The notes beneath the pieces were generated by a model, which was not told the origin of the DNA, did no database searches, and was given only the letters and a program-made list of their open reading frames with translations. A program made the translations under genes and the position numbers. DNA of 64,000 nucleotides, taken from Actinomycetota bacterium. GTDB lineage: Bacteria > Actinomycetota > Thermoleophilia > Solirubrobacterales > Solirubrobacteraceae. Positions 1 to 64,000 of the stretch are shown here, in pieces. Positions within the stretch are counted from its first letter, which is position 1, and each line of letters begins with the position of its first letter. Location: contig VAWK01000019.1 in assembly GCA_005885515.1 (NCBI GenBank), positions 38,832 to 102,831 on the forward strand, in the 5' to 3' direction.

Positions 1-2
1 AT

Positions 3-754
3 CCGATGGTGCGCAAGATCCTCGACGGGGGACAGCGCGTGGGGGGGGGCGCGCGATCCCCGCGGGCGGCTACTGGGCGATGCCCAAGCTGTCGATGCCA
101 GGGGCGGTGATCGTGGGCGACGCCGGCGGGATGGTGAACCTGGCTGCGCTGAAGGGCGTGCACTACGCGATCAAGTCGGGGATGCTCGCCGCCGAGGCCA
201 TCTACGGCGCGCTCAAGCGCGGCGAATCGAGCTTCGAACGCTACGAGGAGGCGGTCGAGGAGTCCTGCATCGGCCCCGATCTGTGGGAGCAGCGCAACAC
301 GCGCCAGCCGTTCGCCAAAGGCCTGTTGCTGGGCGGCCCGGTGATCGGCCTGATGATCGCCACCAAGGGACGCTTCCCGGGCGGGCGCTGGTCGCTTCAC
401 CGCAACGACATCCAGCCCATGTTTATCGGCAAGACCAAGGATGCGTACCCCAGGCCCGACGGCAAGTACACCTTCGACAAGCTGTCCTCGGTGTTCATCA
501 GCGGCAACGCCACGCGCGACGACGCTCCCAACCACATCCGCGTGCGCCGGCATGTTCCGCGCGTGATCGCCGACACCTGGCGCTGGATGTGCCCGGCGGG
601 CGTGTATGAGATCCCGGAGGACGCCCCCGAGCACGGGGACGTGGACGTGATCGTGAACTACACCAACTGTGTGCAGTGCGGCGCGATCACGGCCAAGGGC
701 GGTCGCCTGACCACGCCCGAGGGCGGCGACGGCCCGCTATATCAGCAGCTCTGA
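3..754 (+). CDS. Electron-transfer flavoprotein-ubiquinone oxidoreductase, C-terminal part, frameshifted
   Basis: This enzyme passes electrons from ETF to the quinone pool at the membrane. The window opens inside the gene. The segment IPAGGYWAMPKL, the FAD-contacting GDAGGMVNLAALKG stretch and the closing TPEGGDGPLYQQL are family signatures. Frame 3 from base 3 reads PMVRKILDGGQRVGGGA, which is the expected upstream protein, but the rest is in frame 2. The switch falls in or just after a run of nine G at 41-49, so the ORF-track start at 80 is an artefact of the shift. The C-terminal ferredoxin-like domain keeps MCPAG and NCVQC but shows Ile where the fourth cluster cysteine (CxxCxxC in most members) is expected. 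Identity is secure. Whether the gene is broken or the base count is wrong is unknown. Confidence 0.85.
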   Translation, partial: DGAQDPRRGTARGGGRAIPAGGYWAMPKLSMPGAVIVGDAGGMVNLAALKGVHYAIKSGMLAAEAIYGALKRGESSFERYEEAVEESCIGPDLWEQRNTRQPFAKGLLLGGPVIGLMIATKGRFPGGRWSLHRNDIQPMFIGKTKDAYPRPDGKYTFDKLSSVFISGNATRDDAPNHIRVRRHVPRVIADTWRWMCPAGVYEIPEDAPEHGDVDVIVNYTNCVQCGAITAKGGRLTTPEGGDGPLYQQL

Positions 755-874
755 GCTTGCGCTCACAGCTCGCGGGCGCTGCGCTGCTCGCGCGCGGGCG
801 CGCCGCCGGAGGCGCGCTCGGAGCGCTCCCGACGCCGCGAAACATGCGCACGTTGCGGGTGTTACAGGGATGCT

Positions 875-1381
875 ATGCGGATCGGCGACCTCGTTCTGTC
901 GCTCCCCCGGGGCGTGCCGGCGCTGCCCGCGACGGCCGCCGCGGGCGCGCTGGCGTTGTGCGCCGCGGCGCCCGGCCAGTCGGGTGCCGGGCCCGCGCTA
1001 CCGAGCACGGCCACGCTCGAACAGTGCGTCACTTCGGTGGAGCAGCTCGAACGCTCCGCCACGTTCGCGGGGGAGATGAGCGCGATCCCCGGCACGCTGC
1101 GCATGGCGATACGCATCGACGTGCAGGAGCGGGTGCCCGGCCGAGCCGGCTTTCACACGGTGACCGCGCCTGGGTTGGGCGTGTGGCGCATGTCGGATCC
1201 GAAGGTGAAGATCTACAAGTACCTCAAGCAGGTCACCAACCTCTCGGCGCCGGCGGTGTATCGCGCGCTCGTGCGCTTCCGCTGGGAGAGTGCGAGAGGC
1301 CATATGCTGAGGCGTGCCGAGCACGTCACGCCACGATGCGAGGAGCCGGCGGCCCCTCCCGTCCCGCCGCCGGCCGCCTGA
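875..1381 (+). CDS. Secreted protein of unknown function
   Basis: The 168-residue product has a hydrophobic Ala-rich N-terminus (residues about 12-35, ending near AAAPGQSGAG) that looks like a signal peptide or membrane anchor. After it comes a compact region with CVTSVEQLERSATFAGEM and an aromatic/basic stretch (VWRMSDPKVKIYKYLKQV). A second cysteine lies near the C-terminus, so one disulfide is possible. The tail is Pro/Ala-rich. I recognise no enzyme motif. It stands alone, oriented towards rpmE. Two other long ORFs in other frames here are GC shadows. The frame was chosen because it gives a signal-like N-terminus and a normal residue mix. The reading frame is fairly sure and the function is unknown. 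Confidence 0.6.
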   Translation: MRIGDLVLSLPRGVPALPATAAAGALALCAAAPGQSGAGPALPSTATLEQCVTSVEQLERSATFAGEMSAIPGTLRMAIRIDVQERVPGRAGFHTVTAPGLGVWRMSDPKVKIYKYLKQVTNLSAPAVYRALVRFRWESARGHMLRRAEHVTPRCEEPAAPPVPPPAA

Positions 1382-1423
1382 CCGGCGCGCCAAGTGCAGC
1401 CGGTCGCGCTCCGAGGAGCCGCC

Positions 1424-1501
1424 GGCCTTTGCACGCCGCGCGGCGGTGGCTTCGCGCGCCGCGGCGGCTTCGCACGCCCCGCCGGCTTCGCGCGCCGCGT
1501 C
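1424..1501 (+). repeat. 18-bp tandem repeat in an intergenic region
   Basis: Three head-to-tail 18-mers based on GGCTTCGCGCGCCGCGGC lie at 1448-1465, 1466-1483 and 1484-1501. A weaker copy at 1424-1441 is separated from them by 6 bases. They occupy the gap between the secreted protein and rpmE (1382-1578). An 18-bp unit keeps any overlapping frame open, which explains the spurious long ORFs on both strands here. No coding role is supported. Confidence 0.7.
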
Positions 1502-1578
1502 GGGCGAGCGCACCGCGCCGGCGAGCACAGCCAGCGCCGCAAAGCGGCGCTAGGTGAGCGTCTAGAATGGGCGCAGCT

Positions 1579-1812
1579 ATGAAGGCGGGCATCCACCCCA
1601 AGTACGTGACCGCACGCGTGCACTGCACGTGCGGCAACGAATTCCTCACGCGCGCGACCAGCGAGGAGCTGCGCGTCGAGGTGTGCTCCAACTGCCACCC
1701 CTTCTACACGGGGCGCCAGAAGCTCGTGGACACGGGCGGCCGGGTGGAGCGTTTCCAGCGCAGGGTGGCCAAGGGCCGCCTGCAGACCGCACAGGCTCGT
1801 CCTGCGAAGTAG
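1579..1812 (+). CDS. rpmE: 50S ribosomal protein L31, zinc-binding type
   Basis: Small protein of the large ribosomal subunit. The 77-residue product begins MKAGIHPKY, the standard L31 start. The ORF track begins four codons earlier at 1567, but homologues start at this second ATG. Cysteines at 16, 18, 36 and 39 form the C+ type zinc ribbon. The C-terminus has the usual Gly-Arg and basic stretch (VERFQRRV). The C+ form is generally the zinc-replete paralogue, and cysteine-free copies replace it under zinc starvation. It heads a conserved rpmE-prfA-prmC neighbourhood, here split by inserted genes. Length and motifs fit, so confidence is high. Confidence 0.95.
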
Positions 1813-1816
1813 CCCG

Positions 1817-3007
1817 GTGTCTTCCTCTCCGGCCGCGCGCGTGCCGGGGACTCCGGCGGACCCTCTAGCGGCGGACGCCGCCGGACAGGCGGCCCCGGCG
1901 GCGGACGGCGCCTCCGTCGACGCGACGCCCGCGTGGACGCCGCGGTCCGGGGACGATGGCTACCTGAGCGCCGAGCGCGACGCGCCGGTGGGCGGCCAGG
2001 CGGTGATCGAGGGGGTGATGATGCGCGGCGTGCGCAATTGGGCGGTGGCGGTGCGCAAGCCGAGCCCCGAGTGGGGACCGGTGGCCGAGCAAGGACCCGC
2101 GCCCGAGGAGGTACCGGCGCCCGAGCACAGACCGGCGGGCGAGGCGGAAGCGTCGGACGGGCCACCGCTCGGTGAGATCGATGTGCGCAGCTTCCCGCTG
2201 CGCTCGGCGCAGAGGCGCCACCGCGTGCTGCGCCTGCCGATCGTTCGCGGCGTGGTGGCGCTGGGTGGGTCGCTGGCGATCGGCTTCCGCGCGCTGGAGA
2301 TCTCGGCCAACGCGCAGCTCCCAGCCGACGAGGAAGGCGGGCAGGAGCAGGAGATCTCGCGCGGCATGTGGGCGGGCACGGTGGTGGTGGCCCTTGCGTT
2401 CGCGATCGTCCTGTTCTTTCTCATCCCGGTGGGGCTCACCAGCCTGATCAAGCACCAGCTTGGCTCATCGCTTCTGTTCTGGCTGGTCGAGGGCGGCGTA
2501 CGCACGGGCATCTTCCTCGGCTACCTGGTGCTGCTCTCTCGCTTGCGCGACCTGCGCCGCGTGCTCGAGTACCACGGCGCCGAGCACAAGACGATCTCCT
2601 GCTATGAGGCTGGCATCGCGCTAACGCCCGGCAACTGCAGCCGCTTCTCGCGGCTGCACCCGCGCTGCGGCACGAGCTTCCTGCTGGTGGTGATGATCGT
2701 GGCGATCTTCCTGTTCGCGCCGATCGGCCTGCCGGCCTGGTACTGGCTGCTCACCACGCGCATCCTGGGCGTGCCGCTGATCGCGGGCATCTCGTTCGAG
2801 CTGATCAAGTTCGCCGGCAAGAACCGCCGCCGCCGCTGGGTTCGCGCGCTGATGTGGCCGGGGATGAAGTTGCAGCTGCTAACCACCCGCGAGCCCGATC
2901 TGGACCAGCTCGCGGTGGCGATCTCGGCGCTGCAGGCGGTGCTCGTGCTCGAGAAGCCGGGAGAGCTCTCGGCGGACGATCTGCTCGGGCTCGAGGTCGT
3001 GGCCTAG
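1817..3007 (+). CDS. DUF1385 family membrane protein (YqhQ-like)
   Basis: Integral membrane protein of unknown function found next to rpmE/prfA in many Gram-positive bacteria. The GTG start lies 4 bases after the rpmE stop, so the two are probably cotranscribed. Signatures are GGQAVIEGVMMRG near residue 55, a C-terminal YHGAEHKTISCYE segment, and RLHPRCGTSFLL followed by strongly hydrophobic helices. The conserved His, Glu and Cys residues suggest metal or redox binding, but that is inference. Two departures from the family core are a Pro/Ala-rich N-terminal extension of about 50 residues and an acidic Pro-rich insertion (residues about 80-115) with a repeated P-E/A pattern. The family call is strong. 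Confidence 0.88.
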   Translation: MSSSPAARVPGTPADPLAADAAGQAAPAADGASVDATPAWTPRSGDDGYLSAERDAPVGGQAVIEGVMMRGVRNWAVAVRKPSPEWGPVAEQGPAPEEVPAPEHRPAGEAEASDGPPLGEIDVRSFPLRSAQRRHRVLRLPIVRGVVALGGSLAIGFRALEISANAQLPADEEGGQEQEISRGMWAGTVVVALAFAIVLFFLIPVGLTSLIKHQLGSSLLFWLVEGGVRTGIFLGYLVLLSRLRDLRRVLEYHGAEHKTISCYEAGIALTPGNCSRFSRLHPRCGTSFLLVVMIVAIFLFAPIGLPAWYWLLTTRILGVPLIAGISFELIKFAGKNRRRRWVRALMWPGMKLQLLTTREPDLDQLAVAISALQAVLVLEKPGELSADDLLGLEVVA

Positions 3008-3041
3008 CGCCGCGGCGCGGCTCAGGGCTGCGGCGGCGCGT

Positions 3042-3797
3042 TCAGGGCTGCGGCGACGCGTCGCCCGCGGCAAGTGGCGGCTCGCCGGCCGCGGCCAGTG
3101 GCGGCTCGCCGGCCGCGGGGAGGGCCGCCTTGTCCGCGTCGCCGGGCCGCATCGGCTCGGCGGAGGCGGGCGGGACCGCGCCGGGGATGGCGCGGCAGAC
3201 CAGCTGGCGCCAGCTGGACTTGAGCCGCTCGAGCGGCAGCGAGCGCATGTGGCGCAGGTACAGGAACAGATCTGCGCCCAGCGCTGCGAGCAGCAGCTCG
3301 GCGAGCAGCTCGGCGTCGCAGTCGGGATCGGCCTCGCGCAGGAGCAGGGTCACGTGCAGCCGGTAGACGCCATAGGGCGCCGACAGGAAGCGCGCGCCGC
3401 CGACCTCGGCGGCCGCCACGAGCATGGCGTGGCGGTCGAGCTGGTCGAGCACCCCTTCGCCGAACGCGGTCAGGCGCTCGCGCGGCGCGGCGCCGGGACC
3501 GAGCGGCGGGTCGCCGCGGATGATGTGCTCCTGGAACGCGCGCTCGTGCTCGCTGAGCACGGCCTGCGCGAGCGCGGCGCGCGAGCCGAAGCGGCGGAAC
3601 ACGGTGCCCTTGCCCACGCCGGCCGCGTCGGCGACGTCGTCCATGGAGACGCAGTCGGCTCCACGCTCGCCGAACAGCTGCGCGGCGCTCGCGAGGATGC
3701 GCGCGCGGTTGCGCGCGGCGTCGGCGCGCTCGCCGCCGTCGGGTTCGATCAGCGGCAGCTGGGAGCTCGTGATCGGCCATTGTGGCTGAGTCGCCAT
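3042..3797 (-). CDS. TetR family transcriptional regulator
   Basis: DNA-binding repressor-type protein of 251 residues. The helix-turn-helix sits at residues about 30-75 (RILASAAQLFGERG, then SMDDVADAAGVGKGTVFRRFGSRAAL), a textbook TetR N-terminus. The remaining helices form the ligand and dimer domain. The C-terminal 35 residues are a low-complexity tail with a repeated AAGEPPLA unit, encoded by a tandem repeat of about 24 bp near 3070-3118. It is divergent from the YceI/FMN reductase pair, with three matching palindromes in the gap, one of them 19 bases from its own start. That arrangement suggests it represses both itself and the neighbouring pair. The inducer is unknown. Confidence 0.92.
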   Translation of the reverse strand: MATQPQWPITSSQLPLIEPDGGERADAARNRARILASAAQLFGERGADCVSMDDVADAAGVGKGTVFRRFGSRAALAQAVLSEHERAFQEHIIRGDPPLGPGAAPRERLTAFGEGVLDQLDRHAMLVAAAEVGGARFLSAPYGVYRLHVTLLLREADPDCDAELLAELLLAALGADLFLYLRHMRSLPLERLKSSWRQLVCRAIPGAVPPASAEPMRPGDADKAALPAAGEPPLAAAGEPPLAAGDASPQP

Positions 3798-3815
3798 ACC
3801 TACATCCTACTAAAC

Positions 3816-3892
3816 CGGACCGTAGTCCAATTGTCTGCTATGCTTTCTCCAGTAGGAAGCGGACCAAAGTCCGCTCAGCGGACTAGGGTCCG
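3816..3892. promoter_or_regulatory. Three-copy TetR-type operator cluster
   Basis: Three copies of the palindrome CGGAC-N4-GTCCG lie in the divergent gap. They are at 3816-3829 (last base imperfect), 3860-3873 and 3879-3892, with middle bases CGTA, CAAA and TAGG. Centre spacings are 44 and 19 bp, close to four and two helical turns. The variable centre with invariant arms is what a dimeric TetR protein would select. The inferred targets are the TetR gene itself and the yceI-like gene. Confidence 0.75.
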
Positions 3893-3950
3893 AATCCAGA
3901 CACGAAATCAATCGAACACACGCAATCCAGCGAACACGAGGAGCGAGCAG

Positions 3951-4511
3951 ATGAGCACAGCAACAGCAGCAACCGACGGCAGGCTGACGGCCGGCACGTG
4001 GAAGATCGACCGCGTGCATTCGCACGTGGGCTTTGCGGTCAAGCACATGGTGGTATCGACGTTTCGCGGCCGCTTCGAGGATTACGACGGCGCGCTGGCG
4101 GTCGATGAGCACGGCAACCCGCGCTTGGAGGGCTGGGTGTCGGTGGACTCGATCGCGGTGGCGGACGAGAACCTGGCGGCGCATCTGACCTCGCCGGACT
4201 TCTTCGACAGCGAGCGCTACCCACGCGTGCGCTTCACCTCGAGCGCGGTGCGCGTGGGCGATGGCGGCGTGCTGGAGGTCGAGGGCGAGCTCGAGATCAA
4301 GGGCCGGGCGCGACCGGTGATCGCGCGCGGCAGCGTGAGCGGCCCGCACGTTGACATCGCCGGCAACGACAAGCTCGGCGTCGAGCTGGAGGCTACGGTC
4401 GATCGCCGCGAGTTCGGCCTGGAGTGGAACGCGCCGCTGCCGCAGGGCGGGTTCGCGCTCGACAACGACGTGCGGCTGGACGTGTCGCTCGAGCTGGTGC
4501 GCGAGGCGTAG
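3951..4511 (+). CDS. YceI family lipid-binding protein
   Basis: YceI proteins form a lipocalin-like barrel that binds long isoprenoid or amide lipids. The 186-residue product has the family pattern: TWKIDRVHSHVGFAVKHMV near the N-terminus, then SPDFFDSERYPRVRFTSS, LEIKGRARPV and EFGLEWN. No signal peptide is seen, so a cytoplasmic form is likely, as is common in actinobacteria. The ATG at 3951 follows a GAGGAGCG ribosome-binding site. It is first in a probable two-gene operon with the FMN reductase and lies directly downstream of the operator cluster. It may buffer a quinone or isoprenoid substrate for the reductase, but that is inference. Confidence 0.92.
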   Translation: MSTATAATDGRLTAGTWKIDRVHSHVGFAVKHMVVSTFRGRFEDYDGALAVDEHGNPRLEGWVSVDSIAVADENLAAHLTSPDFFDSERYPRVRFTSSAVRVGDGGVLEVEGELEIKGRARPVIARGSVSGPHVDIAGNDKLGVELEATVDRREFGLEWNAPLPQGGFALDNDVRLDVSLELVREA

Positions 4512-4514
4512 GCG

Positions 4515-5066
4515 ATGTTCGTTCTCGCCATCTCGGGCAGCCTGCGCGGCGGGTCGCACAACACGCGCCTGCTGCGGGCCATGCGTGGCCTGCTGCCGGC
4601 GGGGACCGAGCTTGAGGTGTTCTCGCGCCTGGCGGAGATTCCGCCGTACAGCGAGGATGAGGAGGACGCGCTGCCCCCGGCGGTCGCCGCCCTGAAGGCG
4701 GCGATCGCCGGTGCGGACGCGGTGCTGATCGCGACGCCCGAGTACAACGGCTCGATCCCGGGACAGCTGAAGAACGCGCTGGACTGGGTCTCGCGCCCTC
4801 CGGCGGCCTCGCCGCTGCGAGGCAAGCCGGCGGCGGTGATGGGTGCGAGCACGGGGCTGTTCGGAGCGGTGTGGGCGCAGGCGGAGCTGCGCAAGGTGCT
4901 GCGAACGATCGGCGCGCGCGTGGTCGATCTCGAGCTGCCGATCCCGCAGGCACAGGAGACGCTCGGCGATGATGGCCTGCCGCGCGACCGCGCCGCGCGC
5001 GAGCAGCTCGAGGCGATCGTGAGCGCGCTGCTGGAGCTGGCCCAGCCGGTCCAGCTGGCGGCCTGA
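4515..5066 (+). CDS. NADPH-dependent FMN reductase / quinone reductase-like flavoprotein
   Basis: Flavodoxin-fold enzyme of 183 residues expected to reduce FMN, quinones or related acceptors with NAD(P)H. The FMN phosphate loop SGSLRGGSHN is at residues 7-16. The family motif TPEYNGSIPGQLKNALDW is at about residues 75-92, and a GASTGLFG loop follows. The start is 3 bases after the yceI-like stop, so translation is probably coupled and TetR control shared. Induction of such reductases by TetR regulators commonly serves detoxification of quinones or electrophiles. That role is inferred from the context. Confidence 0.9.
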   Translation: MFVLAISGSLRGGSHNTRLLRAMRGLLPAGTELEVFSRLAEIPPYSEDEEDALPPAVAALKAAIAGADAVLIATPEYNGSIPGQLKNALDWVSRPPAASPLRGKPAAVMGASTGLFGAVWAQAELRKVLRTIGARVVDLELPIPQAQETLGDDGLPRDRAAREQLEAIVSALLELAQPVQLAA

Positions 5067-5101
5067 GCGCGCTCGCAGCCGGGTCCGGGCCGCGCTATCG
5101 C

Positions 5102-5664
5102 CTAGCGCGATAGCCCGACCGCGTGCAGGGCTTGCGCGTGGTCGAAGTACTCCTGCACGCCGATCACCCTGCCATGCGCCCGGGTGTTGACGGCCGCATA
5201 GGTTTCGGTGAGCGGGATGCCGCTGGCCTGCCCCCGCATCGACCCCTCCGCGAGCATGACGAGCCGCTCTCCCAGGTCGAACACCTCAAGCAGCTTCAGG
5301 TAGTTCGCCCCACCCCAGACCTCGTCGGCGGTGGCGACGTACCTGCGGTAACCCGCGAACCCCCGGTAGCACGGCTCCACGAGCCCGGCCGCGACCCACT
5401 TGGGGTCGCGGCGGTACTCGAACTCCGGGTGCCAGGTGGCTACGACCGCCTCCAGGTCGCGGCGGTTGTACGCCTCCACTGCGAGACGGTGGGCACGCCA
5501 CCGGCTGCACGACGCAGGCGCGAACCGGGCGACAGGCCGGAGAAGACCCGTGCACTCGCGGCGGCGATCGCCGGGAAGCGCAAGGCGAGGCGCTCGTCGG
5601 GTGTGCGCGTCGATCGCTGACGCTCGACGAGGGGCTTGCGCACGACGTCGACGTTGTCCGCCAC
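5102..5664 (-). pseudogene. SnoaL/NTF2-like protein gene, disrupted by a one-base frameshift
   Basis: The cone-shaped NTF2-like fold is used by many small enzymes and unknown proteins. The C-terminal part (VEAYNRRDLEAVVATWHPEFEY through EYFDHAQALHAVG) is in one frame. The N-terminal part (MADNVDVVRKPLVERQRS, ending SRLRRA) starts at 5664 in another frame. The pieces join at 5501-5505, where five bases stand in place of the six that would keep the frame, so one base is missing. The ORF track lists the halves separately, with the longer one wrongly extended antisense through prfA. It is divergent from prfA with about 80 bp between starts. It could be a true pseudogene or a sequencing indel. Confidence 0.72.
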
Positions 5665-5746
5665 AGTGAGCCCAGTATCGCGCCTGCCCGAGCGCGCCGG
5701 ACGCAGCGCGCCGGTGCCGCCGACACCGCTGCTTACACTCAGCGTG

Positions 5747-6796
5747 ATGATCGAGGGGCTGGTTGAGCAGATCGAGACGCGCTTTGGCGAGCTGGGCGAG
5801 CAGCTGACCGACCCCGAGGTGATCGCGGACCGCGAGCGCTACGCCGAGGTCGGGCGCGCCTACCGCCAGCTCGAGCCCGCGGCCAGGCTGGCCTCGCTGT
5901 GGCGCCACGCCCAGGACGACGCCGCGGGCGCGGAGGAGCTGCTGGCGGAGGAGGGCGAGGACGCGGAGCTGCGCGGCGTGCTCGGCGACGCGCGCGAGCG
6001 CATCGCGCAGCTCGAAGAGGAGATCCGGGTGGCGATGGTCGAGAGCGATCCCAACGACGAGAAGGACGTGATCGTGGAGGTCCAGGCCGGAGCGGGGGGC
6101 GAGGAGGCCGGCTTGTGGGCGGGGGACGTGTACCGCATGCTGGTCAAATACGCCGAGCGGCGCGGCTGGGCGGTCGAGCCGCTGGAGGTGGGAGACGGCA
6201 AGTTCACGTTCGCCGTCAAAGGGGCCGGTGCCTACTCGGTGTTCAAGTTCGAGGGCGGCACGCACCGCGTGCAGCGGGTTCCGCAGACGGAGTCGCAGGG
6301 GCGGATCCACACCTCGACGGCGACCGTGGCGGTGCTGCCCGAGGCCGAGGAGGTGGACGTGCAGATCGATCCGGGCGACCTGCAGATCGACGTGTACCGC
6401 TCATCGGGCCCGGGCGGCCAGTCGGTGAACACGACCGACTCGGCCGTTCGCGTCACGCACGCGCCGTCGGGCGTCGTGGTTTCGATGCAGGACGAGAAGT
6501 CCCAGCTGCAGAACCGCGAGAAGGCCTTGCGCGTGCTGCGCGCGCGGCTGGCAGAGCGCGCGCTGGCCGAGCAGCAGGCCGAGCAGGCGGCCGACCGCCG
6601 CTCGCAGGTTGGCACGGGCGACCGCGCGGAGAAGATACGCACATACAACTTCGGCGAGCGGCGCGTGACCGACCACCGCATCAAGCTGACGGTGCACAAT
6701 CTCGACCAGGTGCTGGAAGGCCAGCTGGACGAGCTGACGGCGGCACTGGTCGCCGACGAGAAGCGCAGGCGCCTCGCGGCCCAGGCGGCTGTATGA
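5747..6796 (+). CDS. prfA: Peptide chain release factor 1
   Basis: Reads UAA and UAG stop codons and triggers release of the finished peptide. The 349-residue product has the N-terminal helical domain, the UAG-reading loop region and the catalytic SSGPGGQSVN loop, whose GGQ glutamine is the methylation target. RF1 hallmarks also include VQRVPQTESQGRIHTST and the C-terminal KIRTYNFGERRVTDHR. An adjacent GTG at 5744 is an equally possible start, while the ORF-track start at 5636 adds a tail without family support. It lies upstream of prmC, whose product methylates this protein. A strong GC hairpin separates the two genes. Confidence 0.95.
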   Translation: MIEGLVEQIETRFGELGEQLTDPEVIADRERYAEVGRAYRQLEPAARLASLWRHAQDDAAGAEELLAEEGEDAELRGVLGDARERIAQLEEEIRVAMVESDPNDEKDVIVEVQAGAGGEEAGLWAGDVYRMLVKYAERRGWAVEPLEVGDGKFTFAVKGAGAYSVFKFEGGTHRVQRVPQTESQGRIHTSTATVAVLPEAEEVDVQIDPGDLQIDVYRSSGPGGQSVNTTDSAVRVTHAPSGVVVSMQDEKSQLQNREKALRVLRARLAERALAEQQAEQAADRRSQVGTGDRAEKIRTYNFGERRVTDHRIKLTVHNLDQVLEGQLDELTAALVADEKRRRLAAQAAV

Positions 6797-6824
6797 GCTG
6801 CGCGCGCGAGCAATCGTTACAGGA

Positions 6825-6849
6825 GGGGCGGCCCGGGAGGGGCCGCCCC
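6825..6849 (+). terminator. GC-rich hairpin between prfA and prmC
   Basis: A perfect 10-bp stem (GGGGCGGCCC with GGGCCGCCCC) closes a 5-base loop 28 bases after the prfA stop. There is no T-tract. U-less hairpins are proposed as terminators or attenuators in high-GC actinobacteria, so it could limit read-through into prmC. It might also only stabilise the mRNA end. Confidence 0.4.
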
Positions 6850-6893
6850 GGACGGCGTTCGGGCTGCCCGCGAGCGGGCCGGCGAGTGGCCGC

Positions 6894-7883
6894 GTGAGCG
6901 TGGCCGGCGCCCCGCCGCAGACCCCCGGCGCCAAGCAGACCCCGGGCGCCCCGCAGCAGACCCCCGGCGCCCCGCAGCAGACCCCCGGCGCCCCGCAGCA
7001 GACCCCCGGCGCCCCGCAGCAGACCCCCGGCGCCCCGCTGCAGACCGGCACGCGGGTGGGCGAGGCGATCGCGGGTGCCGTGACCGCGATCGCGGCGGGC
7101 GGGTGCGAGACCCCGCGCCTGGATGCGGAGCTGCTGCTCGCGCACGTGCTCGGCGTGGAGCGCGAGCGCCTGCTGAGCGACGAGCGCCTCGAGGTGAGGG
7201 GCGGCGCGGTGCGCGCGTTCCAGCTCGCGGTGCGCCGGCGCGCGATCGAGCGCGAGCCGGTCGCCTACATCGTCGGCCGGCGTGCGTTTCGCCGCCTGCA
7301 GCTGGGCGTCGATCGCCGCGCGCTGATCCCGCGTCCGGAGAGCGAGCTGCTCGTAGAGGCTGCGCTCGAGCTCCCCGCCGGGGCGCGCGTGCTGGATGTC
7401 GGCACGGGCTGCGGCGCGATCGCGCTCGCGCTCAAGCACGAGCGGCCCGACCTCGTCCTCAGCGGCAGCGACTGCAGCTCGGCAGCGCTCGACCTGGCCG
7501 CGGAGAACGCAGCGCGCCTGGGGCTCGACGTGCGCTGGCTGCACGCGGACCAGCTGAGCGGCGTGCCGGACGAGTTCGACGCGGTGCTGGCGAACCTGCC
7601 GTACGTGGCCGACGCCGAGCGGCGGTCGCTCGCGCCCGAGATCCTGCGGCACGAGCCGCCCGGCGCGCTGTTCGCGGGTCCCGACGGGCTCGCCGCGATC
7701 GCCGCCCTGCTCGCGCAGCTGGCACGGCGGGCGACGGTGGCGATGCTGGCGCTCGAGGTGGGCGCGGGCCAGGCGCCGGCGGTCGTGCGCATGACGCAGG
7801 CCGCCGGCTTCGCGCACGTGCGCCGCGAGCGCGACCTCGCGGGTATAGAGCGGATCGTGGTGGGGGAAGGGCGCCGCCGATGA
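6894..7883 (+). CDS. prmC: Release factor glutamine methyltransferase, with a repeat-bearing N-terminus
   Basis: Uses S-adenosylmethionine to methylate the GGQ glutamine of release factors. From about residue 55 the protein is typical: VGEAIAGAVTAI, RLDAELLLAHVLG, IPRPESELLVEAAL, SAM motif VLDVGTGCGAIAL, and the substrate-binding NLPY (NPPY in most relatives). Before that is a Pro/Gln/Ala tail made of a tandem TPGAPQQ repeat. GTG at 6894 includes the tail. GTG at 7056 would give a normal-length PrmC without it, and neither has a convincing ribosome-binding site. The stop overlaps the next gene's ATG (ATGA), so those two are coupled. Confidence 0.9.
   Translation: MSVAGAPPQTPGAKQTPGAPQQTPGAPQQTPGAPQQTPGAPQQTPGAPLQTGTRVGEAIAGAVTAIAAGGCETPRLDAELLLAHVLGVERERLLSDERLEVRGGAVRAFQLAVRRRAIEREPVAYIVGRRAFRRLQLGVDRRALIPRPESELLVEAALELPAGARVLDVGTGCGAIALALKHERPDLVLSGSDCSSAALDLAAENAARLGLDVRWLHADQLSGVPDEFDAVLANLPYVADAERRSLAPEILRHEPPGALFAGPDGLAAIAALLAQLARRATVAMLALEVGAGQAPAVVRMTQAAGFAHVRRERDLAGIERIVVGEGRRR
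6939..7043 (+). repeat. 21-bp tandem repeat at the start of prmC
   Basis: Five units of 21 bases, four encoding exactly TPGAPQQ and the last TPGAPLQ, preceded by a shorter TPGAKQ copy. The unit is in frame. If translated it gives a flexible hydrophilic tail that family members normally lack. If translation starts at 7056 it lies in the leader. Copy number is likely to vary between strains. Confidence 0.85.
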
Positions 7884-8512
7884 GCGTCGGGCTCGAGCGC
7901 GACGACGCCAGCCGCCTCGAAGCGTGCCTCGCGAGCGGCGGCGTGGCGGTGTTCCCGAGCGACACCGTGTACGGCGTCTGTTGCGACCCCGAGAATGAGG
8001 CCGCCGCCCGGCGGATGTACGCGCTGAAGGGGCGCTCGATGAGGCGCGCCAGCGCGGTGATGTTCTTCTCGCTGCCGGCCGCGCTCGCGGCGCTCGAGGA
8101 GCTAACCGAGAGCGAGCGCCTGGTGCTCGAGGGGCTGCTGCCCGGCCCGGTGACGCTGCTGCTGGCTAACCGCGCGCTGCGCTTCGCGCCGGCCTGCCGC
8201 GAGGATCCGGCCACGCTCGGCTTGCGCGTGCCCAGCCTGCCAGGCCCTCTGGCGGCGCTTCGTGGCATGCGCCGGCCGGTGATGCAGTCGAGCGCCAACC
8301 TGTCTGGCCAGCCCGACGCGCGCACGCTGGCGCAGGTACCCCGCAGCCTGCTTGAGGGCGCCGATCTGGCGCTGGACGGCGGCGAACTCCCGGGCGTCGC
8401 CTCGACCGTGCTCGACATGCGCGACTTCGAGGCCGAAGGCCGCTGGCATTTGCTGCGCGAGGGCGCGCTCGGTCGCGAGGACGTGCAGCGGAAGCTCGCG
8501 TCGCTGGGGTGA
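7880..8512 (+). CDS. L-threonylcarbamoyladenylate synthase (Sua5/YciO/YrdC family)
   Basis: Makes threonylcarbamoyl-AMP from threonine, bicarbonate and ATP, the first step of t6A37 tRNA modification. The 210-residue single-domain protein carries the YrdC signatures VAVFPSDTVYGVCCDP near the N-terminus, MYALKGRSMRRA (the K-R-x substrate site), LPGPVTLLL, and SSANLSGQPDA. It corresponds to the YrdC/YwlC form without a C-terminal Sua5 domain. ATG at 7880 overlaps the prmC stop by 4 bases. The same prmC-sua5 adjacency is known in Bacillus and Mycobacterium. The much longer ORF-track frame (from 7103) reads antisense-like sequence through prmC and was not used. Confidence 0.9.
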   Translation: MSVGLERDDASRLEACLASGGVAVFPSDTVYGVCCDPENEAAARRMYALKGRSMRRASAVMFFSLPAALAALEELTESERLVLEGLLPGPVTLLLANRALRFAPACREDPATLGLRVPSLPGPLAALRGMRRPVMQSSANLSGQPDARTLAQVPRSLLEGADLALDGGELPGVASTVLDMRDFEAEGRWHLLREGALGREDVQRKLASLG

Positions 8513-8549
8513 GCCGCGGCGCCAGCGCTCCTGCTAGCCTCGTGATCAG

Positions 8550-8644
8550 GCCGCCGCGACTGGCGCAGGAGATGGAATCGACCATCGGGAAGCGGCGAGC
8601 CGCCACGCCGCGCGCCTGGGCAATCGCAGCAGTGCTGCTGCGAT
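8550..8644 (+). promoter_or_regulatory. ZTP riboswitch (pfl motif) upstream of glyA
   Basis: The leader contains the diagnostic blocks in order: CGCGACTGGCG, a hairpin ending in ATCGGGAAGCG, and the pseudoknot block GCGCCTGGGCA. These correspond to the pfl consensus (GACUGGCG, GGGGAGC, CCGCCUGGGC). The aptamer is about 8550-8622. An 8-bp hairpin (ATCGCAGC / GCTGCGAT, 8623-8644) follows, then an ideal AAGGAGG ribosome-binding site at 8657-8663. There is no T-tract after the hairpin, so control at translation start is more likely than termination. ZTP accumulates when 10-formyl-THF is short, and glyA restores one-carbon units, so an ON switch is expected. Confidence 0.9.
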
Positions 8645-8668
8645 CAGATAGCTGCCAAGGAGGCCATC

Positions 8669-9967
8669 GTGTCCGAGCCCAGCAATGATCATCTGAACCG
8701 CCCGCTGTCCGAGGTGGATCCTGAGATCGCCGAAGTGCTCCAGCGGGAGCTGGAGCGAGAGCAGCGCACGCTCGGCCTGATCGCCTCCGAGAACTTCGCG
8801 CCGCGGGCGGTGCTCGAATGTCAGGGCTCGGTGCTGACGAACAAGTATGCCGAGGGCTATCCGGGCCGCCGCTACTACGGCGGCTGCGAGTGGGTGGACG
8901 TGTCTGAGCAGCTGGCGATCGACCGCGCCAAGGCGCTGTTCGGCGCAGAGCACGCCAACGTGCAGCCGCACTCCGGAGCGCAGGCCAACACGGCGGTGTA
9001 TCACGCGCTGCTGGAGCCCGGCGACACGATCATGGGGCTGTCGCTGGCGCACGGCGGCCACCTCACGCACGGGATGAAGGTCAACGTGTCGGGCCGCCTG
9101 TATGACATCGCCGCCTACGAGGTCGACCCGCACACGAGCCTGATCGACATGGACGCGGTGACGCGGCTCGCGCGCGAGCGCAGGCCGAAGCTGCTGCTGG
9201 CGGGCTGGTCGGCGTATCCGCGCCGGCTCGACTTCGCGCGCTTCCGCGAGATCGCCGACGAAGTGGGCGCCGTGCTGATGGTGGACATGGCGCACTTCGC
9301 CGGGCTGGTGGCCGCGGGGCTGCACCCGAACCCGCTCGCCTACGGGGCGGACGTGGTCACGACGACGACGCACAAGACGCTCGGCGGCCCGCGCGCGGGG
9401 GCGATCCTGTGCAAGGCCGAGCTGGCCAAGAAGATCGACTCGGCGGTGTTCCCCGGCCAGCAGGGCGGTCCGCTCGAGCACGTGATCGCGGCCAAGGCGG
9501 TCGCCTTCAAGCTGGCCGCGGGCGAGCCGTTCGCCGAGCGCCAGCGGCGCTCGGTCGCCGGAGCCCAGGCGCTGGCGGCGCAGCTGCTCGGAGCCGGCCA
9601 CGGTGTCAACGTGCTCACCGGCGGCACCGACGTGCACCTGATCCTGGTCGACCTGCGCGAGAGCGAGCCGGAGCTCACGGGCAAGCAGGCGGAGGACCGG
9701 CTTGCGGAGATCGACATCGCGGTGAACCGCAACGCGGTCCCGTTTGACCCGCGCCCGCCGATGCAGGCGTCGGGACTGCGCATCGGCACGCCGGGGCTGG
9801 CCTCGCGCGGGCTGCGGCTGGAGGACTTCGAGGAGGTCGGCAGGATCCTGGCGAGCGCGCTGACGCCCGAATACGACTCGCGCGCGCCCGAGCTTCAGGC
9901 GCGCGTCGGCGCGATCGTCGAGCGCTACCCGGTGTATGAGGAGCTCGGCGCCCACGCGCCCGCGTAG
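8669..9967 (+). CDS. glyA: Serine hydroxymethyltransferase
   Basis: PLP enzyme interconverting serine and glycine while charging tetrahydrofolate with a one-carbon unit. The 432-residue product shows [14 protein letters not shown], the [15 protein letters not shown] substrate loop, [13 protein letters not shown], the [13 protein letters not shown] segment, and the PLP lysine in [12 protein letters not shown]. The GTG start is fixed by the AAGGAGG site 5 bases upstream. A ZTP riboswitch occupies the leader, so expression is expected to rise under folate stress. The stop region holds a small duplication of GCGCCCGCGTAGGG (around 9957-9994). In Bacillus glyA also lies upstream of the atp operon. 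Confidence 0.96.
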
Positions 9968-10094
9968 GGCAGGCGCCCAGGCGCCCGCGTAGGGAGAGCG
10001 CGAGCCACGCGCGACCGCGTCCAGCGCGGCGGGCGCACCTAGCGGCGGCCCGCTCCGCTTACGACGACGGTGCCTGCGATGCTTAGCGCACTCG

Positions 10095-11426
10095 ATGTCG
10101 CATCCCAGCGAGCTCGACGCCGTCTTTACCTTCCTTACCGCCGCGATCGTGGCCGCGTTGCTGACGCCGCTCACGATGCGGATCGCGACCGCCGTGGGCG
10201 CGATCGACGAGCCGCGCGAGCGCGGCCTGTCTGACCGCCCGACGCCGCTGCTGGGCGGGCTCGCGATCTTCGCCGGCGTGCTCGCGGCGGGGCTGATCTG
10301 GCTGCCGGCCGGTTTCGGCAAGGACGGGCAGCTGTGGCACGGCGTGCTGCTTGCCGCCGCGGTGATCACGCTCGTGGGCGCGCTCGATGATCGCTTCGAG
10401 CTGCCCCCCATCGTGAAGCTGGCGGGCCAGCTCGTGGCGGCGGTGATCGTGGTGCACTTCGGCGTGGCGGTGAAGGCGATCACGCTGCCGTTTGCGGGCA
10501 CGCTTCACTTCCCGAACGCGGGCGTCACCAACGCCGGTCCGATCCTCACGGTGATCGGCCTGGTGCTGATGATGAACGTGGTCAACTTCTCCGACGGCGT
10601 CGACGGGCTGGCGGCGGGCGTGTGCGTGATCATCGCCGCGGCGATGGCGGTGATCGCGTTCGACCTGCACCGCGGGCAGCCGGGCGTGCTGGCGGCGCTG
10701 ACGGCCGGCGCCGCGCTGGGCTTCCTGCTCTTCAACTTCCCGCCGGCGTCGAGCTTCATGGGCGACTGTGGCGCCAACCTGCTCGGGCTGCTGATGGGCT
10801 GCATCACCGTCGAGGCGGCCGTGAAGACGGCGGCGGTGGTCTCGTTCGTGCTGCCGCTGATCCTGCTCGCGGTGCCGTTCCTGGATACCACCTTCGTGGT
10901 CCTGAAGCGGCTGAAGTACAGGCAGCCGATCTACCGTCCCGACAGCGAGCACTTCCACCATCGCATGGCCCGCATCGGCTTCTCGAGCCGGCGCACGATC
11001 GGCTACCTGTACGCGTGGACGCTGATGCTGGCCGGGCTCGCGCTGGCCCTGCGGTTCGTTCCCTACAGCGACCACAAAGGGCACCTCGACACCGGCTGGA
11101 CGCTCGTGATCGTCGCGCTCGGCCTGGTCGCGGTGGCCGCGAGCGTCTATCTGGTGTACGTGCTCGAGATCCTCAAGTTCAGGCACCTGGCGGCCGTGCA
11201 CCTGCGCCGTCTGCGGCCCGACGCCTCCGCTGCGGAGATCGAGCGCGGCGTGGCCGAAGACCTGGAAACGGGCGAATTCCGCACCGTGTCGTTCGACGAG
11301 GACGGCCGCGCCTCAGCGGTGCGGGCTGAGCAGCGGTTCGGCGAACGGCAGGTGGATGACGATCGCGTAGGCGCAGAACACCAGCGTGGCGGCGCGCAGG
11401 CGCCGGTCGCCGCTGACCGCCGCTAG
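10095..11426 (+). CDS. wecA: Undecaprenyl-phosphate N-acetylglucosaminyl-1-phosphate transferase (WecA/MraY family)
   Basis: Multi-pass membrane enzyme that starts cell-wall or polysaccharide glycan synthesis by moving a sugar phosphate onto undecaprenyl phosphate. Family signatures are SDRPTPLLGGLAIF, LVGALDDRFELPP with the catalytic DD, VVNFSDGVDGLAAG, FPPASSFMGDCGAN and the cytoplasmic EHFHHRM histidines. About ten transmembrane helices are visible. It is the positional counterpart of rfe/wecA between sua5 and atpI in Mycobacterium. Recognisable sequence ends near residue 410 (FRTVSFDEDGRAS). The ORF continues about 110 bases antisense into the next gene, so the true stop may be missing. 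Confidence 0.88.
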   Translation: MSHPSELDAVFTFLTAAIVAALLTPLTMRIATAVGAIDEPRERGLSDRPTPLLGGLAIFAGVLAAGLIWLPAGFGKDGQLWHGVLLAAAVITLVGALDDRFELPPIVKLAGQLVAAVIVVHFGVAVKAITLPFAGTLHFPNAGVTNAGPILTVIGLVLMMNVVNFSDGVDGLAAGVCVIIAAAMAVIAFDLHRGQPGVLAALTAGAALGFLLFNFPPASSFMGDCGANLLGLLMGCITVEAAVKTAAVVSFVLPLILLAVPFLDTTFVVLKRLKYRQPIYRPDSEHFHHRMARIGFSSRRTIGYLYAWTLMLAGLALALRFVPYSDHKGHLDTGWTLVIVALGLVAVAASVYLVYVLEILKFRHLAAVHLRRLRPDASAAEIERGVAEDLETGEFRTVSFDEDGRASAVRAEQRFGERQVDDDRVGAEHQRGGAQAPVAADRR

Positions 11427-12713
11427 CGGCAGCGCCCAGATCACGTACCAAGGCAAAAGCCAGGCGGTCGAGGCGAGCAGCCCTAGCGTGGCCCAGCCCG
11501 CGGCCGCGCGCCAGTCTGCGCCGCGCGCGGTGCGCCACAGCGCGCCTGCCAGCAGCGCGGCAAACGCGCCCAGGAAGAGCTCGCGCCACCAGCTGGGCGT
11601 GCCGCTGAGGCCCACCAGCCGCGCGGTCTCGGCGGGGACGCTGTGCACCGCCACGAGCTGCTGCTGCTCGTCGATGGCGCCGAGGAAGCCGAGCGCGTGT
11701 TCGCCGAAGCCGAGCAGCGCGACCGCCGCAAGCGCCGCCAGGCTGAGCCCGGCGCTGGCTGCCGCGCGCAGGCGCTCGCGGCGACGGGCCGGCCCGAGCA
11801 GCAGGAACGCGAGCGTCAGTCCCGCCGTGACCTTCACGCCAACGCCCGCGACCAGCGCGGCGGCGCCGGCGCGAAAGCGCGCGCTCGCGCCGGCGGTCAG
11901 CGCCAGCGCGGCCGCCAGCGCCAGCAGCAGCAGCGTGTCGTTGTGGGCACCCCCGACGGCCAGCTCGAGCAGCACGGGGTTCAGGCCCACGAACGCGGCC
12001 GCCCAGGCGGGCGAGCCACCCAGCCGGGCGCGCGCGCGCGCGGTCAGCGCCACCGCGCCGAGGCTGCAGAGCGCGGCCAGCGCCTTGAACGCCCACAGAC
12101 CGCCCGCGACGCCCAGCGGAACCGTTGCGTAGCTCGCCAGCGTGAACAGCGGTCCGTAGGGGGAGTGCTTAAACGGCCAGCCCAAGAACGGGAACATGGC
12201 GTCGGATGGCGCTTCAGCGGTCAGATGCGTATAGGGGTCGAGGCCGTGCAGGGCGCCGAGGCGCGCGTAGCCGAGATAGCCGAACACGTCCTGGGAGATG
12301 AGCGGCGGCCCGAGCAACAAGGCCACGTGCGCCGCCACGATCGCCGCCACGATCGCGCGCACCTGCAGCCGCCGCGCGCACGCGAGCACCATGAGGTAGC
12401 CCGCGCACATGAGCAGCGTGAACGCCTGAAAGCCGCCGCGACCGATGCTGAAGTCAAGCCCCCGCAGCGGCCCGGCTAGCCAGCCCGGCCAGCCGCCGCT
12501 GCGGGCGGGCACGAGCACAGAGGGCTTGGCGGCCGTCCCCGCCGCCAGCAGGAAGGCGCTCGCCACCACCGCCACCAGGCCCGCGTTCCCGACCGCCCGC
12601 GCGGGCCAGCCCGGCCGAACGCGGATCACCGCACGCACGCCGGCGCGGCGGTCGCTGCCCGGCGCCGTCGGCGCGCCGAGGCGCGCCCGGCGCGATCCGG
12701 TGGCCGCCTGCAT
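11313..12713 (-). CDS. GT-C membrane glycosyltransferase, MptB/GT87-like mannosyltransferase
   Basis: A 466-residue polytopic protein with ten or more hydrophobic helices. It resembles polyprenyl-phosphomannose-dependent alpha-mannosyltransferases: an acidic motif in SQDVFGYLGYARLGALHGLDPY after the second or third helix, FKHSPYGPLFTL, and NPVLLELAVGGAHND. The reaction would occur on the outer membrane face using a lipid-linked sugar. GDP-mannose for such a donor could come from the nucleotide-sugar genes at 26-31 kb. The first 30 residues are basic and may be over-extended. It converges on the wecA-like gene with a 114-bp overlap. The exact sugar is not established. Confidence 0.7.
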   Translation of the reverse strand: MQAATGSRRARLGAPTAPGSDRRAGVRAVIRVRPGWPARAVGNAGLVAVVASAFLLAAGTAAKPSVLVPARSGGWPGWLAGPLRGLDFSIGRGGFQAFTLLMCAGYLMVLACARRLQVRAIVAAIVAAHVALLLGPPLISQDVFGYLGYARLGALHGLDPYTHLTAEAPSDAMFPFLGWPFKHSPYGPLFTLASYATVPLGVAGGLWAFKALAALCSLGAVALTARARARLGGSPAWAAAFVGLNPVLLELAVGGAHNDTLLLLALAAALALTAGASARFRAGAAALVAGVGVKVTAGLTLAFLLLGPARRRERLRAAASAGLSLAALAAVALLGFGEHALGFLGAIDEQQQLVAVHSVPAETARLVGLSGTPSWWRELFLGAFAALLAGALWRTARGADWRAAAGWATLGLLASTAWLLPWYVIWALPLAAVSGDRRLRAATLVFCAYAIVIHLPFAEPLLSPHR

Positions 12714-12852
12714 CGGCCCATTCTTACCTCTGCTGCCCCCGCCGGTATGCTTGCGCTCCTAGACTGTGGCCGCAGTCGGGTGGCGCGCGTTGCAGGTACC
12801 GACTGGATGCTCGCTTGCGTCCGCGGCCGTGGCACGCGCAGTCTGACCAGCA

Positions 12853-14883
12853 ATGCGACGCCCCCATCGCACACTCAGCTCAGGCCGGGCCGGCCGCCGG
12901 TCGCGCACCGGGGAGGGGGCGCTCCACCGGCAGGGGCCAGAGAGTCCGCCGGGCCGGCGCGTGCTGATCCTGTCCGCCGACGTCGGCGAGGGTCACGCGG
13001 CCGCGGCGCGGACGCTCGCGCGGCAGATCGAAGAGTCGCCGCACCCGGCGCAGGTGACGGTGATCGACGGCCTGCGGGCGATGGGCCACGTGCTCAGGCC
13101 GGTGGTCGAGGACGGCTACCGCATCCAGCTGCGCTTCGTGCCGTGGACGTACACGATCGTGTACTGGCTGCTCAATCGCGTGCTCCCGATGCGGGCCTTC
13201 ACGCGCTGGCTGCTGTGCGTGTTCGGGTCGCGTCCGCTGGCGCGCGCGATCGCCCGCCACGACCCCGACGTGGTCGTGTCCACATATCCGGCGGTGACGG
13301 TCGTGCTGGCGCGGCTACGCCGCACGGGCGCCGTCGGCTGTCCGACGGTGGCGACGATCACGGACCTGACCGGCCTGTTCTTCTGGGCCCAGCGCGGCAT
13401 CGACATGCACATGGTGATGTACGGGCAGTCGCTGCCCTCGGTCGAGCGCATCGCGGGCCGCGGCAGCGCGCGCCTGGTGCGCCCGCTGATCTCGGCGGAG
13501 TTCCTGCGGGCGCGCTGCCCGCTTGCCGCCCGGCGCGCGCTGGGCCTGCCGGAGCAGGGCCGCTTGGTGGTCGTCTCCGGAGGCGGCTGGGGCGTGGGGG
13601 ACATCACGGGCGCCGTGCGCGAGTTCACCGCGGTGCCGGAGGTGAGCAGCATCGTGTGCCTGACCGGCCGCAACGAGCAGCTCGCGGGCAAACTGCGCCG
13701 GGCCTTCGTGGAGGTCCCGCGCGTGCACGTGTATGGCTTCACCGACAAGATGCCCGAGGTGCTGGCCGCGGCGGACGTGCTCGTGCACTCGACCGGCGGC
13801 GTGACGTGCCTGGAGGCGATGGCGGCGGGCACGCCGGTCGTCTCCTACGGGCTGCCCGTGGGGCACGCGCGCGTGAACACGCGCGCGATGGCGGCGCTGG
13901 ACCTGGTGCGGCTGGCGAAGGACACGAGCGAGCTGCGCGAGCAGGTCCGGGCGAGCTTCGCCGGCGACGGCGGCGCGCCGGACCGAGGCGGCGGCGCGCA
14001 GATCCTGCCCAAGGACGCCGCGGCCGCCGATGTGGTGCTGGCGGCGCCCCGACGCGTGCGCCCGATTCCCAGGTGGCGGCTGCGCGCGGCCGCGCTGGCC
14101 ACGCAGCTCGCGCTGCTGCTGGGCGCGGGCACGTGGATGATGTCCACCGACGAGGTCACCGCCCTGGCCACCCGCATCCTGCACGTGCGTCCGCTGACGC
14201 AGGTCAAGACCGACCGCCCCGAGGTGGGCGTGATCGTGCGCATGCCGTCGCGGGCGGTGCCCGCGGTGGCGGCGCTGCTTGCCAGCCGCGGAACGCACGT
14301 GTCGTTCACCGACGACGGTCGCGTGCCGGCCGTGGAGACGGTGGCGACGCTGCGCTCGCTGGGCGATGAAATGCTGCCGGAGGTGCCCAACTCCGCCCCC
14401 CTGCGCTGGGTGCGGACGCGCTCGGTGCTGCATTCGCAGGCGCGCGTGCTCGGCCTGCACAAGCGCTTCTACTACCTGCAGCCGCGCGGTGGGCTGTCGG
14501 TCGGCCAGCTGGTGCTCGCGCGCACCGCCGGCGCCACCCCGGTGTGCGGCTCGGAGCGCTTCAGCGCGATCGGCGGGCTGCCTCAGCGCCCCACGCGTGC
14601 GGGCGATGTCTTGGTCGTGGAACTGGACGGCTCCATCGCCTCGGTCGCCGGGCTCGAGCGGATCGTCGCCCGGCTGGCGGGCGACGGGCTCAGCGCCGAG
14701 CCGCTGGGCTGGCTCACGCGCTCGCCCGCCATCAGCGCCAGCAGCAGCGGCGAGCGCACGAGCAGCGCCGCGCCGGCAACCAGCAGGGCGAGCGATGCGA
14801 CCAGCGGCACGCCACCGAGTGGCGTCGAGGCGAAGCTCTCGCCCAGCAGCAGCGGCGCGAGCACCACCGGCACGACCGTCTGA
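12853..14883 (+). CDS. MGDG synthase-like glycosyltransferase fused to a polysaccharide-deacetylase-like domain
   Basis: Residues about 36-400 form a GT-B enzyme of the monogalactosyldiacylglycerol synthase/MurG type: [18 protein letters not shown] at the acceptor side, [22 protein letters not shown] and the donor-site [19 protein letters not shown] transmembrane helix follows (about 410-430). Residues about 455-620 then resemble a NodB-type barrel that lacks the usual HxxxH metal pair ([18 protein letters not shown]). The likely job is transfer of sugar to a membrane lipid. Recognisable sequence stops near 14727. The last 51 residues are Ser/Thr-rich and antisense to the next gene. GTG at 12961 is an alternative start. 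Confidence 0.75.
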
Positions 14884-15578
14884 GTGACGAACACGACCGG
14901 CGCCACCTGGATCGCCGGGCGCGACTGCAGGCTGCTCATCTCGCTGAGCACGCCGACCCCGGAGGCCGCGGCCGTTGACAGCGCCCAGGCTGCGGCCGGC
15001 ACGAGGTGGTGCTGAGCGAGGTCATCGGAAGCGAGCTTGGTCGCCACGCCGCTCCACGCAAACGCCAGCCCCGCTCCGACCATTGTCACCGCGGCGGGCG
15101 AATGGCGCAGCAAGTGCAGCACGTACGGCAGCAGGCTCGCGCAGCCGAGGCCCAGGAGCACGAGCGTGATCGTGAGCTGCTGGGAGGTGTGAGCGGTGCT
15201 GCGCGGTGGGGCGGCGAGCGCAACGCCGGTCACGCCGATCGCGATCGCGAGCACGCACGCATACTCGTAGCGCCCGGCGTGCTCGCCCAGCATTCGCTGC
15301 CCCAGCAGCATCAGTACCAGCAGACCGGCGGCGAGCGCCGGCTGCACGACCACCAGCGGAGCCAGCAGCAGGGCCACGACTTGCAGCGGGAAGCCGAGGA
15401 TCGAAAGGCCGGTGCCGAGCAGCCACCGCGCCCGCCTGATCAGGCCGCGGGCGAGCTCCAGGCGCAGGTGCGCCTCGTGCGGCGCCTCCCTGGCGTCCAT
15501 GGCCTGGAGCGCTATCCCTAGGCTGTAGAGGGTCGACGCGCCTACGGCGGCTGCGATTCCCAGCACCAGATCGACCAT
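14583..15578 (-). CDS. DMT-superfamily-like integral membrane protein
   Basis: A protein with about nine to ten hydrophobic helices arranged like EamA/DMT permeases (or NIPA-like proteins), beginning directly with a helix ([25 protein letters not shown]). A small cytoplasmic loop [18 protein letters not shown] follows the first helix, and the [15 protein letters not shown] region is typical of the family. The substrate is unknown; a lipid-linked intermediate would fit the neighbours. Helical sequence ends near 14724, and the remaining 46 residues are low-complexity antisense sequence of the upstream glycosyltransferase. Its ATG overlaps that of the divergent deacetylase gene. Confidence 0.68.
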
Positions 15579-16296
15579 GTCCAGCCCCGATCATCGCATT
15601 CCCGCCCCCCGCCTCCTGGGCGGGCTGGCCTCGCTGGCGCTCGCGAGCTACGCGCTACCGGCGCTCGCCGGGGCGTGGCCGCCGCTGCGGCGGCCGCTGG
15701 GGATCGAGGACCGCACCGCCAGCGGACGCGGCTACGCGCTGACATTCGATGACGGCCCCCACCCGCTCGGCACCCCGGCGGTGCTCGAGATCCTCGCGCG
15801 CGCGGGCGTCACGGCGACGTTCTTCCTGGTCGGCGAGCAGGTGGCGCGCGATCGCTCGCTGGCGGGCGAGGTCGTCGCCGCCGGCCACCAGGTGGGGCTG
15901 CACTGCCACCGCCACCGCAACCTGCTGCGCCTATCCCCGCCGCAGGTGCGAGAGGACCTCGCGCGCGCCGAGGCGATCATCGCCGATGCCACCGGACGGC
16001 GCCCGCGCATCTACCGCCCGCCCTACGGGGTGCTCAACGCCTGCGCCCTGCGCCTGGCCCGAAGGCGTGGCTGGCGCACGCTGCTGTGGAGCCACTGGGG
16101 CCGGGACTGGGAGGCCCGCGCGACCCCCGCCTCGATCGCAGCACGCGCCACCGATGGCGCCGGCGAGGGCGCGGTGCTGCTGCTGCACGACGCCGACGAC
16201 TACGGGGCGGCTGGCTCGTGGCGGCGCACCGCGGCCGCGCTACCGCAGATCATCGACACGCTCGCGCAGCGCGGCCTTCGCGCGGTCGCGGCGTAG
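15577..16296 (+). CDS. Polysaccharide deacetylase (NodB domain)
   Basis: A 239-residue protein predicted to remove N- or O-acetyl groups from an envelope glycan. A hydrophobic segment at residues 14-32 acts as signal peptide or anchor. NodB motifs are TFDDGPHPLGTPAVLEIL (catalytic Asp and metal Asp), GLHCHRHRNLLRL (metal His pair), YRPPYGVLN and LLLHDADDY. All five conserved motifs are present, so activity is likely. Its start codon shares bases with the start of the divergent membrane protein (CATG at 15576-15579), leaving no space for separate upstream promoters. It sits in the envelope block before the atp operon. Confidence 0.9.
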   Translation: MSSPDHRIPAPRLLGGLASLALASYALPALAGAWPPLRRPLGIEDRTASGRGYALTFDDGPHPLGTPAVLEILARAGVTATFFLVGEQVARDRSLAGEVVAAGHQVGLHCHRHRNLLRLSPPQVREDLARAEAIIADATGRRPRIYRPPYGVLNACALRLARRRGWRTLLWSHWGRDWEARATPASIAARATDGAGEGAVLLLHDADDYGAAGSWRRTAAALPQIIDTLAQRGLRAVAA

Positions 16297-16308
16297 CGCG
16301 GCAGGCGT

Positions 16309-17277
16309 TTGGAGCGGTTCTCCGGGGCGGCGGATAAGATCGCGTACTTGTCCGTCGCGATCCCGACAAGCCGCGGGGGCTCGCGCGCGCACGCTCGTCC
16401 CGGCGCGACGGCGCCGACGCGCCTGCGCCCCCGCTGGTGGGCGGAGCTGCTCACGATTGCGTGGCTCGCGTGGGTGTACGACGCGATCACCAACCTCGCC
16501 CACCTGCGCCTGCACACCGCGCTCGCCAACGCGCGCGGGGTGCTGCACCTCGAGCAGTCGCTGCACCTGAACCCCGAGCTGACGCTCGACCGCTGGCTTG
16601 CCCATCATCACACGCTCGGCGCGATCCTGGCGGACTACTACGACAACGCCCACTGGGGGCTCACGCTGGGGCTGCTGGGATGGCTGTGGTGGCGACGCGG
16701 GGATCTGTACCGGCCGCTTCGCAACTCGCTCGTGCTCGTGAACGTGATCGGCTTCGTGGTGTTCTGGCGCTGCCCGGTCGCACCGCCGCGGATGCTGTCC
16801 GGCTTCACCGACGTGATCTCCTCCGCGCCCGCGTTCGGCCCCAACTTCCACGGCGGCGCGCTGGCGTCGCACGCGAACGAGCTCGCGGCGATGCCTTCCC
16901 TGCACATGGCCTGGGCGGCGTGGTGCGCGCTTGTCTTGTGGCGGCTGTCTGAGCGGCGCGCGGTGCGCGCGCTGGCGCTGGTGTATCCGTGCGTGACCGG
17001 GTTCGCGGTGCTCGCCACCGGCAACCACTTCGTGCTCGACCTTCTCGCCGGCGTCGCGACGCTTGCGCTGGCGCTGCTCGTGCTGGCCGCGCCGGCGGCG
17101 CTCCGCGCGGCATGGCTGCGCTCAGCGGCTGCCCGCCGCCGCTGGCTCGGCCGCCTGGACCACCGCCGCCGCCAGCTCGGCGAACGCGCCGCCGCGCCCG
17201 CGTACCGCCCCGGCCTAAGCGCCACGCGCGGCGCGACCTCGGCGCTGCGCGCCGAGGTCGAATCGGTCGGTGACTAG
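16309..17277 (+). CDS. PAP2-superfamily membrane phosphatase/transferase
   Basis: A 322-residue membrane protein of the inositolphosphotransferase/PAP2 type. Several helices precede the catalytic pieces: CPVAPPRMLSGFTD, then AMPSLHMAWAAW with the catalytic His, and TGNHFVLDLLAG with the second His and Asp. Such enzymes move or hydrolyse lipid-linked phosphate groups, for example recycling undecaprenyl pyrophosphate or exchanging phosphoinositol head groups. The TTG start at 16309 is tentative because the first 40 residues show no fold. The C-terminal 50 residues are Arg-rich and cytosolic. It follows the deacetylase by 12 bases and is probably cotranscribed with it. Confidence 0.82.
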   Translation: MERFSGAADKIAYLSVAIPTSRGGSRAHARPGATAPTRLRPRWWAELLTIAWLAWVYDAITNLAHLRLHTALANARGVLHLEQSLHLNPELTLDRWLAHHHTLGAILADYYDNAHWGLTLGLLGWLWWRRGDLYRPLRNSLVLVNVIGFVVFWRCPVAPPRMLSGFTDVISSAPAFGPNFHGGALASHANELAAMPSLHMAWAAWCALVLWRLSERRAVRALALVYPCVTGFAVLATGNHFVLDLLAGVATLALALLVLAAPAALRAAWLRSAAARRRWLGRLDHRRRQLGERAAAPAYRPGLSATRGATSALRAEVESVGD

Positions 17278-17380
17278 TAGCGGCTCGAGCCGGCCCGCGG
17301 GCTGCGCGGGCGCCGCGCTTCTGCGAGCGCAAAAACGGCCGAGATCGGCTTATCCACGGCCCGTAGCGCATGTCACAAAG

Positions 17381-17409
17381 TTGTTACGAAGTCCGCGATC
17401 AGGTAGACT
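17381..17409 (+). promoter_or_regulatory. Candidate sigma-70 promoter of the atp operon
   Basis: TTGTTA (17381-17386) and TAGACT (17404-17409) are separated by 17 bases, about 90 bases before the first gene of the ATP synthase operon. It is a reasonable vegetative promoter in an otherwise gene-free stretch (17278-17502). A short ACAA-AG-TTGT palindrome overlaps the -35 element. Confidence 0.5.
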
Positions 17410-17502
17410 AGATGCGCCGCCCGAGAGGCGAACAAACCCTCAGTCTTGGTCCGCCGCGGGAGCGCGTGCGGACTTTCGCGTCTATAGGGTGCCGGTATCC
17501 CC

Positions 17503-17940
17503 ATGCCTGATCTCGACGCCAATCTTCACTCCAATCGTCTCGCCGGAGTCCGAACCGGAGGCGGCGTCGGGCCCGCAGACGTGCTTGCCGTCCTGCGCAA
17601 TCTCGACTTGGTGTTGCTCCCTGTCGGCGTCGCGCTCGCGCTGGCGCTCGGGGCACCCGCGTTCGGGGTGCTCGTCGGCGCGGGAGGGTGGCTCCTTCAG
17701 CGCGCCTTGGCGCTCCTCGACCGCAGGCTGATCGTCAAAGCGGCGGAGCCGGGCTCGCGACTCGGGCTGAACTTCGTCGACGCGTTCGCCCGCATCTGGC
17801 TGCTCGCCGGCGCGATCGTCGCCGCGGGCGCGATCGGCGGCCGCAGCGACGGCCTCGCCGCGGCGGTTTTGATCTTTGGCGCCTACTCGCTGGCGTTCGC
17901 CGTGCGCCTGGCGAGGGGACGGTCGGGAGGGCCGGGCTGA
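17503..17940 (+). CDS. atpI: AtpI-like membrane protein of the ATP synthase operon
   Basis: A 145-residue protein with four hydrophobic segments (LVLLPVGVALALAL, FGVLVGAGGWLLQRALAL, IWLLAGAIVAAGAI, AAVLIFGAYSLAFAV). It resembles AtpI/subunit I proteins, which help assemble the c-ring or import magnesium for it. Sequence conservation is low in this family, so the call rests on length, topology and position. It is the first gene of the operon, and its TGA overlaps the atpB ATG by one base (TGATG). The N-terminal 25 residues are hydrophilic. Confidence 0.68.
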   Translation: MPDLDANLHSNRLAGVRTGGGVGPADVLAVLRNLDLVLLPVGVALALALGAPAFGVLVGAGGWLLQRALALLDRRLIVKAAEPGSRLGLNFVDAFARIWLLAGAIVAAGAIGGRSDGLAAAVLIFGAYSLAFAVRLARGRSGGPG

Positions 17941-18914
17941 TGAGTGCCGTCGCAGGGGCGCCGCCGATCGCACCCGGCGTGGGCGGAACGCCGCCCGCCG
18001 AGAAGCATGGGATGAGCACCAAACGCAAGATCGGCTTGTCGGTCTTCGGCGTGTGGTTCGGCGGCATCGTGCTGTTCGTGATCCTGTTCGGCGTCACCGC
18101 GCACAAGGCGCCCGACGTCGCCAGCAGCGCCTTCTCCCCGGTTGACGAGTTCAGGCTCGACACCTGGTTCAAGGCCGGCCCGGTCGCGTTCAACAAGGGC
18201 GTGCTGTACCTGCTTCTGACCACCGGGATCACGCTCGGGGTCATGTTCTACATCGCCAGGCGCCTGCAGCAGCGCCCCGGGCGCCTGCAGGTCGCGGTGG
18301 AGATGTTCTACGACCTCGCGCGCCGCATGTCGAGGGAAAACCTCGACCAGCGCATGGAGCGCAAATACTTCCCGCTGATCGCAACGATCTTCGTGTTTAT
18401 CCTCGTCTCGAACCTGATCGGCTACATCCCGCTGCCCGTCAACTCCGGCTCGACGTTCAAGGTCTTCGGAGCGCATATCCCGTCGCTACAGATCTACGCA
18501 GCCGACACGAATGTGGCGTTCCCGCTGATCCTCGCGCTGAGCGTGTTCGTCCTGTTCACCTACGAGGGGGTCAAGCACCACGGCCCGATCGGATACGTGA
18601 AAAGCCTCATGCCGGGAGGAGTCAAAGGACCGATCGTGGGACTGATATTCCCGATCGAGATCCTCTCGAACTTCCTGCGCCTGATCTCGCTCACGGTTCG
18701 GCTGTGGGCGAACCTGCTCGCGGGCCACCTGCTAATCGCGTTCATGGGCGGCGAGCTCGGCGTGCTCGTCGGGCTCCAGCTCGTGTCCTGGGTGCTGCTC
18801 CCGTTCGGCGTCGCGATCTTCATCTTCGAGGCGGTGCTGATCGCGGGCCTCCAGGCTTTCATCTTTGCCATCTTGACCGCCATCTACATCGGCGGGGCGG
18901 TCGAGAGTCACTAG
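17940..18914 (+). CDS. atpB: ATP synthase Fo subunit a
   Basis: Membrane subunit that forms the proton half-channels facing the c-ring. The 324-residue product has the expected pattern: KYFPLIATIFVFILVSNLIGYIP in the middle and the essential arginine in ISLTVRLWANLLAGHLLI, followed by a C-terminal helix pair ending FIFAILTAIYIGGAVESH. The start was taken at 17940 because it is coupled to the atpI stop. A second Met 25 residues in (MSTKRKIGLSVFG) is also possible. The ORF-track frame from 17688 runs through atpI and is not real there. The hydrophilic N-terminal 40 residues are longer than in Bacillus. Confidence 0.94.
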   Translation: MSAVAGAPPIAPGVGGTPPAEKHGMSTKRKIGLSVFGVWFGGIVLFVILFGVTAHKAPDVASSAFSPVDEFRLDTWFKAGPVAFNKGVLYLLLTTGITLGVMFYIARRLQQRPGRLQVAVEMFYDLARRMSRENLDQRMERKYFPLIATIFVFILVSNLIGYIPLPVNSGSTFKVFGAHIPSLQIYAADTNVAFPLILALSVFVLFTYEGVKHHGPIGYVKSLMPGGVKGPIVGLIFPIEILSNFLRLISLTVRLWANLLAGHLLIAFMGGELGVLVGLQLVSWVLLPFGVAIFIFEAVLIAGLQAFIFAILTAIYIGGAVESH

Positions 18915-18935
18915 AAAAAGACAAGGAGCTTGACG

Positions 18936-19205
18936 ATGCTTCATGCACTAATCGCAGCCACGGGGGAACCCCTCGAATACGGAAAGGCGGCCGGCCGCGC
19001 GATCGCGCTGGGCTTCGGCGCGGGCGGTGGCGCCGCCGGTGCCGGAGCGGGCATCGGGGCCGTGTTCAACGCCTCGATCCAGTCCAAGACCCGCCAGCCC
19101 GAGTTGCGCGCGGAGGTGGAGCGCGACCAGTGGCTTGGCTTCGCGCTCACCGAGGCGACCTTCTTCTACGGCCTCGTAGGCGGCTTCATCGCCTTCTTCC
19201 TCTAA
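18936..19205 (+). CDS. atpE: ATP synthase Fo subunit c
   Basis: Proteolipid of the rotating c-ring. The 89-residue product has two helices with the polar loop TRQPELRAE between them. The first helix holds the tight-packing glycine pattern (GAGAGIGAVFNASIQ). The second carries the proton-binding Glu in ALTEATFFYGLVGGFIAFFL. ATG at 18936 was preferred over the TTG at 18930 in the ORF track because AAGGAG at 18923-18928 is well spaced for it. The N-terminal extension before the first helix (LIAATGEPLEYGKAAGRA) is slightly longer than usual. Confidence 0.94.
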   Translation: MLHALIAATGEPLEYGKAAGRAIALGFGAGGGAAGAGAGIGAVFNASIQSKTRQPELRAEVERDQWLGFALTEATFFYGLVGGFIAFFL

Positions 19206-19211
19206 GCCCCG

Positions 19212-19769
19212 ATGCTTAGCGCCGCGCACATCCCAATCGGCTCCAAAGGCTCGTTCCTGATCAGCACCAACGTCGGGATCATGATCTGGACGATCGTCGT
19301 GTTCGTGATCTCGATGTTCATCCTGCGCCGAGCGGTGTTCCCCCGGATCGGCGAAGCGCTCGACAATCGCGCGAAGAAGATCGAGGGCGACATCGACGCC
19401 GCGGCGGAGCTGCGCAAGGAGGCCGACAAGGTGCTCGACGAATACCGTGAGCGGCTGAAGGAGGCGCGCGCGCAGTCGGATGAGATCGTGCAGCGCGCGC
19501 GGCAGGCCGCGGAGACGCACGAGCGCGAGGCCAAGGAGCAGGGGCGGGAGATGATTGCCGAGGCCAGCGAGCGCGCCCAGCGCGACATCGAGTCCGCCAC
19601 CAAACGCGCTCTCGACGACCTGCGCAGAGAGGTCGCCGACCTCACGATCATGGCGACGGAGAAGGTGACGCGTAAGACGCTCGACGACGCCGACCAGCGC
19701 CGCCTGGTCGAGGAAGCGCTCGGCGAGCTCGACTTCTCCGGCCTGTCCTCCGGCGCACCCAACAACTGA
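19212..19769 (+). CDS. atpF: ATP synthase Fo subunit b
   Basis: Peripheral stalk subunit holding F1 to the membrane. A single transmembrane helix ([20 protein letters not shown], residues about 19-38) is followed by a long charged amphipathic coiled coil from about residue 50 to 150 ([22 protein letters not shown] and onward). The C-terminus interacts with delta. Unlike Mycobacterium, b and delta are separate genes here and there is no b-delta fusion. The stop overlaps the atpH start by one base, which implies translational coupling. Confidence 0.94.
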
Positions 19770-20305
19770 TGGAGGAGCTCGCCCAGGTATACGCCCGCTC
19801 GCTGTTTCAGGTCGCGCGCGAGCAGGACAAGCTCGATCTGCTGCGCGAGCAGCTGGGGCAGGTCGCCGACGCGATCGCCAAGCACCGCGAGCTGCAGACG
19901 TTCTTCTTCTCGCCCTACTTCTCCACCGAGGAGAAGCAGGATGCGCTCGAGCGCGTCCTCGACGGCGCCGATCCGCTCTTCGTCAACTTCCTCAATCTCT
20001 TGATCGAGAAGCACCGCATGCCCGTGATCTTCCGCGTCCGCTCGCAATACGAGCGCCTGTGGGAGGAGGAGAACCGCACACTGCCGGTCGAGATCACGAG
20101 CGCCGTGGAGCTCGACAGCGCCACCACCGACAGCGTCGGCCGGGCGATCGGCGAGCGCACCGGACGCAGGGTCACGCTCGCGGCGCGCGTCGACCCCGAC
20201 ATCCTCGGTGGCATCGTCGTGCGGGTTGGAAACTCGATTCTCGACGCCTCGATACGCAACCGGCTGGAGCAGCTGCGCAGGCACGTTGCTCAGGGAGCCT
20301 CATAG
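19769..20305 (+). CDS. atpH: ATP synthase F1 subunit delta
   Basis: Connects the top of F1 to the b stalk. The 178-residue product begins [22 protein letters not shown], the typical delta N-terminal helix. It carries [31 protein letters not shown], and the C-terminal signature [29 protein letters not shown]. Length is standard. A one-base overlap with atpF and an AGGAGA site just after its stop for atpA place it firmly in the operon. Confidence 0.95.
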
Positions 20306-20313
20306 GAGAACAC

Positions 20314-21870
<1,557 letters not shown>

Positions 21871-21888
21871 CGCCGCGCCTGTAGTCCA

Positions 21889-22800
21889 ATGGCCGCTTCT
21901 CAGCGCGACGTCCGCAGCAAGATCTCCTCGGTCAAGAACATCCAGAAGATCACACGCGCGATGGAGATGGTCGCGGCGGCGCGGCTGCGCCGCGCCGAGC
22001 AGCGGATCGCGGCGTTGCGGCCGTACGCCAACGCGATCAGGCGCATGACGCGGCAGGCCGCCCAGGCCGCAGGCACCTCAGAGGCTGCGCGCGTACCGCT
22101 GCTCGCCGAGCACGAGTCGACTACAAACGTGGCGGTGCTGCTCGTAACCGGCGACCGCGGGCTCGCGGGCGCGTTCAACTCGCAGATCATCCGCGCCGGC
22201 GTGCGCATCGCGGGCGAGCTGAGCCAGGAAGGCCTGCGCGGCAGCTGGTATGCGACCGGCCGCCGCGGCGTCTCCTCGCTCGGATTCCGCGGTTACGAGC
22301 TCGCCGGCAGCTACGTCGGCTTCGCCGACCGGCCGGCTTACGCCGATGCGCGCACAATCGCCGACGATCTGATCACCGCGTACGTCGACGGCCACATCGA
22401 CCGCGTAGAGATGATCTACAACGCGTACGTCTCGCCGCTGCGCCAGACCGTCACGCAGGAGCGCCTGTTGCCGCTCGCGCACGCCACTATCACGGGCGAG
22501 GAGGAGGAGGAGGCTCAGGACGGGGATGAGCCACGCGCCCGCGCGGCCGTCGCGTACGAGCCCGACCCGGATGCGATCTTGAGAAGGCTGGTGCCCGACT
22601 ATGTGGAGATCTCGATCTACCGCGCGCTCGTCGAGTCCACCGCGGGCTTCTTCGGCGCGCAGATGACCGCCATGCGTTCGGCATCGGACAACGCCGGTGA
22701 AATAATCACCGGCCTCACGCTGCAGATGAACCGCGCCCGCCAGGCCGAGATCACGCAGGAGATCATGGAGGTCGTCGCGGGCGCAGAGGGGCTGAGCTAG
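21889..22800 (+). CDS. atpG: ATP synthase F1 subunit gamma
   Basis: Central rotor shaft linking the c-ring to the catalytic sites. The N-terminal helix (VRSKISSVKNIQKITRAMEMVAAARLRRAEQRI) and C-terminal helix (FFGAQMTAMRSASDNAGEII, LQMNRARQAEITQEIMEVV) are classic. The middle Rossmann-like part includes LLVTGDRGLAGAFNSQI. An acidic loop (TGEEEEEAQDGDEPRAR, residues about 203-220) is inserted before the C-terminal helix, where mycobacterial gammas also have a loop linked to inhibition of hydrolysis. The start lies 18 bases after atpA. Confidence 0.95.
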   Translation: MAASQRDVRSKISSVKNIQKITRAMEMVAAARLRRAEQRIAALRPYANAIRRMTRQAAQAAGTSEAARVPLLAEHESTTNVAVLLVTGDRGLAGAFNSQIIRAGVRIAGELSQEGLRGSWYATGRRGVSSLGFRGYELAGSYVGFADRPAYADARTIADDLITAYVDGHIDRVEMIYNAYVSPLRQTVTQERLLPLAHATITGEEEEEAQDGDEPRARAAVAYEPDPDAILRRLVPDYVEISIYRALVESTAGFFGAQMTAMRSASDNAGEIITGLTLQMNRARQAEITQEIMEVVAGAEGLS

Positions 22801-24354
<1,554 letters not shown>

Positions 24355-24358
24355 CCCC

Positions 24359-24766
24359 GTGGCGCGCACGAAATTCCCAGCCGAAGTGCTCACCCCCGAG
24401 GGCGAGCTGTTCAACGAGGAGGTGGAGATGCTCTCCACGCACACGGCGCTGGGCTCGATCGGGATCCTCGCCAACCACGAGCCGGTGCTGGCGCTGCTCG
24501 AACCCACCGAGCTGCGGCTGTACAGGTCGGAGTCGGACATCGTGCGCTTCGCCCAGGCGGAGGGCTATCTGCAGTTCGCCGAAAACCGAGCGCTCGTGCT
24601 GGTCGAGGAGGCGATCGCGCCGGACGCGCTCGACCGCGCCACGGTCGAGACGAGGCTCACCGAAGCTCGCGCGGCCGCGGAGCGCGCCGCGGAGGGCAGC
24701 GAGGAAGCCGCGCGCGCCAACCGCGACGTACGCCGCTACGAGGCGTTCCTGAAGGTAGCCGGATAG
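24359..24766 (+). CDS. atpC: ATP synthase F1 subunit epsilon
   Basis: Rotor subunit at the foot of gamma that can inhibit ATP hydrolysis. The beta-sandwich (FPAEVLTPEGELFNEEVEML, GSIGILANHEPVLALLEP) is intact. A C-terminal helical hairpin (RAAAERAAEGSEEAARANRDVRRYEAFLKV) is present, so the inhibitory form is possible. The GTG start is 4 bases after the atpD stop. It is the last gene of the core operon. The next gene starts two bases after its stop and may be cotranscribed. Confidence 0.93.
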   Translation: MARTKFPAEVLTPEGELFNEEVEMLSTHTALGSIGILANHEPVLALLEPTELRLYRSESDIVRFAQAEGYLQFAENRALVLVEEAIAPDALDRATVETRLTEARAAAERAAEGSEEAARANRDVRRYEAFLKVAG

Positions 24767-24768
24767 GC

Positions 24769-25245
24769 GTGCAGAGCTCGAGCGCCGCCGGCGAGCACTT
24801 CGCGCGCAAGCGCCCGCGGTGGTTCACCCGCCACGTCTTCAACCCGATCGTCGCCGCGTTCACGCGCGTGGGTCTGAGCCTGCTCGGCTCGCGCGTGCTG
24901 GAGGTGCGCGGGCGCTCCTCGGGCGTGCCGCGCCGCACGCCGGTCAATCTGCTCGAGTTCGAGGGTCAGCGCTACCTAGTAGCGCCGCGCGGCGACACGC
25001 AGTGGGCGCGCAACCTGCGCGTCGCCAGGGAGGGCAGGCTGCTCGTCGGCCGCCGCAGCGAGCGCTTCACCGCTAGCGAGCTCAGCGACGAGGAAAAGCC
25101 GCCGCTGCTGCGGGCGTACCTGCAGCGCTGGGGGCTCGAGGTGGGCGCCTTCTTCGACGGCGTCGGCGCGCGCGCGAGCGAGCAGGAGCTGCGCCGGATC
25201 GCGCCCAAGCACCCCGTCTTCCGCCTGCGCTCGGGCGCGCCGTGA
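24769..25245 (+). CDS. Nitroreductase family deazaflavin-dependent oxidoreductase
   Basis: Small split-barrel protein of the F420-binding Ddn/DUF385 family, 158 residues. Signatures are RVGLSLLGSRVLEVRGRSSGVPRRTPVNLLEFEGQRYLVAPRGDTQWARNLR, where the RG(R/K)SSG segment and the WxxNL segment contact the deazaflavin cofactor. Members reduce quinones, nitro compounds or unknown substrates with F420H2. That implies the host makes F420, common in actinobacteria and Thermoleophilia. The GTG start is two bases after atpC, so it may ride on the atp transcript. A second family member lies at 61948-62436. Confidence 0.85.
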   Translation: MQSSSAAGEHFARKRPRWFTRHVFNPIVAAFTRVGLSLLGSRVLEVRGRSSGVPRRTPVNLLEFEGQRYLVAPRGDTQWARNLRVAREGRLLVGRRSERFTASELSDEEKPPLLRAYLQRWGLEVGAFFDGVGARASEQELRRIAPKHPVFRLRSGAP

Positions 25246-25293
25246 GGGCCTCCGCGCCCGGGCGCGGTGCCAGCGGCTAGCCTTCTCGGCGCG

Positions 25294-26652
25294 ATGAGTA
25301 CCGCGGGCGAGCGCGAACCAATCGCGGTGATCGGCGCCGGTTACGTCGGCCTGGTGAGCGCCGCCGGCTTTGCCGAGCTGGGCAGCGAGGTGTGGTGCGT
25401 GGACATCGATGCCGCCAAGATCGAACGCCTGCGCGCGGGCGAGGTGCCGATCCACGAGCCCGGCGTGCAGGAGCTGCTGCGCCGCAACGCCGGGACGCTG
25501 CACTTCTCGACCGACCTGGCGGGAGCGCTCGAGCACGCGCGCCTGCTGTTTGTCGCCGTTGGCACGCCGCCCACGTACTCCGGAGACGCCGACCTGTCGG
25601 CTGTGCACGCGGTCGTGGAGGCGATCCCGCCGAGCGAGGAACACGCGCTGGTGATGAAGTCGACGGTGCCGTGCGGCACGGGGGCGGCGTTGCAACGCTC
25701 GTTTCGCGAGCGCGGCAAGGGCGGCCTGGGCTACGTCTCGTGCCCGGAGTTTCTGCGCGAGGGCTCGGCCGTGCACGACTTCATGCACCCCGACCGCGTG
25801 GTGGTGGGCATCGACGAGCACGACTCGTGGGCGGGGGACGCGGTGGTCGAGCTGTACGCATCGCTGGGGGTCCCGCTGGTGCGCACCGACATCGCCAGCG
25901 CGGAGATGGTCAAGCTGGCCTCGAACGCGTTCCTGGCGACGAAGATCTCGTTCATCAACGAGATCGCCAACGTGTGCGAGGAGACCGGCGCCGACGTGGT
26001 CGAGGTCGCGCGCGGCATGGGCCTGGACACCCGCATCGGGCCACGCTTTTTGCACGCCGGCATCGGCTACGGCGGTAGCTGCTTTCCGAAGGATGTCGAC
26101 GCGCTCAAGCAGCTGGCCGGCAACTCGGGCTATCACTTCCAGCTGCTGACGGCGGTGATCGAGGTCAACGAACTGCAGAAGCGGCGCGTGATCGCCAAGC
26201 TGCACAAGCACCTCGGCGGCCTGGCCGGCCGGCGCGTGGCGCTGTTCGGCCTCGCGTTCAAGCCCGAAACCGATGACATGCGCGACGCCTCCTCGCTCGT
26301 GCTGGCCGCGCGCCTGAACGCCGACGGCGCGCGCGTGGTGGCGTATGACCCGGTGGCCGAGGAGCAAGCTCGCAGGATGGTGAGCGGGATCGAGTTCGCC
26401 GGCTCGGCGCTGGAGGCCGCCGGCGATGCCGATGCGGTGGTGCTGGTCACCGAGTGGCCGGAGTTCCAGACGCTCGACTGGGGGCTGGTCGCCGAGCGCA
26501 TGCGTGGCGTCCTGGTCATCGACGGGCGCAACGCGCTCGACCCGGACGCCGTGCGCGCCGCCGGCCTTACCTACGAGGGCGTCGGACGGTCGGCGCAGCG
26601 GCGCGCCGGCGAGCGGGAACCAGACGCGCGCGTGCCGGGGGGGTCTCGCTGA
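25294..26652 (+). CDS. UDP-glucose 6-dehydrogenase (UDP-glucose/GDP-mannose dehydrogenase family)
   Basis: Oxidises a nucleotide sugar twice with NAD+, typically UDP-glucose to UDP-glucuronate, for envelope polysaccharides. The 452-residue product begins with the Rossmann motif VIGAGYVGLVSAAGFAELG. It has VGTPPTYSGDADLS, the substrate helix EMVKLASNAFLATKISFINE, the catalytic Cys in GYGGSCFPKDVDAL, and the C-terminal LFGLAFKPETDDMRDASS. The in-frame ATG at 25294 is preferred over the GTG at 25267 since the NAD fold starts soon after. The last 20 residues are basic low complexity. The stop overlaps the next ATG (TGATG), coupling it to the nucleotidyltransferase. Confidence 0.9.
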   Translation: MSTAGEREPIAVIGAGYVGLVSAAGFAELGSEVWCVDIDAAKIERLRAGEVPIHEPGVQELLRRNAGTLHFSTDLAGALEHARLLFVAVGTPPTYSGDADLSAVHAVVEAIPPSEEHALVMKSTVPCGTGAALQRSFRERGKGGLGYVSCPEFLREGSAVHDFMHPDRVVVGIDEHDSWAGDAVVELYASLGVPLVRTDIASAEMVKLASNAFLATKISFINEIANVCEETGADVVEVARGMGLDTRIGPRFLHAGIGYGGSCFPKDVDALKQLAGNSGYHFQLLTAVIEVNELQKRRVIAKLHKHLGGLAGRRVALFGLAFKPETDDMRDASSLVLAARLNADGARVVAYDPVAEEQARRMVSGIEFAGSALEAAGDADAVVLVTEWPEFQTLDWGLVAERMRGVLVIDGRNALDPDAVRAAGLTYEGVGRSAQRRAGEREPDARVPGGSR

Positions 26653-27752
26653 TGCAGGCGGTGATCCTGGTGGGCGGCGAGGGCACCCGCCTGCGCCCGC
26701 TGACTTCGACCGTGCCCAAGCCGGTGGTGCCGCTGGTCGACCGGCCGTTGATCTCGTTCATGCTGGAGTGGCTGCGCGGGCACGGGGTCGACGATGTGAT
26801 CATGTCGTGCGGCTTTCTGGCCAGCGGCGTGCGCAACGTGCTCGGCGACGGATCCGGGCTGGGCATGCGCCTGCGCTTCGTCGAGGAGCCCAACGCGCGC
26901 GGCACCGCGGGCGCGCTGAAGTTCGCCGAGTCGCTGCTCGACGAGCGCTTCGTGATGCTCAACGGCGACATCCTCACCGACCTCGACCTGTCGGCGCAGA
27001 TCGCCCAGCACGAGGCGACCGGCGCCAAGGCCACGCTGGCGCTGGTGCCGGTGGCCGACCCCAGCTCCTATGGGCTCGTGCACCTGAAGGACGACCGCTC
27101 GGTGCGGGACTTCGTGGAGAAGCCGAGCGCGGATGCGATCGACACGAACCTGATCAGCGCCGGCGCGTACGTGCTCGAGCGCGAGGTGCTCGAGCTGGTG
27201 CCCGCCAAGCGCAACGTCTCGATCGAGCGCGAGGTGTGGCCGCTGCTGGTCGGCGAGGGCCTGTACGGGTTCCCGTCGCAGAGCTACTGGCTGGACATCG
27301 GCTCGCCCCAGCGCTACCTGCAGGGCACGTTCGACATCATCGAGGGCAACGTCCGCTCGCCGGTCAGCGAGCGGATGGGCAGCGACTGGCTGGCGGTGGA
27401 CGAGGGCGCGGAGGTGAAAGGAAGGGTGATCCCTCCGGCCGTGATCGAGCGCGGCGTGCGCGTCGGCGACGGCGCGCACGTGGGCAGTCTGGTGGTGCTC
27501 GCGGAAGACGTCTCGGTGGGCCCGTCCTGCACCGTCGAGCGGGCGGTGATCCTCAACGGGAGCGAGATCGAGGAGGGCTGCGCGCTGCGCGACTGCATCG
27601 TGGCGGCCGGCTGCCGCGTCGGCCCGCGCACCAGGATCAGCGACGGCGCGGTGCTCGGCGAGGGCGTCACGATCGGCGCTGACAACGTGATCGCCGGCGG
27701 GGCGCGTATCTTCCCCGGGGTCGTGCTGCCCGACGGCGCGATCGAGTTCTAG
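26652..27752 (+). CDS. Sugar-phosphate nucleotidyltransferase with left-handed beta-helix (mannose-1-phosphate guanylyltransferase-like)
   Basis: Makes an NDP-sugar from a sugar-1-phosphate and NTP. The N-terminal Rossmann-like domain has the nucleotide loop LVGGEGTRLRPLTSTVPKPVVPL, EEPNARGTAGALKFAE, and metal-binding LNGDILTDLD. The C-terminal part (from about residue 255) is a hexapeptide beta-helix (GERVRVGDGAHVGSLVVL-type repeats). GDP-mannose synthesis is the best guess given the neighbouring phosphomannose isomerase and the mannosyltransferase-like gene at 11-12.7 kb, but the sugar and base cannot be read from sequence alone. A related second copy is at 30492. Confidence 0.85.
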   Translation: MQAVILVGGEGTRLRPLTSTVPKPVVPLVDRPLISFMLEWLRGHGVDDVIMSCGFLASGVRNVLGDGSGLGMRLRFVEEPNARGTAGALKFAESLLDERFVMLNGDILTDLDLSAQIAQHEATGAKATLALVPVADPSSYGLVHLKDDRSVRDFVEKPSADAIDTNLISAGAYVLEREVLELVPAKRNVSIEREVWPLLVGEGLYGFPSQSYWLDIGSPQRYLQGTFDIIEGNVRSPVSERMGSDWLAVDEGAEVKGRVIPPAVIERGVRVGDGAHVGSLVVLAEDVSVGPSCTVERAVILNGSEIEEGCALRDCIVAAGCRVGPRTRISDGAVLGEGVTIGADNVIAGGARIFPGVVLPDGAIEF

Positions 27753-27800
27753 GGAGCTTTACGATCTGGAATCCATCGTCCGACTCCAGGAGAGCAGCAG

Positions 27801-28883
27801 ATGAGTGAAGGGCCCCTCACCGCCCGGCCGGGCGCGGAGACGCTGTCGCGAGCGGAGATCGCCAAGGTCGATAGCTCCGACCAGCTCAGCGACGTGCTCG
27901 CGCTGCCCGAGCACCTGCGCGATGCCCTGTGGCGCGTGGAGTCGGCGATCATGCAGGACTGGGACACCTCCGCCGGGCTGGTCGTGGCCGGCATGGGCGG
28001 ATCCGCGATCGGCGGCGCGCTGGCGCGGGCGGCGCTCGGCGATCACGCCTCGCGGCCGATCTTCGTGACCCGCGCCTACGGGCTGCCGCCGTGGACCACG
28101 CCGGACACGATGGTGCTGTGCGCCAGCTACTCGGGCAACACCGAGGAGACGCTCGCCTGCTATGAGTCCGCCGGCGCGCTCGGCGCCAGGCGCACGGTCG
28201 TGACGACCGGCGGCCAGCTGGCGGAGATGGCCCGCGCCGACGGCGTGCCGGTGATACCGCTGCCGGGCGGCTTCCAGCCGCGCGCGGCGGTGGCGTACAT
28301 GACCGTGGCCGCGCTGGAGGTGGCGGCGCTGTGCGGCGCGGGACCGCGGCTGACCTCGGAGATCGACGTGGCCGCATCCCACACCGAGCACCTGGTCGCC
28401 GAGTGGGGCCCGGATGCGGCCCAGGACTCCCTGGCCAAGCAGCTCGCCCGTACCCTCTTCGGCACCACGCCGGTGATTGCGGGCGCCGGCCTGACCACGC
28501 CGATCGCCTATCGCTGGAAGACGCAGATCAACGAGAACGCCAAGCAGCCCTGCTTCTTCAACGAACTGCCCGAGCTCGATCACAACGAAATCGAGGGCTG
28601 GGAGGGCGCGCCGGACGTGGGGCGCTTCTCGGCCGTGTTTCTCGACGACTCCGATGCGCATCCGCGCGTCAAGGCGCGCATGGAGCTGACCGAGCGCAAG
28701 ATCGCCGGCAGCGCCGCGGCCAGCTTCCGCCTGGAGACGCGCGGGCAGACCTCGATCGAGCGCGTGATCTCGCTGGTGCTGCTCGGCGATCTCGTCTCGA
28801 TCTACCTGGCCACGCTGCGCGGCGTGGACCCAGGCCCAGTGCGCGCGCTGGAGGAGCTCAAGCAGGCGCTCGCGCGCCATTGA
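27801..28883 (+). CDS. Bifunctional phosphoglucose/phosphomannose isomerase
   Basis: SIS-domain enzyme interconverting fructose-6-P with glucose-6-P or mannose-6-P. The 360-residue product shows GMGGSAIGGALARAAL, CASYSGNTEETLACYE (phosphate-binding Ser/Thr), GGFQPRAAVAYM, and a C-terminal second SIS half with WKTQINENAKQPCFFNELPELDHNEIEGW, the conserved catalytic region of the archaeal/actinobacterial type. An AGGAGAGCAGCAG leader precedes the ATG. It provides mannose-6-P for the adjacent nucleotidyltransferase. A phosphomannomutase is not in the window. Confidence 0.9.
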   Translation: MSEGPLTARPGAETLSRAEIAKVDSSDQLSDVLALPEHLRDALWRVESAIMQDWDTSAGLVVAGMGGSAIGGALARAALGDHASRPIFVTRAYGLPPWTTPDTMVLCASYSGNTEETLACYESAGALGARRTVVTTGGQLAEMARADGVPVIPLPGGFQPRAAVAYMTVAALEVAALCGAGPRLTSEIDVAASHTEHLVAEWGPDAAQDSLAKQLARTLFGTTPVIAGAGLTTPIAYRWKTQINENAKQPCFFNELPELDHNEIEGWEGAPDVGRFSAVFLDDSDAHPRVKARMELTERKIAGSAAASFRLETRGQTSIERVISLVLLGDLVSIYLATLRGVDPGPVRALEELKQALARH

Positions 28884-28979
28884 GCATCTCCGCGCCGCGC
28901 CCGGCGCCGGCCGCGCCCGGCGCCGCCCCCGCCCAGGACGCGGTCGAGCGGCCAGCCGCCCCACTACCATAAGGACGCC

Positions 28980-30458
<1,479 letters not shown>

Positions 30459-30491
30459 GCGGCCGCTGGCGGGCGCGCCGCTCACCGCGCG

Positions 30492-31496
30492 ATGAGGACG
30501 ATGGTGCTCGCCGCGGGCCTGGGCACGCGGCTGCGTCCGCTGACCTATCAGATCACCAAGCCGATGGTGCCGGTGCTGGACCGGCCGGTGATGGAGCACA
30601 TCCTCGACCTGCTCGCCCGACACTCCTTCGAGCAGGTGATCGCCAACCTGCACTACTTCCCCGACAGCATCCGCGAGTACTTCGGCCCGCGCATCTCCTA
30701 CCACTACGAGCCCGAGCTGCTCGGCACCGCCGGGGGGGTGCGGGCATGCGCGGACTTCCTCGGCGATCAGTCCTTCCTGGTGATCTCCGGCGACGCGCTG
30801 ACCGACATCGACCTGGCGGCCATGGCCGCCGCGCACGCGCGGGCGGGCGGGATCGCCACGCTGGCGGTCAAGCAGGTGCTCGACACGCGCGAGTACGGCG
30901 TCGTGCTGCACGATCGCGACGGACGCGTGACCGGCTTCCAGGAGAAGCCGGACCCCCAGGAGGCGCTGTCGGAGCTGGGCAACTGCGGCATCTACATGTT
31001 CGAGCCCGAGATCTTCGATTACTTCCCCGAGCGCCCGTTCGTGGACTGGGCCCAGGACGTGTTCCCGACCCTGCTGGCGGGCGACGTGCCGTTCCACATC
31101 CACGAGCTGCGCGAGTACTGGAACGACATCGGCTCGCTGTCCGAGCTGCGCCGGGGCACGTTCGATGCGCTGCACGGCGACCTGCAGCTGCAGGTCGAGG
31201 GGCGCGAGCTGCGCCCGGGCGTGACGGTGGCCGACGGCGTGCCGCTGCGCACGGACACCGACGTCGAGGGCGCCGCCTGGATCGGCCGCGAGGTGCGCAT
31301 CGGGGCGGGCGTGCGCCTGACGGGCCCGGTCGTGCTCGGCGACGGCGCGCGCGTCGGCGACGGGGCGCAGCTGCGCGAGAGCATCGTCCTCCCGGGAACC
31401 GAGATCGCGGCCGGGTCGATCCTGATCGGCGCGATCGCCGGGCAGGGCGACATCCTCGCCAGCTTGCGCCGGCGCGGCGCTCAGACGGTCTCGTAG
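30492..31496 (+). CDS. Sugar-phosphate nucleotidyltransferase (second copy)
   Basis: NDP-sugar pyrophosphorylase of 334 residues: LAAGLGTRLRPLTYQITKPMVPVLDRP is the nucleotide-binding loop, then ELLGTAGGVRACADFL and ISGDALTDIDLAAM with the metal Asp. A short hexapeptide-repeat tail follows (GAGVRLTGPVVLGDGARVGDGAQL). It is shorter than the copy at 26652 and differs in sequence, so the two probably make different donors or use different bases. It lies 33 bases after ahcY and its end overlaps the convergent ctaG-like gene by 16 bases. Confidence 0.85.
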   Translation: MRTMVLAAGLGTRLRPLTYQITKPMVPVLDRPVMEHILDLLARHSFEQVIANLHYFPDSIREYFGPRISYHYEPELLGTAGGVRACADFLGDQSFLVISGDALTDIDLAAMAAAHARAGGIATLAVKQVLDTREYGVVLHDRDGRVTGFQEKPDPQEALSELGNCGIYMFEPEIFDYFPERPFVDWAQDVFPTLLAGDVPFHIHELREYWNDIGSLSELRRGTFDALHGDLQLQVEGRELRPGVTVADGVPLRTDTDVEGAAWIGREVRIGAGVRLTGPVVLGDGARVGDGAQLRESIVLPGTEIAAGSILIGAIAGQGDILASLRRRGAQTVS

Positions 31497-32296
31497 CGCT
31501 CGCGCCGCTGCTGCTCGCGCTCGGACTCGGTCAGCGCGGCGATGAACAGGACGACCACCGCCGTGCCCATCACGAGCGACTGCTCGACGGCCATGATCAG
31601 CCCGGCGACCGCCTGGTCATCGCCGGCCGAGAGGCCCCACACGCGCGCGTGATGGACGTAGTAGGGGTACAGCGCCTTCGGCGCGAACGCCAGCCCCATG
31701 CCGAGCGCGCCGACGAACAGCTTGGTGGCGGCCATGTACACCACGGGGCCCAGGCCCGGCAGGCGCAGCCGCGCGCGGATGGGGGACAGCAGATGCCACC
31801 AGTACAGCGAGCCGGCGAGCAAGAAGCTCGCGTGCTCGAGCACGTGCACGGCTGGCCGGCGCAGCGCCTGGTCGTAGGCCGCCGGCACGTGCCAGGCCCA
31901 CACCACGGCGACATACAGCAGCACCGCGAACGCGGGCGCGGCGAGCAGCCCGGCGCGCCCCTCGAGCTTGCGCACCGCTCTCGTGAGCGGCCGCAGCAGC
32001 ACCCGCGTGAAGCCCAGGATCGCCAGTATCGGCGCCAGGTCGAGCAGCAGCACGTGCTGGAGCATGTGCATCGAGAACAGCTGCTCGGCGAGCGAGTCCA
32101 GCGGCGAGCAGAGCGCGATCAGCACGCACAGCAGCGAGCCCGCAAAGCAGCACAGGCGCCACACGGGGGCATCGGCGGCCCGCCGCGCGGCCGCCTGCGC
32201 GCGCACCCGCCGCCAGCGGCGCACGTAGATGCCGCCGATCGCCGCCACGGCGACGATCACTGGGGGGCTGAACGGCCAGGAGAGATTTGGCCCCAT
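31481..32296 (-). CDS. ctaG: Cytochrome c oxidase assembly protein CtaG (caa3 type)
   Basis: Membrane protein needed to build the copper-containing caa3 oxidase. The 271-residue product has about seven helices. Conserved residues cluster as SPLDSLAEQLFSMHMLQHVLLLDLAPI, the His-rich signature of this family, and further histidines appear at AWHVPAAYDQALRRPAVHVLEHASF. It starts with a short membrane-proximal segment and ends with a charged tail. It is divergent from hpf with about 55 bases between starts. No oxidase subunit genes are in the window, so its target lies elsewhere. Confidence 0.88.
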   Translation of the reverse strand: MGPNLSWPFSPPVIVAVAAIGGIYVRRWRRVRAQAAARRAADAPVWRLCCFAGSLLCVLIALCSPLDSLAEQLFSMHMLQHVLLLDLAPILAILGFTRVLLRPLTRAVRKLEGRAGLLAAPAFAVLLYVAVVWAWHVPAAYDQALRRPAVHVLEHASFLLAGSLYWWHLLSPIRARLRLPGLGPVVYMAATKLFVGALGMGLAFAPKALYPYYVHHARVWGLSAGDDQAVAGLIMAVEQSLVMGTAVVVLFIAALTESEREQQRRERYETV

Positions 32297-32351
32297 CCAC
32301 GCCAGAGCGTAGACTCCGAACAGCTACATCTTCCACAGAAGGGAGCCTGTG

Positions 32352-32729
32352 ATGCAGATCGCGATCAAGGGTCGCAACCTTCCCGTCACGGATGAGATCC
32401 GCAAGCACGCCGAGCGGCGTCTGGGCAAGGTCGACCGGCAGGTCTCCGAGCTCGCCCGCCTGGAGATCGAGATCTACCGCGAGCGCAACCCGCGCGTGGC
32501 CGACTGTCACGTCGCCGAGGCCACCTTGTACTTGAAGGGGGTAACGCTGCGCGCGCGCGACGCCTCGCCCGAGATCCTGCATTCGCTGAACCTGGTCACG
32601 GACGAGCTGGCGCGCCAGGTCAAGCGCCACCGCGACAAGCGGCGCCACCGCCGCGAGGCCCACGCCGCCGCGAGCGACCGCCGCTCCAGCGGCTCGCAGG
32701 CCCAGGTCGCCTCGCAGCCCACGATCTGA
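32352..32729 (+). CDS. hpf: Ribosome hibernation promoting factor (short HPF/RaiA type)
   Basis: Binds the 30S decoding region to shut down ribosomes in stationary phase. The N-terminal ribosome-binding domain is complete: MQIAIKGRNLPVTDEIRKHAERRLGKVDRQV, CHVAEATLYLKGVTLRARD and LNLVTDELARQVKRHRDKRRHRRE. The C-terminal dimerisation domain of long HPF is absent and is replaced by a Ser/Gln/Ala tail, so 100S formation by this protein alone is doubtful. GTG at 32349 or ATG at 32352 may start translation after AAGGGAG. Gram-positive genomes often have hpf followed by secA and prfB, and here a secreted hydrolase gene lies between them. Confidence 0.88.
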   Translation: MQIAIKGRNLPVTDEIRKHAERRLGKVDRQVSELARLEIEIYRERNPRVADCHVAEATLYLKGVTLRARDASPEILHSLNLVTDELARQVKRHRDKRRHRREAHAAASDRRSSGSQAQVASQPTI

Positions 32730-32930
32730 GCGGCTGCCGCTCGGCCGCGGGCAGGCGCAACGCGTCTCGCGGCGGGCGCTCCGCCCGGCGGCGCGCCTCG
32801 CGCGGCTAGCCGCAAGTCGTCTCGCAGGCGACGCCCGCGCCGGCGGCGCGCTCGCTTACGCGCGCCCGCAGCCCGCGAGACGGGCGGGCGCGCGGGCACC
32901 GACCCCGTCACGGCCTTCCTTGCCGTTACA

Positions 32931-32966
32931 CCAAAAAATCTCGTGTTTTTGGCACAAGCCGAGATT
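32931..32966 (+). promoter_or_regulatory. Overlapping inverted repeats and possible promoter before the secreted hydrolase
   Basis: In a 300-base gap (32730-33031) that is otherwise GC-rich and featureless, an AT-rich island contains two mutually exclusive hairpins. One is CCAAAAA / TTTTTGG (32931-32937 with 32946-32952). The other is AATCTCG / CGAGATT (32937-32943 with 32960-32966). TTGGCA at 32949 and TGATAG about 18 bases later could be -35 and -10 elements. Either a regulated promoter/operator or an RNA switch is possible. Confidence 0.45.
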
Positions 32967-33031
32967 CTGTTCTGATAGCTTCGATCGCCTGGACGCGAAC
33001 ACCGGTCACTCGGCCGGGGGGAGGATGGGAG

Positions 33032-35335
33032 ATGAGCATCATCCGTTCACGGACTCCAAGCGGCTGGCGTGCCGCCGCGGTCGCCGCGCGCCTGTGCGCA
33101 GCGCTGGCCGCGCTGCTGTGTGCGGCGCTCGCGCTGCCCGGTGCGGCGCTCGCGGCACCGTCCTCGCTGCCGGCGAAACTGGGGACCGCGCCGCAGCCGG
33201 GCCCGCCGATCCTCTACCAGCCGCCCGCGAGCGCCCCCGCGCTTGAAAACGCGCCCGGCTCGATCTGGCACGCCGCGCCGATCCTCGTCTCCGGCGCAAG
33301 CGCCTACCGCGGCGGCGGCGAGTTCGTCTACCAGGGCTACGTGTACGACGACCACGGCGCCAAGCTGGTCGCGGACCGGACCAACCCAATGAACTCCCCG
33401 GGCGGCAACCCTTCCGGCGGCGATCTGTTCTCGGCGCCGGATGGCACCTACACCTACCCGACCGGGGCGGGCTATGACGAGAACGCCGCCAACCTGATCG
33501 AACTGCGCGTGCGCCCGACGAGCGAAGCGACCGCCTTCCGGATCACGCTCAACACGCTTGAAAACCCGAGCCTCGTCGCCACCGCGATCGCGATCGGCGG
33601 TACCGAAGGGCAGAGCCATCCGTTCCCGTTCGGCGCCAACGTCAGCGCGCCGGCGCAGCTGTTCCTCACGATCCACGGTGAAACGGCGGTGCTGACCGAT
33701 GCCGTCACCGGCGCCGTCGTGCCCGGTCCGGCGCCCAGCGTCAGCGTGGACCTCGTGCGGCACCAGATCACCGTGCTGGTGCCCCACAGCGAGTGGAACC
33801 CGGGCACCTCCGTCGTGCGCCTGGCCGCCGGCGTGGGCCTCTGGAACACGGCCGCCGGCCGCTACCTGCTGCCGCGCGCCGAGGCCAACGAAACCGAACC
33901 CGGCGGGGCCGGGGAAGACCCCAACCCGCCCGCCTTCTTCGACGTGGCCTTCCGCTTTAACGCGCAGGAGCCGGTGCCGGGGACGCCCGGCCCCGAAACA
34001 AGCAGCGACCCCGCCTGGTGGCGTGAGCAGGCGCAGTCGCATGCGCTTCAGGCCGGCGACATCAGCCGCTTCCACGCCGAAGTCGACTTCTCAAAGCTCG
34101 CCAAACACGTCAACACCGACATGCCCGGCGAAGCCACCGGCGTGCCCCAGAGCGGCGTGTTCGACCGCATCCTCGCCTCGCACTTCTTCGAAGGCCAGGG
34201 CGCCGACTACGCCACGGGCGGCTGCGGCAAAGCGTCCGGGTGCAGCGGCGAGATGCGCGGCCAGCTGCAGCCGTATGCGATCTACGTGCCGCGCGGCCCC
34301 GTGCCGGCGGCCGGCTGGGGCCTGACCCTGCTGCTGCACTCGCTGTCGGCCAACTACACCCAGTTCGAGGGCACGCACAACCAGTCGCAGTTCGCCAATC
34401 GCGGGTCGGGCTCGATCGTGATCACGCCGTCCGGACGCGGGCCCGACGGCTGGTACTACGACCACGCCGGCGCCAACACGTTCGAAACGTGGGCCGACGT
34501 CGCGGCCCACTACAAGCTCAATCCCTCCTTGACCGATATCGCCGGCTACTCGATGGGCGGCTACGGCACGTACAAGTTCTCGACCCAGTTCCCCGACCTG
34601 TTCGCCAAGGCTCAGCCCACGGTCGGCCCACCCGCGCTGGGCATCTGGGTGCCCCCCGCCGAACCGACCGGCGGCGAGCAGACGCTGACGCAGCGCATGC
34701 TGGCCTCCGTGCGCAACATCCCGTTCCTCATCTGGGATGAGACCAGCGACGAGCTCGTGCCGATCGCCGGCGTGCGCGAACAGGTGAAAAAGTTCGACTC
34801 GCTCGGCTACCGCTACGAATTCGACGAATTCCACGTCGGCGACCACCTCGCACTCGCCATCAACGACGAATTCAAACCGGCGGCAGAATTCCTCGACACG
34901 GCCACCGTGCAGCCGAACCCGCCGCACGTCAGCTACACCTACAACCCGACGATGGACTTCCAGGCCGACGGGACCACCGCGGGGCACGCCTACTGGCTCT
35001 ACGGCGTGGAACTGCGCGACTCGAGCGGCACCGCCCCGCTGGGCACGATCGACGTGCGCTCGGAGGGCTTTGGCGTCGGCGACCCGCCGGCGTCGGCGAC
35101 ACAGTTCGGCGCCGGCGTGCTCACCGGCGGGCAGCTCGGCGCGCTGCCCTTCACCAGCGAAAGCAAGACCTGGGGCGCCGCGCCCAAGACGCCCGCGAAG
35201 GACGCGCTGGACATACAGGCGACCAACGTCTCGCAGGTGACGATCGACGCCAAGCGGGCAAAGGTCGACTGCCGCGCCCAGCTGAAGGTCACGAGCGACG
35301 GGCCGCTGACGGTCAAGCTGGCCGACTGCGGCTAA
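33032..35335 (+). CDS. Secreted alpha/beta-hydrolase (esterase/peptidase-like) with N-terminal beta-sandwich domain
   Basis: A 767-residue exported protein. The signal peptide covers residues 1-42 (RLCAALAALLCAALALPGAALAAP). Residues about 65-330 form a beta-rich domain resembling glucodextranase/GDxG-type C-terminal sandwiches (GEFVYQGYVYDDHGAKLV). Residues about 395-640 are an alpha/beta hydrolase with nucleophile GYSMGGYGTYKF, a candidate Asp in WDETSDELVP and His in FHVGDHLAL. A C-terminal beta domain ends with an acidic, cysteine-containing segment. The substrate is unknown, and polyester or peptide bonds are possible. GAA codons and GAATTC-like sites are far more frequent than in neighbours, hinting at separate ancestry. 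Confidence 0.78.
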   Translation: MSIIRSRTPSGWRAAAVAARLCAALAALLCAALALPGAALAAPSSLPAKLGTAPQPGPPILYQPPASAPALENAPGSIWHAAPILVSGASAYRGGGEFVYQGYVYDDHGAKLVADRTNPMNSPGGNPSGGDLFSAPDGTYTYPTGAGYDENAANLIELRVRPTSEATAFRITLNTLENPSLVATAIAIGGTEGQSHPFPFGANVSAPAQLFLTIHGETAVLTDAVTGAVVPGPAPSVSVDLVRHQITVLVPHSEWNPGTSVVRLAAGVGLWNTAAGRYLLPRAEANETEPGGAGEDPNPPAFFDVAFRFNAQEPVPGTPGPETSSDPAWWREQAQSHALQAGDISRFHAEVDFSKLAKHVNTDMPGEATGVPQSGVFDRILASHFFEGQGADYATGGCGKASGCSGEMRGQLQPYAIYVPRGPVPAAGWGLTLLLHSLSANYTQFEGTHNQSQFANRGSGSIVITPSGRGPDGWYYDHAGANTFETWADVAAHYKLNPSLTDIAGYSMGGYGTYKFSTQFPDLFAKAQPTVGPPALGIWVPPAEPTGGEQTLTQRMLASVRNIPFLIWDETSDELVPIAGVREQVKKFDSLGYRYEFDEFHVGDHLALAINDEFKPAAEFLDTATVQPNPPHVSYTYNPTMDFQADGTTAGHAYWLYGVELRDSSGTAPLGTIDVRSEGFGVGDPPASATQFGAGVLTGGQLGALPFTSESKTWGAAPKTPAKDALDIQATNVSQVTIDAKRAKVDCRAQLKVTSDGPLTVKLADCG

Positions 35336-35433
35336 CGGTCGGCTGACGGCCGGACCCGACGGACCGGCGCGACGCGCGCTGGCGGCGCCCGCCTGCCGTC
35401 CGAGCCGGGCGGGGCGGTAGCTATGCTTTCCTC

Positions 35434-38301
<2,868 letters not shown>

Positions 38302-38331
38302 GCCGGCGCCTCGCGACCCGCTGATAGCGTG

Positions 38332-39454
38332 ATGGCGATGGCTGCGACCGCGCCGACCGAGCCCACGCCGCAACGCCTGGCGGCCATTCGCGAGCAGCTG
38401 CAGCTGCTCGCGGACTATCTTTGACCCGGCTGCACTGGGCGAGCGCGTGGCGGCGCTCGAGGCGCAGATGGGCACGACGGACTTCTGGAGCGACTCCGAG
38501 CGCGCCGCGATCGTGTCGGCCGAGCACGCTCGCGCGTCGCGGCGACTCGAGGCGTTCAGCGAGCTGCAGCGCGACGTCGATGACCTCGACGGGCTCGCGC
38601 AGATGGCGCTCGAGGAGCCGGCGCTGCAGCCGGAGGTGGACGAGCAGATCGCCGCGGTTGAGTCGCGCCTGGAGGCGCTTGAGGAGCAGCGGCTGTTCTC
38701 GGGCCGCTATGACGCGGGCGACGCGCTGGTGAGCGTCAACGCCGGCGCGGGGGGCACCGACGCGCAGGACTGGGCGGAGATGGTTCTGCGCATGGAGATG
38801 CGCTGGGCCGAACGCCGCGGCTTCGAGGTGCAGCTGCTGGAGGTGAGCCCCGGGGAGGAAGCGGGCATCAAGTCCGCCACCTTCCGCGCCTCCGGCGAGA
38901 ACGCCTACGGGCTGTTCGGTGCCGAGCGCGGCGTGCACCGGCTGGTGCGCCTGTCGCCCTTCGACTCGGCGCACCGCCGCCAGACCAGCTTCGCCGGCGT
39001 TGAGGTGGCACCGGTGGTCGAGGACGCGGGCGAGATCGAGATCGACGAGGACGACCTGCTGCTCGACACCTACCGCGCGTCAGGCGCCGGCGGGCAGCAC
39101 GTGAACAAGACCGACTCGGCCGTGCGCATCACGCACCGACCCACCGGCATCGTGGTGCAGTGCCAGAACGAGCGCTCCCAGTCCTCCAACCGCGCCACCG
39201 CGATGTCGATGCTGCGCGCCAGGCTGCTCGCGCTGCGCGAGCGCGAGCGCGAGGAGGAGATCGCGCGCGAGAAGGGTGAGGCGCAGGATGTCAACTTCGG
39301 CTCACAGATCCGCTCCTACGTGATGCACCCCTACACGATGGTCAAGGACCACCGCACCGGGGCTGAGGTGGGCGACGTCGAGCGCGTGCTGGGAGGCGAT
39401 CTGGACGGGTTCGTGCGCGCGTACCTGCTGCGCGCCGCGTCGCGGGGACGCTAG
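38332..39454 (+). CDS. prfB: Peptide chain release factor 2, with programmed +1 frameshift
   Basis: Reads UGA and UAA stops. The first 29-31 codons ([28 protein letters not shown]) end at an in-frame TGA at 38422. Reading continues in the +1 frame with [16 protein letters not shown]. The junction ACTATCTTTGACC is the classic RF2 autoregulatory shift CUU-UGA-C. Downstream are the stop-codon specificity region, GGQ loop [19 protein letters not shown] and C-terminal [19 protein letters not shown] at 38332 or 38338 are both possible starts. The ORF-track entry starting at 38447 misses the N-terminus. Confidence 0.93.
38413..38425 (+). other. Programmed frameshift site of prfB
   Basis: The heptamer CTTTGAC (38419-38425) places an early UGA in frame. 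When RF2 is scarce, the peptidyl-tRNA on CUU slips +1 and translation continues at GAC. The upstream Shine-Dalgarno-like AGGGGG of the E. coli site is not present; the nearest purine-rich stretch is GCGGAC. Confidence 0.88.
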
Positions 39455-39456
39455 CC

Positions 39457-40293
39457 GTGGAGGAGGTGCAGGCGCTCGTGCGCAGGGCGCTGGCCGAGGA
39501 CGTCGGCTCAGGCGACGTCACGACCGCCGCCACCGTCGACGAGGACGCGCGCGCGCGGGCGCTGATCACGCAAAAGGCCGCCGGCGTGCTCTACGGGCTG
39601 GCGCCGGCGGCGGCGGCGTTTGCCCTGCTGGACGAGCAGGCCGTGACCGAGCCGCTGGCCGAGGAGGGCGTGTGGCGCGAGCAGGCGGGGCCGGTGATGG
39701 CGGTGCACGGGCGCGCCCGCGCGCTGCTCACGGCTGAGCGCACGGCGCTGAACTTCCTCGCCCACCTGTCGGGCGTTGCCACGATGGCCGCGCGCGCGGT
39801 GCGGGCGGTGGAGGGCACGGGCACGAAGGTGCTCGATACCCGCAAGACGACCCCCGGCCTGCGGGCGCTCGAGAAGGCAGCCGTGCGCGCCGGCGGCGCC
39901 GACAATCACCGCGCCGGCCTGTACGACGCGATCCTGATCAAGGAGAACCACATCGCCGCCGCGGGAGGCGTGGCGCGGGCGATCGCGCGCGCCCGCGCGC
40001 ACGCGCCCGAGCTCGCCGCTACGCTCGAGGTCGAGGTGCGCGACGCCGAGGAGATTGAACAGGCGCTGGCCGCCGGGGCCTCCCGCCTGCTGCTGGACAA
40101 CATGGACGAGCAGCGCCTGCGCGCGGCGGTCGCCCAGGTGGCGGGCCGCGCCCAGCTGGAGGCAAGCGGCGGCGTGACGCTGCAGACGCTGAGGGCGTGT
40201 GCGCAGACGGGGATAGAATGGGTCTCGATGGGCGCGCTCACCCACTCCGCGCCGGCCCTCGATGTGTCCATGACCCTGGAGCTGTGCTCATGA
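39457..40293 (+). CDS. nadC: Nicotinate-nucleotide pyrophosphorylase (quinolinate phosphoribosyltransferase)
   Basis: Converts quinolinate and PRPP into nicotinate mononucleotide in NAD synthesis. The 278-residue product shows ALAEDVGSGDVTTAATV, RTALNFLAHLSGVATMAARAV, the KTTPGLRALEKAAVRAGGADNHRAGLYDAILIKENHI signature, and EVEVRDAEEIEQALAAGAS with the C-terminal GGVTLQTLRACAQTGIEWVSMGALTHSAPALD. The GTG start is 3 bases after the prfB stop. It is followed within 23 bases by nadA, whose product is its substrate-forming partner. No nadB is visible nearby. Confidence 0.95.
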   Translation: MEEVQALVRRALAEDVGSGDVTTAATVDEDARARALITQKAAGVLYGLAPAAAAFALLDEQAVTEPLAEEGVWREQAGPVMAVHGRARALLTAERTALNFLAHLSGVATMAARAVRAVEGTGTKVLDTRKTTPGLRALEKAAVRAGGADNHRAGLYDAILIKENHIAAAGGVARAIARARAHAPELAATLEVEVRDAEEIEQALAAGASRLLLDNMDEQRLRAAVAQVAGRAQLEASGGVTLQTLRACAQTGIEWVSMGALTHSAPALDVSMTLELCS

Positions 40294-40315
40294 CGCGCCT
40301 CGAGCCACCCCGGTC

Positions 40316-41419
40316 ATGCGCGCGCCCCAGCCCGCCGAGGCCCGCTCGCTGATGGCCAGCGCGCTGCCGATGGCTCCCGCGCAGGCGAGCGCGCCGGCGC
40401 TCAGTGCGACCGAGATCGCGTGCCTGCAGCGGGAGGTGCGGGCGCTCGCGGCGGAGCGCAACGCCGTGATACTGGCCCACAACTACCAGCTGCCCGAGGT
40501 GCAGCAGGTGGCCGACTACGTGGGTGACTCGCTCGGGCTCTCACGCCGCGCGGCGGGCTCCGACAGCGACACGATCGTGTTCTGCGGCGTGCACTTCATG
40601 GCCGAGACCGCTTCCGTGCTATGCCCCGACAAGACCGTCCTGATCCCCGATCCGGACGCCGGCTGCTCGCTCGCGGCCTCGATCGATGCCGAGCAGCTGC
40701 GCGACTGGAAGGCACGCTACCCCGATGGCGTGGTGGTCATGTACGTGAACACCACCGCCGAGGTCAAGGCCCTGACCGACTACTGCTGCACCTCGGCCAA
40801 CGCGGTGGAGGTCGTGCGACACGTCCTCGCCACCCACGGCGAACAGACCGAGATCCTCTTTGGTCCCGACATGTGGCTCGGCGCGTACGTCGAGCGGCAG
40901 CTGGGTCGCCGAATGCACGTGTGGGACGGCGAGTGCCACGTTCACGCCGGCATTCGCCCCGCCGACATCGAGGCCACGCGCGCGGCCCATCCGGGGGCTG
41001 AGTTCCTCATCCACCCCGAGTGCGGCTGCACCACCAGCGTGATGGAGTACGTCGCCGCCGGCGACGTGTCGGCGGAGGGCGTGCACATGCTCTCGACCGG
41101 GGGCATGCTCTCCTACGCGCACGCGGCCGAGCGCGAGGTCAAGCGCGCCGGGGGCCAGCCTGGCAACGGGAGCGCCGCCGGCCCCATGCGCGAGGCGGTG
41201 GTGGCAACGGAGACCGGGATGCTCTACCCGCTGCAGATGGCGGCGCCCGACGTGCGCTTCATCGCGGCCAACCCCGAGGCGTCGTGCGTGTACATGAAGA
41301 TGATCACGCTGCCCAAGCTGCGCGACTCGCTGCGCCACATGCGCCACGAGGTGCGCGTCCCGGAGGAGATCGCCAGCCGCGCCCGCGTGCCGATCGACCG
41401 CATGGTCGCGATCGGTTAG
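40316..41419 (+). CDS. nadA: Quinolinate synthase (NadA)
   Basis: Iron-sulfur enzyme that condenses iminoaspartate with dihydroxyacetone phosphate to quinolinate. Cluster cysteines are visible in FCGVHFMAET, HPECGCTTSVMEY and ASCVYMKMITLP. Other signatures are LAHNYQLPEVQQVADYVGDSLGLSR and YVNTTAEVKALTDYCCTSANAVEV. The 367-residue length includes an N-terminal lead of about 30 residues with internal Met codons (for example at 40352), so the start is uncertain. The stop overlaps the convergent M16 peptidase stop by 4 bases. Confidence 0.94.
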   Translation: MRAPQPAEARSLMASALPMAPAQASAPALSATEIACLQREVRALAAERNAVILAHNYQLPEVQQVADYVGDSLGLSRRAAGSDSDTIVFCGVHFMAETASVLCPDKTVLIPDPDAGCSLAASIDAEQLRDWKARYPDGVVVMYVNTTAEVKALTDYCCTSANAVEVVRHVLATHGEQTEILFGPDMWLGAYVERQLGRRMHVWDGECHVHAGIRPADIEATRAAHPGAEFLIHPECGCTTSVMEYVAAGDVSAEGVHMLSTGGMLSYAHAAEREVKRAGGQPGNGSAAGPMREAVVATETGMLYPLQMAAPDVRFIAANPEASCVYMKMITLPKLRDSLRHMRHEVRVPEEIASRARVPIDRMVAIG

Positions 41420-42666
41420 AACTCGTCCGCAGCGTGCGGTCCCACGCACGCCACCGCGAGCTCGTCGGCCACGCTGGAGGCGGCCTCGCGAACCTCATCG
41501 AAGCTGACCGCGTCGAGCCGCGCGATCGCCTCGTCTGGATCGACCGACTCGCCGAACACGATCTGCTGGTTGGCGCCGTAGCGTGCGACCGCGCCGGTGT
41601 TCTCGAACGCCAGCACGCGCCGGCCGGCTGCGTAGGCGCGGGCCCGCGCCACCTCTGCCTCAGTCGGGCCGTGCTCGCTCAATTCGGTGACGATCTCGCG
41701 CATGCGCGTGTAGGCCTCGATGCACTTGGCCGACTCGAGCCCCGACCCGAGCTGCAGGATCGGCACGTCGGCGAGCGCATGATCGACGGCATAGACCGAG
41801 TAGCACAGGCCGCGCTTCTCACGGATCTCCTCAAACAGGCGCGAGCCCATCGAGCCGCCGAGCAGCGTCGAGTAGATCGTCAGTGCGGCTCGCTTGCGTG
41901 CGTCCCTGACGGGCACCGCCGGACGGTAGATCATCCGCAGGTGCGACTGGTTCGTGTCGCGCTGGTCGACGAGCACCTGTGGCGCGAAGTCAGGCGCCGG
42001 CTCATACGGCTCGGGCGGGGCCAGCGCGGGGAAGCGCGCGAAACACTCCTGCACAGCCGCGGGCGCGGGCAGATGGTCGAGGTTGCCAACCAGAAACGCT
42101 CCTCCGCGGACTCCCGCCCAGCGGCGCTCGCGGAAGCCGACGATGCCCTCGCGCGTGAAGCTCCTCAGGTTCTGCTCCGGACCGAGCACCGTGCGCCCCA
42201 GCGGGTGCTCGCCGAACGCGGCCTGGTCGATCAGGTACTCGGCGACCGTGGAAGGCTGGTCGTACGCCCGGTTGATCTCCTGGATCACCACGCCCCGCTC
42301 GCGGTCCAGCTCCTCGGCGTCAAGTCGCGGGCGCCCGACGAAGTCGGTCAGCAGGTCGATCGCCTCGGGCGCGCTCTCTGCGCGCACGGTGATGTGGAAC
42401 GCGACCAGGTCGTGACTGGTATAGGCGTTGAGCACTCCCCCCAGCCGCTCCGCGGTCTCGTTGACGTCCTTGTAGGTGGGGTACTTCTCCCCACCCTTGA
42501 ACACGAGGTGCTCGAGGAAGTGAGCCGTTCCATTCTCCTCGGGGCGCTCGCTGCGCGCGCCGGCGTCGAACGCCACCAGCACCGTGAGCGCCCGCGTGCC
42601 CGGCAAGCCGATGGCGTGCACAGGCAGCTCGTTGGCGGCGACGGTGCTGGTCTGGATGACGCTCAC
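41416..42666 (-). CDS. M16 family zinc metallopeptidase
   Basis: Clamshell peptidase related to processing peptidase and PqqL/YmxG. The zinc motif HFLEHLVFKG (HxxEH) with the downstream Glu (about 75 residues later, ERGVVIQEINRAYDQP) marks the catalytic N-terminal half. The C-terminal half has the paired R/Y signature SRLFEEIREKRGLCYSVYA. The GTG start at 42666 gives MSVIQTSTVAANELPVHAI, typical for the family. The 416-residue length matches the bacterial single-chain type. Substrate is unknown, and it is likely cytoplasmic since no signal peptide is seen. Confidence 0.92.
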   Translation of the reverse strand: MSVIQTSTVAANELPVHAIGLPGTRALTVLVAFDAGARSERPEENGTAHFLEHLVFKGGEKYPTYKDVNETAERLGGVLNAYTSHDLVAFHITVRAESAPEAIDLLTDFVGRPRLDAEELDRERGVVIQEINRAYDQPSTVAEYLIDQAAFGEHPLGRTVLGPEQNLRSFTREGIVGFRERRWAGVRGGAFLVGNLDHLPAPAAVQECFARFPALAPPEPYEPAPDFAPQVLVDQRDTNQSHLRMIYRPAVPVRDARKRAALTIYSTLLGGSMGSRLFEEIREKRGLCYSVYAVDHALADVPILQLGSGLESAKCIEAYTRMREIVTELSEHGPTEAEVARARAYAAGRRVLAFENTGAVARYGANQQIVFGESVDPDEAIARLDAVSFDEVREAASSVADELAVACVGPHAADEF

Positions 42667-42826
42667 CGGCGTACCTTAGAAGGTCGCAGCGAAACCGCTT
42701 GGGTGCAGGCGCCGTGCGCACACGGCGAGATGGCCCGGCGCCCGCGCGACGCCGGCGGCGATGCGGCTCGATGGCGCACCCGCGTACGGCGCCTCGGATG
42801 GGGCTGACGCATACTCTGCGAGGGCC

Positions 42827-44023
42827 GTGTCCAGACGCCGACAGCCGCTTCGCGTTGTGCTGGTCCTTTGGGGCCTGATCCTGCTGGCCGCCGGGCTGTG
42901 GCTGGGCGGGCATCCGGAAGAGCTGCCGGGCTTCGCGCGCTCGCTGTTCGTCTCCGACCGCCAGACCCGCGTGGTCGACGAAGCGATCAATCGCATCGCG
43001 AACGACTACTACCGCCCGCTCGCCAGGAAGCGCTTGGCGGACGCCTCGATCGCGGGTGTGGTGGCGAGCCTTGGCGATCGCTTCTCGCACTATCTCAACG
43101 CGCAGGAATACCAGGAATTCAACCAGCCGCCCCGGTTCACCGGCATCGGCGTGGCCGTCGATCCCAATCGCAGCGGACTGCTAATCGCGCGGGTGTTCAA
43201 CTCCTCGCCGGCGGCCCGTGCGAGGCTGATGCCGGGAGACGTGATCGTGACCGTGAACGGGCGAAAGCTCGCCGGGCTCTCCGCGGAAGCGGCCGCCAAG
43301 CTGATCAAGGGCCCGCCCGGAACCGACGTGCGCCTGGGCGTGCGCGAGCACCGCGCGGGCCGCACGCTTGTGCGCACGCTGCTGATAACGCGCGCGCTGA
43401 TCTCCGAGCCCGTGGTCGACTCGGCGCTGCGAACGGTCGGCGGGATCAAGCTCGGGGCCGTCTCGCTCGCCTCCTTCAGCCCGGGGGCGCACGGCGAAGT
43501 CAGCGAAGCCGTGCGGAACGAGCTGCGGCAGGGAGCGCGGGGGATCATGCTCGACCTGCGCGCCAACGGCGGTGGCCTGGTGGAGGAGGCACGGCTGACC
43601 GCGAGCGTGTTCATCGCCAAGGGAGTGATCGTGATCACGCGCGGGCGCCGCCAGCCGACCCAGACGCTGACCGCCGCGGGCCACGCGATTTCCGCTTCGA
43701 TCCCGGTGGTGGTGCTGGTCGATCGCAACACGGCCTCCGCGGCCGAGATCGTCGCGGCGGCCCTGCAGGATCACCACCGCGCCACGATCGTCGGCGCGCA
43801 CACGTTTGGCAAGGGCGTGTTCCAGGAGGAGCAGCCGCTCTCCAACGGCGGCGCGCTGGACATCACGGTCGGCGAGTACTTCACCCCCAGCGGCCGCAAC
43901 CTGGGCGGCGGGGGGGTCAGGGAGGGAGCGGGCATCACACCCGAAGTGCTGGTGGCGCACGGCGTCGACACCGCGCGCGGCCTGAACGTGGCGCTGGGCA
44001 CGCTCGCCGCGAAGCTGCGGTGA
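42827..44023 (+). CDS. S41 family carboxy-terminal processing peptidase
   Basis: Membrane-anchored serine protease. The GTG at 42827 gives a short basic N-terminus followed by a transmembrane anchor (VVLVLWGLILLAAGLWLGG); the ATG at 42761 in the track adds 22 residues without support. Then come the N-terminal helical part, a PDZ domain (FTGIGVAVDPNRSGLLIARV to LGVREH), and the catalytic domain with RNTASAAEIVAAAL (Ser) and HTFGKGVFQEE (Lys). Such proteases trim tails of exported proteins or cell-wall enzymes. Its TGA overlaps the GTG of the exonuclease gene (GTGA). Confidence 0.9.
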   Translation: MSRRRQPLRVVLVLWGLILLAAGLWLGGHPEELPGFARSLFVSDRQTRVVDEAINRIANDYYRPLARKRLADASIAGVVASLGDRFSHYLNAQEYQEFNQPPRFTGIGVAVDPNRSGLLIARVFNSSPAARARLMPGDVIVTVNGRKLAGLSAEAAAKLIKGPPGTDVRLGVREHRAGRTLVRTLLITRALISEPVVDSALRTVGGIKLGAVSLASFSPGAHGEVSEAVRNELRQGARGIMLDLRANGGGLVEEARLTASVFIAKGVIVITRGRRQPTQTLTAAGHAISASIPVVVLVDRNTASAAEIVAAALQDHHRATIVGAHTFGKGVFQEEQPLSNGGALDITVGEYFTPSGRNLGGGGVREGAGITPEVLVAHGVDTARGLNVALGTLAAKLR

Positions 44024-45792
44024 AGCGCGCGCGCCCACGCGCGTCGCGGCCGCACCGCCGGGCGGCCACGCGGGAGACGCGGGTCGTGTGGCCGCCGAGC
44101 CAGCGCCAGAGCGCGCGCGAGGCGATCCAGGAGCTGATGCGCGCGCGCGGCCTGGCGGGTGGCTTCGATCGCCAGCTTGAGCGCGAGGCTGACAAGGCGT
44201 GCGACCGGCTGCCCGAGGACGGTGCGGGAGACCCGGGCCGGCGTGACCTGCGGGGCCTGGCGGCCTTCACGATCGATCCGCAAAGCGCGCGCGATTTCGA
44301 CGACGCACTGTCGGCCGAGCTCCTGCCCGACGGCGGCGTGCGCGTGTGGGTACACATCGCGGACGTCGCGGCCTACGTGCCGGAGGGGTCGGCGCTCGAC
44401 CTGGAGGCCCGCAGACGCGGCACGAGCGTGTACGTGCCCGGCGGGGTCGAGCCGATGCTGCCCGCGGTGCTCTCAAACGACACCTGCTCACTGGTCCCCG
44501 GCGCCGACCGGATGGCGGTCACGGCCGAGCTCGAGTTGCGGGGAGCGGAGGTGGTGCGCGCCTCGTTCTATCGCTCGATCATCCGCTCCGACGCGCGCTT
44601 GGACTACGAGCGCGTGGACCGCATCTTCACCGGCCGCGCGACTGCCGAGGAGCCGTGGGCGGCGCCTCTGGAGGCGGCGCGCGAGGCGGCCGCGGCGCTG
44701 CGGCGCGCGCGCGAGCAGCGCGGCGCGCTCGTGCTGGACTCGGAGGAGCCCGAGTTCCTCTTCGACCAGCAGGGCAACGTCGGCGAGATCCGGGCACGCG
44801 CGCAGACCGAGGCCCACCGCCTGATCGAGCACCTGATGATCGCCGCCAACGAGGCCGTCGCCCGGCTGTTGCAGCAGCGACGCGTGCCGTGCCTCTACCG
44901 CGTACACGAGCGCCCCGACCCCCAGAGCATCGCGCTGCTGGTCGAACAGCTCGCCTCGCTGGACGTACCGACTCCGCCTATGCCCGAGCACATGACCTCA
45001 GCACAGGCGGCCGAGCTGGTGGGCGAGATCTCGAGGCTCGTGGCTTACACGGTGCGCCGCACCGGACGCGGACACATGGCGCTCGGCTCGCTCGTGCTGC
45101 GCTCGCTGAAGCAGGCCTACTACTCGCCCAACAACCTCGGACACGCGGGTCTGCGCTCTGCGGCGTACTGCCATTTCACCTCGCCGATCCGCCGCTATCC
45201 CGACCTCGTGTGCCATCGCGCGCTGCTGTCTGCCGTCGGCACTGGCGAGCCGGCGCCGCGAGCCAGCGAGCTGGTCGAGCTCGGCGCGTGGGCGTCCGAG
45301 CGCGAGCGCGCGGCGATGACGATCGAGCGTGACGCCGATGACATCGCCCGCTGCTTTGCCCTCGAGGAGCTGCTGTATGAGTCCGGCTGGGAGCGGATCT
45401 TCTCCGGAGAGGTCGTGGGCCTGATCGCCGCGGGCGCGTTCATCGCGTTCGGCGGCCCGCTCGCCGGCGGCAGCGCGGGCCCCTCGCGCGCGGCGGCCTT
45501 GCCGGCCGAGCGGGCGTCCGGCATGCACGTGTTCGAGGGCCTGTTGCCCGTGCGGCGGATGAACGCGGGCCCGACGCAGGGCAGCGCTCGCGCAGCCCGT
45601 GCCGCCACGCCGGGCACGGGCGAGCGCGCGAGCGAGTGGTGGGAGCTCAGCCAGCTCGGAACGACCCTGCGCGGTCAGCGCACCGGCGCCACGCTGCGCC
45701 TGGGCGACCGGATCGACGTGCGCGTCGCCCGCGTGGACGCCCCGCGCGGCCGGGTAGACCTGCTCCCGGCCCCGCTCGAGCCCGATGGGTAG
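44020..45792 (+). CDS. RNase II/RNase R family 3'-5' exoribonuclease lacking the N-terminal cold-shock domains
   Basis: Degrades RNA from the 3' end, and the gene next to smpB usually encodes RNase R of the trans-translation pathway. The 590-residue product has a basic lead, then the RNB catalytic domain directly: IDPQSARDFDDALSAELL (the four metal Asp residues), HIADVAAYVPEGSALD, GGVEPMLPAVLSNDTCSLV, and CHFTSPIRRYPDLVCHRAL. The N-terminal helix-turn-helix and two cold-shock domains of RNase R are absent. The C-terminal S1 region is interrupted by a Gly/Ala/Arg-rich insertion (residues about 485-550). Whether it replaces RNase R fully is not clear. Confidence 0.88.
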   Translation: MKRARPRASRPHRRAATRETRVVWPPSQRQSAREAIQELMRARGLAGGFDRQLEREADKACDRLPEDGAGDPGRRDLRGLAAFTIDPQSARDFDDALSAELLPDGGVRVWVHIADVAAYVPEGSALDLEARRRGTSVYVPGGVEPMLPAVLSNDTCSLVPGADRMAVTAELELRGAEVVRASFYRSIIRSDARLDYERVDRIFTGRATAEEPWAAPLEAAREAAAALRRAREQRGALVLDSEEPEFLFDQQGNVGEIRARAQTEAHRLIEHLMIAANEAVARLLQQRRVPCLYRVHERPDPQSIALLVEQLASLDVPTPPMPEHMTSAQAAELVGEISRLVAYTVRRTGRGHMALGSLVLRSLKQAYYSPNNLGHAGLRSAAYCHFTSPIRRYPDLVCHRALLSAVGTGEPAPRASELVELGAWASERERAAMTIERDADDIARCFALEELLYESGWERIFSGEVVGLIAAGAFIAFGGPLAGGSAGPSRAAALPAERASGMHVFEGLLPVRRMNAGPTQGSARAARAATPGTGERASEWWELSQLGTTLRGQRTGATLRLGDRIDVRVARVDAPRGRVDLLPAPLEPDG

Positions 45793-45804
45793 GCTCGGAA
45801 GGCG

Positions 45805-46287
45805 ATGGCGAAGGGCAAGCGCAAGCGCAAGGTGGGACCTGGCGATGTGGCATCCAACCGCTACGCCGCCCACCGCTATCAGCTGCTGGACCGGCTGGAG
45901 TGCGGCATCGTGCTGGAGGGCACCGAGGTCAAGGCGCTGCGCTCCTCGGGGGCACAGCTGAAGGACGGCTACGCCGCCATGCGTGACGGCGAGCTGTGGC
46001 TGCACAGCGTGCACATACCGCCGTACGGCCCGGCCGCACGCGAGAACCACGATCCCGAGCGCGCGCGCAAGCTGCTCTTGCACCGCCGCGAGCTGGACCG
46101 CATCGCGGCGCGCGCGCAGGAGCGAGGCCTCACGCTGGTGCCGACGCGCATCTATTTCTCCGGCGCACACGCCAAGGTCGAGATCGCGCTGGCGCGGGGC
46201 AAGGACCTGTACGACAAGCGCCAGTCGCTGCGCGAGCGCGAGACCAGGCGCGATATCGAACGAGCCGTGCGGGAGGCGCGCCGCTGA
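45805..46287 (+). CDS. smpB: SsrA-binding protein SmpB
   Basis: Escorts tmRNA to stalled ribosomes. The 160-residue product shows NRYAAHRYQLLDRLECGIVLEGTEVKALRSSGAQLKDGYAAM, NHDPERARKLLLHRRELDRI and the C-terminal basic tail KRQSLRERETRRDIERAVR, which enters the mRNA channel. The ATG at 45805 gives the typical Lys/Arg-rich N-terminus. It follows the exonuclease gene by 12 bases, and the tmRNA gene is 1.3 kb downstream, so both trans-translation partners are linked. Confidence 0.96.
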   Translation: MAKGKRKRKVGPGDVASNRYAAHRYQLLDRLECGIVLEGTEVKALRSSGAQLKDGYAAMRDGELWLHSVHIPPYGPAARENHDPERARKLLLHRRELDRIAARAQERGLTLVPTRIYFSGAHAKVEIALARGKDLYDKRQSLRERETRRDIERAVREARR

Positions 46288-46313
46288 AGGTCAGGCCGCG
46301 TCGATGGCGTGGC

Positions 46314-47255
46314 TTACAGGTGCCTGAAGCTGTGGCCGCCGGAGGCGAGTATGTGCGTCTCGTGCATGCCCAGGGCGAGCAGCGCGATGAGCCCGACGTA
46401 GACGGCGCCCACGAGCAGGCGGCCGCGGCGCGGGACGCGGTAGTAGGCGGCCTGCTCGAGCGAGCGCGTCTTGCGCGCCCGCCAGCGACGGTGGGTCTCG
46501 AGTCCACCGAGCAGGACGAACAGCAACAAGAAGGGATTTCCGGTCAGCAGCAGCAGCGCGACCAGCGCGCCGAGCCCGAGGAACCACATCGACGGTGCCA
46601 TCGCCGCCATCGCCCGCCCGCCGTCGAACGGGACCACGGGAACGAGGTTGATGAGGTTCAAAAAGAAGCCGAAGTAGGCCAGTGCACGCAGCAGGTCGCT
46701 GTTTGCCGCCTCGGCGACCACGAGACATGCCGCCGCGCCCACGGTCCCCAGGATCGGTCCGGCGAGACCCACGCGCGCCTCGGCGAGGGCGTTCTCGCCG
46801 AGCGACTTGGCCGAGATCATGGCGCCAAGGAACGGAATGAACATCGGCGCGGTCGCCCTGATCCCCTCGCGGCGGAGCTGGATTACGTGACCCATCTCGT
46901 GCACGAATAGCAGCACCACCAACCCGACCGCAAACCACCAGCCGAACCACAGCGAGTATGCGGCGACGGACACGAGCGCCGTGCCGGCGGTGGTGAGCAG
47001 CTTGATCTTGGGCACCAACAACAGCAGCCCCTTGATGGCGGCGAAGAACTTCGCGATCAGCGCCACGATCGCCGCGAGCACGCCGCCGACGCGCCGGCGC
47101 AGGTTTCGTAGGCCGGCGCCCGCCGCGCGCGGCTCGCCGAACGCGTCCCCGCCCGCGCCAGGGAGGACCTCGGGCGAGCCTGGGCGAGAAGGCGGCAGCG
47201 CTCCACCGGGAAGCGCGTTGGCTGCGGAGGGCAGGTATGTCTCGCCGCTGTCCAT
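46314..47255 (-). CDS. M50 family site-2-type membrane zinc protease
   Basis: Intramembrane metalloprotease-like protein of 313 residues. A Pro/Gly-rich cytoplasmic N-terminus of about 55 residues precedes about six helices. The zinc motif is VLLFVHEMGHVIQLRREGI (HExxH) and the third ligand lies in NLVPVVPFDGGRAMAAM. The ATG at 47255 was chosen because the upstream ORF-track extension (to 47687) runs through the ssrA gene. No PDZ domain is visible, so it is the minimal type often seen in actinobacteria; regulated proteolysis of an anti-sigma factor is possible but unproven. It converges on smpB and is divergent from ssrA. Confidence 0.85.
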   Translation of the reverse strand: MDSGETYLPSAANALPGGALPPSRPGSPEVLPGAGGDAFGEPRAAGAGLRNLRRRVGGVLAAIVALIAKFFAAIKGLLLLVPKIKLLTTAGTALVSVAAYSLWFGWWFAVGLVVLLFVHEMGHVIQLRREGIRATAPMFIPFLGAMISAKSLGENALAEARVGLAGPILGTVGAAACLVVAEAANSDLLRALAYFGFFLNLINLVPVVPFDGGRAMAAMAPSMWFLGLGALVALLLLTGNPFLLLFVLLGGLETHRRWRARKTRSLEQAAYYRVPRRGRLLVGAVYVGLIALLALGMHETHILASGGHSFRHL

Positions 47256-47559
47256 CGGCTCATTGTGGCAGCAGCGATAAGCGCACCCTAAGAACCGTTT
47301 TTCACGCAAGGTGCGCGGACGAGCGGCAGCTGGCCTTGCGCTTGGGCTGCAAACAGAGTTACGTTGCCTTCGACGCGGAACCGAGCCGCAAAGAGCGAGG
47401 CCATGAGGTGTGAGGCCGTGCCACCCGCGAAGCGAGACCTCGGGTCTGGTGGACGGGTCCTCAAAGCGGCCCGGGCCCGCGTCGCTTTTTTGCTGCTGCC
47501 TGCCGGTGCCCGCCCGGCGCTGGCGGGCGCCGCTAGACTTCAGACGAGCAAGCATCCTC
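47256..47559. other. Intergenic region between the M50 protease and ssrA
   Basis: No gene is supported here. The stretch holds a 7-bp inverted repeat GCGCACC / GGTGCGC (47281-47287 with 47310-47316) near the protease start. A perfect 7-bp stem GCCCGCC / GGCGGGC with a 7-base loop lies at 47508-47528, and a TAGACT that could be a -10 element at 47534-47539, about 20 bases before the tmRNA 5' end. No convincing -35 was seen. Confidence 0.4.
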
Positions 47560-47920
47560 GGGGACGACAGGCTTCGACGCGGTCGGTTCGCGAGGATGGT
47601 GGCGAGTCGAGGTTCCGGGCGGCCTCGTAAAACACCCGGAAAACCATAAGTGCGGACTCTCACGAGTACGCCCTCGCCGTTTAGCAACTAGCTAAATCGT
47701 GAGGTCTCGGCCCCCGCTCGCCTGCGGCTGGGAAGACCGGGATCAGAAAGCAGGCTCACCCGGCGAGGTCCGCCTTCGCCGAACCGGGGAAGTCAAAGAA
47801 GGCTGGTCTCCCGCAACCCGGCCGGCGAGGCGCGCGGGAGATGAGATCAGAGCGCCGGCTACGCTCGTAGAAGCCATCCTCACGCGATCGTGGACGTGGG
47901 TTCGATTCCCACCGTCTCCA
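47560..47920 (+). ncRNA. ssrA: Transfer-messenger RNA
   Basis: Rescues stalled ribosomes by acting first as tRNA-Ala and then as mRNA for a degradation tag. The 5' end GGGGACGACAGGCTTCGACG and 3' end GTGGGTTCGATTCCCACCGTCTCCA pair as an acceptor stem (GGGGACG with CGTCTCC) and a T-arm. The tag frame starts at 47652: GCG GAC TCT CAC GAG TAC GCC CTC GCC GTT TAG, giving ADSHEYALAV, with a second in-frame type stop close by. The terminal CCA is not encoded, because CTTTTTTT follows directly. Length is 361 nt. Confidence 0.96.
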
Positions 47921-47921
47921 C
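47908..47921 (+). repeat. Candidate attachment-site core at the tmRNA 3' end
   Basis: CCCACCGTCTCCAC covers the 3' T-stem and acceptor strand of tmRNA and is repeated exactly at 61929-61942. The 3' end of ssrA is a well-known target for integrases, which leave a copy of the sequence at the far end of the insert. See the findings for the full comparison. Confidence 0.6.
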
Positions 47922-47950
47922 TTTTTTTGCCTGCAAATGGGCAGTTTTTG
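47922..47950 (+). terminator. T-rich stretch after ssrA, possible terminator
   Basis: A run of seven T follows the tmRNA acceptor strand immediately. It is followed by CTGC-AAATGG-GCAG, a weak 4-bp hairpin, then TTTTT. Termination of ssrA transcription here is plausible, though the stem is short. The region to 47965 is strikingly AT-rich for this genome. Confidence 0.4.
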
Positions 47951-48115
47951 GGTTTTTTGTTTTCGGCTTTGAGGGCAGGTACCGCCGAGGCGGAGCCCTT
48001 ACTTTGCCGGACAGGGCATCTCCTTCCACTGATCAAGGCGTCAGCTGAGCGTGTCGGCAGACGATCGGATGCCGCCCCCACCAGGCGCCCCGCGAGCGCG
48101 CATCGAGACGACCGC

Positions 48116-48286
48116 CTAGCGACCAAAGGGGCAGTCGACGCTGACTCCGGCGAGCAGCGCGACCTCCTCACGGCGAAGCCCTGGAACGCGGCGGTTGTCG
48201 CCGTAGATCGGCAGGCCTGCTTGGTCTGGCGTGATCTTGGCTCGCCGGGAGGTCAGGAACTCGCGGATCTCGCTCCTGGTGTCCAC
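48116..48286 (-). pseudogene. Truncated MmyB-like XRE-family regulator
   Basis: A 56-codon frame too short for the ORF track. From the GTG at 48286 it reads TRSEIREFLTSRRAKITPDQ, then RRVPGLRREEVALLAGVSVD, which is the N-terminal helix-turn-helix of MmyB-like regulators. It then breaks into CPFGR and a stop where the family continues with a Tyr-rich segment (YYTRLERG). So the ligand-binding remainder is gone. It is divergent from the aldo/keto reductase, a common pairing for this regulator type. The truncation point lies between ssrA and the reductase, consistent with a damaged island edge. Confidence 0.75.
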
Positions 48287-48421
48287 AGAACTCAGGGTAC
48301 GCCCGCTGGCATGACGCTGGGAGGGTCTGTCAGTACCTGGAGCAACAGGGACTCTCAGTCCGCGCTCAGCTGTGCTTCCTTGTGAGTCCTACCCGAGATC
48401 CGAGAACGGAGGCACATTGCC

Positions 48422-49399
<978 letters not shown>

Positions 49400-49492
49400 T
49401 GTAACCCCTTACCAAGCGAGAGGAGACTTCTGCGAGGCTGCGTCCTGACTCGAACCCGGTGCCCCTTCCGTTTGCCCCGGCGATCCTTTTCC

Positions 49493-50218
49493 TCACGCTC
49501 GCGGCGTCGCGGTCGTCGAGGCGGCGACGTGGTCGAGAAAGCGACGGCAGATTTCGGTTCCCAGCTCGTTCCAACGATCGATTTGGCGGCGGGTCGTGGT
49601 AAGCACCGCAGCCCAATCAACATCGGCGCGGACGGCGTCCTCATCGCTTCGGTAGTCCTCGATCCAGCCTGCGATCGTCTCGTCGGTCACCTCGGCGTGG
49701 AACTGGATCCCCCACCAGGGCGTCGCGCGCAGTCGAAAGGCCTGAAGGTAGGCTGAGCTGCGCGCCAGCGCCACGGCCTCCGGCGGCGCCAGGAGCTCGT
49801 AGCTATGCCACTGGAAGCTCTCAAACCGCGCAGGCAGCGGCCCGAGTAGCGCATCGCCTTGAGCCTCGAGCGTGAGCTCGACGCTGATCCAGCCGATCTC
49901 GGGCGCAGCGGCTCGTTTAGCGCCACCGCCCGCAACCTCCGCCAGCAGCTGAGCCCCGAGGCAGACGCCTAGCGCAGGCGTTCTGCAAGCTAGCAACTCT
50001 CCCAACAGCTCCTTCTCGCCGCGCAGCCACTCATGCTCGCGCTCTTCGTCGACGTTCATCGCGCCGCCAAACACGAGCACGGCGCCGAACGAGTCCGACG
50101 CCGGCACCGCTGTCTCCGCGGGTATCCACTCGACGACCTCGTCGCCTCGCGCGGCTGCCACGAGGTCGAACACGCCACTTCCTGCCGCGCGTTCGTGGAC
50201 GATCGACAGCACGCGCAT
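49493..50218 (-). CDS. Class I glutamine amidotransferase domain protein
   Basis: Glutaminase-like fold protein of 241 residues. The nucleophile elbow is PALGVCLGAQLLAEVAGG, and the His-Glu pair is in GIQFHAEVTDETI, so the Cys-His-Glu triad is complete. It resembles GMP synthase-type amidotransferase domains and stand-alone homologues that cleave gamma-glutamyl amides. The ATG at 50218 starts the conserved domain (MRVLSIVHERAAGSGVF); the ORF track adds 39 residues upstream without support. Position next to a glutamine synthetase-like ligase gene set suggests, but does not prove, gamma-glutamyl amide hydrolysis (PuuD-like role). Confidence 0.85.
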   Translation of the reverse strand: MRVLSIVHERAAGSGVFDLVAAARGDEVVEWIPAETAVPASDSFGAVLVFGGAMNVDEEREHEWLRGEKELLGELLACRTPALGVCLGAQLLAEVAGGGAKRAAAPEIGWISVELTLEAQGDALLGPLPARFESFQWHSYELLAPPEAVALARSSAYLQAFRLRATPWWGIQFHAEVTDETIAGWIEDYRSDEDAVRADVDWAAVLTTTRRQIDRWNELGTEICRRFLDHVAASTTATPRA

Positions 50219-50295
50219 GGCGTCAGTGTCACAGATCAGCTCCGCCCCGCCGAGCTGCTCCCGCACGGCGCGTGCTCGGTGTACGGTTGGACGCG

Positions 50296-51726
50296 ATGAA
50301 CGTCCTGGCGATCGATCAGGGCACCTCCTCGACAAAGGCGCTCGTCGTCGCCACCGGCGGCGAGGTGTTGAGCGAGAGCAGCGCTGCCGTCACGCCACGC
50401 AGCGCAGCCGGGGGAGCCGTCGAGCAGGATCCGGAGGAGCTCTTCCAGTCGATCGTCACGGCCGGCCGGGCCGCACTCGCGTCCGTCGATGGGGCGGTCG
50501 AGGCGGTCGGCGTGGCCAACCAGGGTGAGACGGTGCTGCGCTGGGATCTCCAGAACGGCCGGCCGTTCGGGCCGGCGCTGAGCTGGCAGGACCGCAGAGC
50601 CGTGTCGGTGACGCGCGAGCTGGGCGACCACGCCGAGCGCTTGACCGAGCTCACCGGACTTCCGCTCGATCCCTACTTCGCTGCGCCGAAGATGACGTGG
50701 CTCGCGCGCGAGGGCGGCGAGGAGGGGGTCATCACCACGGTCGACGCGTGGTTGAACTGGCGCCTCGCCGGAGCGTTCGTCACCGACGCCGCAACCGCGT
50801 CGCGCACGCTGCTGATGGATCTCGCGGGCACGACATGGTCGGCGGAGGCGTGCGCGCTGTTCGGCATCGACCCGGGCGCTCAGCCGCAGATCGTCGATTG
50901 CGACGCTGCGGTCGGCGAGACCGGCGCTTTTGGAAAGCCGCTGCCCGTGACCGGCCTAGCGGTCGACCAGCAGGCAGCGCTGTTCGCGGAGTCCTGCTTT
51001 GAGGCGGGCCAGGCCAAGTGCACATACGGGACCGGCGCGTTCATCCTCGCCAACGCCGGCGAGCGCGTCGCCCGGTCGCGCTCGCGGCTGGCCGCCTGCG
51101 TCGCCTGGCGGCTTAAGGGCGCGACGACATACTGTCTCGACGGCCAGGCGTACAGCGCCGGATCGGCCGTGTCGTGGCTGCGGGAGCTCGAGCTGATCGA
51201 CGAGGCCGCCGACCTGGACCGCAGCGGCGGTGAGGACGAGGAGGTGGTTTTCGTCCCCTCGCTCGCCGGGCTTGGAGCGCCGTTCTGGGCGCCCGAGGCG
51301 CGCGGCGCCTGGCTCGGACTCTCGCTGGCGACGCACCGCGAGGATCTCGTTCGCGCGGTCGTGTCGGGCATCGCCGCACAGGTCGCCACGCTTGCTCGCG
51401 CGATGGGAGAAGACGCGAGCCGTCCGCTCGAGCGCCTGCGCGTCGATGGCGGCCTCACGAGGTCGTCCACGTTGATGCAGGCGCAGGCCGACCTCCTTCA
51501 GGTGCCCGTCGAGCTCTACCCGTCGGCCGACGCCACCGCGCTCGGGGTGGGAGCGCTCGCGCGGCTGGGCGCCGGCGGCGCGAACACGCCGGTCGAGGCC
51601 GTCGGGAGCTGGGCACCGGCCGCCGTGTTTGAGCCGCGGATGTCATCCGCGGAGGCCGAGGATCGCCTTGCCCGCTGGCAGGCGGCCGCGCTCGCGCTGG
51701 CCGAACTCTCGCGCGCACAGCGATGA
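50296..51726 (+). CDS. Glycerol kinase-like FGGY family kinase
   Basis: Phosphorylates glycerol or a related polyol with ATP. The 476-residue product carries IDQGTSSTKALVV, LSWQDRRAVSVTRELG, LTGLPLDPYFAAPKMTWL (very close to GlpK), TYGTGAFILANAG and FVPSLAGLGAPFWAPEARGAWLGL, plus the ATP-binding LRVDGGLTRSSTLMQ. Those segments match glycerol kinase more than xylulo- or gluconokinases. ATG at 50296 is preferred to the track start at 50272. Its stop overlaps the next gene by 4 bases (ATGA), so kinase and dehydrogenase are coupled, fitting glycerol to dihydroxyacetone phosphate. Confidence 0.88.
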   Translation: MNVLAIDQGTSSTKALVVATGGEVLSESSAAVTPRSAAGGAVEQDPEELFQSIVTAGRAALASVDGAVEAVGVANQGETVLRWDLQNGRPFGPALSWQDRRAVSVTRELGDHAERLTELTGLPLDPYFAAPKMTWLAREGGEEGVITTVDAWLNWRLAGAFVTDAATASRTLLMDLAGTTWSAEACALFGIDPGAQPQIVDCDAAVGETGAFGKPLPVTGLAVDQQAALFAESCFEAGQAKCTYGTGAFILANAGERVARSRSRLAACVAWRLKGATTYCLDGQAYSAGSAVSWLRELELIDEAADLDRSGGEDEEVVFVPSLAGLGAPFWAPEARGAWLGLSLATHREDLVRAVVSGIAAQVATLARAMGEDASRPLERLRVDGGLTRSSTLMQAQADLLQVPVELYPSADATALGVGALARLGAGGANTPVEAVGSWAPAAVFEPRMSSAEAEDRLARWQAAALALAELSRAQR

Positions 51727-53123
51727 GCGCGGCGCGACCGGAACGCGATGTCGTCATCGTGGGCGCGGGCGTCGTCGGCGCCGCGATCGCGCGCGAGCTT
51801 TCCCGCTTCGAGCTGCGCTGCACGATCGTCGAGCGCGCCCCCGACGTGGGAGCAGGGACGAGCAAGGCCAACACGGCCCTGCTGCACACCGGCTTCGATG
51901 CCAAGCCCGGGACGATCGAGGCTCGGCTAGTCCGTCGCGGTCACGAGCTGCTGAGCGCCTACGCCCATCGGGCCGGGATACCCCTGGAGCGCATCGGGGC
52001 TCTGCTCGTCGCGTGGAACGAGGAGCAGCTCGGCGCGTTCGCACGGATTGTCGAGCGCGCACGCGCAAACGGGTACACGGCGATACGCGAGATTGGGGCC
52101 GACGAGCTTTACAGGCGCGAGCCGCACCTCGGGCCGGGCGCCGGCGGGGCCCTCGAGGTACCTGACGAGGGCATCGTGTGTCCGTTCACGACGCCGCTCG
52201 CCTTCGCTACGGAGGCCGTCCTCGCTGGGTGTGAGCTGCGGCTGGGGGAGGAGGTCACGCACGTCGAGCGGAGTGGTGACGGTGGCACGTGCGTGCACAC
52301 GAGCAAGGCGACGCTCACGACCCGCTTCCTCGTCAACGCCGGCGGCCTGCACAGCGACGAGCTCGATCGCATGCTCGGCCACGACCGCTTCACCGTGACT
52401 CCTCGCCGCGGCGAGCTGATCGTGTTCGACAAGCTCGCGCGACCGCTGCTCGATCACATCCTGCTGGCGGTGCCGAGCGCGACCACGAAGGGTGTCCTGC
52501 TCGCGCCCACCGTCTTCGGCAATCTGCTCCTCGGTCCGACGGCCGAGGACATCGAGAACAAGCACGACACGTCCTCGACCCGCGAGGGCCTCTCCTACCT
52601 CCGAGCACAGGGAGAGCGCATCTTGCCCGGGCTGTCCGACCACGAGGTGACCGCCGTCTACGCGGGTCTGCGCGCCGCGACCGAGCACGCCGACTACCAG
52701 ATCACGATTCACGCCGCTGAGGGTTATGCGTGCGTGGGCGGGATCCGATCGACGGGACTGTCGGCCTCCATGGCGATCGCCGAGCACGTGCGCCTCGAGC
52801 TCGCCGATGCGGGGCTGCAACTCGCCCCCAAGCCGCATCCGCCGAGCGTGCGCATGACGAACCTCGGCGAGGATTTCCCGCGCCCTTACACACAGCCCGA
52901 GCGGATCGCCGAGAACCCCGACTACGGCCGGATCGTCTGCTTCTGCGAGCGTGTCACACGCGGTGAGATCACCGACGCGCTGTCTGCGCCCATCCCGCCG
53001 GTCGACCTCGACGGCCTGCGACGCCGCACGCGCGCGCTGATGGGCCGCTGCCAGGGCTTCTTCTGCGGCGCCGAGGTTGCGGCGCTGCTCGACGGGAGGC
53101 CCGACGCGGGTGTCAGCGTCTGA
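51723..53123 (+). CDS. FAD-dependent glycerol-3-phosphate dehydrogenase-like oxidoreductase with C-terminal [2Fe-2S]-type domain
   Basis: Flavoprotein of 466 residues. The FAD Rossmann motif VVIVGAGVVGAAIARELSRFELRCTIVER begins at residue 10. TSKANTALLHTGFDAKPGT is the DAO/GlpA-type substrate loop. The C-terminal 65 residues hold a BFD-like cluster domain with CFCERVTRGEI and GRCQGFFCGAEVAALL (four cysteines). This is the GlpA architecture, which in E. coli works with GlpB and GlpC. Here the gene after it encodes another FAD protein. Coupling to glycerol kinase supports a glycerol-3-phosphate role. Confidence 0.82.
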   Translation: MSAARPERDVVIVGAGVVGAAIARELSRFELRCTIVERAPDVGAGTSKANTALLHTGFDAKPGTIEARLVRRGHELLSAYAHRAGIPLERIGALLVAWNEEQLGAFARIVERARANGYTAIREIGADELYRREPHLGPGAGGALEVPDEGIVCPFTTPLAFATEAVLAGCELRLGEEVTHVERSGDGGTCVHTSKATLTTRFLVNAGGLHSDELDRMLGHDRFTVTPRRGELIVFDKLARPLLDHILLAVPSATTKGVLLAPTVFGNLLLGPTAEDIENKHDTSSTREGLSYLRAQGERILPGLSDHEVTAVYAGLRAATEHADYQITIHAAEGYACVGGIRSTGLSASMAIAEHVRLELADAGLQLAPKPHPPSVRMTNLGEDFPRPYTQPERIAENPDYGRIVCFCERVTRGEITDALSAPIPPVDLDGLRRRTRALMGRCQGFFCGAEVAALLDGRPDAGVSV

Positions 53124-54366
53124 CGCCCCGGTCGTCGTCGTCGGGGGCGGTCCGGCGGGCCTTGCATGCGCGATCGAGTTGCGCCGCCGCGGCGTGGCCG
53201 ATGTGGTGGTGCTCGAGCGCGAGCAGCAGGCGGGTGGAATCCCTCGCCACTCAAACCATCAAGGCTTCGGCGTGCGCGACGTGCACCGCCTCATGTCGGG
53301 CCCGCGTTACGCCAGCCGCTACGTCGCGCACGCACGCCGGTCGGGAGCGCGCGTTGAGCAGGAGACGATGGTCACGGGCTGGTCCGGGGTCGGTCATCTC
53401 GAGCTGACGAGGCCAGCCGGGCGCTACATGCTCGCACCCGCCGCCATCGTGCTGGCGACCGGCTGCCGGGAGCGCCCGCGCGCGGCCCGCCTCGTGGCCG
53501 GATCGCGACCCGCCGGCGTCATGACCACGGGGACGGTGCAGCAGCTGGTGGCGTTTCGCGGGCAGCGTTTCGACGGACGGGCGCTGATCGTCGGCGCCGA
53601 GCACGTGAGCTTCTCTGCGCTCATGACACTGACGCACGCCGGCGCGAACGTCGTCGGGATGGTCACCGAGCTGCCGTGCCATCAGTCGCTTGCCGTCGTG
53701 CGCGCCGCCACGCGGCTCCGTTACGGCATCCCGCTGTGGACGCGGAGCACCGTGACCGCGATCCACGGCTACCCGCGCGTCGAGGAGGTCACGCTCGAGG
53801 ATCTCGACTCGGGCCGCTCGCGCAGAGTGGGCTGCGAGACGGTGGTCTTCACCGCAGACTGGATACCCGACCACGAGCTGGCGGTGCTTGGAGGGATAGA
53901 GCTGGATCCGGGCACGCGCGGGACCCGCGTGGACACGGCTTTGCGGACGAAGCGCCCCGGCGTGTTCGCCGCCGGCAACGTGCTCCACGGAGCCGAGCCC
54001 GCTGACGTCGCCGCGCTCAGCGGTCGTCACGCGGGCGCGTCGGTGGCGCGCTGGTTGTCCGCCCATGGCGTCTGGCCGTCGGCGGTCCCGATCGCGTGCC
54101 GGCCCCCCCTGCACTGGATCTCACCCAACGCCGTCGGGTCCGCCGCAGAGGCGCCGCCGCGAGGTCGCTTCGCGTTGCGCTCGCGCGCATTTCTGCGCGG
54201 TCCCGAGATCGAGATCAACCAGGATAAGCGCTGCCTCTGGCGCGGCACGGTGAGGAGACTCGGACCCGGCCGCTCAGCCAGTTTGCCCGCCGGTTGGGTC
54301 GCCTCCGTGGACGCAGACGGCGGCTCGATCGACGTCGCGCTGGCACACCCAGGCGGGCGCGCTTGA
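53110..54366 (+). CDS. FAD/NAD-dependent oxidoreductase (GlpA-partner type)
   Basis: A 418-residue flavoprotein starting with a GTG at 53110, whose first codons overlap the previous gene by 14 bases. Motifs are VVVVGGGPAGLACAIELRRRG (FAD), IVLATGCRERPRAARLVAGSRPAGVMTTGTVQQLV, and a terminal GVFAAGNVLHGAEPADVAALSGRHAGASVARWL that closes the FAD site. It resembles NAD(P)/FAD oxidoreductases encoded after GlpA-like genes (HcnB/octopine oxidase subunit-like). It probably passes electrons from the dehydrogenase to a membrane acceptor. No transmembrane segment is present. Confidence 0.78.
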   Translation: MSASDAPVVVVGGGPAGLACAIELRRRGVADVVVLEREQQAGGIPRHSNHQGFGVRDVHRLMSGPRYASRYVAHARRSGARVEQETMVTGWSGVGHLELTRPAGRYMLAPAAIVLATGCRERPRAARLVAGSRPAGVMTTGTVQQLVAFRGQRFDGRALIVGAEHVSFSALMTLTHAGANVVGMVTELPCHQSLAVVRAATRLRYGIPLWTRSTVTAIHGYPRVEEVTLEDLDSGRSRRVGCETVVFTADWIPDHELAVLGGIELDPGTRGTRVDTALRTKRPGVFAAGNVLHGAEPADVAALSGRHAGASVARWLSAHGVWPSAVPIACRPPLHWISPNAVGSAAEAPPRGRFALRSRAFLRGPEIEINQDKRCLWRGTVRRLGPGRSASLPAGWVASVDADGGSIDVALAHPGGRA

Positions 54367-54407
54367 CTGTCAGTCGGCCTCGGAGGTACGCTCAATTACA
54401 CAAATTG
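54363..54407 (+). promoter_or_regulatory. Promoter and AT-rich operator candidate before the APC permease
   Basis: TTGACT at 54363 and TACGCT 18 bases later fit a sigma-70 promoter. Immediately after lies the perfect palindrome CAATT-ACACA-AATTG (54393-54407), unusually AT-rich for this genome. It would overlap the start of transcription, a typical repressor position. The regulator is not obvious in the window. Confidence 0.5.
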
Positions 54408-54449
54408 TGGAGCAAATGGGGAGGCTCGCAAGCGACACCGGGAGGCGCA

Positions 54450-56102
54450 ATGGCACAGGTCAAACCGCAAATCGGTCACGACGAGCAACGTCTCGCAGAG
54501 CTGGGCTACAAGCAGGAGCTAACCCGCGCGTGGAGCAGCTTCACGAACTTTGCGATCTCGTTCACGATCATCTCGGTCCTGGCCGGGTGCTTCACGAACT
54601 TCTCGTTCGCGTGGACGGCCGGCGGGCCGATCGGCATCTCGATCGGATGGCCCGTGCTCTGTCTGTTCGTGCTGCTGGTCGCAGTGTCGATGGCCGAGCT
54701 GACCTCGGCGATGCCGACCGCCGGCGGTCCCTACTGGTGGGCGGCCAAGCTGGGCGGCAAGGGCTGGAGCTGGATCACGGGCTGGTTCAACATTGTCGGC
54801 CTGGTGGGCATCGTCGCGGGCGTCGGCTACGGAGCGGCGCAGTTCCTGCACGCTTTGCTCAGCATCTACGGGCTGAAGATCTTCGGCGAGCACTTCGCCG
54901 ACACGAACCCCTCGCACGTCCTCCACCAAACCTTCGTTCTGTACCTGATCATCCTGATCGGCTACACGCTCGTGAACATCTTCGCCGACCGCCTGCTGGC
55001 GATCTTCAACAACGTCTCCGTCGGCTGGCATGTGCTGGGCGTGCTCGCGATCATCCTCCTGCTGGCGCTCGTGCCCTCCCACCACCAGGATGCGGGCTTC
55101 GTGTTCGGCCAGCGCTTCAACAACACCGGCTTTCACGGCGGCCACACAACCGGACTGTTCTTCTGGCTGTACCTGCTGCCGATCGGCTTCATCCTGACCA
55201 TGTACACCCAGACCGGATACGACGCCTCTGCCCACACCTCCGAGGAGACGCGCGGCGCCGCGCTCAGCGCGGCCAAGGGCGTGTGGCGGTCGGTGTTCTA
55301 CTCGGCGATCGCTGGCTGGGCGGTGCTGCTCGCCCTCGTGTTCGCCGCCACCAACGTACCCGCGATCACCGAAAAAGGCGGCGGCTCGATCCCGGTCATC
55401 GAAACGGCCTTGACCTCGGCAGCGGCTAAGGCGGTGCTGCTCATCTGCACGGTCGGGCAGCTGTTCTGCGGCGCGGCGGGCTTGACCAGCGCGTCGCGCA
55501 CCTGGTTTGCCTTCTCGCGAGACCGCGGGATGCCCGGCTGGCCGCTCTTCCGACGCCTGAACCAGCAGCGCGTGCCGCTTTACGCCGTGATTGCCGTGTC
55601 GATCGCCGCGTTGATTATCACGATCCCGGCGTACTTCGGCAACAAGGTCGGCTTCCCCTGGGCGTACTTCGCGATCACCGCGATCTGCACCGTGGGCCTG
55701 TATCTCGCATACATCATCCCCGTGTTCCTGCGCCTGCGCATGGGCAACCGCTTCCAGCCCGGGCCGTGGACGTTGGGACGCCATTACAAATGGATAAACG
55801 TGGGCGCCATCGCGTTCGTCGTGCTGGTCGTCTATGCGCTCGATATCCCGACCGTGCCCGCGGGCGTGCCGTGGAAAGGCAACTTCAAATTCGAATCGTT
55901 CAACTACGCGCCGCTGGTGCTGGTCATCGGACTGCTCGTGGGGATCTGGTGGTGGCTCGACGCCAAGAACAGGTACACCGGTCCAGTGCGCACGATCGAC
56001 ACGGACGAGCTCGGGCATGTGCTCACGGAGGAGCCTGCATCTCCCGCGCCGCCGCCGGCCCCGCCACCGCCGGTCGAGCCGCCGCCAACGCCTGCGAGTT
56101 AG
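54450..56102 (+). CDS. APC family amino acid/amine permease
   Basis: A 550-residue transporter with about 12-13 helices. The start at 54450 follows GGGAGGCGCA; the ORF-track start at 54294 lies inside the previous gene's frame and was rejected. Family features are ELTRAWSSFTNFAISFTIISVLAG (first helix unwinding motif), SMAELTSAMPTAGGPYWWAAKLGGKGWSWITGWFNIVG, TGYDASAHTSEETRGAALSAAKGVW, and RTWFAFSRDRGMPGWPLFRRLN. This resembles GABA/amine permeases of the BAT1/UGA4 group. A Pro-rich C-terminal tail is cytoplasmic. It sits beside a glutamine synthetase-like ligase, so an amine substrate is likely. Confidence 0.88.
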   Translation: MAQVKPQIGHDEQRLAELGYKQELTRAWSSFTNFAISFTIISVLAGCFTNFSFAWTAGGPIGISIGWPVLCLFVLLVAVSMAELTSAMPTAGGPYWWAAKLGGKGWSWITGWFNIVGLVGIVAGVGYGAAQFLHALLSIYGLKIFGEHFADTNPSHVLHQTFVLYLIILIGYTLVNIFADRLLAIFNNVSVGWHVLGVLAIILLLALVPSHHQDAGFVFGQRFNNTGFHGGHTTGLFFWLYLLPIGFILTMYTQTGYDASAHTSEETRGAALSAAKGVWRSVFYSAIAGWAVLLALVFAATNVPAITEKGGGSIPVIETALTSAAAKAVLLICTVGQLFCGAAGLTSASRTWFAFSRDRGMPGWPLFRRLNQQRVPLYAVIAVSIAALIITIPAYFGNKVGFPWAYFAITAICTVGLYLAYIIPVFLRLRMGNRFQPGPWTLGRHYKWINVGAIAFVVLVVYALDIPTVPAGVPWKGNFKFESFNYAPLVLVIGLLVGIWWWLDAKNRYTGPVRTIDTDELGHVLTEEPASPAPPPAPPPPVEPPPTPAS

Positions 56103-56114
56103 CGAGCGCGGAGC

Positions 56115-57530
56115 TCAGCCGCGCTCGAACATGCGCACGCGCTCGTAGTCGGTGACGACTTCGTCGAACAGGCGTTGCTCAGTGCGGCCGTAGTTGAGGT
56201 AGTGGCGCCACACCTCCTCGCCGAACGTGCGCTTGGCGAAGTCGCTGGCCTCCCAGCCGTCGACGGCCTCGCGCAGCGATGACGGGAACGGCTCAGCCTC
56301 GCCCGCGGCGTACGCGTTGCCGACCAGCTCCGGGCCGGGCTCGATCGCATTCTGGATGCCGTCGATGCCCGCCGCGAGCAGCGCGGCGAACCCGAGGTAG
56401 GGATTCACATCCGCCCCGGGAATCCGGCACTCCATCCGGCGCGACTGCCCGTGACCGACGATGCGAAAACCGCACGTGCGGTTGTCGCGTCCCCACGAGA
56501 TCGAGGTCGGTGCCCAGCTCTCGGTCGCGTAGCGCTTGTAGGAGTTGACGCTCGGCGCGACGAACAGCGCGAGCTCGCGTACGTGCTTGCGCAGGCCACC
56601 CAGGTAGTGGCGAAACACGTCGGTCTCCTCGTCGCCGTCGACGAAGGCGCTCTTCGCCGAATCGCGATCGACGAGGCTCATGTGAATATGGCAGGAGCTG
56701 CCGATGTCCTTCTCCGACGGCTTGGCCATGAAGCTGGCCGAGATGCCGTTGAGGTTGGCGATCTCCTTGACGCCGTTCTTATAGATCGTGTGGCGGTCCG
56801 CCGCCGTGACGGCGTCGGCGTAGCGAACGTTGAGCTCGTGCTGCCCGTACCAGGCCTCGCCCTTGGAGAACTCGACCGGGATCCCAGCGCCCTGCATGCC
56901 GCGTCGCAGCTGCTGGATGAACGGCTCGTCCATCGTGGTCGCGAGCACGTGGTAGTCGAGGATGTAGGGGATCGTGGGAGTTAGGTCGCGATACCCCTTG
57001 CTCCACGCCTCCGCGTAGCTCTCCTTGTAGAGGTAGAACTCGAGCTCGGAGCTCATCATCGGCGTATACCCCAGCTCGTTAGCGCGCTCGTACTGCGCAA
57101 TCAGGACCTGCCGCGGCGACTCGACCACCGGACCGCCATCGTGTGAGACGACGTCGCACAGTACGAGCGCCGTCGAGTCGAGCCAGGGGATCCGCCGCAG
57201 CGTCGAGATGTCGGGAGCGATCCCGAAATCGCCGTAACCCTTCTCCCAGTTGGCCATCTGATAGCCCGGCACCGGATCCATCTCCATGTCGAGCGCGAGC
57301 AGGTAGTTGCAGCCCTCGACGCCGTGGGACGACACCTCTTCCAGGAAGTACTCGCCCTGGATGCGCTTGCCCATCAGCCGTCCCTGCATGTCGGTGAAGG
57401 CGGCCACGATCGTGTCGATCGTTCCCTCCCTGATCTCCCGCTCGAGCTCCTTGAGCGTCAGCATCCCCCGCAGCTCGCCGGGTCCCCCCGGACGGCTGGC
57501 GCGCTCCCCGCTCCTCGCCTCGATCGCCAT
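56115..57530 (-). CDS. Glutamine synthetase family protein (gamma-glutamyl-amine ligase-like)
   Basis: ATP-dependent ligase of 471 residues. Motifs include SSELEFYLYKESYAEAW (metal Glu), FSKGEAWYGQHELNVRYADAVTAADRH, IGSSCHIHMSLVDRD (ATP/substrate) and the arginine set RIVGHGQSRRMECRIPGADVNPYLGFAALLAAG. It lacks the adenylylation loop of GlnA type I and matches the PuuA/GlnT-like catabolic group. Such enzymes add glutamate to polyamines, ethanolamine or other amines. The neighbours (APC permease, aldehyde dehydrogenase, class I amidotransferase) form a plausible gamma-glutamylation route. ATG at 57530; an internal Met at 57464 (MLTLKELEREI) is an alternative. Confidence 0.87.
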   Translation of the reverse strand: MAIEARSGERASRPGGPGELRGMLTLKELEREIREGTIDTIVAAFTDMQGRLMGKRIQGEYFLEEVSSHGVEGCNYLLALDMEMDPVPGYQMANWEKGYGDFGIAPDISTLRRIPWLDSTALVLCDVVSHDGGPVVESPRQVLIAQYERANELGYTPMMSSELEFYLYKESYAEAWSKGYRDLTPTIPYILDYHVLATTMDEPFIQQLRRGMQGAGIPVEFSKGEAWYGQHELNVRYADAVTAADRHTIYKNGVKEIANLNGISASFMAKPSEKDIGSSCHIHMSLVDRDSAKSAFVDGDEETDVFRHYLGGLRKHVRELALFVAPSVNSYKRYATESWAPTSISWGRDNRTCGFRIVGHGQSRRMECRIPGADVNPYLGFAALLAAGIDGIQNAIEPGPELVGNAYAAGEAEPFPSSLREAVDGWEASDFAKRTFGEEVWRHYLNYGRTEQRLFDEVVTDYERVRMFERG

Positions 57531-57585
57531 TAGGTGATTAATACTCCCTAGCCGACGACCGCGCTACCGCAATAGCATCCCGGCA

Positions 57586-58941
57586 ATGATCACCGTGCGC
57601 GAGCCCGCTACCGAGACGGTGCTCACCGAGATCCCGGCGGCCGATCGGTCGCTGCTGGACGCCGCGGTCGCGCGCGCGAGGGAGAGCGCCCCGGCGTGGC
57701 GTGCGCTGACGCCGCGCGCCCGCGCGCGAGCGCTGAGCGACCTCGCCGCCGCGCTCGAGCAGCATGTCGAGGAGCTCGCGCTGCTTGAGGCGCGCAACGC
57801 GGGCAAGCCGATCGCGGACGCGCGTGGCGAGATGGAGATGGTCATCGACGCGTTCCGCTACTACTCTGGCGCGCCGGAGCGACCGCTCGGCGAGACGATT
57901 CCGGTGGCGGGCGGGCAGGCCTTCACGGTTCGTGAGCCGCTCGGCGTTGTCGGCCTGATCACGCCCTGGAACTTCCCGCTCTTGATCGCCTCATGGAAGC
58001 TTGCCCCCGCGCTCGCCGCCGGCAACGCCGTCGTGCTCAAGCCCGCGGTGCTGACGCCGATGACGGCGCTGCGTTTCGAGCAGCTGGCGAGCGAGGCGGG
58101 CATACCCGAGGGCGTCGTCAACGTCGTGGTCGGCGCCGGCAGCACGGTCGGCCAGCGCTTGGTCGAGCATCCCGACGTAGCCAAGATCGCGTTCACCGGA
58201 TCCACGGAGGTCGGTCGCCAGATCGCGGCCGCCGCCGCGCCGACGATCAAGCGGGTGACGCTCGAGCTCGGCGGCAAGTCGCCGAACATCGTCTTCGCCG
58301 ATGCCGACCTGCAGAAGGCCGCCGCGGCCGCCCCGGCGGCTGTCTTTGGCAACGCCGGACAGGACTGCTGCGCGCGCTCGCGCATCCTCGTCCAGCGCGA
58401 GGCGATCGATGAGTTCATGCAGGAGCTCGAGCAGGTAGTGCGCTCGATCCGGGTGGGCGATCCGCTCGATCACAGCACGCAGATGGGACCGCTGATCTCG
58501 GCCGGGCAGCGCGAGGCGGTCTCCTCGTTCCTCAACGGCGAGGCGCCGATCGCGATCCGCGGCAGCGCGCCGGAGGGGCCCGGCTACTGGTTCCCCCCGA
58601 CCGTGCTCGCGCCAGTTGACCCGCATGCGCGCGCCGCGCGCGAGGAGATCTTTGGGCCGATCGCGGTGGTGATCCCGTTCACCGATGAGGCCGATGCGAT
58701 CCGGATCGCGAACGACACGATCTACGGGCTGTCGGGCTCGATCTGGACGCGCGACGGCGCGAAGGCGCTACGGGTCGCGCACGCGTTGGAATGCGGAGTC
58801 CTGTCAATCAACTCGAACACCTCGGTGCGCGTGGCCACGCCGTTCGGCGGCTTCAAGCAGTCGGGCTACGGCCGCGAGCTCGGCCCGCACGCACTCGACG
58901 CCTACACCGAGGTCAAGTCGATCTTCTTCGCCACCTCGTGA
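57586..58941 (+). CDS. NAD(P)-dependent aldehyde dehydrogenase
   Basis: Oxidises an aldehyde to the acid. The 451-residue product has PWNFPLLIASWKLAPALAAGN, the nucleotide loop FTGSTEVGRQIAAAA, the catalytic Glu in LELGGKSPNIVFADAD and the catalytic Cys in FGNAGQDCCARSRILVQ (second of a Cys pair). PFGGFKQSGYGRELG closes the fold. It is divergent from the glutamine synthetase-like gene with 55 bases between, and its stop overlaps the SDR start (GTGA). In polyamine or amine degradation it would oxidise the gamma-glutamyl aminoaldehyde. Confidence 0.93.
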   Translation: MITVREPATETVLTEIPAADRSLLDAAVARARESAPAWRALTPRARARALSDLAAALEQHVEELALLEARNAGKPIADARGEMEMVIDAFRYYSGAPERPLGETIPVAGGQAFTVREPLGVVGLITPWNFPLLIASWKLAPALAAGNAVVLKPAVLTPMTALRFEQLASEAGIPEGVVNVVVGAGSTVGQRLVEHPDVAKIAFTGSTEVGRQIAAAAAPTIKRVTLELGGKSPNIVFADADLQKAAAAAPAAVFGNAGQDCCARSRILVQREAIDEFMQELEQVVRSIRVGDPLDHSTQMGPLISAGQREAVSSFLNGEAPIAIRGSAPEGPGYWFPPTVLAPVDPHARAAREEIFGPIAVVIPFTDEADAIRIANDTIYGLSGSIWTRDGAKALRVAHALECGVLSINSNTSVRVATPFGGFKQSGYGRELGPHALDAYTEVKSIFFATS

Positions 58942-59678
58942 GGCTCCAGGGCAAGGTCTGCGTCATCACGGGCGCCGCCGGCGGAATCGGCGCGGCGACC
59001 GCCGCGCTCTTCCAGCGCGAGGGCGCCAAGGTGGTGGGCGCCGACGTCGCCGAGAACGCTCCTGGCGATCTCTCGCTGCAGGTCGACGTCACGCAGGAGG
59101 GCCAGGTCGCGGACATGTACGGGCGCGCGCGCGAGACGTTCGGACGCATTGACGTGCTCTTCAACAACGCAGGCATCGCGCCGAGCGACGACGCTTCCGC
59201 GCTCGAGACCACCGCCGATGCTTGGCAGCACGTGCAGGACGTGAACCTCAAGGGCGTGTTCCTGTGCTGCAAGCACGGCATCCCGCATCTGCTCGAGGGC
59301 GGCGGCGGCTCGGTGATCAACACGGCCTCGTTCGTCGCCGTGATGGGCGCGGCGACATCGCAGATCTCCTACACCGCCTCCAAGGGAGGCGTGCTCGCGC
59401 TCTCGCGCGAGCTGGGCATAGAGTTCGCACACCGTGGCGTGCGCGTCAACGCCCTGTGCCCGGGTCCGGTCGACACGCCCTTGCTGCGCGAGCTGTTCGC
59501 CAAGGACCCTGAGCAGGCCGCGCGCAGGCTTGTGCACGTGCCGATGGGACGCTTCGCGCGCGCGGAGGAGATCGCGCACGGCGCGCTGTTCCTCGCCAGC
59601 GACGAGGCAAGCTACGTCACCGCCTCCACCTTCCTGATCGACGGCGGCATCAGCGGCGCGTACGTGACGCCCGTGTGA
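58938..59678 (+). CDS. Short-chain dehydrogenase/reductase
   Basis: Classical SDR of 246 residues. Motifs are VCVITGAAGGIGAATAALF (cofactor), NNAGIAP, catalytic Ser in INTASFVAVMG, and YTASKGGVLAL (Tyr-Lys). The end FLIDGGISGAYVTP matches the 3-oxoacyl reductase-like group. The GTG start at 58938 overlaps the aldehyde dehydrogenase stop, so they are translated together. The ORF-track frame from 58791 lies in the previous gene. Its substrate is unknown; a hydroxy or keto intermediate of the same route is likely. Confidence 0.9.
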   Translation: MRLQGKVCVITGAAGGIGAATAALFQREGAKVVGADVAENAPGDLSLQVDVTQEGQVADMYGRARETFGRIDVLFNNAGIAPSDDASALETTADAWQHVQDVNLKGVFLCCKHGIPHLLEGGGGSVINTASFVAVMGAATSQISYTASKGGVLALSRELGIEFAHRGVRVNALCPGPVDTPLLRELFAKDPEQAARRLVHVPMGRFARAEEIAHGALFLASDEASYVTASTFLIDGGISGAYVTPV

Positions 59679-59755
59679 CGGGAGCGCGTTAGCCGCTCTG
59701 ATGTGCGAACGGAGCAGGGGCGCCGCGTGTACCACCGCCGACATACGCTCTGCTC

Positions 59756-60361
59756 ATGACCGATCGGCACGCGATCGCGCTGCGTCGGGCCGCCGGGCTC
59801 ACGGCCGCGACCGTGGTGTGGAACCTCAGCGTGGGCATCACCGCCGTCACGACGGCGGTGGCGACGGGCAGCCTTGCTCTGATCGGTTTCGGGGTCAACG
59901 CCGTCGTCGATTCGTCCGTGTCCTCGCTGCTCGTGTGGCGATTCCGGGCTGCGGCCTCGGGACGCTCCGAGCACGCGGAGGCGGTCGAGCGCCTGGCAGT
60001 GCGCGTCGCGGGTGCCGCATTCACGATCATCGCCGTCTATCTGTCGGTGCAGGGGGCGCGGGCACTGCTGGCGGGCAAGCGGGCAGATACGTCTGTGTTT
60101 GGGATCGCGGAGGGGGTGGCAGCGCTGGCCGTGCTGCCGTATCTAGCCGTCGCGAAGTACCGACTCGCCCGCCAGCTGCACAGCCGCGCGCTACACGCCG
60201 ACAGCCTTCTGACCGCCTCGGGCATTGCGCTGGCGATCGTTGCTCTCGCGAGCCTTCTGGTGCAGCGCGCAACCGGATGGCGCTCGGCCGACCCCGTCGG
60301 AGCGCTGCTCATCGCTGCGGCTCTTGCCTGGCAGGCGTCCCGCTCTCTGTGCGGGCGCTAG
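59756..60361 (+). CDS. Cation-diffusion-facilitator-like membrane protein
   Basis: A 201-residue protein with about six helices. GSLALIGFGVNAVVDSSVSSLLVWRF and HADSLLTASGIALAIVALAS resemble CDF transporters (helices 2 and 5, whose Asp/His residues bind metal). It is shorter than most family members and lacks the cytoplasmic C-terminal domain, so transport activity is uncertain and it may belong to the TMEM163-like group. The ATG at 59756 follows a 77-base gap from the SDR gene. Confidence 0.72.
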   Translation: MTDRHAIALRRAAGLTAATVVWNLSVGITAVTTAVATGSLALIGFGVNAVVDSSVSSLLVWRFRAAASGRSEHAEAVERLAVRVAGAAFTIIAVYLSVQGARALLAGKRADTSVFGIAEGVAALAVLPYLAVAKYRLARQLHSRALHADSLLTASGIALAIVALASLLVQRATGWRSADPVGALLIAAALAWQASRSLCGR

Positions 60362-60394
60362 TGGATTTGCCAGCGGCAGGCCGCTTGCGTGGCC

Positions 60395-61738
60395 TCAGGC
60401 AACGGCGGCGAACAGACGCCATGTACCAGGCACGCCCTTGAGCACATGTTCGCCTCTATCGGCGAATTCGATACGCGAGCCGGCAACTAGGTCCTTCACC
60501 GTCGAGGACACGAGCACCTCGTTGGCTTCCGCCTGCTGGGCGACCCGGCTTCCGATGTGCACGGCGATCCCGCCCACGTCGTCGCCTCGGCGCTCTAGCT
60601 CGCCCGTATGTACACCGGCGCGCACGCGGATTCCCAGCCGTCGTGCACCATCGCTGATCGCCATAGCGCAGCGAATCCCCCGCGCCGGACCGTCGAATGT
60701 TGCGAGGACGCCGTCCCCGGTGCTCTTCACTTCGTTTCCAGAGAACCGCTCGAGCTGCCTCCTCACCATCTCGTCGTGGGCGTCCAGGAGCTCGCGCCAG
60801 CTTCTGTCGCCGATATCGCTGGCCTGCTCGGTGGACGCGACGATGTCCGTGAACAGCACCGTGGCCAGCACACGATCGTCGTCGCGCTCGCTGCGCGAAC
60901 CGGTCAGGAACTCCTCGATCTGGCCGACCACCTCGTCGGCGTTCTGCTCCCAGGGATAGTGATCGGTGCCCGGTAGCTCGACCAGCGTCGCGCCGGGGAT
61001 GTGGGCCGCCGTGTAGCGACCGTAGTTGACGTTGATCCACCGCTCGTCAGACCTCTGCAGCACCAGCGTCGGCACGCGCACCGTGGGCAGCACCGGGCGG
61101 ATGTCGATCTCGGTGTTGACCTCGAGCAGGGCCACGGCCGCGCCGGGACTGGCGGCCGAGCGCCAGTAGTGCGCATACCATCCCCGGGCGCTCTCATCGC
61201 CAGCGAGACTGGGCGTGCAGAACTCCACGCCGCTGCCATCGGGAGTCCCCCAGCTGTTCTCCATCGCCTCGCGAAGCAGATCCCAGAACTCCGCCGTCCA
61301 GGCCCACGGACACTCCTCGTCGGCCAGCCCGATCACGAACGGGGCAAACAGCACCATCGCCGCCGTGCGCTCCGGATAGGTGGCGGCGAACATGATCGCG
61401 GAGCAGGCCCCCTCCGAGGTTCCGAACACGGCGGCACGCTCCGAGCCGACCGCGTCCAGCACGGCCTGCATGTCGTCCATCCGATCGTCCATCGTCGGCA
61501 CGCCAGCGACTGGATCGGACAAGCCCGTCCCGCGCTTGTCGAACAGGATCAGCCGGCAGAACGATGCAAGATGCTCGTAGAAACGCACGATCGCCGGCCT
61601 GCTCCAGGAGAACTCGATGTGCGAGCACCAGGAGTTGGCGAAGATTAGATCGAACGGGCCCGATCCCACCACCTGGTAAGCGATGTGAACCCCGTCGGGC
61701 GCCTTGGCGTAGCGCGTCTCGGGCATGACCGCCGGCAT
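60395..61738 (-). CDS. Alpha/beta-hydrolase fused to a class III adenylate/guanylate cyclase domain
   Basis: Two-domain protein of 447 residues. Residues about 1-275 are an alpha/beta hydrolase with nucleophile VFGTSEGACSAIM (GxSxG) and a late His in PGTDHYPWEQNADEV. Residues about 285-447 are a cyclase catalytic domain: TVLFTDIVASTEQASDIG with the metal Asp, GNEVKSTGDGVLATFDGPARGI and VRAGVHTGELERRGDDVGGIAVH. The combination is common in actinobacteria; it may be a signalling protein whose hydrolase part senses or processes a lipid or ester. ATG at 61738 or 61726. Confidence 0.88.
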   Translation of the reverse strand: MPAVMPETRYAKAPDGVHIAYQVVGSGPFDLIFANSWCSHIEFSWSRPAIVRFYEHLASFCRLILFDKRGTGLSDPVAGVPTMDDRMDDMQAVLDAVGSERAAVFGTSEGACSAIMFAATYPERTAAMVLFAPFVIGLADEECPWAWTAEFWDLLREAMENSWGTPDGSGVEFCTPSLAGDESARGWYAHYWRSAASPGAAVALLEVNTEIDIRPVLPTVRVPTLVLQRSDERWINVNYGRYTAAHIPGATLVELPGTDHYPWEQNADEVVGQIEEFLTGSRSERDDDRVLATVLFTDIVASTEQASDIGDRSWRELLDAHDEMVRRQLERFSGNEVKSTGDGVLATFDGPARGIRCAMAISDGARRLGIRVRAGVHTGELERRGDDVGGIAVHIGSRVAQQAEANEVLVSSTVKDLVAGSRIEFADRGEHVLKGVPGTWRLFAAVA

Positions 61739-61914
61739 GCGACGAGTATCCTCGGCGCGCGCCCCAAGGACAAGCTTGCTCGTCGCACCGAACCGGAAGC
61801 AAACGGACGTCGCCGCGTCACTCGCTCACTGGGACAACCTTCGCAAGACGGTCGCAGCATCGCCGGGCCGAGGGGCCGTGATCGGCTCTGCGACGCCGTT
61901 TTCGACGTGTGGTG

Positions 61915-61941
61915 TCGCACCAGTCGAACCCACCGTCTCCA
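61915..61941 (+). repeat. att-like repeat, copy A (resembles the tmRNA 3' end)
   Basis: TCGCACC-A-GTCGAACCC-A-C-C-GTCTCCA. The right half shares 14 consecutive bases (61929-61942) with the end of ssrA. The whole 27-bp element matches copy B at 63300 at 24 positions. It lies in a 209-base gap between the hydrolase-cyclase fusion and the redox gene at 61948. Confidence 0.6.
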
Positions 61942-61947
61942 CTACGA

Positions 61948-62436
61948 TCAGGATCCGACTCGGCGCAAGCCGAGCATCGGCAGGTTTCGCACCACCGCCT
62001 CCACGGGTTCGCCCTCGAGTCGGTTCAGGCGGGCAAGCCTTCGGGCGATCACGCGGCTGTAGATCGGGTGGGCGTCGCGGAAGGCCTCTGCCCTGGCGCG
62101 TCCCTCGGCCTCGTCCAGCTCGCGCCACGCGACCGGCCGCTTCTCGCCTCGGACGTGAATCTCCACGAGTCCGCCAGCAATCACGTTTTTGTACCAGTCG
62201 GAGTCTCTGCTCCACATCGGTGAAACGAAGATCTCCCCCCGGTCGGGATCCTCGGCCAGTATCGAGAGCGGCGTCTTATACAGCCTGCCGCTCTTGCGCC
62301 CGCGATTGACGAGGATGAGCACCGTCGGTGGCGGTGAGAGCACCGGAATCAACCAGCGGGTGCCATTGCGATCAAGGGCGCCCGTCATCCGCAGGGCGCG
62401 GCCAAAGACTCGCGCCATGCGCGACTTGCCACTCAC
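61948..62436 (-). CDS. Nitroreductase family deazaflavin-dependent oxidoreductase (second copy)
   Basis: A 162-residue protein of the F420-dependent Ddn-like family: LSPPPTVLILVNRGRKSGRLYKTPLSILAEDPD contains the RGRKSG cofactor loop, followed by FVSPMWSRDSDWYKNVIAGG with the W..N segment. It is related to but distinct from the protein at 24769. The ATG at 62436 begins with basic residues. It lies 6 bases from att-like repeat A and next to the DUF899 gene on the same strand; the pair forms a compact redox cassette. Confidence 0.82.
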   Translation of the reverse strand: MSGKSRMARVFGRALRMTGALDRNGTRWLIPVLSPPPTVLILVNRGRKSGRLYKTPLSILAEDPDRGEIFVSPMWSRDSDWYKNVIAGGLVEIHVRGEKRPVAWRELDEAEGRARAEAFRDAHPIYSRVIARRLARLNRLEGEPVEAVVRNLPMLGLRRVGS

Positions 62437-62445
62437 GCCGCGCGA

Positions 62446-63183
62446 TCAGCTCGGGTATTCGTCTTTGCGCCAGGCGCGGGGCTCGTCGGGCTCAGCCTTG
62501 GGCGTTCGCTGAAGCAGAAACGAGTGGTATGGCGCGACGAACGGATCGGGTGCCATCACCGTGTAGGTGTGGTACACACGTCCGTTCTCGCGCGCGAAGG
62601 CGATGAAGCTCGGGCCCTCGCGCAGCCCGTCCTCGAGCTTGGCTCCGACCTGTCGCCCCCAGTCCTCGAGCCACTCGGGGGGGTTGTCGATCATGTTCTT
62701 GACCTCGGGGATCTCCTGCGCCTGCTCGGGCGTGAGCGCGAGCCCGAAGTCGAACGGAAACTCCGTCCCATACGTCGAGACGTACGGGAACTGCCAACCC
62801 ATCCGCTGCTTGTAGGCGACGAGCCGATCGATCGGCGCGCGCGAGAAGCAGATGAGCGTCACGTCGCGATGGTTCAGATGCACGCGCGTGGCGTCGAGCT
62901 CATCCCCCAGGTTCGAACAGCCGGGGCAGGCGCCGAGCTCGTAATCGGGCCCGAACATGATGTTGTAGGCGAGCAGGTGCGAGCGCCCGTCGAAGAGCTC
63001 GGCGAGCGTCTTCTTCCCTTCCTCGGTGTCGAACTGGTACTCCTTCTCAACTGAAACCCAGGGGAGCTGACGGCGCTTCTCGGTCACCTTCCGGCCGAGC
63101 TTCGCGTGCTCGGCCTCGAGCTTCGCAAGTGCGTCCCGAGCCGCCTGCCATTGCTCGCGGGATCCAACCTTGTGGTCGGGCAT
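62446..63183 (-). CDS. DUF899 family thioredoxin-like protein
   Basis: A 245-residue thioredoxin-fold protein of unknown function. The N-terminal helical part (QWQAARDALAKLEAEHAKLGRKVTEKRRQLPWV) is the family hallmark, followed by KTLAELFDGRSHLLAYNIMFGPDYELGACPGCSNLGDEL with a CxxC pair (CPGC), RVHLNHRDVTLICFSRAPIDRL and NGRVYHTYTVMAPDPF. The ATG at 63183 has a strong AAAGGAG site upstream on the minus strand; the longer ORF-track frame to 63513 is not supported. A role in redox or thiol chemistry is inferred from the fold. Confidence 0.88.
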   Translation of the reverse strand: MPDHKVGSREQWQAARDALAKLEAEHAKLGRKVTEKRRQLPWVSVEKEYQFDTEEGKKTLAELFDGRSHLLAYNIMFGPDYELGACPGCSNLGDELDATRVHLNHRDVTLICFSRAPIDRLVAYKQRMGWQFPYVSTYGTEFPFDFGLALTPEQAQEIPEVKNMIDNPPEWLEDWGRQVGAKLEDGLREGPSFIAFARENGRVYHTYTVMAPDPFVAPYHSFLLQRTPKAEPDEPRAWRKDEYPS

Positions 63184-63299
63184 GTTGACTCCTTTGGCCG
63201 TTCGTCGTGTCGGCGTCGGCGGCAGTGGCGTGTCGTCGGTGGCCGCCTGCCGGCGCCCGTACGTTAGGACCGGTACGCCACGGCGGACTAATCGCCGCG

Positions 63300-63326
63300 T
63301 CGCACCTGTCGAACCCTCGGTCTCCA
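63300..63326 (+). repeat. att-like repeat, copy B
   Basis: TCGCACC-T-GTCGAACCC-T-C-G-GTCTCCA, matching copy A at 24 of 27 positions in the same orientation, 1,385 bp away. It lies in the 301-base gap between DUF899 and the methyltransferase, which otherwise shows no gene. Similarity to the tmRNA end is weaker than for copy A. Confidence 0.6.
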
Positions 63327-63484
63327 TATTTTGGCGGCGGGCGCTGTTGGCGGCCGGCGTGGGTAGCTTCAAGGCGGAGCATCCCGGTCTATCCACGTCC
63401 ATGCCGGGGTGGGGTCGTCCCGGGCGAGGCGTCCGCTGGGGTCGCGCCGACGCCTCCTTACGCGGTGCGCCATCATCGCCTGCG

Positions 63485-64000
63485 GTGGCTGATCGCGAGG
63501 ATCTCGACTTCACCTACTCGCTGACCGATCGGATCTTTCGACTCAGCATGGGAGAGCTCGCCGACTTCAGCGGAGCCAAGTACGACGGCAACTTCTCGCT
63601 GAGCCTCGAGGAGGCTCAGCGCCGCAAGCACGAGTACGTGGCCGAACAGCTCGGGATCGGACCGGGCAAGCGGATACTCGACTTGGGCTGTGGATGGGGT
63701 GCACTATTGAACTTCATCGGCGATCGTGGCGGTACAGGAATCGGCGTAACCTTGTCGGCTGCGCAGGCGGCAGCCTGCAGGCGCCACGGCCTCGAGGTCC
63801 AGCTCTTCGACGCGCTGCAGGTGAGTCGAGAGAGCTTCGGTGGGTTCGACGCCGTGGCGAGCCTGGGCGCGTTCGAGCACTTCTGCTCGCCGGAGGAGTA
63901 CCGCGCGGGCCGCCAGGAGGAGGTCTATCGCGGACTGTTCGCACGGATCGCGAGCGTCCTGCCCGACCGGGGCCGCTTCTATCTGCAAACGATGGTGTTC
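63485..64000 (+). CDS. Cyclopropane-fatty-acyl-phospholipid synthase-like methyltransferase, N-terminal part
   Basis: Not in the ORF track because it runs off the window without a stop. From the GTG at 63485 the frame reads VADREDLDFTYSLTDRIFRLS, then AKYDGNFSLSLEEAQRRKHEYV. The SAM-binding motif RILDLGCGWGALLNFIGDR is at residues about 62-80, followed by GIGVTLSAAQAAACRRHGLEV. The dimerising DLGCGWG and the LSxxQ motif identify the CFA synthase/mycolic acid methyltransferase group. It lies 159 bases after att-like repeat B. Length cannot be judged. Confidence 0.8.
   Translation, partial: MADREDLDFTYSLTDRIFRLSMGELADFSGAKYDGNFSLSLEEAQRRKHEYVAEQLGIGPGKRILDLGCGWGALLNFIGDRGGTGIGVTLSAAQAAACRRHGLEVQLFDALQVSRESFGGFDAVASLGAFEHFCSPEEYRAGRQEEVYRGLFARIASVLPDRGRFYLQTMVF

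Follow-up and report, generated by a model that had tools for sequence, protein, structure and literature searches.

In the riboswitch class that senses ZMP and ZTP, glyA was one of the five targets met most often when the motif was first described (PMC2864571), the established targets are glyA, folD, purH, fhs and pfl (PMC2864571, PMC7266159), and it is established that the class switches genes ON and that its ligand acts as an alarmone (PMC7266159). A tandem ZTP/glycine arrangement has been reported before a gene that starts serine synthesis from 3-phosphoglycerate (PMC9481103), while in Pectobacterium carotovorum the ligand of the ZTP riboswitch was needed for expression in a translational lacZ fusion under antifolate (PMC10117056). 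The action of ZTP aptamers on translation has been less studied than terminator-type control.

Here, we have analysed a stretch of 64,000 nucleotides (the window) from a genome of the Solirubrobacterales (2.69 Mb, 79 contigs, 92% complete), in which two ZTP matches are found: one before glyA, inside the window, and one before serC (phosphoserine transaminase). A sequence-only reading had proposed a ZTP riboswitch in front of glyA, with all conserved blocks of the pfl motif in order, and had named the Rfam ZTP covariance model as the check. In a cmscan search of the 64-kb window, the model RF01750 (ZMP-ZTP) matches positions 8546-8628 of the plus strand over its full length (model positions 1-86) with 55.2 bits (E = 3.1e-06), where the gathering score is 39, so that the identification and the completeness of the blocks have both been confirmed. 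The parts of the aptamer are the following:

8546..8628, plus strand: ZMP/ZTP riboswitch aptamer, RF01750 (cmscan score and covariation in 42 aptamers)
8551..8557, plus strand: 5' strand of P1, pairing with 8592-8598 (Rfam alignment and pair counts)
8562..8565, plus strand: pseudoknot strand GGCG, pairing with CGCC at 8613-8616 (invariant in 42/42 aptamers)
8572..8585, plus strand: P2 hairpin, AUGG..CCAU (Rfam alignment and pair counts)
8592..8598, plus strand: 3' strand of P1 (Rfam alignment and pair counts)
8607..8621, plus strand: P3 with the ligand-binding loop, GCC..CGCCUGGGC (Rfam alignment and pair counts)

The conserved blocks are GACUGGCG at 8558-8565, P2 at 8572-8585, GGGAAGCG at about 8587-8594, and P3/L3 at 8607-8621 with CGCCUGGGCA; the interval 8550-8644 that had been assigned to the switch is thus the aptamer plus the hairpin that follows it. 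Only one other Rfam match in the whole window exceeds its threshold, a tmRNA gene at 47560-47923 of the plus strand (169.4 bits to RF00023).

In an alignment of 42 aptamers, the structure made up of P1, P2, P3 and the pseudoknot has 96.4% of its cells paired; none of 500 shuffles reaches any of the measures, and shifting the partner by one to three columns abolishes the pairing signal. P1 and P2 covary, with 8 pairs changed on both sides, while P3 and the pseudoknot hardly vary and therefore contribute no covariation: the complementary strands GGCG of J1/2 and CGCC of L3, which we take to form the pseudoknot on the model of established ZTP aptamer structures, are unvarying in 42/42. In the window aptamer, the outer pair of P2 is A-U where most aptamers have G-C, i.e. 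a compensatory change, and the outermost pair of P1 is non-standard. Folding of the window sequence by itself is uninformative, being no better than that of its shuffles (z -0.14). The window copy is an ordinary member of the known ZTP riboswitch class, and its ligand is presumably ZMP or ZTP.

The gene that directly follows the switch had been read as serine hydroxymethyltransferase with a strong ribosome-binding site; the gene is confirmed, and a Shine-Dalgarno sequence stands before it:

8658..8663, plus strand: Shine-Dalgarno sequence AGGAGG, 5 nt before the GTG (sequence; at the same place in relatives)
8669..9967, plus strand: glyA, serine hydroxymethyltransferase, 432 aa, GTG start (NF000586, 571.7 bits, E 7e-172)

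Across the order, 84 of 201 genomes carry a ZTP match. The 122 loci lie before serC (73), glyA (44) and others (5), the last being three loci before serA, one apparent serC leader cut by a contig end and one locus with no such gene; the serA assignment was checked in one of its three cases (PGDH, 403 bits over a 298-residue piece). This suggests that ZTP in this order acts chiefly on the supply of serine, its aptamers preceding serC more often than glyA. The linkers of the three serA (phosphoglycerate dehydrogenase) loci (L066, L073 and L117) have a GC-rich stretch and no U-tract. In genome G142, a third ZTP aptamer (L018, 1501-1582, 61.7 bits) is followed by the beginning of a serC-type linker, then by no serC, glyA or serA, with a tRNA-like 3' end downstream; it has the appearance of an orphan left behind by a partial duplication. 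ZTP aptamers before glyA are also found in records labelled Microbacterium, Planococcus (perhaps mislabelled), Pseudoclavibacter and Arthrobacter. The suggestion of a special actinobacterial variant has thus not been upheld: the same arrangement is standard in the Solirubrobacterales and the ZTP-glyA pairing recurs in other actinobacterial records.

The comparison of the sequences upstream of the aptamers has revealed a conserved element that abuts P1:

8532..8540, plus strand: putative extended -10 element TGC-TAGCCT, TGCTAGCCT, with the hexamer at 8535-8540 (conservation in 115/115 loci)

The pattern TANNNT occurs 17-24 nt upstream of the core GACUGGC in all 115 loci that have enough sequence for the comparison, against an expectation of 0.38 derived from the density of the motif further upstream, and in 103 of the 115 a G stands two bases ahead of the TA, as in the extended -10 form. 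No conservation of a -35 element is seen across the 115 loci, where -35 matches equal those of shuffles, and a consensus promoter with both -35 and -10 was not found for glyA of the window. By its form and place, the element probably gives glyA a promoter of its own, with a transcript that begins at the edge of the aptamer: the usual spacing would put the start at the base of P1 (about 8546-8548). The stop codon of tsaC is located at 8510-8512, about 20 nt before the -10 element, and the conservation of the latter makes a promoterless riboswitch read only from tsaC unlikely. By eye, four actinobacterial leaders from outside the order have a similar upstream layout. Further upstream, the open reading frame of prmC (release-factor methyltransferase) starts at 6894-7040 of the plus strand with TPGAPQQ repeats from near-identical tandem units, and the true prmC start may be located further downstream.

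As for the level of control, 22-53 nt separate the P3 strand from the start codon (assigned by script) in 115 leaders, with medians of 33 for glyA and 36 for serC, and the only T run of note is a TTTT in one linker, no leader having a longer one. Leaders of this length leave no room for both a terminator and a ribosome-binding site, and they are devoid of U-tracts, which favours translational control. In the window, no intrinsic terminator overlapping the 3' strand of P3 was found: there is neither a U-tract nor a terminator-like site. By the exclusion of terminators and from the clear cases described below, translational control appears to be the best reading for the group. The sequence-only reading had also preferred translational to transcriptional control, citing the hairpin after the aptamer, which does indeed have no T-tract; the preference stands on the 115 short, terminator-free leaders, while the hairpin does not serve as its proof.

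8623..8644, plus strand: perfect hairpin AUCGCAGCAG-UG-CUGCUGCGAU (lineage-specific; single copy in its own genome)

This inverted repeat, 10 bp without a mismatch around a centre of 2 nt, is matched by only 6 of 20,000 shuffles of the linker, which rules out a chance product; it occurs once in the genome within 3 mismatches, which rules out a dispersed repeat; and among the loci sampled it is confined to this one genome, which rules out a conserved expression platform, the longest perfect stem in the linkers of relatives being 6 bp. Since it does not overlap the 3' strand of P3, is self-contained and forms in all three constrained states tested, it is not a ligand-dependent element of the usual type. 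In a relative (G081), GGGCACTCAGATAGCTGTC takes the place of what in the window is GGGCA, followed by the hairpin and by CAGATAGCTG, so that the hairpin appears to have been inserted into an ancestral linker: the window linker is 47 nt long, 22 of which are the hairpin, and the remaining 25 nt are near the 27-37 nt of genus relatives. The hairpin is probably a lineage-specific structured spacer, and not the switch.

Two strands near the start of glyA could pair with the 3' strand of P3:

8653..8660, plus strand: UGCCAAGG, candidate sequestering strand (by complementarity)
8677..8682, plus strand: GCCCAG in codons 3-5 of glyA, another candidate strand, complementary to CUGGGC at 8616-8621 (unconstrained minimum-energy fold)

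The first, which overlaps the Shine-Dalgarno sequence in part, could form 7 pairs with CCUGGGCA at 8615-8622, with one mismatch; the second is missing from the corresponding position of most relatives. Within this genus, glyA shows no better complementarity between P3 and the Shine-Dalgarno region than 62 control gene starts do: the window duplex comes to -12.5 kcal/mol, where the controls have a mean of -12.45 and a median of -12.2, and the proposed anti-Shine-Dalgarno helix of the window is about 3 kcal/mol worse than its alternatives. In 86% of the 14 serC leaders of the genus, the cost of opening the Shine-Dalgarno sequence (aptamer free to pair minus aptamer locked) is higher than in chimeras; among its 16 glyA leaders the figure is only 56%, i.e. 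no difference, and in the window alone the sign is reversed. A conserved anti-Shine-Dalgarno strand in glyA of this genus is thus unsupported against both the control gene starts and the chimeras. In a divergent group of glyA leaders, GGUGCCC next to the Shine-Dalgarno sequence is complementary to the P3 strand GGGCACC, beyond the level of the control gene starts (z test p = 0.003, over 10 loci that come, as do all the loci compared, from related species and hence are not independent). Eight divergent loci (L015, L032, L043, L045, L048, L051, L062 and L102; about 50% identity) carry the near-perfect match, GGUGCCC or GGUGCUC, between the Shine-Dalgarno sequence and the AUG. Judged by its complementarity, this group is the clearest translational ZTP platform among the loci compared; masking of the ribosome-binding site by the window aptamer is plausible, not above controls, and clear only in the divergent group.

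The reading that we consider probable for the window is an extended -10 promoter of its own followed by a ZTP riboswitch that exerts ligand-ON, translational control of glyA. Transcription would start at the 5' edge of P1, the aptamer being the first structure made; in the absence of ligand, P3 and the pseudoknot would be weak, and the P3 3' strand UGGGCA would pair around the Shine-Dalgarno sequence and the start region, keeping glyA translation low. A shortage of 10-formyl-THF would let ZMP/ZTP accumulate and lock P3 and the pseudoknot, which would free the ribosome-binding site and yield more SHMT to feed one-carbon units. Of this scheme, the aptamer, the gene, the second target serC, the conserved -10-like element and the lack of terminators have been observed, whereas we infer the ligand, the ON direction, the translational level, the exact sequestering pairs and the transcription start. 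The targets serC, glyA and serA serve to synthesise serine and to convert it into one-carbon units, as a ZTP response would lead one to expect.

The alternative that survives best, which we regard as unlikely, is control by Rho, by RNA decay or by translation-coupled termination inside glyA, where the aptamer would expose or hide a loading or cleavage site and any effect on the ribosome-binding site would be secondary: the linkers of relatives are often C-rich and poorly structured, which would suit access by Rho or a nuclease, and this genus has no clear anti-Shine-Dalgarno pairing, but an open ribosome-binding site needs C-rich, unstructured linkers just as much. It is quite improbable that in this genome the aptamer belongs to a broken or constitutive switch, decoupled from the ribosome-binding site by the inserted hairpin; the reversed sign in the opening test and a hairpin of the Shine-Dalgarno and start region, predicted with and without the aptamer strand, point that way, but all conserved aptamer positions and the compensated P2 pair are kept, the Shine-Dalgarno sequence, the start and the -10 element are intact, and the linker less its hairpin is close in length to those of relatives. 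A transcriptional ON switch, with the hairpin as a U-tract-less terminator or pause site antagonised by the ligand-bound aptamer, is very improbable: many ZTP riboswitches have been described as working through a terminator that overlaps P3 (PMC2864571, PMC13273304) and a strong hairpin does lie just after P3, but the leader has no U-tract or terminator-like site, and the hairpin begins past the P3 strand, so that ligand binding would not exclude it, persists in every constrained state and is absent from the sampled relatives.

Returning to translational control from a promoter of its own, we tentatively extend it, at somewhat less than balanced confidence, to a fixed minimal module of the Solirubrobacterales: an extended -10 element with no -35, an aptamer at about +1 and a linker of 22-53 nt into the ribosome-binding site, placed on serC, glyA and serA, through which ZTP would regulate serine supply as a regulon, and into which the hairpin would have been inserted in this species with no loss of function. 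With the window copy, the presence of a ZTP riboswitch is confirmed in an actinobacterial lineage that has been little studied, and the terminator-free leaders with variable linkers could serve the study of how the ZTP aptamer acts on translation.

In comparison with known systems, the locus has the same blocks, the same P1, P2, P3 and pseudoknot strands and the same glyA target as the pfl RNA motif (RF01750), but has no P3-overlapping terminator, a short leader to the Shine-Dalgarno sequence and a hairpin inserted in the linker. With the pfl riboswitch of Clostridium beijerinckii and the ZTP riboswitch of Fusobacterium ulcerans it has in common the aptamer and, presumably, the ligand and the ON direction; these two act transcriptionally, by strand displacement with a terminator (PMC10085676, PMC7484762), whereas the window has no terminator. 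The glycine riboswitch (RF00504) serves the same glycine, serine and one-carbon node with a different aptamer and ligand, and does not occur at glyA of the window; in Streptomyces and others (L127, L130, L132, L139 and L141), glycine riboswitches are located about 1.3-2.1 kb upstream of glyA, replacing ZTP. The riboswitch of P. carotovorum is of the same aptamer class and proteobacterial. The class, the target and the logic of the window switch are already known; the present analysis adds a layout in which the promoter abuts the aptamer and, measured against the papers cited here, serC as the principal target of the order.

Follow-up and report, generated by a model that had tools for sequence, protein, structure and literature searches.

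Does the 3' end of the tmRNA gene ssrA bound a genomic island in this Solirubrobacteraceae genome, and where would such an island end? The window, by which we mean the whole 64,000-nucleotide stretch of DNA that was analyzed, is the final 64 kb of contig C50, base 64000 being the contig end, and it belongs to a fragmented draft assembly (G000) of 2.69 Mb in 79 contigs that is 92% complete. An earlier note, made from the letters of the window, had pointed to a repeat of the ssrA end some 14 kb downstream and had proposed a single island between the two copies.

The repeated ssrA end and the longer motif that contains it

The last 14 nt of ssrA, CCCACCGTCTCCAC, occur exactly at 47908-47921 and 61929-61942, both on the + strand, and the repeat reported in the earlier note is thus real and on the same strand. 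The identity between the two places really extends to 15 nt, as the next T also matches, and TCGA is common to both, 1-2 bases upstream. The whole 2.69-Mb assembly holds three exact copies of the 14-mer, the third of which (C39:21784) lies within a DNA-ligase-like coding sequence and looks like a product of chance. Taken by itself, the 14-mer is weak evidence, because sharing of this kind is frequent by chance; of 400 40-mers drawn at random from the window, 18 have at least 14 consecutive nt in common with the next 16 kb, and the final 40 nt of ssrA share a 14-mer with upstream DNA too.

The ssrA 14-mer gains weight because it is part of a longer motif of 27-29 nt, TTTCGCACCnGTCGAACCCaCCGTCTCCA. 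The distal copy at 61929-61942 is preceded by GTCGCACCAGTCGAA, which is foreign to ssrA, and a second copy of the motif in the window lies at 63299-63327. These two sites, relics 1 and 2 in Table 1, are imperfect copies of the motif, and the flank right of relic 1 matches no other site. A shorter motif-like stretch, TTTCGCACCACCGCCTCCAC, is found at 61983-62004, ~60 bp right of relic 1.

We scanned 61 genomes with a 27-nt pattern at up to 3 mismatches, the reversed pattern serving as a control. There were 9 matches in the 61 genomes, 8 of them within the genus (24 genomes, this one included); with the reversed pattern there were 2, each of them in G026, and 0 in the 24 genus genomes. Within 393 kb lying 3' of ssrA in 16 genomes, 6 motif matches were on the ssrA strand and 0 on the opposite strand, while 203 kb of other loci used as a control had none; permuted motifs gave a mean of 0.01 matches. 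On the ssrA strand and 3' of the gene, the motif lies at +3.35 kb in G002, +5.3 kb in G003, +2.6 and +7.4 kb in G020, and +0.6 kb in G021, and further copies occur on contigs unjoined to ssrA in G018, G011, and G007, with one in another genus (G026). The ends of contigs C64 and C68 of the present genome lack it. Among all GTDB representative genomes searched, a set that may omit records of the window's own genome, the exact degenerate form of the motif matched four records, all Solirubrobacterales. The motif-carrying relatives that were identified are Solirubrobacteraceae or Solirubrobacterales MAGs.

The significance of the repeat comes from these counts for the longer motif and not from the bare 14-mer. 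The idea that the 14-mer is coincidental and the gene order right of ssrA merely variable draws on how often 14-mers are shared within 16 kb of this GC-rich sequence, as in the random trials above, and we consider it the least probable of the explanations weighed here, since the longer motif, its strand bias, its clustering around ssrA, and its occurrence next to an integrase (see below) all speak against it.

Gene order around ssrA in congeners

From 28.0 to 47.9 kb, the window is collinear with six congeners (G002, G009, G013, G014, G018, and G020) up to the final base of ssrA. The conserved left flank comprises RNB exonuclease, SmpB, and M50 peptidase genes followed by ssrA, and it is found beside ssrA in nearly all relatives examined, whose genes were called by a simple ORF plus GC3 procedure. 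The tmRNA tag peptide (47652-47684) ends in ALAV here (ADSHEYALAV) and in ALAA in nearly all congeners examined; this is the part read by the tag protease.

Right of ssrA, gene order is not shared: there is no collinearity with any relative, bar a regulator-aldo/keto reductase (AKR) pair in G020. Homology to this pair starts at window position 48133, at 84% identical DNA, and in G020 the pair is intact and comes right after one of that genome's own motif copies. The right flank typical of the genus consists of an acyl-CoA dehydrogenase gene and then mce genes, and it begins +7.0 kb from ssrA in G019, +8.9 kb in G008, +10.6 kb in G013, +15.3 kb in G009, and +22.2 kb in G002. In the present genome, this flank is on another contig (C64:124358-125581), and C64 ends 5.2 kb past it, in a monooxygenase gene that is also part of the flank in G009 and G002. 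As the native right flank is on C64, the variable region starts at ssrA and runs beyond the window end. Position 61942, proposed earlier as the right edge, is therefore an internal relic, for the native flank is not reached within the window and a second site follows at relic 2. The proposed 14-kb island is only part of a composite variable region.

In G016, G017, and G022 (L047, L048, and L053), the ssrA contig stops ~10-115 bp from the ssrA 3' end, as expected if the site varies among strains in the sampled population.

Content of the region right of ssrA

Table 1. Coordinates of ssrA, its flanks, the att-like sites, and the genes to the contig end
Feature	Coordinates	Strand	Remarks
smpB	45805..46287	+	Left flank member; Pfam SmpB 4e-54
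ssrA (tmRNA)	47560..47921	+	3' end a probable integration target (attB); ARAGORN; Rfam RF00023, 169 bits; synteny in six congeners stops at final base
Type-1 terminator-like flank, TTTTTTTGCCTGCAAATGGGCAGTTTTTG	47922..47950	+	Directly 3' of ssrA here and in G014
Truncated MmyB-type HTH regulator	48133..48286	-	First ~51 of 289 aa; intact homologue adjoins AKR gene in G020
Aldo/keto reductase	48422..49399	+	Pfam; tblastn: 89.5% identical protein in ssrA-distal region of G020
Class-I glutamine amidotransferase-like protein	49493..50218	-	
FGGY kinase, glycerol-kinase-like	50296..51726	+	Under NCBIfam cutoff
FAD oxidoreductase with BFD-like 2Fe-2S domain, glycerol-3-phosphate oxidase-like	51723..53123	+	
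Pyridine nucleotide-disulphide oxidoreductase	53077..54366	+	Start codon uncertain
APC-family amino acid permease	54438..56102	+	Belongs to APC-GS-ALDH-SDR cluster
Glutamine-synthetase-like ligase (gamma-glutamylputrescine synthetase-like)	56115..57530	-	
Aldehyde dehydrogenase (aminobutyraldehyde dehydrogenase-like)	57586..58941	+	
SDR oxidoreductase	58938..59678	+	
Weak CDF-transporter-like membrane protein	59756..60361	+	2e-7, under cutoff
Alpha/beta hydrolase fused to adenylate/guanylate cyclase domain	60395..61738	-	Sits where an integrase is expected, beside distal site
Distal att-like relic 1	61914..61943	+	GTCGCACCAGTCGAACCCACCGTCTCCACT; arm TCGCACC plus ssrA core
F420H2-quinone-reductase-like gene and DUF899 gene	61948..63183	-	Between the two relics; DUF899 relatives elsewhere in congeners
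Distal att-like relic 2, degenerate	63299..63327	+	GTCGCACCTGTCGAACCCTCGGTCTCCAT; arm plus core again
CMAS-type methyltransferase gene start	63480..64000	+	Cut by contig end

The gene set suggests catabolism of polyamines or amines together with glycerol, a prediction from family matches that are mostly under equivalog cutoffs. The regulator at the start of the segment is indeed truncated, as had been noted earlier (Table 1). CMAS-type genes are found at other loci in congeners, and the DNA past relic 2 is therefore still not the native right flank of ssrA. The last stretch, from 63631 to the contig end at 64000, is 94% identical to C68:1-370 of the same genome, which is probably due to strain variation or to a duplicate of the gene where the assembly breaks.

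The view that the cargo is foreign is not supported. The cluster of APC permease, glutamine-synthetase-like (GS), aldehyde dehydrogenase (ALDH), and SDR genes is found elsewhere on the chromosome throughout the genus and order, as at G009:C1:426-431 kb, 353 kb from the ssrA of that genome; the present genome has no close copy besides that in the window. We also looked for a deviation in composition across the segment, as the earlier note had envisaged, and found none: its GC content is within the range of the rest, and the tetranucleotide distances of its 4-kb windows, at 0.175-0.230, compare with 0.117-0.258 on the left and 0.174-0.221 on C64. Left of ssrA, there is a stretch of lower GC at 17000-22000 (about 0.65-0.68, versus 0.71-0.74 around it), and a ZMP/ZTP riboswitch (RF01750, 55 bits) is found at 8546-8628 on the + strand.

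A large share of the cargo is typical of the genus, so chromosomal rearrangement could account for part of the region. Carried to its end, this explanation would make all of 47.9-64 kb native DNA relocated by translocation or by inversion, for which scattered att relics may have served as endpoints, with no inserted element; it would account for a genus-wide cluster that is single-copy here, for DUF899 and CMAS genes that belong to the genus at other loci, and for a composition that is not foreign. We nonetheless think it unlikely, as the native right flank is intact on C64 and conserved in relatives, and as five congeners have variable DNA between two conserved flanks, which indicates insertion and not flank swapping. 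In addition, the HTH-AKR pair common to the window and G020 adjoins att-like copies in both.

Integrase, terminator, and att arms

A candidate integrase is found beside the motif in a congener. On G018:C80, the motif lies 28 bp past the stop codon of an intact 375-aa tyrosine integrase (Pfam PF00589, 1.3e-13). In G007, a C-terminal fragment of the same family precedes a weaker motif copy by ~600 bp, and G011 has an integrase fragment a few hundred bp downstream of ssrA, at the contig end. A small gene upstream of the G018 integrase was considered as an excisionase and set aside, as it matches no family reliably and lacks a homologue in the loci compared. In agreement with the earlier note, no integrase gene or convincing remnant was found within 47.9-64 kb (tblastn best E 0.59), and the window has no excisionase or clean P' arm.

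Excision needs at least two core copies in direct orientation, and the window has both, as an intact integrative element would if an integrase gene elsewhere in the genome mobilized it in trans. The earlier note had offered mobilization in trans as one possibility, and an integrase beside the motif does occur in G018. In the window's own assembly, however, the closest protein to that integrase is 29% identical (E 2e-10), as would be the case for any tyrosine recombinase, and no close relative was found; there is also no P' arm at ssrA, and the relic arm is imperfect. Mobilization in trans thus seems very improbable, only a little less so than a chance repeat.

Right of the G018 motif stands the terminator TTTTTGCCTGCAAATAGGCA, which in the window and G014 comes immediately after ssrA; G011 has a version of this terminator after the motif, right of the distal att site. 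Because the flank at 47922..47950 is also present right of the distal att in G018 and G011, we read it as the unoccupied side of the site (B'). The motif-terminator junction of G018 and the terminator directly after ssrA in the window and G014 would then be the filled and empty forms of one site; the ssrA and integrase contigs of G018 are unjoined, so the filled form is pieced together from two separate contigs. Paired TGCGAA repeats in the ssrA flank of G018, G003, G020, and G016 are the reverse complement of the distal-arm TTCGCA, as expected for a P' arm. Under this scheme, attL would be ssrA-core-P' and attR would be P-core-B', and the window and G014 would have core-B' directly after ssrA. 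Since ssrA is followed here by a terminator without an attP-type arm, the left boundary of the segment is not a clean attL of the known integrase family. No wholly empty site, with both flanks and no interval, was seen among the relatives examined, in which the content between the conserved flanks differs.

A probable recurrent integration site at ssrA

Given the motif, the G018 integrase, the conserved left flank, and a right flank that resumes only after 7-22 kb, the ssrA 3' end appears to be an attB hotspot in the genus, with the distal copy being att-like, and in this respect the earlier note was borne out. The reading that we favor, at a probability of roughly three in four, is that a tyrosine integrase has repeatedly used the ssrA 3' end as its attB in this Solirubrobacteraceae genus and that the window holds a decayed, composite remnant devoid of int. 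Elements would insert at the ssrA 3' end by recombining in the core CCCACCGTCTCCAC, which would keep the tmRNA gene intact and leave a copy of its 3' end at the far end, beside int and preceded by the element's arm TTTCGCACCnGTCGAA. Repeated insertion, loss of int, and deletion may then have turned the stretch from ssrA to the native acyl-CoA dehydrogenase-mce locus into a variable composite, of which the window would represent the ssrA-proximal part: an int-less segment (47922-61943) up to relic 1, a 1.4-kb segment up to relic 2, and then more non-native DNA. The sites in the window were probably made by recombination of this integrase family, with int since lost and the region presumably now immobile.

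It is also conceivable, if doubtful, that entire catabolic clusters are shuffled within the genus through a common site, the ssrA hotspot. Segments with the TTTCGCACC-ssrA motif at their end, mostly lacking an integrase of their own, would in that case be gained, lost, and reordered in tandem, and native clusters, such as the polyamine-type one, would pass from chromosomal loci to the ssrA array and back.

The favored reading, a repeatedly used attB, places a tmRNA-gene hotspot with its att motif and candidate integrase in the Solirubrobacteraceae, a little-studied group of soil actinobacteria, and it may explain the contig ends that several congeners have at ssrA or close to it. It also carries a caution, namely that a direct repeat of ssrA in a single genome does not mark the edge of an island.

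Comparison with known systems

Islands at the tmRNA gene are already a well-known kind of hotspot, and what is new here is its occurrence in this group. Among Islander-type islands, tmRNA is the most enriched target (PMC4383910). The present locus resembles these islands in having an intact tDNA and, similarly oriented, a displaced fragment of its 3' end, and it departs from them in that the interval has no integrase gene, the motif-linked integrase being present only in the congeners G018 (intact) and G007 (fragment). It also resembles CIMEs and the tandem accretion of ICEs and IMEs (PMC5704250), in which integration and transfer genes are lost, site copies are kept, and decay and further insertion take place at one site. 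The window segment is likewise without integration and transfer genes; CIMEs have attL and attR, whereas here distal sites of the P-core type are present and the ssrA side is without a P' arm, and a functional attL, an ICE or IME origin, and mobility in cis would each be hypothetical here.

The closest described case is that of the tandem ssrA islands of Dehalococcoides, which are bounded by ssrA and 20-bp direct repeats of its 3' end (McMurdie et al. 2011, PMC3146451); 15 of these islands are without an integration module and have been proposed to be CIME-like (PMC3146451). In Dehalococcoides, a serine recombinase (DsiB) is located beside the ssrA-side end, whereas here the one linked intact integrase belongs to the tyrosine recombinases and adjoins the distal site (G018), and the distal copies here bear a conserved arm, unlike those of the Dehalococcoides islands. 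The two systems are alike in their tandem arrangement, in their disturbed synteny, in the diversity of their catabolic cargo, in that many segments have no integration module, and in having a conserved region past the last repeat (PMC3146451).
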